A model generated the notes under the pieces. It was not told the DNA's origin and did not search any database. It worked only from the letters and a program-made list of their open reading frames with translations. A DNA stretch of 34,517 nt from Oscillospiraceae bacterium (GTDB taxonomy: Bacteria; Bacillota; Clostridia; Oscillospirales; Oscillospiraceae): the NCBI GenBank assembly GCA_017516925.1, contig JAFXAQ010000052.1:1-34517 (forward strand), read 5' to 3'. A program made the translations under genes and the position numbers. Of this stretch, positions 1 to 34,517 are shown piece after piece. The stretch's first letter is position 1. Each line of letters starts with the position of its first letter.

Positions 1-234
1 CAACAGTCCGGGGGACTGTTGCTTGCCGCCATCCAGCTGGCGGCAACACCTTAATTTTCGCCTCTGGCGAAAATGGAACGAATCCCTCATCCTCTGCCAA
101 AATCGACAAATCTCGACAGAGGTTTGTCGATTTTACTTTTTACCTCTTCACTCTTCACTTTTCACTATTCTCTTGAAAGTCGATTTTGGCAAGTAATAAG
201 TAATAGTGAATAGTGAAGCAGTATTTTGCTGTTA
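1..234. repeat. Palindrome-rich non-coding segment
   Basis: No credible gene lies here. Perfect or near-perfect inverted repeats follow one another: 1-9 with 13-21, 23-31 with 38-46, 54-62 with 66-74, and 99-110 with 123-134. A wider 13-base pair (95-107 with 179-191, tgccaaaatcgac) encloses the last hairpin and a TTCACT-rich tract at about 148-168. That tract is partly complementary to the AATAGTGAA-type tract at 200-218. The nested layout resembles intergenic palindromic repeats or a small non-autonomous element. No transposase or target-site duplication was found. Confidence 0.55.
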
Positions 235-270
235 AACCCCGGCATTCTTTACTTGAAGAATGCCGGGGTT
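235..270. terminator. Hairpin terminator at the end of ald
   Basis: A perfect 15-base stem (235-249 with 256-270) with a six-base loop lies just past the ald stop codon. On the minus strand it is followed by only a short T run (gggtttaac), so termination may be moderate. Confidence 0.6.
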
Positions 271-281
271 CATACGTTTTA

Positions 282-1397
282 TTACAGCAGTGTTGCAGGG
301 TCGGTATACTCCAGATTTTGCGCTGCGGCAACAGCCTGGCAGGTCAGCTTTCCTTTGTAGGTGTTCAGACCCTTCAATAGCGCCGGGTCTGCCTTGCAGG
401 CGGCCTCTGCGCCCATATTGGCAAGCTTCAAAGCGTAGGGCAGGGTTGCGCCGGTCAATGCCAGGGTGGAGGTTCTGGGAACGGCACCGGGCATATTGGC
501 AACGGAATAATGCAGCACACCGTGCTTAATGTAGAACGGGTTTTCGTGGGTGGTAATCCGGTCAATGGTTTCAATGGAACCACCCTGGTCAATGGCAACG
601 TCCACAATTGCGCTGCCGGGACGCATTGCCTGAACCATTTCCTCGGTCACCAGCTTGGGCGTTCTTGCGCCGGGAATCAGCACACAGCCAATTACCAAGT
701 CTGCCTTTTTCACGGCGTTGGCAATGTTGTAGGAGTTGGAAAGCAGCGTCTGCACCCGACCGCCGAAAATATCGTCCAGATAAGCCAGACGCTTGATATT
801 CAAATCGAGAATGGTGACGTTGGCGCCAAAGCCGGAGGCGGCCTTTGCCGCATTCAGACCCACATTACCGCCGCCGATAATTACCACATTTGCCTTTTCC
901 ACACCGGAAACACCGCCCAGCAGAATGCCGCGACCGCCGCAGTTGGATTCCAGAAGATGGGCACCAATCTGCACAGACAGACGACCGGCCACCTCACTCA
1001 TCGGCGCCAGCAGAGGCAGAGAACCGTCTGCCAGCTGCACGGTCTCATAGGCGATGGCAGTTACCTTTTTCCGCAGCAGCGCCTGAGTCTGTCCCGGGTC
1101 GGGTGCCAGATGCAAATAAGTAAACAGGGTTTGACCCTCTCGAAGCAGGTCATACTCCGGCACAAGGGGCTCCTTGACCTTAACAATCATATCGGCAATG
1201 GCATATACCTCAGCCGGTGTGGCGAGAATTTGGGCGCCAACGGCAAGGTACTCCTGATCCGTAAAGCCGCTGCATTCACCGGCGTTTTTTTCCATATATA
1301 CCTGATGACCAGCACGCACCAATGCATCTGCGCTGGCGGGGGTCAAACCCACACGACCCTCCTGAGGCTTAATTTCTTTCGGGCAACCAATACGCAT
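282..1397 (-). CDS. ald: Alanine dehydrogenase
   Basis: The enzyme interconverts L-alanine and pyruvate plus ammonia with NAD(H) in the cytoplasm. The protein has 371 residues, the usual family length. It begins [10 protein letters not shown] and carries Arg15, Lys75 (KVKEP) and His96 (YLHLAPDP), the known substrate-binding and catalytic positions. A Rossmann motif GGGNVG follows at about residues 176-181, with an acidic residue (ILDLN) ending the next strand. A GGAGTGAG ribosome site sits five bases before the ATG. It is transcribed alone, divergently from the DUF4886 lipoprotein gene. In a fermenting anaerobe it probably assimilates ammonia or disposes of pyruvate and NADH as alanine. Confidence 0.96.
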
Positions 1398-1430
1398 AAA
1401 TTCTCACTCCGTTGTATAAAAGATACTTGC

Positions 1431-1459
1431 ATTTTATCACACCATACTTTATGTTGCAA
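1431..1459 (-). promoter_or_regulatory. Predicted sigma-A promoter of ald
   Basis: On the minus strand TTGCAA (1454-1459) and TAAAAT (1431-1436) are separated by 17 bases, about 35 bases upstream of the ald start. Confidence 0.55.
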
Positions 1460-1489
1460 GTTTTTTTTACAAGCAGATACAAAAAGTAT

Positions 1490-1517
1490 TTGCAAACACA
1501 GCATGCTGTGATATACT
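1490..1517 (+). promoter_or_regulatory. Predicted promoter with palindrome in spacer (DUF4886 gene)
   Basis: TTGCAA (1490-1495) and TATACT (1512-1517) are separated by 16 bases. The spacer holds the perfect 12-base palindrome acagcatgctgt (1498-1509), a position from which a bound repressor would block RNA polymerase. Confidence 0.5.
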
Positions 1518-1548
1518 TGAATAAGAACTGCAAACTACGGGAGATGAG

Positions 1549-2511
1549 ATGATGCGTAAAAGACTGTCTTTGTTCGTAGCCGTACTGATGGCGCTGAGCC
1601 TGCTGCTTTCCGCTTGCGGCAATGCGGCAGCTACCAATGAAAGCGCAGAAACAACGGAGGGATTACCGATGAATATTATGCAAAAGAGCGATCCTGCGCA
1701 GGACGATACCATCAATGTGCTGATGATTGGCAACAGCTTCTGTTACTACTATGTTGAAGAACTGTATGGTATGGCGAAGGCTGCCGGCATCAAAATGCGG
1801 GTGTGCAACGTGTATTATTCCGGCTGCAAGGTGGAGCAGCATTGGACCTGGTGGAAGAACGGCGAAAGCAACTATTCCTATTTTACTACCGATGAAAACG
1901 GTCGCAAAGAGGTGAAAAACACCAATCTGGAGTACTGCCTGTCCCAGCAGAATTGGGACGTGATTAGTCTGCAGGATGCTTCTACCGTCTTGCTGAAGAA
2001 CAATATTACGCCTCAGGAACAGCTGACAAAGATGACTACCTGTCTGGATGACCTTTGGGGCTATATTAAGAGGCAGTTCCCTATGTCCCGGCATCTGTGG
2101 CAAGCCTGCTGGAGCTACCAGATTGGCTATGACCGTGGCGGCTATGCGATGAAGGATCCCCAGACGCAGGCAAAAATGTGCGAGCTGGGTCAGGAATACG
2201 GCGATTTGGTTTGCAAAGCCTATAATCTGGAAAAGGTCAATACCGGCGATGCTTGGCAGCTTGTCCGCCAGGACGGCTACGATAACTTGTGCGCCAGAAC
2301 CAGCGTCAATAACGGCGGGGGCGACTACTATCACGACGGTGACATTGGCGGCGGTCAGTACTTAAACGCCTGCGTCTGGTTTGAGGTGATCACCGGGCAA
2401 AGCTGCGTAGGAAACACCTACCGCCCGGACTATGCCTTGGATACAGACATTACCTATGAAAAGCTGCAGGAAGCAGCCCATCAGGCTGTGCAAAACCGGA
2501 AAGTAAATTAA
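1549..2511 (+). CDS. DUF4886 SGNH-hydrolase-like lipoprotein
   Basis: A secreted lipoprotein of 320 residues. A basic N-terminus and hydrophobic stretch lead to the lipobox LLSAC, with the lipidated Cys at residue 23. After a low-complexity linker the domain opens with LMIGNSF (Ser63), the block I serine motif of SGNH/GDSL hydrolases as seen in DUF4886. The C-terminal part (GGGQYLNACVWFEVITG) matches the late conserved block of that family, but a classical Asp-x-x-His pair is not obvious. It probably acts on the outer face of the membrane, perhaps as an esterase or deacetylase on glycans; the substrate is unknown. The start follows GGGAGATGAG. Two adjacent ATG codons (1549 and 1552) are possible starts. 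Confidence 0.8.
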   Translation: MMRKRLSLFVAVLMALSLLLSACGNAAATNESAETTEGLPMNIMQKSDPAQDDTINVLMIGNSFCYYYVEELYGMAKAAGIKMRVCNVYYSGCKVEQHWTWWKNGESNYSYFTTDENGRKEVKNTNLEYCLSQQNWDVISLQDASTVLLKNNITPQEQLTKMTTCLDDLWGYIKRQFPMSRHLWQACWSYQIGYDRGGYAMKDPQTQAKMCELGQEYGDLVCKAYNLEKVNTGDAWQLVRQDGYDNLCARTSVNNGGGDYYHDGDIGGGQYLNACVWFEVITGQSCVGNTYRPDYALDTDITYEKLQEAAHQAVQNRKVN

Positions 2512-2557
2512 AAAATTCCCCAATCGCCAAATAATGTTTGGCGGTTGGGGAATTTTT
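2511..2557 (+). terminator. Rho-independent terminator
   Basis: A long stem formed by aaattccccaa-t-cgccaaa and tttggcg-g-ttggggaattt (one T:G pair) with a five-base loop, ending in TTTTT. It starts at the last base of the DUF4886 stop codon and insulates the next gene. Confidence 0.85.
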
Positions 2558-2593
2558 GTGATATGATGAAGAAAAAATGTAAGGTAGGCGTAT

Positions 2594-3529
2594 ATGTTAC
2601 ACTTTGGCTTTTTAAGTACATCCTCTATTGCACCCCGCTTTTTGGCAGCCTTGCGGGAAACCGGGGTAGGAGAGGCGGTGGCGGTATCCTCCCGGAGCTT
2701 GGAGAAAGCCCGGGAAAAAGCCACGCAATGGAATATTTCCAGAGCCTACGGCAACCACCTGGCGCTTTTGGAAGACAAGGACGTGAACATCGTCTATATT
2801 TCCAATGTCAATACAGAGCACTATCCCTGGGCGAAGCAGGCGCTTCTCCGGGGAAAGCACGTGGTATGTGAAAAGCCCTGCACAACCACCGCAGCCCACA
2901 CAGAAGAACTGTATACTCTGGCAAAGGAAAAGGGCTTGTTTTTTATGGAAGCGGAGAAAATGCTGTTTCTGCCCGCACTGCTGGAAGTGAAAAAGCGCTT
3001 GCCGGAGTTGGGGCAAATTCATATGGCGGAGCTGAGCCACAGCTTTCCCGGCACTTATAACGGCTGGATGTATGACCTCTCTCTGGGCGGCGGACCGCTG
3101 CTGTCCAGCGGCATTTATGCGATGCACCTGATACTTTGGCTGTTTGGGGAAATTGCGGAAATCCGGGGCACCCGGAGCACACTGGAAAACGGTGCTGAAT
3201 GGCAGTACATTTTAACCGGAAAAACAGCCTCCGGTGTGCTGTTTTCTGCCAAAAACTCCACCCGCGCCATTTTGGATAATACAGCAAGGCTGTACGGCAC
3301 CAACGGCTATGTGGAAATTCCGGAATACTGGAAGGCAAGAAAGGCTACCTTTTACATTGCCGGGAAGGACCCGGAAACAGTGGAGTTTCCCTGTGCCCAC
3401 GAGCTGGTGTATGAACTAACCCACATTGCCCAATGCTTTGAAAAGGGGCTTCTTACCAGCCCGGTGATTACCCGGGAGCTGTCTGTGCAGGGTATAGAAG
3501 CGCTGGAGCAGGTAAAAGAGAACTGGTAA
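2594..3529 (+). CDS. Gfo/Idh/MocA family NAD(P)-dependent oxidoreductase
   Basis: A 311-residue soluble dehydrogenase. An N-terminal Rossmann domain (FGFLSTSSIAPRF, residues 4-16) is followed by the family hallmark CEKP (Glu93-Lys94-Pro95) after GKHVV. The C-terminal half contains the GGGPLLSSGIYAMHL stretch, matching the substrate-domain motif GGGaLlDiGxY, but with Ser-Ser where Asp is common. The overall look is that of the dihydrodiol/1,5-anhydrofructose-like subgroup; the actual sugar or diol substrate cannot be read from sequence. The start follows AAGGTAGG. The next gene begins nine bases after the stop, so the two are probably co-transcribed. Confidence 0.9.
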   Translation: MLHFGFLSTSSIAPRFLAALRETGVGEAVAVSSRSLEKAREKATQWNISRAYGNHLALLEDKDVNIVYISNVNTEHYPWAKQALLRGKHVVCEKPCTTTAAHTEELYTLAKEKGLFFMEAEKMLFLPALLEVKKRLPELGQIHMAELSHSFPGTYNGWMYDLSLGGGPLLSSGIYAMHLILWLFGEIAEIRGTRSTLENGAEWQYILTGKTASGVLFSAKNSTRAILDNTARLYGTNGYVEIPEYWKARKATFYIAGKDPETVEFPCAHELVYELTHIAQCFEKGLLTSPVITRELSVQGIEALEQVKENW

Positions 3530-3538
3530 GGAGACAGG

Positions 3539-4432
3539 ATGGGTAGAAGAAATTTGATTGGACTGCGGACCATAAAAACCGCAGTGGCGGTAATTCTTTC
3601 TATGGTGTTGGCAAGCTTATTCGGCGCCTCAGATTCCCGGCTTATCTTTGCAATGCTGGGCGCAATGAATGCTGTACAGCCTACATTTAAAGAGTCTGTT
3701 CAAGCCAGCCTGACGCAGCTTGTGGGTGTGGTTTTTGGCGTGGCGGTGACCTTGCTGCTGCTTCTTTTTCCTGTGCACCGGCTGGTGGTTACGGGAATGG
3801 GGATTATCCTGGTAATTACGCTGTATAATGCGCTGCACATTACCTTCTCCCCAGGGCTGCCTTGTTTGCTGGTGGTGATTTTGTGCACCACAGAGGGCAT
3901 TGCCCCTATTGGCTATGGCCTGGACAGAATTTGGGATACGGCCCTGGGCATTGCTGTGGGTATGGCAATCAATATGCTGGTGTTTCCCTATGACAACAGC
4001 CGTCGAATTCGTGCCACGGCGGAAAGCCTTGATAGGGAAGTGCTGGCATTTTTAGAGGACTTGTTTGACGGAGATGACGTTATACCCAATTCTAAGAATA
4101 TGACAAAGAAAATCGATGAACTGGAAAAACAACTGGAGATTTTTGAAAAGCAAAAGCTGTTTTTGCGTTTGCGAACCCAGAGCAGGGAACTGAAACAGTT
4201 TCACCTTTACGAAAGCAAGGCAAGAGCGTTGCTGGCCCAGATGGAAGTGTTGTCCTATATGGAAAAGCCGGGTTGCCTTGACGCTGAAAATCGCAGGCTG
4301 CTGGCAATATCCGGTGCGACGATCAAAGATGCGCGGATATGCGAAAATCTTACGGAGTTTGACGTAGTAACCAATTACCATGTTGCCCAAATTCTTACAA
4401 TACGCGAACAATTATTGGAGATATTGAAATGA
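3539..4432 (+). CDS. FUSC / aromatic-acid-exporter-like membrane protein
   Basis: A 297-residue integral membrane protein. The first ~150 residues hold five to six hydrophobic segments, with the opening RTIKTAVAVILSM and the later IGYGLDRIWDTALGIAVGMAINMLVFP, both typical of the DUF939/ArAE_1 (FUSC-like) family. The C-terminal ~145 residues are cytoplasmic, with a charged, coiled-coil-prone stretch around residues 180-220. Homologues include YgaE-like proteins and aromatic acid exporters; the substrate is unknown. A GGAGACAGG ribosome site immediately precedes the ATG. The stop codon overlaps the start of the vanY remnant (ATGA). Confidence 0.8.
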   Translation: MGRRNLIGLRTIKTAVAVILSMVLASLFGASDSRLIFAMLGAMNAVQPTFKESVQASLTQLVGVVFGVAVTLLLLLFPVHRLVVTGMGIILVITLYNALHITFSPGLPCLLVVILCTTEGIAPIGYGLDRIWDTALGIAVGMAINMLVFPYDNSRRIRATAESLDREVLAFLEDLFDGDDVIPNSKNMTKKIDELEKQLEIFEKQKLFLRLRTQSRELKQFHLYESKARALLAQMEVLSYMEKPGCLDAENRRLLAISGATIKDARICENLTEFDVVTNYHVAQILTIREQLLEILK

Positions 4433-4911
4433 ATATGACCTTGACCGGAAAAAAGGCGCTACAATGGACTTGTGTCGTGTTATTCATACTGTTGTGCAAT
4501 CGCCGGAATCCGGTGCCTGATGATTTTGAGCACAACCTAGTTTCTATTGGTAATTATAAGATTGACGCTACTTGCCGTGATGCATTGCAGAAAATGCTGG
4601 ATGACGGAAATGCGGCAGGGCATAAAATGAAAATTCTTGTATCCTACCGCAGTAAGGCTACGCAGGAAAGTCTGCGGGCATCTCGGGAAAGACAGTATAT
4701 TGCTCAGGGGATGTCTAAGACACAGGCGGTTAGAAAGGTAGAAGCGTCTGTTGCTGTTCCGGGCACCAGCGAGCATCAGACGGGTCTTGCGGTAGATATT
4801 ACCGGAATTTTGGTACAAGAAAGAGCGCCCCAAAAGTTAGATGCTTTTGGGGCGCATTATTTATTCCGGATTAGAAAACTACCAAATTATTGTGCTGATC
4901 TGCAAATTTAG
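4429..4911 (+). pseudogene. VanY-type D-Ala-D-Ala carboxypeptidase, 3'-truncated
   Basis: The reading frame (160 codons) begins with a hydrophobic anchor (residues 11-23). It then follows the VanY (peptidase M15B) pattern: CNRRNPVPDDF, ILVSYRS and PGTSEHQTGLAVDI (Ser114, His116, Asp123), the first zinc-binding motif. After Ile124 the homology stops. The rest of the fold, including the second metal site ExxWH and the GFilRYP strand, is missing. The remaining ~36 codons run through the hairpin at 4825-4855 and into the 3' end of araC on the other strand. The product should not bind zinc properly, so I call it a remnant. The start overlaps the upstream stop by four bases. Confidence 0.8.
4825..4855. 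terminator. Hairpin terminator after araC
   Basis: A perfect 12-base stem (4825-4836 with 4844-4855) with a seven-base loop. On the minus strand it is followed by a T-rich run (tctttctt), 15 bases past the araC stop. It lies inside the vanY remnant's reading frame. Confidence 0.75.
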
Positions 4912-5635
4912 ACGGTGTAATACCGGTTTTTTGCTTAAAAATTCTGGAAAAATGATAAACACTGGAAAAGCCGCATTCTTCTGAAACAGCGGCCACGGAA
5001 AAGGCGGTATCAGTTAACAGCTGCTTCGCACGTTCCAACCTGGCTTGCAAAATATATTGCTTTGGAGATGTACTTAAGTATGTTGTAAAAAGCTTTCGCA
5101 AATACACTTCGCTGATGTTTAAGCCGCTTGCAATGGTCAGATTGTTCAGGGCAGGGTCTGATAAATTTTGCTCAATATATGCTTGCGCAGATTGTATCAG
5201 GCTGTGAGTTGGTACGGTGTTTGCGTAGACCTCATCCAAAAGCTTATAAAACAGGCTGAAGGTCTGAAAGCTGTTACCCTCTTTGAAGAATTGTTTTTTG
5301 ACATCCTCGAAGTACTTCATGCAGGCATAGGCATTGCGCAACGGAATTTCTGTAATTTCCGTGCAGATCGTGCCAATACAATCGAAGTTTATCAAAGGGA
5401 AAAAACCACTTTTATCCCGGGAGAGCGTGTAGGTTGCTCCCTTGGGCAAGACAATGGCGGTATCTTTGGAAGATACGATCGTTTTGCCCTTTTCTTTGTA
5501 GGTAATTTGTCCGCTGATACATAGGGCTAAGCCATACTGCTTGCGATCGACCATTTCGTGGGTTTCGCCTTTTACCGAGTTGACGACTTGCGCTGCGGCA
5601 ATTTCTGTAATGATAATGTTGTTTTCTGTTTTCAT
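4871..5635 (-). CDS. AraC-family transcriptional regulator
   Basis: A 254-residue regulator. The N-terminal ~110 residues look like a cupin-type sensing domain (ALCISGQITYKEKGK, AIVLPKGATYTL). The C-terminal ~100 residues are a double helix-turn-helix of the AraC/XylS family (SEVYLRKLFTTYLSTSPKQYI, then VAAVSEECGFSSVYHFSRIFKQKTGITPSKF). I prefer the ATG at 5635 over a TTG at 5647, because GGTGAG lies just ahead of it and the predicted transcription start (about 5645) would fall after the TTG. It is divergent from the SDR operon across an AT-rich gap and most likely controls that operon in response to its substrate. Confidence 0.92.
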   Translation of the reverse strand: MKTENNIIITEIAAAQVVNSVKGETHEMVDRKQYGLALCISGQITYKEKGKTIVSSKDTAIVLPKGATYTLSRDKSGFFPLINFDCIGTICTEITEIPLRNAYACMKYFEDVKKQFFKEGNSFQTFSLFYKLLDEVYANTVPTHSLIQSAQAYIEQNLSDPALNNLTIASGLNISEVYLRKLFTTYLSTSPKQYILQARLERAKQLLTDTAFSVAAVSEECGFSSVYHFSRIFKQKTGITPSKFADQHNNLVVF

Positions 5636-5651
5636 ATCTCTCACCAAAATG

Positions 5652-5680
5652 ATTATAGCAGAAAAGACAAATAAATCAAA
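5652..5680 (-). promoter_or_regulatory. Predicted promoter of araC
   Basis: On the minus strand TTTGAT (5675-5680) and TATAAT (5652-5657) are spaced by 17 bases. The expected leader is only about ten bases long but includes GGTGAG. Confidence 0.5.
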
Positions 5681-5731
5681 TAAAATAAATTAAATAGTAT
5701 CAAAAAAGATAAATAAATATTGTTTTTGCTA

Positions 5732-5775
5732 TTGAAGCGAAGACAGAAATGGCGATATAATGACACCATAGGAGG
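5732..5775 (+). promoter_or_regulatory. Predicted promoter and ribosome site of the SDR operon
   Basis: TTGAAG (5732-5737) and TATAAT (5756-5761) are 18 bases apart. AGGAGG (5770-5775) lies eight bases before the ATG at 5784. The AT-rich stretch upstream (5680-5730), shared with araC, is the likely place for the regulator's binding site. Confidence 0.55.
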
Positions 5776-5783
5776 TTGATACT

Positions 5784-6548
5784 ATGGATTTTACTGGAAA
5801 AATTGCAATTTCAACAGGTGCAGCATCCGGAATGGGACTTTTGTTTGCGCAAAACTGGGCTGAGCTTGGCGGCAACGTTCTGATGTGCGATGTCAATGAA
5901 GCTGTATTGGCAGAAAAAGTAGCAGAGATCAACAGCAAAGGAAAGGGTAAGGCTTTGGCTTGCCTTTGTGATGTTCGGGATTATGAGCAGATCTGCGCTG
6001 CCAGAGATATGGCGGTGGAGGCTTTCGGCAAGATCGATTTGCTGGTGAACTTTGCTGGCGGTTCTGCTTGCCGCATCCAGAAGGTAGATTTCAAAAAGCA
6101 TCCCGAGTTTCCGGATATTCCCATTGATGTTTACAATTGGGGTCTCGATGTGAACCTGAAAGGACCGTTTTTCTTTGCCCACGCAGTGATGAAGCAGATG
6201 CGGGAGCAAAAGGATGGTCTGATCGTCAACATTGGCTCTATTGCCGGCGCAGAGGGTTCTACCGGTGCACTGGAATATGCTGTGGCAAAGGCAGGTGTGA
6301 TGTACGGCCTGACAAAATCCCTTGCCTTGTATGGCGCAAAATACGGCATCCGCTGTGTTTGCGTATCTCCCGGACCTGTGCTGACTCGTTCAGAAATGTC
6401 CCGGATGAATACTCTCCTGGGCAGAGCCGCAGATCCCCAGGAAATCATTGATCTGGTCTTGTACCTGGCATCGGACAAGGCGAAGTTTATCACCGGTGAG
6501 AATATTATGATCGACGGTGGCAGAACGATTATGCTGGGAGGTAAATGA
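5784..6548 (+). CDS. Short-chain dehydrogenase/reductase
   Basis: A 254-residue classical SDR. It has the glycine motif TGAASGMG (residues 11-18), Asp36 after the second strand (predicting NAD(H) preference), NFAGG (89-93), catalytic Ser152 and the Tyr165-x-x-x-Lys169 pair. The end MIDGGRTI is typical of the family. It would oxidise or reduce a hydroxyl/keto group on a small, perhaps cyclic, polyol. An insertion between residues 95 and 115 (FKKHPEFPDIPID) may form a substrate lid. It is the first gene of a three-gene operon and overlaps the next gene by four bases (ATGA). Confidence 0.93.
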   Translation: MDFTGKIAISTGAASGMGLLFAQNWAELGGNVLMCDVNEAVLAEKVAEINSKGKGKALACLCDVRDYEQICAARDMAVEAFGKIDLLVNFAGGSACRIQKVDFKKHPEFPDIPIDVYNWGLDVNLKGPFFFAHAVMKQMREQKDGLIVNIGSIAGAEGSTGALEYAVAKAGVMYGLTKSLALYGAKYGIRCVCVSPGPVLTRSEMSRMNTLLGRAADPQEIIDLVLYLASDKAKFITGENIMIDGGRTIMLGGK

Positions 6549-7306
6549 TGAAGCCTACATTTTTGAAGCATGAAAAGCCGTTGCTGACGGCAATGCTGCA
6601 ATCCTCCAGTCTGGAAACTCTCAGCCGGAGAATCAAACTCGCCCTGGAGCAGGGCGCGGAAGCCTTCGGTTTACAGACCGAGTCACTCCTTTTGGAAGAC
6701 CAAACACCGGAAGTTTATCGCCAGCTGTTCGACCAGATGGATGGTAAGCCTATTTACGTCACCCATTACAGAATGGGCGGTGTCCGGAAAAAGACCGATG
6801 ACCAGATCGCGCGGGAGCTGGTGCTGCTGGCAAAAACGGGTGCAACGCTGTGTGATGTGATGGGCGATTTGTTCTGCCCCCATCCGGAAGAAATGACCGA
6901 TGATCCTGTTGCGATCGAGAAGCAGATGGCGCTGATCAAGGAATTACACGAGGCAGGCGCTGAGGTGCTCATGTCTGCCCATATTCGCAAATTCCTTCCG
7001 GCAGAACGTGTGCTGGAGATGGCGCTGGAGCAGCAGCGCAGAGGCGCAGATATCGTGAAGATCGTGGTTGCCGCAGAGAATATGGCGCAGCAAATGGAAA
7101 ATTTGCGCATTGCGACACTGCTGAAGGAAACTCTGCAGGTTCCTTACTTGTTCCTTTGCGTCGGCGAGTGCGGAATTTTGCGCAGAATCGGCGGTGTTTT
7201 GGGCTGTTGTATGTACCTGTGTGTTAGTGAACGGGACAAGGAGTCCCCGGGTGTGCAGCCCTTGCTGCGCCAGCTAAAACCCATTCGGGATAATATGGAG
7301 TGGTAA
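6545..7306 (+). CDS. Type I 3-dehydroquinate dehydratase-like enzyme, divergent active site
   Basis: A 253-residue protein with the layout of the class I aldolase-like type I dehydroquinase (AroD/COG0710). It keeps the Schiff-base lysine in RGADIVKIVV (Lys172), the partner histidine in MSAHIRKFLP (His146, normally SxHDF-TP) and an arginine in ILRR (about 213). The substrate-carboxylate motif ELRxD is replaced by GLQTE (42-46), and the catalytic Asp-Ile-Glu stretch reads Asp-Val-Met (104-106). It may therefore act on a substrate other than dehydroquinate. The adjacent SDR and MDR genes suggest catabolism of a quinate- or shikimate-like, or other hydroxylated, compound. No other shikimate-pathway gene is nearby. 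Confidence 0.75.
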   Translation: MMKPTFLKHEKPLLTAMLQSSSLETLSRRIKLALEQGAEAFGLQTESLLLEDQTPEVYRQLFDQMDGKPIYVTHYRMGGVRKKTDDQIARELVLLAKTGATLCDVMGDLFCPHPEEMTDDPVAIEKQMALIKELHEAGAEVLMSAHIRKFLPAERVLEMALEQQRRGADIVKIVVAAENMAQQMENLRIATLLKETLQVPYLFLCVGECGILRRIGGVLGCCMYLCVSERDKESPGVQPLLRQLKPIRDNMEW

Positions 7307-7307
7307 T

Positions 7308-8291
7308 ATGAAAGCGATTTTAGTTAATGCAGATCAAAGCCTTCGCTGGGACAATGTGCCGGATCCGGTGTGTGCGCCGGATGGGTGCATTGTGAAAATT
7401 GAAGCGGCAGGTATCAACCGTGCAGACTTGCTGCAGAGGGCAGGGGATTATCCACCACCTCCCGGCTGCCCGGATTGGATGGGCTTGGAAATTGCCGGAA
7501 CGATCACCGAGATCGGTCCGGAGGCGGCAGAAAAATCCAGCTGGAAAGTGGGCGACCGGGTTTGCGCACTGTTAGGCGGCGGCGGTTATGCCGAATATGT
7601 GGCGGTGCGGTACGATATGCTGATGCCCATTCCTGCTGGAAGCAGTATGATCGAAGCAGCCGCTATGCCGGAGGCCTTTGCAACTGCTTACTTAAACTTA
7701 TTCATTGAGGGCAAAGCGCAGCCTGGAGATACCTTGCTGATCACCGGTGGTAACAGCGGCCTTGCCAGCGTGACTATCCGAATGGCAAAGGCCTTTGGTC
7801 TGCGTGTCATTACTACCGTTCGTGGTGCGGAAAAAGTGGCTGCGATCGCAGACTTGGGCGCAGATGTTGTTGTGGATACAACGAAAGAAGCGCTGGATCA
7901 GGTCCTGCAGCAACAGCTTCAGGAGGGTCATCCTGTGGACGTGGCGATCGATTGCCTGGGCGGTGAAATAATGGGTAAGTGTATTCACTATTTGAAGCAC
8001 GGCGCCCGATGGATCATGATTGCTGCGTTGGCAGGTCAGAAAACCGAGATTGATTTAAAAAATATCTACGTCAGAAATGTCCGTATTATCGGCTCGACCC
8101 TTCGTTCCAGAGCCCCGGAGGTCAAAGCACAGATCCTGGCTGATCTTGTAAAAAATGTTTGGCCGAAGGTTGCCAGTGGGGCGATCAAGCCTACGATCTA
8201 CAAGGCTCTGCCCATTGAAGAAGCAGAAGCTGCGCAAGATCTTCTTTATAAAAGCCAAAGTGTCGGAAAAGTTGTTTTGACCGTAAAGTAA
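7308..8291 (+). CDS. PIG3-type NAD(P)H:quinone oxidoreductase (zinc-free MDR)
   Basis: A 327-residue medium-chain dehydrogenase/reductase. The motif NRADLLQRAGDYPPPPG (residues 37-53) followed by GLEIAGTITEIG is characteristic of the PIG3/TP53I3-like quinone oxidoreductases. The structural and catalytic zinc cysteines of alcohol dehydrogenases are absent. The cofactor domain shows LLITGGNSGLASV, with glycine spacing unlike the more usual GAASGVG. It starts one base after the dehydroquinase-like stop (TAATATG), so it is translationally linked. It would reduce a quinone or enone produced in the same pathway. Confidence 0.9.
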   Translation: MKAILVNADQSLRWDNVPDPVCAPDGCIVKIEAAGINRADLLQRAGDYPPPPGCPDWMGLEIAGTITEIGPEAAEKSSWKVGDRVCALLGGGGYAEYVAVRYDMLMPIPAGSSMIEAAAMPEAFATAYLNLFIEGKAQPGDTLLITGGNSGLASVTIRMAKAFGLRVITTVRGAEKVAAIADLGADVVVDTTKEALDQVLQQQLQEGHPVDVAIDCLGGEIMGKCIHYLKHGARWIMIAALAGQKTEIDLKNIYVRNVRIIGSTLRSRAPEVKAQILADLVKNVWPKVASGAIKPTIYKALPIEEAEAAQDLLYKSQSVGKVVLTVK

Positions 8292-8294
8292 TAA

Positions 8295-8324
8295 AAAATG
8301 CTCCACTTTTCAGTGGAGCATTTT
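8295..8324. terminator. Bidirectional terminator
   Basis: A perfect stem aaaatgctccac/gtggagcatttt with a six-base loop lies between the convergent MDR gene and the Cys-rich small protein gene. It has T runs on both strands. Confidence 0.85.
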
Positions 8325-8332
8325 CAGTTTCA

Positions 8333-8560
8333 TTATTCTTCGAAATCCTTTTCGTCTACCTCGGAAACTTCCTCTTCTGCGATTTCGTCAATCTGTTCGC
8401 CACAATCGCAGCAGCAATCACAGCAACAGCAGCCGAGCTTATCCAGCAGCTTCTTTGCCCAGGCAGTCAGCTTGTCACCGTAGGTAGCAATCACGTAAAC
8501 CACACCGGCAATGGCAGCCAAAGCCACCAAAATCTTCATAACTGTCTTAAATGCCTTCAT
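8333..8560 (-). CDS. Small Cys-rich membrane-anchored protein
   Basis: A 75-residue protein that I cannot assign to a named family. A basic start is followed by one transmembrane helix (about residues 8-26). Next come a lysine-rich amphipathic stretch (30-42), a cluster of eight cysteines in ten residues (CCCCDCCCDC, 44-53) and a strongly acidic tail (55-75). The coding call rests on a perfect AGGAGG eight bases upstream, its own promoter and a terminator right after the stop. The Cys/Asp cluster could bind metal (zinc, iron or copper) or be palmitoyl-like modified; neither is shown. It does not resemble a metallothionein with CxC spacing. Confidence 0.75.
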   Translation of the reverse strand: MKAFKTVMKILVALAAIAGVVYVIATYGDKLTAWAKKLLDKLGCCCCDCCCDCGEQIDEIAEEEVSEVDEKDFEE

Positions 8561-8596
8561 TTCAAAATACCTCCTGCATATAGAATTTCTGTATTT

Positions 8597-8625
8597 AGTA
8601 TAACCAATCCCTATGAAAATTGCAA
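8597..8625 (-). promoter_or_regulatory. Predicted promoter of the Cys-rich protein gene
   Basis: On the minus strand TTGCAA (8620-8625) and TATACT (8597-8602) are spaced by exactly 17 bases. Confidence 0.6.
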
Positions 8626-8632
8626 TAGAAAT

Positions 8633-9421
8633 TTATAGATAGCCGTACATTCCCCGGACGCTGACCTCTCCGGACTGAACAGTTTCCTTTGTTCCGTCGG
8701 GGTATTGCACAAGCAGGCCGCCCTGTGCATCCAAATCTACGGCTTTTCCGTGGGCAATACTGTCGCCTTTTACAATGGAGATGTCCTGCCCCAAGGTAAT
8801 ACAGTCCTTGCGATAGGCAGTCATAAAGTCAGAGGAGAAAAGGCAGCGGTTCATTTCATACAAATGGGAGATCAAGCAGCCTGTCAGCATTGGCAGAGAA
8901 GTCGGTTTGCCGGTAAAGGCATCCAGAGATACGGCAATATCCTGAATTTCTTCCGGAAAATCCTCAAGTTTTTGACTGCAGTTGATGCCAATGCCCACAA
9001 TTGCATAGGCAACAAGCCCGTCTTCTACACAAAGCTCTGTTAAAATGCCACCCAGCTTTTTCTTCCCCAGTATCAGGTCGTTAATCCATTTCAGCCCGGG
9101 ACGAACACCGGCAATTTCTTCAACAGCGTCACAAACGGCAACGCCTACGGCACAGGTTAAATGCATCAGCTTTTCCGCAGGACAATTGGGGCGCAAAATC
9201 AATGATAAATAAAGTCCTTTTCCCTTAGGAGAGGCAAAACTGCGTCCCATCCGACCCCGACCGCCGGTCTGGCTGCCGGCAATCAATACAGTGCCCTGAG
9301 GAGCGCCCTGCTTCGCGAGGTCTTTTGCCATGGCGTTGGTGGAGGCAACCTCATCAAACCAATGCAGAGTGTCCCTCCAGGGACACTCTGTCGGCAAAAA
9401 CTTTACAATTTGTTCTTTCAT
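8633..9421 (-). CDS. birA: Biotin--[acetyl-CoA-carboxylase] ligase
   Basis: A 262-residue monofunctional biotin protein ligase (class I, without the N-terminal DNA-binding domain of E. coli BirA). It has the ATP/biotin loop GGRGRMGRSF (residues 53-62), KWINDL with the key lysine (111-116), LGGILTE and VGIGINC, and a small C-terminal SH3-like domain ending in VSVRGMYGYL. It activates biotin to biotinyl-AMP and transfers it to carboxylase or decarboxylase carrier domains. It begins two bases after the stop of the E2-like membrane gene and is probably translated by coupling. No carrier protein gene is nearby. Confidence 0.95.
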   Translation of the reverse strand: MKEQIVKFLPTECPWRDTLHWFDEVASTNAMAKDLAKQGAPQGTVLIAGSQTGGRGRMGRSFASPKGKGLYLSLILRPNCPAEKLMHLTCAVGVAVCDAVEEIAGVRPGLKWINDLILGKKKLGGILTELCVEDGLVAYAIVGIGINCSQKLEDFPEEIQDIAVSLDAFTGKPTSLPMLTGCLISHLYEMNRCLFSSDFMTAYRKDCITLGQDISIVKGDSIAHGKAVDLDAQGGLLVQYPDGTKETVQSGEVSVRGMYGYL

Positions 9422-9423
9422 AA

Positions 9424-10842
9424 TCAGTCGATATCCGGCAGGATTTCTTCCGGGGGAATATCCAGAATTTCCGGATGACGCAATATGGTACGGTAATGCT
9501 TGAAGAAGGCGGCATAGTAGTAGCCGTCCACAATACGCTCATCCAGAGTGAATTTGACATCGATATACTTTTTCTGCACAACGGAGCCGTCCTCCTGAAC
9601 CTCCAGGGCACGGCGCTTGCAGCCAAAGGCACCGAACACAGGCAGGTTGCCGAAGTCATACAGGTGGTGGTAAATGGGGGGAATACCCAAAGAGCCCATA
9701 GAGGTGAAGAACAGGCTACCGTGGAAGGGGCTGAGCTCCGTTAAGAAGGCAGGCAGCAAACCAAAGTAGTCCAAAAGCTTCAAAAGCCAAACCACAAATT
9801 TCAGAACCACACCGGGAATGAGGTTGAAATAGGAAATCAAGTTGTCGATACCGCTGTCCAGCTCCTGCGTCTTTTTCACCTCATCGATGGCGGCATTGAG
9901 CTTTTCGTAAACATCGATTGCGGTGTCCTTGCGGCTCAGATGTACCTTAATGGAGGTGTCAGGGGATTCGATAGTCATTTCCTTTTTGACCACCATACAG
10001 TACTGAATGTCCTCACCCCGGGAAAAAACCTTCTGTCCGGAAATGAAACGGTTCAGCTGAGGATATTTGCAAAGACCCCGCACATAAGCAGCCAGCAGCA
10101 CGTGGTTCAGACCAAAATCGGTATAGCCCTCTCTGCGCTTTTGCCGGATGTAGCGTTCAATGTGGGTAATTTCAAAGGATTCCTCAAAGAGGTTGGTACA
10201 GGTGTTCCGTTCCACCTGGAAGTAGGCGGTGATCTGCGCCATAGGTGCCAGAGAGCGAATTTTTCGTCCATCCGGTCTGTCACCCCAGGTGGGATGATAT
10301 TCACCCAGCGGATGAATGCCGGTTGCCATCACAGCAAACAGCAGCCCTGCAACCATCAGTATATCCGGAAGCAGAAGCGTATAATCCCGGGAGAGCAAAA
10401 TTTCCCGTTCCAGATACAGCTGCCCAGCCAGAGGAATTGCCAGCAGGAAGACAAGCAGCCAGCTGTGGGGTACCTTGCCGCAGGAAATCTGGGTATACAT
10501 CACGCAGATAAACAGCAGTGCGATGGCAAAAAGGGCGGTAATCATCGTGTCAAAGCGACCGAATTGATAGCTCCGGAACACGTAGAAATAGTATACCCCA
10601 ATCAGCCAAACAGGAATAGCGGTCTTGTAAAACTGCTCCTTACCGGCGAGCAGAACGATGAGCGTGAATAGTAAGGTCGCTGCAATTGGCAGAACGATTT
10701 GGCTCCACACCGGAACTGCGCTATCGGCTCCTTTCATACCGATAAACACAATGCGGGCCACTACCGAGCAAACCATACAAACAGCCATCAACCAGGTCAG
10801 CGGATTTTTCCGGCTGACAAAGTAATGTACTCTGTTTTTCAT
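9424..10842 (-). CDS. Membrane protein with degenerate 2-oxoacid dehydrogenase E2-like acyltransferase domain
   Basis: A 472-residue protein. The first ~190 residues form about six membrane segments. The remainder resembles the CAT/E2 acyltransferase core: HVLLAAYVRGLCKYPQLNRFI, then GSLFFTSMGSLGIPP, and finally FTLDERIVDG. The last corresponds to the E2 signature DHRxxDG but has Glu (codon 9538-9540) where the catalytic His should be. There is no lipoyl domain and no E1-binding domain. Activity as a normal acyltransferase is therefore unlikely; binding of CoA esters or a scaffold role is possible. The start at 10842 has no ribosome site and lies three bases from the predicted transcription start. 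birA follows in the same transcript. Confidence 0.75.
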   Translation of the reverse strand: MKNRVHYFVSRKNPLTWLMAVCMVCSVVARIVFIGMKGADSAVPVWSQIVLPIAATLLFTLIVLLAGKEQFYKTAIPVWLIGVYYFYVFRSYQFGRFDTMITALFAIALLFICVMYTQISCGKVPHSWLLVFLLAIPLAGQLYLEREILLSRDYTLLLPDILMVAGLLFAVMATGIHPLGEYHPTWGDRPDGRKIRSLAPMAQITAYFQVERNTCTNLFEESFEITHIERYIRQKRREGYTDFGLNHVLLAAYVRGLCKYPQLNRFISGQKVFSRGEDIQYCMVVKKEMTIESPDTSIKVHLSRKDTAIDVYEKLNAAIDEVKKTQELDSGIDNLISYFNLIPGVVLKFVVWLLKLLDYFGLLPAFLTELSPFHGSLFFTSMGSLGIPPIYHHLYDFGNLPVFGAFGCKRRALEVQEDGSVVQKKYIDVKFTLDERIVDGYYYAAFFKHYRTILRHPEILDIPPEEILPDID

Positions 10843-10851
10843 AACAAATTC

Positions 10852-10880
10852 ATTATAGCAGATAAAATGTCGTTTGACAA
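10852..10880 (-). promoter_or_regulatory. Strong predicted sigma-A promoter, possibly leaderless transcript
   Basis: On the minus strand TTGTCA (10875-10880) and TATAAT (10852-10857) are spaced by 17 bases. Transcription should start at about 10845, three bases before the ATG at 10842. Confidence 0.7.
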
Positions 10881-10942
10881 CGAAAAAATGAATAAAATGT
10901 AAACGCAAGCCCAAGTCAGACAGATAATTTTTGACAAATTTG

Positions 10943-10994
10943 TTGCAAAACAGCAGGGCATCTGCTAGAATAATCCCGAATCTAAGATAGGAGG
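10943..10994 (+). promoter_or_regulatory. Predicted promoter and ribosome site of the mannosidase operon
   Basis: TTGCAA (10943-10948) and TAGAAT (10966-10971) are 17 bases apart. AGGAGG (10989-10994) stands seven bases before the ATG at 11002. Confidence 0.55.
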
Positions 10995-11001
10995 CGGACC
11001 T

Positions 11002-13413
11002 ATGCTGTTAAATGGAAAATGGAATTGTAAAATCACCGGAAAGTACACCTATGAAATCCCCGGAACCGTTCCTGGCTGTGTTCATACAGACCTGATTAGT
11101 GCCGGTCTGATTCAGGATATTTACTACCGGAATAATGCGGAAGCAACCCAGTGGATTGAAGATGCAGATGTGAGCTATGAGCGCACCTTTACCGTGGAGA
11201 AACTGCAGGAAAATGCCTGGCTTGTTTTTGAGGGACTGGACGTTTATTGCGATATTTACCTCAACGGCTGTAAAATCGGCGCAGCGGATAATATGTTCCA
11301 TCCTTGGGAATACCCGGTGGACGGCATTTTACAGCTAGGCGAAAACAAGCTGACGGTAGCCTTCCGTTCTCCTGTTCGGGAGGTTGCGGACAAGCCGGAA
11401 GGAATTGCGACTTTTACGGCAGAACGTATTTACACCCGGCGCATCCAGTGTACCTACGGCTGGGACTGGGTATACAGATTTGTGACCATGGGCATTTATA
11501 AGGACGTGCGCCTGGAGTACCGCACCCCTGACTTTTTGACAAATGTCTATGTGTACACCGATAACATAAACCCCTATTCCGCCCAAGTGGGTGTGGAGCT
11601 CAGCTTTGAGAACATCACGCTGGAGGGTTGGACGGAATTCGCAATTTTTAATCCCCAGGGTCAGGAAATCTATCGGAAAAAGCGCCGTGTTCTGGCAGAA
11701 ACTGTGAAGGAGCTGGTGGATATTCCAGCGCCGCAGCTTTGGTACCCAAACGGCTATGGCGAGCAGCCCCTGTACACCCTGCGTGTGACCTGCGGCAGCA
11801 GAGAGAAGACAGTAACCTTCGGCATCCGTACCGTTCAAATCCTGGAAATCGAGGATGCTCCGGACAGTCCGGAGGCGAAGCTGGCGAAAAAGCTGAAGGA
11901 ACACCCTTATATGCAGCGGTGGGATAAAAATGAAGGCTCTTCCTGCTTTACTCTGCTGGTCAACAATATAAAAATCTTCTGCAAGGGCGGCAACTGGGTT
12001 CCCTCTGAGCCCTTCCCCTCGGCAGAAACGCCCCAAAAGCAGCAACGGCTGGTAAAGCTTGCCCGGATGGCGGGCTGCAATATGCTCCGTGTCTGGGGCG
12101 GCGGCATTATGGAGCAGGAGGCATTTTACGCAGCCTGCGATAAAGAAGGCATTTTGGTAACTCAGGACTTCTTTATGGCCTGTGGTAAGTACCCGGAGGA
12201 GGATGACGGTTTTATTGCCCAGCTTCGCCGGGAGGCAAAGCACACTGCATTGAGTATCCGGAACCATCCCTGCCTTGTGTGGTGGACCGGTGATAATGAA
12301 AATGCCGTAGACGGTGATGAAAATCAGCCGGACTACCGGGGACGCCGGGCAGCTCTGGAGGGTCTTGCGCCGGTTTTGGCGCAGTATGACCCCAAGCGGC
12401 GCTTCCTGCCCTCCAGCCCCTACGGCGGTGTATCCTATGCCTCAGGTGTACGCGGCACCTCACATCATACCAATTTCTTGACCTTCCTGTTTGCATTCAT
12501 TCGAGAAGGGGATTTAACCCAGTACCGGGAATACTTTGATACGTTTTTAAGCCGCTTTAATGCAGAGCAGCCGGTGATGGGAATGCCCTATGTATCCAGC
12601 CTGAAAAAATTCCTCACAGACGAAGATATCTTTGGGGATGACGAAACTGTCTGTGAGTTCCACAGCAGGGGCAACCCCAGAATTAAAAACCCCACCCTTT
12701 ATGGATATATGCGGAGACTGGGCGAGGGTATTTTCGGTACATATACCGACGGTGCGGACCGGGTTAAGAAAATGCAGTATCTGCAGTGCGAATGGGTGCG
12801 GCAGAGTCTGGAGCTGTTCCGCAGAAATCAGTGGTATGCCTCCGGTATCATCTACTGGATGTATAACGACTGCTGGCCTGCTTCCAACAGCTGGTCCATC
12901 GTGGACTATTACGCAATGCCCAAGCCTGCGTATTACAGCTTTAAGCGCTGCGCGGCCCCGGTCATCGGTTCTATCACCCGGGAAAATGGCAAATTCAGCC
13001 TGTATGTTTCCAACAATGGTCTCAATAGCGCAACCGGAACCTGCAGAGTTTACCGCTATAACATTCTGACCGGTGAGGAAAAAACCATTGCAGAAGCAAC
13101 GGTAAACAGCCCTGCCAATGAAACGGTGGTAGTTACCGGGTGGGATGCAGTGGAGGCAACCCCGGAGGAGATGCTCTTGTGCGACATCACCACGGATTGT
13201 GGCGCAGATCGCTGCTTCTATTTGCTGTATAACTGGGATAAAATGCCTTGGCAGCCGGAAAAATATGCGGCAGAAAAAGATGGAACCTCCATTACGGTCA
13301 CCGCAGAAACCACAATTCCTTTTGTCCTTCTGGATGCAGAAGACCTGCTGTCGGATAACAGCTTCTTCCTGAAAATCGGGGAAAGCCGTACGGTCACAGT
13401 AGAAAAGGAGTAA
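11002..13413 (+). CDS. Beta-mannosidase, glycoside hydrolase family 2
   Basis: An 803-residue GH2 enzyme with no signal peptide, so it probably acts in the cytoplasm on short mannosides. The N-terminal jelly-roll domain (PGTVPGCVHTDL, GLDVYCDIYLNG) and TYGWDWVYRFVTMGIYKDV are typical of beta-mannosidases. The barrel shows LRVWGGGIMEQEAFYAACDKEGILVTQDFFMACG. The acid/base is Glu433 in WTGDNEN, the equivalent of WxGNNE. Glu522 in RFNAEQPVMGMPY aligns with the nucleophile region SEFGFQS, although the surrounding residues differ. It removes terminal beta-mannose from mannan- or N-glycan-derived oligosaccharides. It forms an operon with the esterase gene three bases downstream. Confidence 0.92.
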   Translation: MLLNGKWNCKITGKYTYEIPGTVPGCVHTDLISAGLIQDIYYRNNAEATQWIEDADVSYERTFTVEKLQENAWLVFEGLDVYCDIYLNGCKIGAADNMFHPWEYPVDGILQLGENKLTVAFRSPVREVADKPEGIATFTAERIYTRRIQCTYGWDWVYRFVTMGIYKDVRLEYRTPDFLTNVYVYTDNINPYSAQVGVELSFENITLEGWTEFAIFNPQGQEIYRKKRRVLAETVKELVDIPAPQLWYPNGYGEQPLYTLRVTCGSREKTVTFGIRTVQILEIEDAPDSPEAKLAKKLKEHPYMQRWDKNEGSSCFTLLVNNIKIFCKGGNWVPSEPFPSAETPQKQQRLVKLARMAGCNMLRVWGGGIMEQEAFYAACDKEGILVTQDFFMACGKYPEEDDGFIAQLRREAKHTALSIRNHPCLVWWTGDNENAVDGDENQPDYRGRRAALEGLAPVLAQYDPKRRFLPSSPYGGVSYASGVRGTSHHTNFLTFLFAFIREGDLTQYREYFDTFLSRFNAEQPVMGMPYVSSLKKFLTDEDIFGDDETVCEFHSRGNPRIKNPTLYGYMRRLGEGIFGTYTDGADRVKKMQYLQCEWVRQSLELFRRNQWYASGIIYWMYNDCWPASNSWSIVDYYAMPKPAYYSFKRCAAPVIGSITRENGKFSLYVSNNGLNSATGTCRVYRYNILTGEEKTIAEATVNSPANETVVVTGWDAVEATPEEMLLCDITTDCGADRCFYLLYNWDKMPWQPEKYAAEKDGTSITVTAETTIPFVLLDAEDLLSDNSFFLKIGESRTVTVEKE

Positions 13414-13416
13414 CAT

Positions 13417-14193
13417 ATGAAGATTACCTTATGGGAAAAGGAAATTCCAAATTATAATCCGGAGCTGGAAACACCCAATTCTATGACCTTTTACTCGGTA
13501 GCAACCGGACATCCGCAGCCAGCTGTGGTGATCTTCCCCGGTGGTGGCTATACAAACCGCTGTGATACCTACGAGGGCGAAGAAGTGGCCAGATACTACA
13601 ACAGCAAGGGCTTACACGCTTTTGTTGTGGACTACCGTGTGCTTCCTAATATGTTCCCCTGCGCATTGCAGGATGCCCAGCGGGCGATAAAGGTAATCAA
13701 AAGCCGAGCCAAGGAATTTACCGTAGACCCTAATCGAATTTTCGTATTGGGATTCTCTGCGGGTGGCCATTTGGCTGGTTGCGTGGCGACTATGGAGGAC
13801 TATGCCAAGATCGGTGATGAATTGGACGACATTTCTCCCAAACCTACCGGCACGATCTTGTGCTATCCGGTCATCAGCGCAGAGGTGCTTTATGGAAGTA
13901 ATGCCCATATCTACGTGGAGCGTATCTGCCCTGAGGGTATGGACCCCAAAAGCATTTCTTTGGAAAAATGCGTTACCGAGGAAACCACACCTTGTTTTGT
14001 ATGGCACACCGTGCAGGACAAGGTCGTAGGCTTGAGCAACAGCCTGCACTTCTGTGAAGCCCTTAAGGAGAAGGAAATTCCCTTTGAATACCACGTGTAT
14101 CCCTACGGACACCACGGTCTGGGCTTAGCCAAAACCAAACCGGACGTATCCCAGTGGCCGGACAATACAGTCCGCTGGATGCTTAGTTTCTAA
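13417..14193 (+). CDS. Alpha/beta hydrolase, acetyl-esterase-like
   Basis: A 258-residue alpha/beta hydrolase of the BD-FAE/acetyl-xylan-esterase-like group, without signal peptide. The oxyanion motif FPGGGY is followed by the nucleophile elbow GFSAGGHLA (Ser114), the acid Asp201 (TVQDKVV) and the histidine in YGHHGLGLA (His232 or His233), completing the triad. It starts three bases after the mannosidase stop and is certainly co-transcribed. The pairing suggests that it removes acetyl groups from imported acetylated manno-oligosaccharides before or during mannosidase action. Feruloyl or other ester substrates cannot be excluded. Confidence 0.88.
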   Translation: MKITLWEKEIPNYNPELETPNSMTFYSVATGHPQPAVVIFPGGGYTNRCDTYEGEEVARYYNSKGLHAFVVDYRVLPNMFPCALQDAQRAIKVIKSRAKEFTVDPNRIFVLGFSAGGHLAGCVATMEDYAKIGDELDDISPKPTGTILCYPVISAEVLYGSNAHIYVERICPEGMDPKSISLEKCVTEETTPCFVWHTVQDKVVGLSNSLHFCEALKEKEIPFEYHVYPYGHHGLGLAKTKPDVSQWPDNTVRWMLSF

Positions 14194-14200
14194 ATAATAC

Positions 14201-14234
14201 AAAAAAGACGGTATCAAACGATACCGTCTTTTTT
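14201..14234. terminator. Bidirectional terminator
   Basis: A perfect 15-base stem aaaaaagacggtatc/gataccgtctttttt with a four-base loop. It serves the esterase gene on the plus strand and the rhamnose operon on the minus strand. Confidence 0.9.
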
Positions 14235-14239
14235 TGTGA

Positions 14240-16177
14240 TTAGTTCAGCAGCTCCTGACCGCCGGTGACAGGCACAGCCTGACCGGTTTCGTAGGACTGC
14301 TCGGAAATGTAGAAGATGGCACGAGCCACGTCCACAGGCAGGCAGCCTCTGTTCAGAAGCACCTTGGACTCGTAGAACCGGCGTACATCCTCCACGGTCT
14401 TGGCACCGGGCACCTTGCCGGCATTGAGGTATTGCACAAACAGACCTCTCTCCGGGTCGGACCACAGAGGTCCGTCCAGATAGTTGCCGGGGCAAATGGC
14501 GTTGACCTTGATGTTAAAGGGCGCCAGCTCCATTGCAAAGGACTGGGTCAGACCAATACCACCAAACTTGGAGCCTGCATAAGCAAAGTTCTTGTTGGAG
14601 CCCAGCAGTCCGGACTTGGAGTTGACCTGAATGATGTCCATCATATACTTGGGCGCATACTTGTGCTGCAGCTTCATCACAGCGGATGCGTACTTGGCGC
14701 AAAGGAAGTAACCGGTGTAGTTGACAGCGGTGACCAGCTCAAACACAGGCTTGGTCATATCCTCCAGACTTCCTGCTTTAGCAATACCGGCATTGGCAAC
14801 AAATACATCCACGCCGCCGAAATGCAAGACAATCTGATCCATCATCGCCTTGACGGAAGCTTCGTCAGATACGTTGGCGCCCACAGCCAGACCGTTGTCG
14901 CCGTATTCTGCGGCGGCAGCTTTCGCACCGTCCAGGTTCATATCCACAATGGCCAGGTATGCGCCTTCCTTGTAAAGCTCATCGGCAATGCCCTTGCCGA
15001 AGCCCTGAGCGCCACCGGTGACTACCACAACCTTGTTTGCCATCCGCTTAGCAGCACCGCCAGCCAGAGAAACCTTGGAACGGTAGCTTTCCACCTCCCA
15101 GTTGACAATGAAGTCAATCAGGAACTGGGGCATGGGGGAGACACCGCCAAAGGACTCGGCATAGGCAACCACCTTGATCGCGTCCAGCATTACAGTCTGT
15201 GCGGTAACAGCTTCCTTAATGGTAGCACCGCAGGTAAACATACCCAAATCGGCAACAAAGGCAACCTTGGGCTTATAGCCGTTTTCTGCCACAAAAGCAT
15301 CAAACAGTTCTTTAATCTTTTCACCATCGGCATCGGCAGGGACAATCAGCTGCTTTGCCTTGCAGTAGACAATGTGGTCGGGGGAGAGGCTGGCGGTAGC
15401 CGGGTTATAGCCCAGAATCTCCTTGCTAGTCAGGAATTTTACGGTGGCGGGCTGTCCCTCACCGTACAGTGCGCGCAGCACAGGGCTGATGGCAATTACC
15501 TTTTCCACATCGTAGGTGGTTTCTGCCAGGTCGGGCTCCCGCTTGACAGCGTTCTTCAAGGTTTCCATGGTCTTTTCTGCCAAAGCGCCCACCTCCTCGG
15601 TGGTGTCGCCGGCAAAGAAGATGCCATGGTTTTCCAGGAACAGCAGGCAGCAGTCCTTGCCGGTGGAAGCCTTGTAAGCATCCATCAGGTTTTTGCAGTC
15701 CAGCGCCAGAATGTAGCCGGGTTTACAGGCAGCTACCCAAACTGCGTCGGGGAACAGCTGTTTCATAGCTTTTTCGCCGTCAACCGAGCAGGTGATGCCG
15801 TTGACAATAGCGGGATGCACGTGGAGGATGTACTTCTGAGGGAACAGGTCGTGGAGCAGCGTTTCCACAGAGGGACGGCGGCTCTCACCCCGGATACGGG
15901 CGTCCATCATATCCTCCAGCACAGCAGCCTCCCGGGCAGCTTCGTCTGCGGGATATTCAGCGGTCCACATCTGCGCCAGCAGCTGACGCTCCATCACCAC
16001 GAAATCCTCACCCTTGATGGTAGCCAGGGAAGTTCCGGAGCCCTTAATCCACAGGTAGTCGTCGCACTTAAAGGAGGTGTTGCCACCGCCTGCCAGCACG
16101 TACTCCGGGTTGCTGCCAAACTTGTTGGACATAGCAGCCAGAGCGTTCAGCTGGCTTTCAAAACCGGTAACTTTCAT
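14240..16177 (-). CDS. rhaEW: Bifunctional rhamnulose-1-phosphate aldolase / lactaldehyde dehydrogenase-type SDR
   Basis: A 645-residue fusion. Residues 1 to ~375 are a class II (zinc) aldolase domain with GGGNTS, Glu105, the zinc pair HVH (119, 121) and ENHG (His184). Residues ~380-645 are a classical SDR with VTGGAQGFGKG (386-396), ANAGIA and Tyr533-x-x-x-Lys537. The layout matches the Bacillus RhaEW type, which splits L-rhamnulose 1-phosphate into dihydroxyacetone phosphate and L-lactaldehyde and oxidises or reduces the latter. It is the last gene of the operon, seven bases after rhaA. Fusion lets the reactive lactaldehyde pass between sites. Confidence 0.92.
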   Translation of the reverse strand: MKVTGFESQLNALAAMSNKFGSNPEYVLAGGGNTSFKCDDYLWIKGSGTSLATIKGEDFVVMERQLLAQMWTAEYPADEAAREAAVLEDMMDARIRGESRRPSVETLLHDLFPQKYILHVHPAIVNGITCSVDGEKAMKQLFPDAVWVAACKPGYILALDCKNLMDAYKASTGKDCCLLFLENHGIFFAGDTTEEVGALAEKTMETLKNAVKREPDLAETTYDVEKVIAISPVLRALYGEGQPATVKFLTSKEILGYNPATASLSPDHIVYCKAKQLIVPADADGEKIKELFDAFVAENGYKPKVAFVADLGMFTCGATIKEAVTAQTVMLDAIKVVAYAESFGGVSPMPQFLIDFIVNWEVESYRSKVSLAGGAAKRMANKVVVVTGGAQGFGKGIADELYKEGAYLAIVDMNLDGAKAAAAEYGDNGLAVGANVSDEASVKAMMDQIVLHFGGVDVFVANAGIAKAGSLEDMTKPVFELVTAVNYTGYFLCAKYASAVMKLQHKYAPKYMMDIIQVNSKSGLLGSNKNFAYAGSKFGGIGLTQSFAMELAPFNIKVNAICPGNYLDGPLWSDPERGLFVQYLNAGKVPGAKTVEDVRRFYESKVLLNRGCLPVDVARAIFYISEQSYETGQAVPVTGGQELLN

Positions 16178-16184
16178 ATATGTA

Positions 16185-17441
16185 TTAACCTCTTTTCGTC
16201 AGAACTTCATTTTCATATTTCTTCACAGTGTCAAACCACTGACCGTCGCCGGGAACACCGCATACACGGCAGTATTCCTCCCAGATTTCGCCGAAGGGCA
16301 TGGTCTTCAGCTCTTCCTGGCGTACCATCAGTTCGGTCCAGTTGTTTTCATTTTGCAGGGCGGTATAGTCCGGGGTCAGCAATGCCATCAAAAGGGCCTT
16401 CTGCACATTCCGGAAGCCGACGGTCCAGGCGCTGATACGGTTGATAGAGGCATCAAAGTAGTCAAGGGCAATCTTGACTGCGCCCTCCAGACCGCCGCAA
16501 CGGACGATTTCCTTGCAAAGCTCCTTGGTCTCGTCATCCAGGGCAACCACGTGGTCGGAGTCCCAGCGGATGCCACGGGTAATGTGCAGCGCAATTTCCG
16601 GGAAGAAGGCCAGCAGCGCGGGGATCTTGTCGGAAACCACTTCCGTGGGATGGTAGTGACCGTTATCCATCAGGGGAATGCACTTATCCTTGTTGGTGGC
16701 GGCATAGCTCAGGGTGAATTCCGCACTGCCGACAGTGTAGGATTCTACGCCGATACCGAAGACCTTAGACTCCACACAGGGCTTGACCTTGTTAAAGTCA
16801 AAGGGCTCAGACAAAATCTCGTCAATAGACTCTTTGTAGCGTACCCGGGGACCGATTCGGTCAGCAGGAATATCCTTGAAGCCGTCACCTGTCCAGATAT
16901 TCATAACACAGGGTTGACCCAATTCCTCAGCCAAATATGTGGAAATACGGATACAGGCCTTGCCGTGGTCAATCCAGAACTTCCGGGTTTCCTCGTTGGG
17001 GGAGGAGAGCGTCAGGGGGTCGCACTTGGGGTGGGAGAAGAAGGTGGGGTTGAAATCACAGCCCAGACCGCGCTCCTTGCAGAAGTCAACCCATTTCTTA
17101 AAATGCTTGGGCTCCAGCTTGTCCCGGTCCACCCAGCCACCGTTTTCTTCGTCAAAAATAGCGTAGCAGGCGTGGAGGTTCATTTTCTTGGTGCCGGGGC
17201 ACAGCTTCAGAACAAAATCCAGGTCTGCCATCAGCTCTTCCGGGGTACGGGCACGGCCGAGATAGTTGCCGGTGGTCTGAATGCCGCCGGTCAGGGGCTT
17301 GTTGGGGTCTGTGTCAAAGCCACGGACATCGTCGCCCTGCCAGCAGTGCAGCGCAACCGGAACATCCTTCAGCTTAGCGATAGCGGCATCGGTATCAATG
17401 CCCAGGGCAGCGTACTTTGCTTTTGCTTCTAAGTAACTCAT
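16185..17441 (-). CDS. rhaA: L-rhamnose isomerase
   Basis: A 418-residue metal-dependent isomerase, the same size as E. coli RhaA (419). Expected metal ligands are visible: Glu233 (GVESYTVGS), Asp259 and His262/264 (LMDNGHYHPTE), His286 (ALHITRG) and Asp294/Asp296 (RWDSDH). It converts L-rhamnose to L-rhamnulose using Mn or Co. It lies between rhaB (22 bases upstream) and the fused aldolase gene, matching the order of pathway steps. Confidence 0.97.
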   Translation of the reverse strand: MSYLEAKAKYAALGIDTDAAIAKLKDVPVALHCWQGDDVRGFDTDPNKPLTGGIQTTGNYLGRARTPEELMADLDFVLKLCPGTKKMNLHACYAIFDEENGGWVDRDKLEPKHFKKWVDFCKERGLGCDFNPTFFSHPKCDPLTLSSPNEETRKFWIDHGKACIRISTYLAEELGQPCVMNIWTGDGFKDIPADRIGPRVRYKESIDEILSEPFDFNKVKPCVESKVFGIGVESYTVGSAEFTLSYAATNKDKCIPLMDNGHYHPTEVVSDKIPALLAFFPEIALHITRGIRWDSDHVVALDDETKELCKEIVRCGGLEGAVKIALDYFDASINRISAWTVGFRNVQKALLMALLTPDYTALQNENNWTELMVRQEELKTMPFGEIWEEYCRVCGVPGDGQWFDTVKKYENEVLTKRG

Positions 17442-17463
17442 AATATATTCTCCTTATCATTAT

Positions 17464-18909
17464 TTAAGGTTGGATTACACGAATATCAAAGCTTTCGCGG
17501 ATGGTATCTCTTGCCTGCTGCAGGCTTTCAAAATCTCCGCCGACAATCATTTGCACCACAAGGTTACCAATGGCGGTGCCCTCTACAGGACCGGCATATA
17601 CCGGAAGTCCGGTTGCCTTTGCGGTTCTTGTATTCAGGTAGTTGTCCTGACAGCCGCCGCCCACAATGTTGATGCTGGTGTAGGTTTTGCCGGTGAGCTT
17701 TTGCAGGCTGGCGATTGCGTTTTTGTAGCAGTCGGACAGGCTGGTGTACACACACTGCATGATTTGCCCCACCGTTTCCGGCACAGGCTGACCTGTCCGT
17801 ACGCACTCTGCCTTCAAAGCCTCAATCATACTCTCAGGTGCCAGGAAGCACTCCCGGTTGACATCCACCCAGGCGGTGAAGTCCTGGCAAGCCTCTGCTT
17901 CTGCAATCAAATCCGGGAAGCTCCACTGCTTTTGGGCAGCAGTGCGTGCCTGCTTGCCCTGGACATAGTTGATGCCGTTTAATTCCCGGCGAATGGATTG
18001 AATCATCCAAAGACCCATAATGTTTTTCAGGTAACGGTACCGGTACCAGGCACCGCCCTCGTTAGTGAAATTCTGGAGGTAGCTTTCCTCTGTGGTAATG
18101 GCATTTTCATTTTCCACACCCAGCAGGCTCCAGGTGCCGGAGGACAGATACACAGCGTTTTCGTCCTTGGCAGGCACCGCCAAAAAGGCCGATCCGGTAT
18201 CGTGAGATGCCGGTAGAATGACTGTGGCATCAAAGCCCACAAGCGCCTGAATCTCTGGCAAAAGATTACCCAGCCGAGTACCGGGAACAGACGGCTCCAG
18301 GAAAATATCCAAAGGCAACCCCAGCTTAGTAAGAATTTCCTTGTCCCAGGACTTCTCGTGGGCATTTATCAGACTGGAGGTGGATGCCTCGGTGTATTCG
18401 TTACACTTTACACCGGTGAGCAGGAAGTGGAAATAATCCGGAATCATCAAAAAACATTTTGCTTTCTCCAATTGCTCCGGATGCTCCCGCTTCAAAGCCG
18501 TCAGCTGATAGATGGTATTAAACTGCTGATACTGGATACCGGCACGGGCATAGAGCTCCTTTGCCGGGATGATCCCATTCACCACATCCTGCATACCCTC
18601 GGTACGGCTGTCCCGATAAGCCACGGCATCGCCGATGACATTGTCGTTCTCGTCCAGCAGCACGAAGTCCACACCCCAGGTGTCAATGCCCACAGTGGTA
18701 GGGATTTTGCCTGCAGCCTTACAGGCCTTCAAGCCGCCGATAATGCCATTCCACAGGTTGTCCATATCCCAACAGTCGTGACCGTTTTTGTGGACCTGCA
18801 GGTTGTCAAACCGGAACATCTCCTCCAAAACCAGTTTGCCGTTTTCCAGGTGTCCCAGAATATGACGCCCGGAGGATGCGCCGATATCAATTGCCAGATA
18901 ATACTGCAA
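17464..18909 (-). CDS. rhaB: Rhamnulokinase
   Basis: A 481-residue FGGY-family sugar kinase. It opens with the phosphate-binding loop DIGASSGRHILG, and later shows IDTWGVDFVLLD and the ATP-domain motif NIVGGGCQDNYLN, as in RhaB. It phosphorylates L-rhamnulose on C1. The start is 15 bases downstream of the tandem aldolase gene, with an AAAAGGAGG-type site in the gap. Its function is fixed by the flanking rhaA and rhaEW genes. Confidence 0.96.
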   Translation of the reverse strand: MQYYLAIDIGASSGRHILGHLENGKLVLEEMFRFDNLQVHKNGHDCWDMDNLWNGIIGGLKACKAAGKIPTTVGIDTWGVDFVLLDENDNVIGDAVAYRDSRTEGMQDVVNGIIPAKELYARAGIQYQQFNTIYQLTALKREHPEQLEKAKCFLMIPDYFHFLLTGVKCNEYTEASTSSLINAHEKSWDKEILTKLGLPLDIFLEPSVPGTRLGNLLPEIQALVGFDATVILPASHDTGSAFLAVPAKDENAVYLSSGTWSLLGVENENAITTEESYLQNFTNEGGAWYRYRYLKNIMGLWMIQSIRRELNGINYVQGKQARTAAQKQWSFPDLIAEAEACQDFTAWVDVNRECFLAPESMIEALKAECVRTGQPVPETVGQIMQCVYTSLSDCYKNAIASLQKLTGKTYTSINIVGGGCQDNYLNTRTAKATGLPVYAGPVEGTAIGNLVVQMIVGGDFESLQQARDTIRESFDIRVIQP

Positions 18910-18924
18910 GTGAAAAACCTCCTT

Positions 18925-20217
18925 TTAATCCTTTAAATTGAAAGCAACCTTCAAGTCATTTACTTCCTCCTGGGTGATATGGACAATGCTGCCCAAGGCA
19001 CCGGAGTTTATAATGGAATGGGCGGTGGACTCCATAACCTCCAGCCGGTCAAAGGCCTGCAGGAGGGAAGCGCCGGTGACAATCACACATTCGTTGTTTA
19101 CCATTACAGCCGGAGAAACCTCGCTGAAGGCTTCTGCTGTTTCGTCCTGCTTGGTGTAGATTTCGCCATAGGGAAGCCGCTTGACATCCCGCAGCAGAAT
19201 GTAGCTTTCCGGGATGGTTCTGGGGTCAAATTTGGCATCCGTCACCGCAAAGGCCATGGCATTTACCGGATGCGCCAGCAGCACAGCCCGGATTTCCGGG
19301 TTTTTCTCATAGATTTTCTGGTGCAGGCTGACAGCCCGGGAGGGGGTTTTGCCCAGCTCTTTCATACCACCCTTTACCCGCACCAAATCCTGTTCCTCCA
19401 GATACGCTCTGTCCATACCGAAGGGGGTAATCAGGAAGCTGCCGTCAGAAAGCCGTACGGAGTATGTGCCGTGGGTGGCGGTAAACAGACCTTGCCGATA
19501 AGAACGGCGAATTAGGGTGATCATATCCCGACGTGCGGCCAGCTCCTCAGAGGAGTGGCTGTGGGGGATAAAATCATCCATTTTCAGGTGGGTGGTGGTT
19601 TCGGTAATCCGGAAAGCATCCTGAGCGAGGCGGTTTACCTTGCCGATGCGCTTGGCGATGATTTCCAGATTTGCAGAGTATTCCAATGTTTCAAACCGCT
19701 GGAATGCGGTGAACATATCCGGCGCGCCGATGCAAACACCGTGGTTTTCCAAAATCACAATGTCACCGCCGTCGGCGAAGCAGGCGCCGATATTCTCACC
19801 CAGCTGGTCGCTGCCGGGGACGGCATAGGTTGCCATCTCCACGCTGGTGCAGACCTTCCGCACTGAGGGCAGCAAATCCAGATCCGGCAGCTGCCGCACA
19901 ATGGAAAATGCTACCAATGCAGGAGGGTGCGCATGGAGCACAGCCCGCAAATCCGGGCGCATTTTGTAAACAGCTGCGTGGAAGGGGAACTCTGAGGAGG
20001 GACGGTGGGGTCCAACCGTTGTACCGTCCGGCTTGACGCAGATGATGTCCTGGCGGGTCAGGGTGCCCTTGTCCACACCGGCGGGGGTAATCCAGATGTT
20101 GCCGTCATCGTCAATGATAGATAAATTGCCTCCGGAGGTGGTTGTCATACCCTTGTCATAAATGCGCTGCATAAACATAACCAGTTGGTCCGCAGGGTGC
20201 ATATATTGAATGTTCAC
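18925..20217 (-). CDS. Tandem class II aldolase, second domain inactive
   Basis: A 430-residue protein made of two class II aldolase/adducin domains (about 1-215 and 220-430). Domain 1 has the full set: TSGGNLS, Glu76 (SSEFPFH), zinc ligands His95 and His97 (VLHAHP) and His159 (LENHG). In domain 2 the matching residues are Ala295 (SRAVSLH), Leu314 (VLLAHP; only His316 kept) and Glu376 (NNECV), so it cannot hold the catalytic zinc. It is the first gene of the rhamnose operon, although rhaEW already supplies an aldolase. It may act on a related ketose phosphate such as fuculose- or ribulose-phosphate. The start is GTG with AGGAGG six bases ahead. Confidence 0.88.
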   Translation of the reverse strand: MNIQYMHPADQLVMFMQRIYDKGMTTTSGGNLSIIDDDGNIWITPAGVDKGTLTRQDIICVKPDGTTVGPHRPSSEFPFHAAVYKMRPDLRAVLHAHPPALVAFSIVRQLPDLDLLPSVRKVCTSVEMATYAVPGSDQLGENIGACFADGGDIVILENHGVCIGAPDMFTAFQRFETLEYSANLEIIAKRIGKVNRLAQDAFRITETTTHLKMDDFIPHSHSSEELAARRDMITLIRRSYRQGLFTATHGTYSVRLSDGSFLITPFGMDRAYLEEQDLVRVKGGMKELGKTPSRAVSLHQKIYEKNPEIRAVLLAHPVNAMAFAVTDAKFDPRTIPESYILLRDVKRLPYGEIYTKQDETAEAFSEVSPAVMVNNECVIVTGASLLQAFDRLEVMESTAHSIINSGALGSIVHITQEEVNDLKVAFNLKD

Positions 20218-20253
20218 AAAAGGCCTCCTGTCAAATTAAATTTTACCACATTT

Positions 20254-20282
20254 AGTATAGCATAGAATTTTCCGGTACGCAA
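20254..20282 (-). promoter_or_regulatory. Predicted promoter of the rhamnose operon
   Basis: On the minus strand TTGCGT (20277-20282) and TATACT (20254-20259) are spaced by 17 bases. No regulator gene for rhamnose lies in the window. No clear catabolite-repression site was recognised. Confidence 0.55.
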
Positions 20283-20334
20283 GGCGTATTGTTCTGCAGT
20301 CTGAAGATTTTTCTCCGGTCTATAGTTCCCGGGG

Positions 20335-20363
20335 TTGTTTTCCTTGGCATTTTCTGTTATACT
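20335..20363 (+). promoter_or_regulatory. Predicted promoter of the surface protein gene
   Basis: TTGTTT (20335-20340) and TATACT (20358-20363) are spaced by 17 bases, about 35 bases before the ATG at 20398. Confidence 0.5.
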
Positions 20364-20397
20364 GTTGTCAATGCTGAAGAAAGCGAGAAAATAGTCT

Positions 20398-21800
20398 ATG
20401 AATGTAAAACGATTACTTGCTATTTTACTGGCGGCGGTTTTGCTGCTGGGTCTGCTGGCAGGAATTTTGCCCAATGTATCTGCTGCCGGGGTGTATACGG
20501 TCGGTTTGCAAACAGCATCCATCAAAATACCGTCTCGGCAGAAGCCGGAGAAGAGGTAGAGCTGTACGTATACCTTGCCAACAACCCGGGTGTTATCAGC
20601 GTCGGTGTTACGCTGAATTGTCCCAAGGGAATTTCTGTTGTCAAGGCGCAGGGCACCTTGCGCGTAAGTGGTTCTACCCCTGTCTGGCAGTTTTCTCAAA
20701 CCACAGCCACCAACCCCTATCTGGTTTGGGTGCTGATACCCAACAGACTTGTGACCGATAACGGCAATATCTGTAAAGTCACATTCTCTGTGTCAGATAC
20801 CCTGGCACCGGGAGATTATACCATCAAGCTGTCTGCCCCCGGGGATAAGAACCTGACGGCGAAAACCTCCGGCAGTGTCATAGATCCCAAAACCAACCAA
20901 AAAGTAACCGGCCTTACCACTGCCGATTTTACCGTTACGGTTAAGCCCTCCACCTGCCAGCACCAGTGGGGCGCCTGGGAGACGGAAAAGCAAGCAACCT
21001 GCGAAGAAGCGGGCAAGGAGGCCCGGCAGTGCGCAGCTTGCCAAAACACCCAGCAGCGGACGATTGATGCCACCGGACACCGTTTTACTGCCTGGACAAG
21101 CGTAAAAAAAGCAACCTGTACCCAAGAGGGGCAACAAAAACGCGCCTGCTCCAATGCGGGCTGCACCTATTCTGAAACCCAGAACCTTGCAGCCCTGGGT
21201 CACAGCTTTGGACAGTGGACTGTAGTCAAGGAAGCCACCTGCGTTGCAAAGGGTGAGAGAACAAAAACCTGCGCTACCTGTCAACAGAAGGTTACAGAAG
21301 CAATTGCTGAGACCGAACATAAATTTGAAGCGCCGAAAACCACCAAGGCGCCTACCTGTACCCAGCCGGGTGAGGAAACCGGCAAATGCAGCCTCTGCGG
21401 AAAAACCACCAAAAACGTCTTGCCTGCCTTGACTCACGATTTCGGTCAGCCGGAGGTTGTCCGGGAAGCAACTGCTGCAGTTCCCGGCCTGAAGCGGAGC
21501 AAATGTACCCGCTGTAATGCGGTTGAGGAAACAGAAATCCCCTGCACAACAGACCCCACCCAACAGACGGAGGCAGAAACAGAGCCTGTAACCCAGGCCC
21601 AAACAGAGGCCACTACGGAAGAAACGGTAGCTGCAACCCAGCCCAACCAGCCGCAACAGACGGAACCAACCGACAATAAGCAAGCCTTGTACTTGGTTAT
21701 CGGTGTGGCTGGCGCATTGCTGCTGGCTATCCTCATAACCGTGATTGTGATGCTGTCCACCGGCCACAAAAAGAAGGAAAATATCGAGGACTGGCTGTAA
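20398..21800 (+). pseudogene. Cohesin-like, Cys-repeat cell-surface protein, frameshifted after the signal peptide
   Basis: The ATG at 20398 starts a clear signal peptide (MNVKRLLAILLAAV..., cleavage near VSAAG). That frame ends at TAG 20557-20559 after 53 codons. The rest lies in the -1 frame from about 20528. One extra A in the run at 20524-20527 would join them seamlessly (SIK-NTVSAEAGEEV), giving 467 residues. The order is then a cohesin-like beta domain, five ~38-residue repeats with the pattern ATC-x-GxxxxxC-xx-C (the fifth has lost its first Cys), a Thr/Glu/Gln linker, a transmembrane helix and a Lys-rich tail. It would be anchored with its domains outside. The function is unknown, probably binding. 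Confidence 0.8.
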
Positions 21801-21852
21801 ACCATAGGACGCAGTGTTTGACTTAAAAAACATCCGTCCTTATCGCCAATAT

Positions 21853-21878
21853 GTAGGGGACAATGCCACATTGTCCCG
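21853..21878. repeat. Short palindromic element
   Basis: A stem gggacaatg/cattgtccc with a three-base loop is preceded by GTAG. It lies between the surface protein gene and the asnA terminator and may serve as a weak terminator for the former. The GTAGGGG-palindrome form resembles interspersed repeats of Clostridia, from memory only. Confidence 0.4.
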
Positions 21879-21885
21879 ATAAGAA

Positions 21886-21912
21886 AAGGCTTGACCAAAT
21901 TGGTCAAGCCTT
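21886..21912 (-). terminator. Terminator of asnA
   Basis: A perfect 12-base stem aaggcttgacca/tggtcaagcctt with a three-base loop, starting five bases past the asnA stop. On the minus strand it runs into TTCTT. Confidence 0.8.
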
Positions 21913-21916
21913 GCTT

Positions 21917-22924
21917 TTATAGAAGGGGAATATTGTTTTCTTTGCAAATCTGCAGGGTGTCCTCGTCCCACAGGCTGGTTTGCACCTCACCGATGTGGGC
22001 GCAACCAATGAGCAGCATACAAAGACGGCTTTGCCCAATGCCGCCGCCGATGGTCAGGGGCAGCTCGCCGTTTAAGAGCATTTTGTGGAAGGGAAGCTCC
22101 CGCCGGTCATCACAGCCGGCTTCTCGTAATTGCCGGTCCATAGCCGCCTGGTCTACACGAATGCCCATGGAGGAGATTTCAAAGGCGATGCCCTACAAGT
22201 CGTTCCAGAATATGATGTCGCCGTTTAAGGTCCAGTCATCGTAGTCCGGAGCACGGTTGCCGTGGGTCTTACCGGAGCGCAGCTTGTCGCCGATTTTCAT
22301 AATAAAGGCGGTTTTGTGCTCCTTTAAGTACAGGTGCTCCCGCTCCTCCGGTGTGTTCTCCGGATACATATCCTCCAGCTCCTGGCTGGTTACAAAGCTG
22401 ACCTCTCGCTTTAATTCCACCTTGATTTGGGGGAATTCCTTTTTCAGCGCCTCGCTGGCATCACAAATCACATCAACGATTGCCTGAACGGTCTGCTTCA
22501 AATAGTCTTCCGTTCTGTCTTCCTTGGAAATCATTCGCTCCCAGTCCCACTGGTCCACGTAAATAGAGTGAATATTATCCAAATCCTCATCACGGCGAAT
22601 GGCATTCATATCGGTGTACAAGCCCTCGTGCATGGCAAAACCGTACTTTTTCAGGGCAAGCCGTTTCCACTTTGCAAGAGAATGTACCACCTGCGCATAG
22701 TTGCCGATGGCAGGAATATCAAAAGCAACCGCCCGTTCCTTGCCGGTCAGGTCATCGTTCAGACCGGAAGTGGATGCCACAAACAAGGGGGCAGAAACCC
22801 GCAAAAGATGCAGATTCTGGGTAAACTCCCCTTGGAATATTTCTTTGGTCAGGGCGATGGCGCGCTGCAGCTCATAGCTGCTGAGCACCGGCTGATACCC
22901 CTGCGGAATAATTACTTTGTTCAT
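21917..22924 (-). pseudogene. asnA: Aspartate--ammonia ligase with internal in-frame TAG
   Basis: Reading from the ATG at 22924 (AGGAGGG six bases ahead) gives a 335-codon AsnA, close to the family's ~330. It would make asparagine from aspartate, ammonia and ATP. Codon 244 (22193-22195) is TAG. The same frame continues without gap: WNDL[18 protein letters not shown], where E. coli AsnA has [19 protein letters not shown]. The tail keeps [16 protein letters not shown], the ATP-binding end. The loss looks like a single change from TTG (Leu). The truncated 243-residue product would lack the C-terminal catalytic part. The rest of the gene shows no other damage, so the event is recent, suppressed, or a sequencing error. 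Confidence 0.85.
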
Positions 22925-22954
22925 AGAAATCCCTCCTGGGAAAAAGTTGCAATT

Positions 22955-22984
22955 AGTATACCACGGAACCACAGATAAAGTCAA
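22955..22984 (-). promoter_or_regulatory. Predicted promoter of asnA
   Basis: On the minus strand TTGACT (22979-22984) and TATACT (22955-22960) are spaced by 18 bases. The -35 box lies in the T-rich tail of the upstream terminator. Confidence 0.6.
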
Positions 22985-22986
22985 CA

Positions 22987-23017
22987 AATATCGCCCGGCT
23001 ATTTGCCGGGCGATATT
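22987..23017 (-). terminator. Terminator of the Hdr-Flx-Frd operon
   Basis: A perfect 13-base GC-rich stem aatatcgcccggc/gccgggcgatatt with a five-base loop, one base after the transporter stop codon. It is followed on the minus strand by TTGTTGACTTT. Confidence 0.85.
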
Positions 23018-23018
23018 G

Positions 23019-24182
23019 TTATCCAAAAATCAGGGGAATAAATTGACAGCACAAAACTACGAAAATCAGCGCTACAGGATAGGTGGCAGCATAAGCGGTG
23101 GCAACCGCCTCTGTTTTGGTCACTGCCATCAGTGTACCCAGGGCGGGGGTAGATGTCATACCGCCGCAGATAGAGCCAAGGGCGCTGAGTACGTCAATCT
23201 TGAATATGTGAACCGCCAAAATGTAGCCGATGACCATAGGCACCAGTGTCATTACCGCACCCCACAGGAACAGGGCAACACCCTGTTGAGCGAGGACATC
23301 CAGGAAGCCCTTACCGGCTTCGGTGCCTGCACCCATCAAAAACAGGGCAAGACCCACTTCCCGAACCACATTCAGTGTTTTTTTCGGCACATCAATGGCA
23401 ACAGGGCCTATATGGGCAAAGTGCCCGAATACCAGACCGGTGAGCAGGGGACCGCCGGAGGTACCCAGAGAGAATTCTGCGCCACCGGGCAGTGGGATGA
23501 CGATTTTGCCGATGAGAACACCCAGCACAGCCGCCACCGCAAAGGGCAGCAGACCAAACTCCTCCAGATGCTTGTATTCTTTCTTTTCTACAGGCTTGCC
23601 ATCAGCATCTGCCGTACAGGACAGGGCAGCCAAGCGCTCCCGTTCTGCAGCAACGTCGATTTTCAAAATCTTGGGAATCAACTGCACGAACAGCACCACG
23701 CCCACAACACCAAAGGGATAGGCGATGCCGTAACCCACAGAGGCGAGGTCGCTACCGGTTGCTTCAATGGCGGCTGCAAGACCGGGGGTGGAGGTCAGTG
23801 CGCCGGACATCATACCCACCGCCAAATCGGTCTCAATACCTGCCAGCTTCATAACCGCTACGCAGGTGGCGGCACCGGCAAGAATAATCACAAAGCCCAG
23901 TACCACATAGGAAATGGCGGATTTTTTAAAATTACGGAAGAAACCGGGTCCTGCAATAAAGCCCACAGCGGTAACAAAGCAGATAAGACCGATGTTCTTC
24001 AGTGCAGCAGGAACCAGCAGGTTAAAGTGACCGAACACCAGCGCAACAATCAAGATACCGGAGGTACCCAGATTCAGTCCCTTAATGGATATGCTGCCCA
24101 GCAAATAACCCAAGGCGGCAATGCAGAACACAATTACAATGTCGTTGGTGAAAACGTTCTTGAGAAAATCAAGAATTCCCAT
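23019..24182 (-). CDS. AspT/YidE/YbjL-family antiporter without RCK domains
   Basis: A 387-residue carrier made of two homologous membrane halves (about 1-180 and 210-387). Each carries the family signature: GMMSGALTSTPGLAAA in the first and GSICGGMTSTPALGTL in the second. Known members such as AspT (aspartate:alanine exchanger) are about 540-560 residues and hold two RCK_C domains in the central loop. Here the loop is only ~30 charged residues. It begins 19 bases after the frdA-like stop, ahead of a terminator, so it is the last gene of the redox operon. I infer transport of a dicarboxylate or aspartate linked to the reductase, perhaps succinate export; the substrate is not proven. Confidence 0.85.
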   Translation of the reverse strand: MGILDFLKNVFTNDIVIVFCIAALGYLLGSISIKGLNLGTSGILIVALVFGHFNLLVPAALKNIGLICFVTAVGFIAGPGFFRNFKKSAISYVVLGFVIILAGAATCVAVMKLAGIETDLAVGMMSGALTSTPGLAAAIEATGSDLASVGYGIAYPFGVVGVVLFVQLIPKILKIDVAAERERLAALSCTADADGKPVEKKEYKHLEEFGLLPFAVAAVLGVLIGKIVIPLPGGAEFSLGTSGGPLLTGLVFGHFAHIGPVAIDVPKKTLNVVREVGLALFLMGAGTEAGKGFLDVLAQQGVALFLWGAVMTLVPMVIGYILAVHIFKIDVLSALGSICGGMTSTPALGTLMAVTKTEAVATAYAATYPVALIFVVLCCQFIPLIFG

Positions 24183-24201
24183 ATCTTATTACACCTCTGC
24201 T

Positions 24202-25800
24202 TTACTTTTCGTGCCGAGCGTACTTGGGCAGGAGCAACGGAGAAACACCGGTTTCGTTCAGACCTGCCTGCTCCAGCTCCTTGGCATAAGCCTGAATGTG
24301 GTCCAGATTGGGCTTACCCAAAGTGACAGTTTTTGCCTTGGCGGCAGCAGCCTTACCGGCATTTCTGCCGAAAACGATGATGTCCAGCAGGGAGTTACCC
24401 ATCAGTCGGTTGCGTCCGTGGATACCGCCTACAGCCTCGCCGGCAACCAGCAGGTTGGGGATAGCCTTGGTAAAGCCCTCACCGCCGATTTCCAGACCGC
24501 CGTTTTGGTAGTGCAGAGTGGGATATACCAGAATGGGGACCTTCCGCATATCAATGCCGTAGTTTAAGTACATACGCAGCATTGCGGGAATTCTCTTTTC
24601 AATGGTGCCCTCACCACCCAGAATTTCAATCATTGGGGTGTCCAGCCAAACGCCGCTGCCCAGAGGGGTATCCACACCCTTGCCGTTTGCGCATTCCCGA
24701 ATGATGGCAGATGCGGAAACATCTCTTGTTTCAAGAGGATGGGCATATGCCTCGCCGTCTTTGTTAACGAGCATAGCACCTAAAGAACGAACCTTTTCGG
24801 TAACCAGCGCACCGAAAATCTGGCTGGGATATGCCACGCCGGTGGGGTGATACTGAATGGTGTCCTGATACAGAAGGGGTGCGCCTGCCCGGTAGCCCAG
24901 CACCAGACCGTCGGCGGTGGCGCCGTAGTGGTTAGAGGTGGGGAAGCCCTGATAGTGCAGACGACCTGCGCCGCCGGTGGCGATGATCACGGTCTTAGCC
25001 TTGGCAACCAGATAGTCGCCGGTTTCCATATTCAGAAGAACCGCACCGGCAACCTGCCCCTTGTCGTCCTTAATCAGTTCCACAGCGGAGGTGAACTCCA
25101 CAACGGGAATTTGACGGTTGATAACCTCGTCACGGACGGTACGCATAATTTCTGCACCGGAGTAGTCCTTGCAGGCGTGCATACGCTTCCGGGAGGTACC
25201 GCCGCCGTGGGTGGTGACCATGGTGCCGTCTTCTTCCTTGTCGAACATGACACCCAGCTCGTTGAGCCAGCGAATGGCATCGGGCGCTTCCATAACCAGG
25301 CGGCGCAGCAGCTCCGGACGGGCAGCAAAGTGACCGCCGCCAAAGGCATCCAGATAGTGCTGAACCGGAGAGTCGTTGGGCTTATCGGCAGCCTGAATGC
25401 CACCTTCTGCCATCATGGTATTGGCATCGCCAATACGCAGCTTGGTGACAATCATAACGTTTGCACCGGCTTCGTGGGCCTCAATAGCCGCAGATGCGCC
25501 GGCACCGCCACCGCCGATGACCAGGACGTCAACGTCGTAAGCGGGGTTGTCCAGGTTGATATTCTCGTTTAACAGGCGGCTGTTGCTGTGCAGCAGCTGC
25601 GCCAGTTCCAGAGGTGCCTTTTGACCCTTGTTGGGACCGATTTTGATTTCCGCAAAGCCCTCAGCCCGGTAGTCGGGATGGTAAGCCTTCAGAAGCTCGG
25701 ACTTTTCCTCAGCAGTCATTCTGCGAGGCTCTGTTTGCATACGCGCAGCACGGGAGGCCTCCACTTTTTTGATGGATTCCAGCATATTCTCTGTAAACAT
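24202..25800 (-). CDS. Fumarate-reductase-type flavoprotein subunit
   Basis: A 532-residue FAD enzyme of the FrdA/SdhA/NadB family. An unusual ~85-residue N-terminal extension precedes the Rossmann motif VIGGGGAGASAA (94-105). Substrate and catalytic residues are kept: QYHPTG (His318), TEKVR (Glu335), TRD (Arg359), LHYQNGG (His430) and GRNRLMGNSLL (Arg463/465). Where FrdA/SdhA attach FAD covalently through RSHT, this protein reads GDANTMMAEGG, so FAD should be non-covalent, as in TfrA or NadB. It lies 12 bases after the Fe-S subunit gene and has AGGAGGG before its ATG. It probably reduces fumarate to succinate; another enoate, or aspartate oxidation, is less likely. Confidence 0.85.
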   Translation of the reverse strand: MFTENMLESIKKVEASRAARMQTEPRRMTAEEKSELLKAYHPDYRAEGFAEIKIGPNKGQKAPLELAQLLHSNSRLLNENINLDNPAYDVDVLVIGGGGAGASAAIEAHEAGANVMIVTKLRIGDANTMMAEGGIQAADKPNDSPVQHYLDAFGGGHFAARPELLRRLVMEAPDAIRWLNELGVMFDKEEDGTMVTTHGGGTSRKRMHACKDYSGAEIMRTVRDEVINRQIPVVEFTSAVELIKDDKGQVAGAVLLNMETGDYLVAKAKTVIIATGGAGRLHYQGFPTSNHYGATADGLVLGYRAGAPLLYQDTIQYHPTGVAYPSQIFGALVTEKVRSLGAMLVNKDGEAYAHPLETRDVSASAIIRECANGKGVDTPLGSGVWLDTPMIEILGGEGTIEKRIPAMLRMYLNYGIDMRKVPILVYPTLHYQNGGLEIGGEGFTKAIPNLLVAGEAVGGIHGRNRLMGNSLLDIIVFGRNAGKAAAAKAKTVTLGKPNLDHIQAYAKELEQAGLNETGVSPLLLPKYARHEK

Positions 25801-25812
25801 ACGTAGCCCTCC

Positions 25813-26487
25813 TTACTTCTCAATGTCCCGGGTGTTATACAGTTCCTGCATTTCGGAAATTGGCTTCTGCATAACCTGTTCAATCAGCGCATCATATTCA
25901 CCACGGTTGATTTCGCCAACACGGTCATAAACATGGGCGCTTTCCGGAGCTACATACTTACCCACAAGACGGCGGGCAAGCAGACCTACCATAGGATGGG
26001 AGATTTCCGCAGGACAGCGGACAGAGCAGCAGCCGCAGCTGACGCAGTCGAAGGATTCCTCTGCGCACTTTTCCAGCTCGCCCCGCTGGGCATAGGCAAT
26101 GTATTGCATAACATTTAAGCTTTGGGTACAGGCCTTGGTACAGGCATTACAGCCGATACAGCTGTAGATTTCCGGATACAGCTCCATCATCACCTGCTGA
26201 TTGGGCTTCAAATCCTTAATTTCATAAGCACGCTTGTCAGTGGGGAAGAAGGGAATGGACGCAATGTACATACCCTCCTGCACCTGAGTCTGGCAAGCCA
26301 GACAGGTTTTCAGCTCGTTGCAGCCCTTGATGCGGTAGATGGTAGCGCAGGCGCCGCAGAAACCGTGACGGCAGCCACAGCCCCGGGTCAGGGTATAACC
26401 GGCATATTCCATAGCAGTCATAATGGTTAAATCACCGGGAACCTGATACCGCTTGCCGAAGAAATAAACATTTACAAGATTTTCCAT
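25813..26487 (-). CDS. Fumarate-reductase-type iron-sulfur subunit
   Basis: A 224-residue Fe-S protein. The N-terminal half is a plant-type ferredoxin domain (RGCGCRHGFCGAC, then CLAC) for a [2Fe-2S] cluster. The C-terminal half has two 4Fe-4S motifs, CIGCNACTKAC (Cys110, 113, 116, 120) and CVSCGCCSVRCP (Cys148, 151, 154, 158). This is the FrdB/SdhB/TfrB layout, but with two full CxxCxxCxxxC sets and no CCG domains as in TfrB. I take the ATG at 26487, because AAAGGA has proper spacing there; the ATG at 26499 abuts it. No membrane-anchor subunit follows, so the complex should be soluble and fed by the adjacent Flx/Hdr proteins. Confidence 0.85.
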   Translation of the reverse strand: MENLVNVYFFGKRYQVPGDLTIMTAMEYAGYTLTRGCGCRHGFCGACATIYRIKGCNELKTCLACQTQVQEGMYIASIPFFPTDKRAYEIKDLKPNQQVMMELYPEIYSCIGCNACTKACTQSLNVMQYIAYAQRGELEKCAEESFDCVSCGCCSVRCPAEISHPMVGLLARRLVGKYVAPESAHVYDRVGEINRGEYDALIEQVMQKPISEMQELYNTRDIEK

Positions 26488-26505
26488 ATTGGCAATCATC
26501 CTTTC

Positions 26506-27366
26506 TTAGTATTCTGCAGGTAATTCATCAATCTGGTCACAGCGGAACACGGGACCGTCTTTGCAGACGTACTTGGAGCCGATGTTGCAGCGACCGCATT
26601 TACCGACGCCGCACTTCATACGCAGCTCCAGGGTGGTGTAAACCTGCTGCTTGGAAAAGCCCATTTCCTGCAGTGCCTGCAGGCAGAACTTAATCATAAT
26701 GGGAGGACCGCACAAAATGGCGGTGCGATTGGTGTCAAATGCCAGCTCTTTTAAGTAGGTGGGAACGAAGCCTACATTGCCGTCCCAGCCCTCCTGGGGG
26801 CGGTCAATGGTCAGGTAAACGTTCACATCTGCGGTTTTCATCCACACTTCCTGAATTTCCTTCAGCTGCACCAAATCGTCAGCGCTGCGGGCACCGTAGA
26901 GGATATCCACGTGACCGTAATTCTGGCGGTTATCCAGAACATAGTTGATAACGCTGCGCAGCGGTGCCAGAGCAATACCACCGGCGATAAACAGAAGATT
27001 TTGCTTCTTCAGCTCTGTTTCCACCGGGAAATGATTGCCGTAAGGACCTCTCACCGTTACCTGGTCGCCAACCTCTAAGGAGTGAAGGCAATCAGTGAGA
27101 ACACCGCACTTTTTAATGCTGAATTCCTGATATTCCTTGTTGGTGGGGGAGGAGGTAATGGAGAACATTGCCTCGCTGACACCGGGCACACAAATCATTG
27201 CGCACTGACCGGGCATATGCTCGAAGAATTTACCGCCCTGAGGAGGCTCGATCCGGAAGGTCTTTACATCAGGGGTTTCCTGCCGGATGTCAGTGATGAC
27301 GCCCACCTGGGGAATCAGGGTGTCATGTATAAAACCGGGATGGCAGGTACATTCGTGCTCGTGCAT
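26506..27366 (-). CDS. flxA: FlxA-like FAD/NAD(H) oxidoreductase subunit
   Basis: A 286-residue ferredoxin-NADP-reductase-fold protein like FlxA, HydG/AsrB and PyrK. The FAD domain (FRIEPPQGG, AMFSITSSP) is followed by a nucleotide domain with FIAGGIALAPLRSVI and ILCGPPIMIKF. A C-terminal Cys cluster MKCGVGKCGRCNIG...C (Cys252, 257, 260, 268) suits a [2Fe-2S] site. It is the expected NADH entry point of the complex. The ATG at 27366 shares a base with the upstream stop (TGATG) and has AGGAGGG six bases ahead; a GTG at 27369 is less well placed. The His-rich start HEHECTCH is unusual. Confidence 0.88.
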   Translation of the reverse strand: MHEHECTCHPGFIHDTLIPQVGVITDIRQETPDVKTFRIEPPQGGKFFEHMPGQCAMICVPGVSEAMFSITSSPTNKEYQEFSIKKCGVLTDCLHSLEVGDQVTVRGPYGNHFPVETELKKQNLLFIAGGIALAPLRSVINYVLDNRQNYGHVDILYGARSADDLVQLKEIQEVWMKTADVNVYLTIDRPQEGWDGNVGFVPTYLKELAFDTNRTAILCGPPIMIKFCLQALQEMGFSKQQVYTTLELRMKCGVGKCGRCNIGSKYVCKDGPVFRCDQIDELPAEY

Positions 27367-28391
27367 CACTTACCCTCCTTTCCAAAGGCTTTGATAACTT
27401 TTACAATGTTCAAATGGCTGGGGCACTTATCCACGCAGCGACCGCAGCCTACACAGGAGTACATTCCGTCATTGTTGGCGGGGAAGTACACCAGCTTGTG
27501 CATAAACCGCTGGCGGAACCGCTGCAGCTGGCTGGTACGGTTGTTGCCGTGAGCCATCATAGTAAAGTCAGAGTACATACAGCTGTCCCAGCAGCGATAC
27601 CGCTGAACACCGTTTCCGGTGTTGTAGTCCTTAATGTCATAGCACTGACAGGTAGGACAAACAAAAGTACAGGTGCCGCAAGCCAGACAGGGCTTGTAAA
27701 GGGTTTCCCAAAGGGGAGAATTGAACTTTTCGTTCAGCGCTTCTCCGTTCCAGCCCTCCAAAGAAAGGGCTGCGTAGGGGAGCTTCTCTACAATTTTGCC
27801 AATAGCTTCTTTTTGCGCAGTCACTGCAGCGTCGTCGCTGTCTTCCAGCAAGTCGGCAACCAGCGCAGTCAGCTTTTCACCCTTTTCGGTGACCGGCTTC
27901 CAGTAGAGATAATCCTCTGTCAGCCAGGTGACCACATCACCCTCAGGCTCTGCGCAGTCAATACCGAACACCTTGCAGAAGCAGCTTTCCTCCGGCGCAC
28001 CGCAAGCCAAGGACACAATGGTGCCGTGGCAGCGGCGGGCAGCATAAAAGCTGTCCACGGGCTCTGCCAGAAATACTTTGTCCAGCACGGCAATGCCACG
28101 GACATCACAGCCCTTGATGCCGAATACCACAAAGCTTTCGCTTTGCAGGTCTTCGGGGGTGATTGTGATGTTCTTGCCGTCCCGGTGGCAGTGATACAGA
28201 GTTTCACTCTGGGGGAAGAAGGCATCCTTTGCGGATTTAACAGTCTTAAGAGTTTGCAAATCCACATCACAAGCTTCTGTCCACAGACTGAAATTGGTTT
28301 TACCGGCAGTTTTCACCGGCAATATCAGGCTTTGCGCCTTGGCAATGGCCGCATACAGCTTGGGAAGGTTGGAAATGGCTATTTTCTTCAT
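27366..28391 (-). CDS. HydB/AsrA-like 4Fe-4S dicluster protein (FlxB/FlxC type)
   Basis: A 341-residue cytoplasmic electron carrier. The first ~230 residues match the HydB/AsrA pattern (FGIKGCDVRGIAVLDKVF, ARRCHGTIVSLACGAPEESCFC). Two 4Fe-4S motifs follow: CLACGTCTFVCP (Cys235-245) and CVGCGRCVDKCP (Cys313-323). In sulfhydrogenases and anaerobic sulfite reductase this subunit pairs with the FlxA-like flavoprotein encoded next to it, as here. It overlaps the previous gene by four bases (ATGA) and has GGGAGG upstream. It would pass electrons from the NADH-oxidising subunit toward HdrA/FlxD. I do not assign B or C by sequence alone. Confidence 0.82.
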   Translation of the reverse strand: MKKIAISNLPKLYAAIAKAQSLILPVKTAGKTNFSLWTEACDVDLQTLKTVKSAKDAFFPQSETLYHCHRDGKNITITPEDLQSESFVVFGIKGCDVRGIAVLDKVFLAEPVDSFYAARRCHGTIVSLACGAPEESCFCKVFGIDCAEPEGDVVTWLTEDYLYWKPVTEKGEKLTALVADLLEDSDDAAVTAQKEAIGKIVEKLPYAALSLEGWNGEALNEKFNSPLWETLYKPCLACGTCTFVCPTCQCYDIKDYNTGNGVQRYRCWDSCMYSDFTMMAHGNNRTSQLQRFRQRFMHKLVYFPANNDGMYSCVGCGRCVDKCPSHLNIVKVIKAFGKEGK

Positions 28392-29350
28392 TTGGTACCT
28401 CCCTCTGCTACAACGCTGGGCTCAGCGTCGTCTGCGGTGAAGCTGGTCAGAGGACCCCTTGCCTCTGCATCCGCACCTGCCTGGTATTCGCCGTACAGGG
28501 TGTTGATGTCCTTAATAAACTTCCGGTTGAACAGGTGCAGCGGAATGCCCTGGGGGCAGACACGGCTGCACTCACCGCAGTCGGTGCAGCGACCGGCTAC
28601 GTGGAAGGCCCGGATAATATGGAACATTTTCTCCTCAAAGGAGTCTACATTTGCCTTCTGGGCGCTGTCGAACTTGTCGCTGTCAAATACGCACTTGCGG
28701 CAGGAACAGGCGGGACACACATTCCGGCAGGCATTGCAGCGGATGCACTTAGAAAGCTCCTTTTGGAAGAAGGCAAATTTCTCCGCCGGGCTCATAGCCT
28801 CGATCATTTGCACCTGAGCAAAGCGGTCGGCGGTAGAGGTATCCTCACTTTCACCAATCAGCTCGTCATACACAACGTGCTCCTTGCCCTTACACACGTG
28901 GCAACGGTCCAGCATAGCGGCTTTGTAAGACACTTCCGTGTTGCCGTAGAGGGTTTCCACCTGCAGCGGGTCGGTGTCGTTGACGGACAGGATGCCCTTG
29001 ACACCGGCTCGTTTCACGTTTTCAATGCTGAGCTTACCCTTGCAGCCCACACCGATGATGTAGGTCTTTTCCCGGTCTACCCGGTGCTCGGACAAAAGCT
29101 GGTTAAAGCTGTAGCTGTCGCAGGGCTTCAGGCAGACCAGGGTCTTGCCCTCCAGCTTGGAGGCTTCAATCATATATTTGCTGAGATTTGCAGCGCAGAA
29201 ATTGTTATACACAAAAGTCTGCATATCTTCTTCGCTTTCAAAGAAGGCAGGCTCCGGATCGTATGTATTTTCGCCGATTCGCCAACCCAGAACCCGCTTG
29301 ACAGTGCCATCCTTCAGGAGCGCCAATGCTCGGTTTTTTACTTCTTGCAT
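28388..29350 (-). CDS. FrhB-like 4Fe-4S dicluster protein (FlxB/FlxC type)
   Basis: A 320-residue Fe-S protein. The N-terminal part (VCLKPCDSYSFNQLL, YIIGVGCKGKLS, DRCHVCKGK) recalls the FrhB/FdhB family, whose members bind a flavin. Two 4Fe-4S motifs sit at CIRCNACRNVCP (Cys202-212) and CTDCGECSRVCP (Cys255-265). Extra cysteines (CPACSCRKC) directly after the first motif could hold another cluster. It overlaps the FlxD gene by 13 bases. The C-terminal ~35 residues are a low-complexity tail. It is inferred to be an electron conduit in the Flx module. Confidence 0.8.
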   Translation of the reverse strand: MQEVKNRALALLKDGTVKRVLGWRIGENTYDPEPAFFESEEDMQTFVYNNFCAANLSKYMIEASKLEGKTLVCLKPCDSYSFNQLLSEHRVDREKTYIIGVGCKGKLSIENVKRAGVKGILSVNDTDPLQVETLYGNTEVSYKAAMLDRCHVCKGKEHVVYDELIGESEDTSTADRFAQVQMIEAMSPAEKFAFFQKELSKCIRCNACRNVCPACSCRKCVFDSDKFDSAQKANVDSFEEKMFHIIRAFHVAGRCTDCGECSRVCPQGIPLHLFNRKFIKDINTLYGEYQAGADAEARGPLTSFTADDAEPSVVAEGGTK

Positions 29351-29775
29351 CTTAAATCCCCCAATCGCACATTCTCGCCAAGACTGCGGATTTTCTCCAC
29401 AAAGTCATTCATAACCGTGGAGAACTTTACACCTTCTGCAGCGGAGACCCATTCCACCCGGGTACGTCCGTTTTCCACACCCATAAAGTCCAGCATGGAA
29501 AACAGCAGCGTCATACGGCGGCGGGCATAGTAGTTGCCGGTGGAGTAGTGGCAGTCACCGGGGTGGCAGCCACACAAAATCACACCGTCAGCACCCTTTT
29601 CAAAGGCGCGGAGAATAAACATGGGATTGACCCGGCAGGAGCAGGGGACACGGATAATCTTCACATCGGCAGGATAGCTCAGACGGGAAGAACCGGCAAG
29701 GTCTGCGCCTGCGTAGCTGCACCAGTTGCAGCAAAACGCCACGATTTTCGGGCGAAACTCTTGATTTACCGACAT
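29338..29775 (-). CDS. flxD: MvhD/FlxD family linker subunit
   Basis: A 145-residue protein of the methyl-viologen-reducing hydrogenase delta family. It has conserved cysteines at 15, 16 and 19 (FCCNWCSYAGAD), 45 and 47 (RVPCSCRVNP), and 68, 70 and 75 (ILCGCHPGDCHY). In the structurally known MvhD-HdrA complex this [2Fe-2S] protein hands electrons from the donor module to HdrA. The ATG at 29775 has GGAGGTGG ahead and overlaps the end of hdrA by ten bases. Its place between hdrA and the Flx genes matches its role as physical link. Confidence 0.93.
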   Translation of the reverse strand: MSVNQEFRPKIVAFCCNWCSYAGADLAGSSRLSYPADVKIIRVPCSCRVNPMFILRAFEKGADGVILCGCHPGDCHYSTGNYYARRRMTLLFSMLDFMGVENGRTRVEWVSAAEGVKFSTVMNDFVEKIRSLGENVRLGDLRCKK

Positions 29776-31754
29776 ATTGCATCCACCTCCGCGATAAGTT
29801 GTCTGTTGGAAAAGCCCTGCAGGTCCATAGCACCGGAGGGACAAGTGACGGTACAAGCGCCACAGCCCTGACACAGGGCCTTGTTCACCACCGCAATCCG
29901 GCGATCCTCCCGGATGCCATGGTCATTGACCTGACGGGTTTCGTAAGTGATTGCGCCGTAGGGACAAACCTTAGCGCAGTTAGAGCAGCCGTTACACAGC
30001 AGCTCATCTGCCTGGGCTGTGCAGGGGTTGGTGGTCAGCTTATCCTTGGCAAGCAGTCCGATAACCTTCACTGCGGCAGCGCCTGCCTGAGAAACAGTCT
30101 CGGGAATATCCTTGGGACCCTGGCATACACCGGACAGGAACACACCGGCGGTGGGGGATTCCACAGGGCGCAGCTTGGGGTGCGCCTCTGTCAGGAAGTT
30201 GTTGGTGTCAATGGAGGCGGTGAGCATGGTGGCAATGTTACGCACACCCTGATTGGGCTCAATTGCGGTAGCCAAAACCACCATATCCGCCTTAATCTTA
30301 ATTTGCTTGTTATCAATCAGGTCAGAACCCTGCACCAGGAGACTTCCGTCAGGCTGGGGCGCAACCTTGCCCACCTGACCTTTGATGTAGTTGACGCCGT
30401 ACTCCTCTACAGCTCTGCGGTAGAATTCGTCGAAGTTCTTTCCGGGGGTACGGACATCAATGTAGAATACCGTCACATTTACATCCGGATACTTATCCCG
30501 AATGAGCATAGCGTGCTTTGCTGTATACATACAGCAGATTTTGGAGCAGTAAGGCTTGCCTCGCTCGTCGGAGCAACGGCTGCCAACACACTGCACAAAT
30601 ACAATTTCCTTGGGCGCCTTGCCGTCAGACAGACGCTCTAAGTGTCCCTTGGTAGGACCTGCGGCATTCATAATGCGCTCCAGCTCCAAAGAGGTGATCA
30701 CATCCTTACTCTGGGAGTAAGCATATTCGTCATATTTATCCAGCTTGATAGTGTCAAAGCCGGTGGCAACCACAATGGCGCCGTATTTTTCGGTAATGAT
30801 TTCGTCTTCCTGAGCGTAATTGATGGCGCCTGCCTGACAGACCTTTTCACACACACCGCACTTGCCGGTCTTAAACTTGATGCAAGCCTCCCGGTCAATC
30901 ACAGGTACGTTGGGGATTGCCTGGGCGAAGGGCGTATAGATGGCGCTGCGGTTGTTAAGACCACGGTTGAACTCGCTGGGCGTTTTCTTGGAAGGACATT
31001 TCTCCTGGCAGACACCGCAGCCGGTGCACTTGGCTTCGTCAACACTTCTTGCCTTCTTGCGGATGTCCACGGTAAAGTCACCCACAAAGCCGGAAACCTT
31101 TTCCACCTCACTGTAGGTGTAAATCTTAATCTTTTCGTGACCGGCCGCATCCACCATCTTGGGCGTTAGGATACAGGCGGAGCAGTCCAGGGTGGGGAAG
31201 GTCTTGTCCAGCTGAGACATACGGCCACCGATGGAGGGAGTCTTTTCTACAATGTCCACCTCATAACCGGCATCGGCAATATCCAAAGCAGTCTGGATAC
31301 CGGCGATACCGCCGCCAATCACCAGCGCCCGCTTGGTCACACGGCTTTCGCCTGCCTGCAGCGGGGCATTCAGGTTTACCTTGGCGATAGCAGCCCGGGC
31401 TAAAATCACAGCCTTTTGGGTGGCTTCTTCCATATCCTTATGTATCCAGGAGCAATGCTCACGGATGTTGGCGATTTCCACCATATAGGGGTTCAGACCA
31501 TAGCGCTCTGCGCACTTACGGAAGGTAGCCTCATGCATCCGGGGAGAGCAGGAGCACACCACAAGACCTGTCAGATTGTACTCCTTGATGGCAGCGCCGA
31601 TTTTGGCCTGACCGGCTTCAGAGCACATATACTGGTAGTCATCAGCAAAGACAACACCTGGCTCCAGCCGTGCCATTTCCGCAACCTTTTTTACATCCAC
31701 CGTTGCGGCAATGTTACTGCCGCAATGGCATACAAATACACCAATTCTTTGCAT
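29766..31754 (-). CDS. hdrA: Heterodisulfide reductase subunit A
   Basis: A 662-residue HdrA, the flavin-based bifurcating subunit. It contains an N-terminal Cys pair (FVCHCGSN), an FAD Rossmann motif VIGGGIAGIQTA (145-156), GGRMSQLDKTFPTLDCSACILTPK, and an inserted ferredoxin-like part with CTGCGVCQEKCP (243-253) and CGVCEKVC. A thioredoxin-reductase-like half and two C-terminal 4Fe-4S motifs follow, CNGCSNCAKVCP (587-597) and CQGCGACTVTCP (628-638), the expected ferredoxin port. I take ATG 31754, because AGAGGTG is properly spaced there; a GTG at 31763 abuts it. Confidence 0.95.
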   Translation of the reverse strand: MQRIGVFVCHCGSNIAATVDVKKVAEMARLEPGVVFADDYQYMCSEAGQAKIGAAIKEYNLTGLVVCSCSPRMHEATFRKCAERYGLNPYMVEIANIREHCSWIHKDMEEATQKAVILARAAIAKVNLNAPLQAGESRVTKRALVIGGGIAGIQTALDIADAGYEVDIVEKTPSIGGRMSQLDKTFPTLDCSACILTPKMVDAAGHEKIKIYTYSEVEKVSGFVGDFTVDIRKKARSVDEAKCTGCGVCQEKCPSKKTPSEFNRGLNNRSAIYTPFAQAIPNVPVIDREACIKFKTGKCGVCEKVCQAGAINYAQEDEIITEKYGAIVVATGFDTIKLDKYDEYAYSQSKDVITSLELERIMNAAGPTKGHLERLSDGKAPKEIVFVQCVGSRCSDERGKPYCSKICCMYTAKHAMLIRDKYPDVNVTVFYIDVRTPGKNFDEFYRRAVEEYGVNYIKGQVGKVAPQPDGSLLVQGSDLIDNKQIKIKADMVVLATAIEPNQGVRNIATMLTASIDTNNFLTEAHPKLRPVESPTAGVFLSGVCQGPKDIPETVSQAGAAAVKVIGLLAKDKLTTNPCTAQADELLCNGCSNCAKVCPYGAITYETRQVNDHGIREDRRIAVVNKALCQGCGACTVTCPSGAMDLQGFSNRQLIAEVDAICR

Positions 31755-31759
31755 ACGTG

Positions 31760-32137
31760 TCACCTCTTATATCTTCTGTAGGCGCTGACCAACAGCTGCT
31801 GGGGCAGGTCCTCGTCTACAAGAGGGGGGATTTCTTCAGCGGTCAGGTAATTGCCGCCACGCTGGCGCACCACAATCTGCCGCGCCGCATCCAGAATTCG
31901 ACCGGGCTGTACATCCCGGGGGCAGCGCTCCACACAGGCGAAGCAGCTTAAGCACTTCCACATGGACTTGCACGCAGCCAAGGCTTCAATGTTGCCGCTT
32001 TGTACATAGGATACAAACTGATGGGGCTTAATATCCATTTCCTCGTAAGCGGGGCAGGTGGCGGAGCATTTGCCGCACTTCATACATTTATAAGGATTGA
32101 CACCGCTGATTTGTTGCACCTGTTCTTTTGCATTCAT
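31760..32137 (-). CDS. hdrC: Heterodisulfide reductase subunit C
   Basis: A 125-residue ferredoxin-like protein with two 4Fe-4S motifs, CMKCGKCSATCP (Cys18-28) and CLSCFACVERCP (Cys62-72), and the PHQFVSYVQSGN stretch typical of HdrC. It carries electrons between HdrA and the CCG subunit HdrB. Its ATG shares one base with the hdrB stop codon (TAATG), so translation is coupled. Confidence 0.94.
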   Translation of the reverse strand: MNAKEQVQQISGVNPYKCMKCGKCSATCPAYEEMDIKPHQFVSYVQSGNIEALAACKSMWKCLSCFACVERCPRDVQPGRILDAARQIVVRQRGGNYLTAEEIPPLVDEDLPQQLLVSAYRRYKR

Positions 32138-32925
32138 TACAGCGCACCCTCCTTCACACCCAAGGCCTCTGCCAGCAGCTCCGTGAAATAGTAAACCGGC
32201 AGTCCTTGTTCAGTTTTGTTCAGATTATAACGGCACAGTGGACAGGCGGTGATAAAGCACTCCGCACCAAAGCCCTTTGCGCTTTCGTTAATGGTATTGC
32301 ACATATTTTTTGCCATATCCGGCTCTTTGAGAGATATGTAACCGCCGCAGCACTCATTGCGGTAGGGATATACCACCGGCTCTGCGCCCAGCGCCCGGAT
32401 AAAGTCCTCCAACAGCTTGGGGTTTTCCGGGTCGTCCAGCGCCATAATCTTGCCGGGACGCAGCAGCAGACACCCATAGTAAGCGGCAATTTTCTGTCCC
32501 GTGAGGGGATTGACAACCTTTTCCTTCAACGTGTCAAAACCAACCACATCCCGAAGTACCTCCAGGAAGTGCAGCACCTTGGTTTCACCTGCGTAAGGCT
32601 CAGCAAGCTTCATATAATTGTTGGCTCTTGTGCGGATGTCCTCCACATTGGTCATATCATCATTGACACGCTTAAGCACGTGATGACAGGCAGAGCAGAG
32701 GGTTACCAGGTCCTGTCCTTTATCCTTGGCTTCTGCCAATGCCCGGACAGAGGAGAGCTTGGAAGCAATTTCGTCAGTCCCCAAAGGATATACACCGCCG
32801 CAGCACTGCCAGTTGTCCAACTCCTGAAGTGTGAAACCCAAAGCCTCGGCAGATGCCCTTGCGTAAGCATCCAGGTCTTTGGCCTTGTTTCGCAGGGTAC
32901 AGCCGGGATAGTAACTAAAAATCAT
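32137..32925 (-). CDS. hdrB: Heterodisulfide reductase subunit B
   Basis: A 262-residue protein with two complete CCG domains. The first uses Cys9, Cys41-42 and Cys77/Cys80 (QCCGGVYPL, TLCSACHHV); the second Cys152, Cys192-193 and Cys228/Cys231 (ECCGGYISL, TACPLCRYN). In methanogen HdrB these hold non-cubane [4Fe-4S] clusters that cleave a disulfide; all ten cysteines are here. I choose ATG 32925, which has AAAGGA about ten bases ahead and leads straight into FSYYPGC. It is the first gene of the ten-gene operon. The natural disulfide, if any, is unknown, since bacteria lack CoM-S-S-CoB. Confidence 0.95.
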   Translation of the reverse strand: MIFSYYPGCTLRNKAKDLDAYARASAEALGFTLQELDNWQCCGGVYPLGTDEIASKLSSVRALAEAKDKGQDLVTLCSACHHVLKRVNDDMTNVEDIRTRANNYMKLAEPYAGETKVLHFLEVLRDVVGFDTLKEKVVNPLTGQKIAAYYGCLLLRPGKIMALDDPENPKLLEDFIRALGAEPVVYPYRNECCGGYISLKEPDMAKNMCNTINESAKGFGAECFITACPLCRYNLNKTEQGLPVYYFTELLAEALGVKEGAL

Positions 32926-32993
32926 ACAAGCACAATCCTTTCTGTAAGAGATTTTAATCAATGCAAATATATCAATAATATTCTATCAGTACT

Positions 32994-33021
32994 ATTATAA
33001 TGAATTTACGGGAAAAAGCAA
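32994..33021 (-). promoter_or_regulatory. Predicted promoter of the Hdr-Flx-Frd operon
   Basis: On the minus strand TTGCTT (33016-33021) and TATAAT (32994-32999) are 16 bases apart, followed by a ~65-base AT-rich leader to the hdrB ATG. The 198-base gap between hdrB and the lipoprotein gene holds no other recognised element, apart from a weak caaaatgcttttg palindrome near 33101-33113. Confidence 0.55.
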
Positions 33022-33123
33022 CAAAAAATGCGAAAAAATTAAAAAACTGCATATAATACAAAAAAAGCAATTTCAGGAAAAGTTCTTTGTTTAAAAACAC
33101 AAAATGCTTTTGCGAAAAACCTG

Positions 33124-33519
33124 CTAAGCGCTTCGTAAAATGCTGTAAAATTTGGCTGCAATTTCCGGATTGAGTTCCACCCAGGGCTTTTTCGGCGCCT
33201 TAAAATACCGGTGCCCGGCCAAGGCATACGTGCGGATGGCGCCGTCAGATAAGCGCAGGGAAACCAAAAAGTAATTTTGCTGTGCAGTTTCCTTAACCGG
33301 CACCACCTTATTTCGGGATTTTACGCTCCGCAGGCAATTTAAAACAGCCTCAATAATTTGGGTATCCGTATAATTTTTTGTAAATTGCAAATCCTGATGC
33401 TGTCCGGAAATTTCCATTTCAACAACGAAACGGCATAAGGGTTCTGCCTCTTTTTGACATCCGGAAAGAGCGCATATCATCAAGCAAAAAATCAAGAGTA
33501 TTATGAAAGCACGCTTCAT
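33124..33519 (-). CDS. Small putative lipoprotein
   Basis: A 131-residue secreted protein that I do not recognise. A lipoprotein signal peptide (MKRAFIILLIFCLMICALSGC) places the lipidated Cys at residue 21. The mature part (about 110 residues) is mixed alpha/beta with no clear enzymatic motif; VSLRLSDGAIRTYALAGHRYF suggests a small beta-rich fold. The start at 33519 follows AAGGTG. It lies downstream of asnS, separated by a terminator and an 80-base gap, and is probably transcribed alone. It is the one intact gene in the window that ends with TAG. Confidence 0.75.
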   Translation of the reverse strand: MKRAFIILLIFCLMICALSGCQKEAEPLCRFVVEMEISGQHQDLQFTKNYTDTQIIEAVLNCLRSVKSRNKVVPVKETAQQNYFLVSLRLSDGAIRTYALAGHRYFKAPKKPWVELNPEIAAKFYSILRSA

Positions 33520-33598
33520 CCCAACACCTTCTTTCTGTGTTAGGATGCGCCCGTTTATGACATCTATCGCCGGAAAATAACAGAAACAATACCAAATA

Positions 33599-33632
33599 AA
33601 AATGGCTGGCCCGGAAACGAGCCAGCCAAAAT
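33599..33632 (-). terminator. Terminator of asnS
   Basis: A stem tggctggc/gccagcca (33603-33610 with 33621-33628), extended by A:T pairs, ends on the minus strand in ATTTTTATT just past the asnS stop. Confidence 0.8.
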
Positions 33633-33638
33633 TTTCCA

Positions 33639-34517
33639 TTACAGTTCGCAGTTGCCCACAGTTCTGGGGAAGGGGAGCACGTCCCGGATGTTGCCCATAC
33701 CGGTCAGGTACATCACGCAGCGCTCAAAGCCCAGACCAAAGCCTGCGTGACGGGCAGAGCCGTACTTCCGCAGGTCCATATAGAAGCCGTAATCCTCGGG
33801 GTTCATACCCAGCTCCTCAATACGTGCCTTCAGCAGCTCGTAGTTATCCTCACGCTGGCTGCCGCCGATAATTTCACCGATGCCGGGTACCAGACAGTCC
33901 ATAGCGGCAACTGTCTTTCCGTCGGGGTTCAGCTTCATATAGAAGGCCTTGATTTCCTTGGGATAGTCCGTAACGAACACAGGACGCTTGAACACTTCTT
34001 CTGTCAGATAACGCTCGTGCTCAGTCTGCAGGTCACTGCCCCAATGAACGGGATACTGGAATTTGTCGTTGCATTTCTCCAGAATCTCGATGGCCTCGGT
34101 ATAGGTCACGTGACCAAACTCAGAGTTCAGCACGTGGTTCAGCCGGTCCAAAAGACCCTTGTCGATAAACTGGTTGAAGAAGTTCATTTCCTCAGGGGCT
34201 TTTTCCAGCACATAGGCGATGATATACTTAATCATATCCTCAGCCAGGCGCATATCGTCCGCCAGGTCCGCAAAGGCAATTTCCGGCTCAATCATCCAGA
34301 ATTCCGCAGCGTGGCGGGTGGTGTTGGAGTTCTCTGCCCGGAAGGTGGGACCGAAGGTGTAGATGTTCTTAAATGCCATGGCAAAGGTCTCACCGTTCAG
34401 CTGACCGGACACGGTCAGGTTGGTGGGCTTGCCGTAGAAATCCTGAGAGAAATCCACCTTGCCGTCTTCGGTCTTGGGAACATCGTTCAGGTTCAGGGTG
34501 GTCACCTGGAACATTTC
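33639..34517 (-). CDS. asnS: Asparaginyl-tRNA synthetase, C-terminal part (cut by window end)
   Basis: The last 292 codons of a class IIb aminoacyl-tRNA synthetase; the start lies beyond the window. Visible are motif 2 ([25 protein letters not shown]) and motif 3 ([26 protein letters not shown]). Leu-Thr-Val-Ser-Gly-Gln near the left end is typical of AsnRS. The PFPRT ending with few acidic residues separates it from AspRS. It charges tRNA-Asn with asparagine, so the cell needs an asparagine source even though asnA in this window is interrupted. Confidence 0.95.

What the first reader, a model, noticed from the sequence alone, without database searches (positions are those of the whole stretch)
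23019..33021. One operon joins a full HdrABC-Flx bifurcation module to a soluble fumarate reductase and an AspT-like carrier
Ten minus-strand genes run hdrB, hdrC, hdrA, flxD, two Fe-S carriers, flxA, frdB-like, frdA-like and transporter. The hdr-flx genes overlap by 1-13 bases, apart from a 5-base gap between hdrC and hdrA. The last four genes are separated by 12-19 bases. One promoter is seen before hdrB and one terminator after the transporter. HdrABC-Flx complexes are known to couple NADH oxidation to ferredoxin and disulfide chemistry, and methanogen TfrAB couples thiols to fumarate. Here the Frd pair lacks both a membrane anchor and the CCG domains of TfrB, while HdrB supplies CCG domains. 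I infer a soluble supercomplex that oxidises NADH and splits electrons between fumarate (or another enoate) and ferredoxin or a disulfide. The carrier would exchange the substrate and product.
Basis: partly seen in the sequence, partly recalled or inferred. Interest (0 to 1): 0.88.

Follow-up and report, generated by a model that had tools for sequence, protein, structure and literature searches.

The report
NADH-driven soluble fumarate reductase operon
A gut bacterium carries one operon that probably lets it make succinate from NADH while storing part of the energy as reduced ferredoxin; the arrangement is real and shared by many gut Clostridia, but it was already proposed for another succinate producer.

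Summary
The ten-gene minus-strand operon is real: hdrB, hdrC, hdrA, flxD, two Fe-S carriers, flxA, frdB, frdA and a short AspT-family carrier. Relatives show that nine genes form a unit. Among the 80 loci kept from one scan, all 57 with at least 7.6 kb upstream of frdA hold hdrBCA-flxDCBA-frdBA in this order on one strand. In a 297-genome sample of the order, FrdA occurs in 53, a close HdrA in 52, both in 51. A fumarase-like gene lies in the stretch in 56 of 58 full loci, so the substrate is very likely fumarate. FrdA catalytic residues and the cluster cysteines of FrdB and HdrB are conserved. Best reading: a soluble, electron-bifurcating NADH:ferredoxin/fumarate reductase. It is not new in kind: a 'succinate operon' with the same blocks in the same order is published for Pseudoclostridium thermosuccinogenes (PMC7282089). 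I found no biochemical proof; the physical complex and the bifurcation are inferred. Against exclusivity: in the wider phylum 10 of 20 inspected places lack hdr genes in view. The carrier is adjacent in only 45 of 71 loci.

The parts
32137..32925 (-). hdrB: two CCG domains; all ten cysteines for two noncubane clusters
   Evidence: PF02754 twice; closest solved relatives are HdrB chains such as 8rvv_B and 5odc_B; ten Cys in 85 of 85 relatives aligned; start ATG read
31760..32137 (-). hdrC: two [4Fe-4S] cluster motifs
   Evidence: eight cluster Cys in 83 of 83
29766..31754 (-). hdrA: FAD protein with ferredoxin domains, presumed site of bifurcation
   Evidence: nearly full-length match to 5odc_A, 695 bits; ferredoxin-type cluster cysteines in 84 of 84
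29338..29775 (-). flxD (MvhD/FlpD-like [2Fe-2S] protein)
   Evidence: PF02662; 170 bits to 5odc_D
28388..29350 (-). flxC-like Fe-S protein
   Evidence: 4Fe-4S dicluster domain; the name flxC rests on position and length, recalled
27366..28391 (-). flxB-like Fe-S protein (AsrA / sulfhydrogenase beta family)
   Evidence: PF17179; NF040829 185 bits, below its cut-off of 690
26506..27369 (-). flxA: FAD/NAD(P)H-binding subunit, presumed NADH entry
   Evidence: PF00175, PF10418, PF00970
25813..26499 (-). frdB: one [2Fe-2S] and two four-cysteine [4Fe-4S] motifs, no CCG domain
   Evidence: 12 cluster Cys in 113 of 113
24202..25800 (-). frdA: fumarate reductase flavoprotein, conserved ~85-residue N-terminal extension, no match to a Succ_DH C-terminal family, Asn at the histidyl-FAD position
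   Evidence: PF00890; TfrA model 339.6 bits, below its cut-off of 718; alignments; residues
23019..24182 (-). AspT/AAEx-family carrier, short form
   Evidence: PF06826, 266 bits, two stretches; TIGR01625 above cut-off
22987..23017 (-). terminator-like stem (13 pairs)
32994..33021 (-). possible promoter: TTGCTT (33021-33016), 16 bases, TATAAT (32999-32994)
   Evidence: read from the sequence; below the threshold of the scan

Best explanation
The operon encodes a soluble, anchor-free, electron-bifurcating fumarate reductase. FlxA takes hydride from NADH; FlxB, FlxC and FlxD pass electrons to the FAD of HdrA. HdrA splits them: one path reduces ferredoxin, the other runs through HdrC and the noncubane clusters of HdrB to the Fe-S clusters of FrdB and the FAD of FrdA, where fumarate becomes succinate. 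Net: 2 NADH + fumarate + 2 Fd(ox) to 2 NAD+ + succinate + 2 Fd(red). With textbook potentials (recalled: fumarate +33 mV, NADH -320 mV, ferredoxin -420 to -500 mV) this is about -33 to -49 kJ/mol, so the coupling can run; the reverse would be as strongly uphill. The AspT-like carrier most likely exports succinate or exchanges it for a dicarboxylate. Shown here: gene content, conserved linkage, conserved cofactor and active-site residues, fumarase neighbours in relatives. Inferred: the complex, the direct HdrB-to-FrdB step, NADH as donor, ferredoxin as second acceptor, and the transport role.
For: 57 of 57 informative loci keep hdrBCA-flxDCBA-frdBA in order and strand. Of 297 genomes of the order (own genome included), 51 have both FrdA (E up to 1e-60) and a close HdrA (E up to 1e-100), 2 have FrdA only and 1 HdrA only, so in this sample the close HdrA goes almost only with FrdAB. 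A fumarase-like gene in 56 of 58 full loci: class II fumC directly upstream of hdrB (three of three tested above the TIGR00979 cut-off) or class I fumarase downstream. FrdA active-site residues 119-120 of 120, FrdB ligands 113 of 113, HdrB ligands 85 of 85. hdrBC-frdBA without hdrA nearby in L112 and L117. In the own genome no DsrC, no other PF02754 match and no Sdh cytochrome. Independent proposal for P. thermosuccinogenes (PMC7282089, passages).
Against: HdrB keeps all disulfide-site ligands, so it could still reduce a disulfide. In the wider phylum the Frd gene often stands without hdr genes in view (10 of 20 places), while 13 of 18 such or related genomes tested have HdrA relatives elsewhere, so there the two are not tied. 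L112 and L117 belong to genomes that have HdrA elsewhere, which weakens them as minimal modules. The own genome is 84% complete, so absences (DsrC, Rnf) are weak. No fumarase lies in the window beside the operon; the own genome has one on contig C4.
Confidence: 0.65

Rival explanations
1. HdrABC-Flx works as a separate NADH:ferredoxin/disulfide oxidoreductase and FrdAB takes its electrons from a small thiol, from ferredoxin or from another carrier; the genes share an operon only for co-regulation.
For: HdrB keeps all ten cysteines of a disulfide-reducing site; the Frd family also occurs without hdr genes in view and in two loci beside a cytochrome b561-type gene (L121, L122); 13 of 18 genomes of this sort tested have HdrA relatives elsewhere. 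Another group assigns HdrABC-FlxABCD of a termite symbiont to sulfite reduction (PMC12887300, passages). D. vulgaris Flx-Hdr is thought to use DsrC (recalled).
Against: No DsrC found in the own genome; near-complete co-occurrence in the order; hdrBC-frdBA pairs without hdrA nearby (L112, L117).
Confidence: 0.2
2. FrdAB reduces an enoate other than fumarate.
For: FrdA lies below the curated cut-off of each of the 25 NCBIfam families shown, of 59 matched; the [Clostridium] asparagiforme locus L155 has a lyase-superfamily gene and no recognised fumarase in the stretch.
Against: Fumarase-like gene in 56 of 58 full loci; lactate/malate dehydrogenase family gene in 46 of 58; succinyl-CoA synthetase, malic enzyme, pyruvate carboxylase or 2-oxoacid:ferredoxin oxidoreductase beside single wider relatives; fumarate-type active site.
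Confidence: 0.1
3. The complex runs backwards as a succinate dehydrogenase that confurcates succinate and ferredoxin electrons to NAD+.
For: Flavoproteins of this family are reversible in principle (recalled).
Against: Strongly uphill with textbook potentials (recalled); P. thermosuccinogenes, with the same block layout, makes succinate.
Confidence: 0.05

Closest known systems
'Succinate operon' of Pseudoclostridium thermosuccinogenes (PMC7282089; it cites preprint 10.20944/preprints201912.0288.v1, not seen)
   Same: By locus tag: fumarase, then a Flx-Hdr block (seven tags if numbered in fives), then two fumarate reductase genes, then a possible succinate transporter; bifurcation to ferredoxin assumed there (passages).
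   Different: Sequences and the order inside the Flx-Hdr block not compared (that genome was not retrieved); in the window the fumarase is on another contig and the carrier is a recognisable AspT-family protein.
korABCD-tfrAB-flxABCD-hdrABC clusters of tubeworm symbionts and Thioflavicoccus (PMC6315080, passages)
   Same: Tfr/Frd-like pair interspersed with flx-hdr genes; direct electron transfer suggested there.
   Different: Autotrophic rTCA setting with 2-oxoglutarate:ferredoxin oxidoreductase; the window operon has none.
HdrABC-MvhAGD of methanogens (PDB 5odc)
   Same: HdrA, HdrB, HdrC and MvhD/FlxD homologues with conserved cluster cysteines.
   Different: Hydrogenase replaced by the Flx proteins; FrdAB added as likely acceptor in place of CoM-S-S-CoB.
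Methanogen TfrAB thiol:fumarate reductase
   Same: FrdA scores best with the TfrA model among NCBIfam families.
   Different: FrdB lacks the CCG half of TfrB; HdrB is a separate gene.
MetVF-HdrABC-MvhD cluster of Moorella and others (described in PMC7325909, passages)
   Same: Same idea: a soluble reductase pair joined to HdrABC-MvhD.
   Different: Methylene-THF reductase instead of fumarate reductase.

Membership tests
FlxABCD-HdrABC | All seven genes contiguous with the right domains | tested here: met
   order in relatives
FlxABCD-HdrABC | NADH-dependent ferredoxin and disulfide activity | not testable with these tools
   no biochemistry
P. thermosuccinogenes-type bifurcating fumarate reductase | Flx-Hdr and Frd genes in one operon with a carrier | tested here: met
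   window; layout of the published operon
P. thermosuccinogenes-type bifurcating fumarate reductase | Fumarase in the operon | tested here: not met
   no fumarase at the window locus, own fumarase on contig C4; met in relatives
P. thermosuccinogenes-type bifurcating fumarate reductase | Sequence homology of the Frd pair to CDQ83_RS03325-20 | not tested
   no record of that name among the 80 loci returned
TfrAB thiol:fumarate reductase | TfrB with C-terminal CCG domains | tested here: not met
   frdB is 228 aa with no PF02754 match
TfrAB thiol:fumarate reductase | TfrA above the NCBIfam cut-off | tested here: not met
   339.6 bits against 718
Membrane quinol:fumarate reductase | Anchor subunits | tested here: not met
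   none in the operon; no PF01127 in the own genome (other anchor families not searched)
Membrane quinol:fumarate reductase | Covalent histidyl-FAD | tested here: not met
   Asn127 aligns with a His of SdhA, Asn in 120 of 120; the role of that His is recalled
Fumarate reductase activity | Catalytic His/Arg/Glu set | tested here: met
   H318, E335, R338, R465 in 120 of 120, H430 in 119 of 120; roles recalled from E. coli FrdA
AAEx (AspT) transporter | Two Asp-Al_Ex repeats | tested here: met
   PF06826, two stretches

The most novel reading that the evidence does not exclude
A widespread class of soluble fumarate reductases in gut Clostridia bifurcates NADH electrons to fumarate and ferredoxin, with the noncubane clusters of HdrB serving as a relay to FrdB instead of reducing a disulfide, so succinate formation conserves energy without quinones.
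Probability: 0.55. Interest if true: 0.72.

Novelty: new member of a known kind. Interest (0 to 1): 0.45.

Why it matters
If true, many gut Clostridia, including strains recorded as [Clostridium] asparagiforme DSM 15981 and Blautia schinkii MSK.6.26, gain reduced ferredoxin when they make succinate, without membrane quinones. That would change energy and hydrogen budgets in gut and rumen models and extend HdrABC-type bifurcation to a dicarboxylate acceptor. The conserved operon in named strains makes the published proposal directly testable.

Tried and rejected
Structure prediction of FrdA and FrdB, to look at the N-terminal extension and a HdrB-FrdB interface: switched off. The idea that the FrdA N-terminal extension is a docking part for Hdr: not favoured, since it is also present in relatives with no hdr genes in view. 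A thiol carrier of the DsrC type: searched, not found. An Rnf sink for the ferredoxin: not found; an [FeFe] hydrogenase was found instead. An RNA regulator: no Rfam match at gathering score in 20000-34517. Distance comparison: the other eight operon proteins correlate with FrdA at 0.74-0.88 over 77 loci plus the window, 0.58-0.78 within one group of 47, but only 0.19-0.39 within the window's own group of 29, so this adds little beyond linkage. Weak hdrC hits in L109, L111, L114, L116 and L118 fall inside frdB and one in L122 falls in the cytochrome b561-type gene; all were treated as artefacts. The identity of the lactate/malate dehydrogenase family gene upstream of many loci was not settled: one protein tested scored above the L-lactate dehydrogenase cut-off (L157). 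Papers opened by passages without a Hdr-Frd operon: PMC12887300, PMC5861303 (hits in the reference list only), PMC6046458.
Full report
Observation. The window is contig C49 of a 1.65 Mb assembly that is 84% complete. Ten minus-strand ORFs between 23019 and 32925 encode HdrB, HdrC, HdrA, FlxD, two Fe-S carriers, FlxA, FrdB, FrdA and an AspT-family carrier. The spacing claims hold once the likely ATG starts are used for hdrB, hdrA and flxD. A terminator-like stem follows the carrier and a plausible promoter precedes hdrB, but both kinds of hit are near chance level in the scan of the region.

Conservation. Of these 80, 57 have at least 7.6 kb upstream of frdA; all 57 carry the nine genes in the same order and strand, and one shorter locus does too. 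The other 22 have less upstream DNA. In an even sample of 297 genomes of the order (own genome included; completeness 85 or more asked for), FrdA (E up to 1e-60) occurs in 53 and HdrA (E up to 1e-100) in 52; 51 have both. In 49 of these the two starts lie 4.5-6.1 kb apart on one contig; in G118 and G307 the operon runs off contig ends. The genes in between were checked only for the loci fetched: of 20 places from the order and genus, 18 have all nine in order, L091 is cut by its contig end with the rest on L218, and L102 has frdBA alone. G278 and G197 have frdBA with no HdrA found; G126 has a diverged hdrA (45-47% identity) and no FrdA hit.

Wider phylum. 41 of 299 genomes had a hit, own genome included. 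Twenty-nine others hold 30 places at 53% identity or more; the remaining 11 have only 36-40% matches. I inspected 20 of the 30 places. Three have all nine genes, but not in the window's order: frdBA comes first in L108 and L115, and hdrC precedes hdrB in L120. Four have hdrABC plus flxD without the full flx set in the fetched stretch (L103, L106, L107, L110), three of them with a 2-oxoacid:ferredoxin oxidoreductase gene downstream. Two have only hdrBC beside frdBA (L112, L117). Ten have no hdr gene in view, some with little upstream DNA (L109, L111). One (L113) is cut off. Of 18 genomes chosen mainly because Frd stands there without a nearby hdrA, 13 have HdrA relatives elsewhere (E up to 1e-60). 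So the link is near absolute in the order and loose in the phylum. Within the window's genus 10 of 36 other genomes carry the gene, 4 at 90-95% identity and 6 at 69-72%, while loci titled Lachnospiraceae reach 80-87%. This suggests gene transfer between families, though no tree was built.

Substrate. A fumarase-like gene lies in the fetched stretch in 56 of 58 full loci of the 80 (the exceptions are L155 and L177) and in 16 of 18 of the order set. One group has class II fumC directly upstream of hdrB; three proteins tested, all above the TIGR00979 cut-off. The other has class I fumarase subunits downstream. The remaining fumC calls rest on about 40% identity to one fumC and could include aspartases. 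A lactate/malate dehydrogenase family gene is present in 46 of the 58; the one protein tested with NCBIfam scored as L-lactate dehydrogenase above cut-off (L157), so its identity is open. Single wider relatives sit by succinyl-CoA synthetase, malic enzyme, pyruvate carboxylase or a TRAP carrier. The window has no fumarase at the locus; the own genome has one on contig C4.

Parts. FrdA keeps the fumarate-type active site (H318, E335, R338, R465 in 120 of 120, H430 in 119 of 120; roles recalled). It has Asn where SdhA has the FAD-linking His (role recalled), an N-terminal extension of about 85 residues with no Pfam match, and no match to a Succ_DH C-terminal family. FrdB has one [2Fe-2S] and two four-cysteine cluster motifs, invariant in 113 of 113; the last motif suggests a [4Fe-4S] rather than the usual [3Fe-4S] cluster (comparison recalled). 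HdrB keeps ten cysteines in 85 of 85. HdrA and FlxD align along nearly their length with 5odc_A and 5odc_D. The denominators are the loci of 120 (80 plus 40) whose match covers at least 75% of the query.

Genome context. No DsrC, Rnf or Sdh cytochrome b was found; one [FeFe] hydrogenase was. PF02754 matched only the two domains of this HdrB. Absences are weak at 84% completeness. A simple reading is that ferredoxin reduced here feeds hydrogenase or biosynthesis (inference).

Mechanism. The best reading is NADH to FlxABCD, HdrA bifurcation, ferredoxin on the low-potential side, and HdrC-HdrB-FrdB-FrdA-fumarate on the other. It is energetically feasible by textbook potentials (recalled). The hdrBC-frdBA loci L112 and L117 fit a direct HdrBC-FrdB step; their genomes have HdrA relatives elsewhere, so this is suggestive only. 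The complex and the ferredoxin coupling are inferred. The carrier belongs to a family that includes the succinate exporter SucE1 (PMC9527358, passages).

Prior knowledge. PMC7282089 (passages) describes a 'succinate operon' with fumarase, a Flx-Hdr block, two fumarate reductase genes and a possible succinate transporter, about four-fold up under CO2 limitation, though by its own discussion not significantly so for all subunits. [quoted passage not shown] PMC6315080 (passages) suggests a similar link in tubeworm symbionts. In ten library searches I recognised no title or abstract start that describes this operon in gut Clostridia or gives biochemical proof; most of these papers were seen as listings only, and the library lacks most subscription journals.

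Verdict. A real, conserved and probably functional operon whose core hypothesis is already in print but, as far as I could find, unproven. It is a new member of a proposed kind; the added value is the breadth, the near-exclusive pairing of Hdr with Frd in this order, and the named strains in which it can be tested.

Noticed in passing
L103, L106, L107: frdBA beside hdrABC, a second very large HdrA-like protein and 2-oxoacid:ferredoxin oxidoreductase genes, an rTCA-like layout in another part of the phylum.
   Followed up: partly
L121:8153-9142, L122:8227-9213: The same Frd pair next to a cytochrome b561-type protein with a ferredoxin domain, a possible membrane-bound variant.
   Followed up: no
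L176: Flx genes resemble the window's group (71-87%) but frdBA the other group (68-72%), as if frdBA had been swapped within the operon.
   Followed up: no
L155:163-2529: The [Clostridium] asparagiforme operon is preceded by a LysR-type regulator and an adenylosuccinate lyase superfamily gene; no fumarase was recognised in the stretch.
   Followed up: no
window:24202-25800 (FrdA residues 1-85): Conserved N-terminal extension with HPD and GPNKG motifs, no Pfam match, function unknown.
   Followed up: partly
window:29766-31763: HdrA has a five-residue insertion in one ferredoxin cluster loop relative to 5odc_A; all four cysteines are kept.
   Followed up: no
window:14240-20217: Rhamnose-type sugar genes: L-rhamnose isomerase, FGGY kinase and aldolase II proteins, one fused to a short-chain dehydrogenase.
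   Followed up: no
window:22193-22984: AsnA (aspartate-ammonia ligase) follows the operon, with a promoter-like site of its own at 22984-22955.
   Followed up: no
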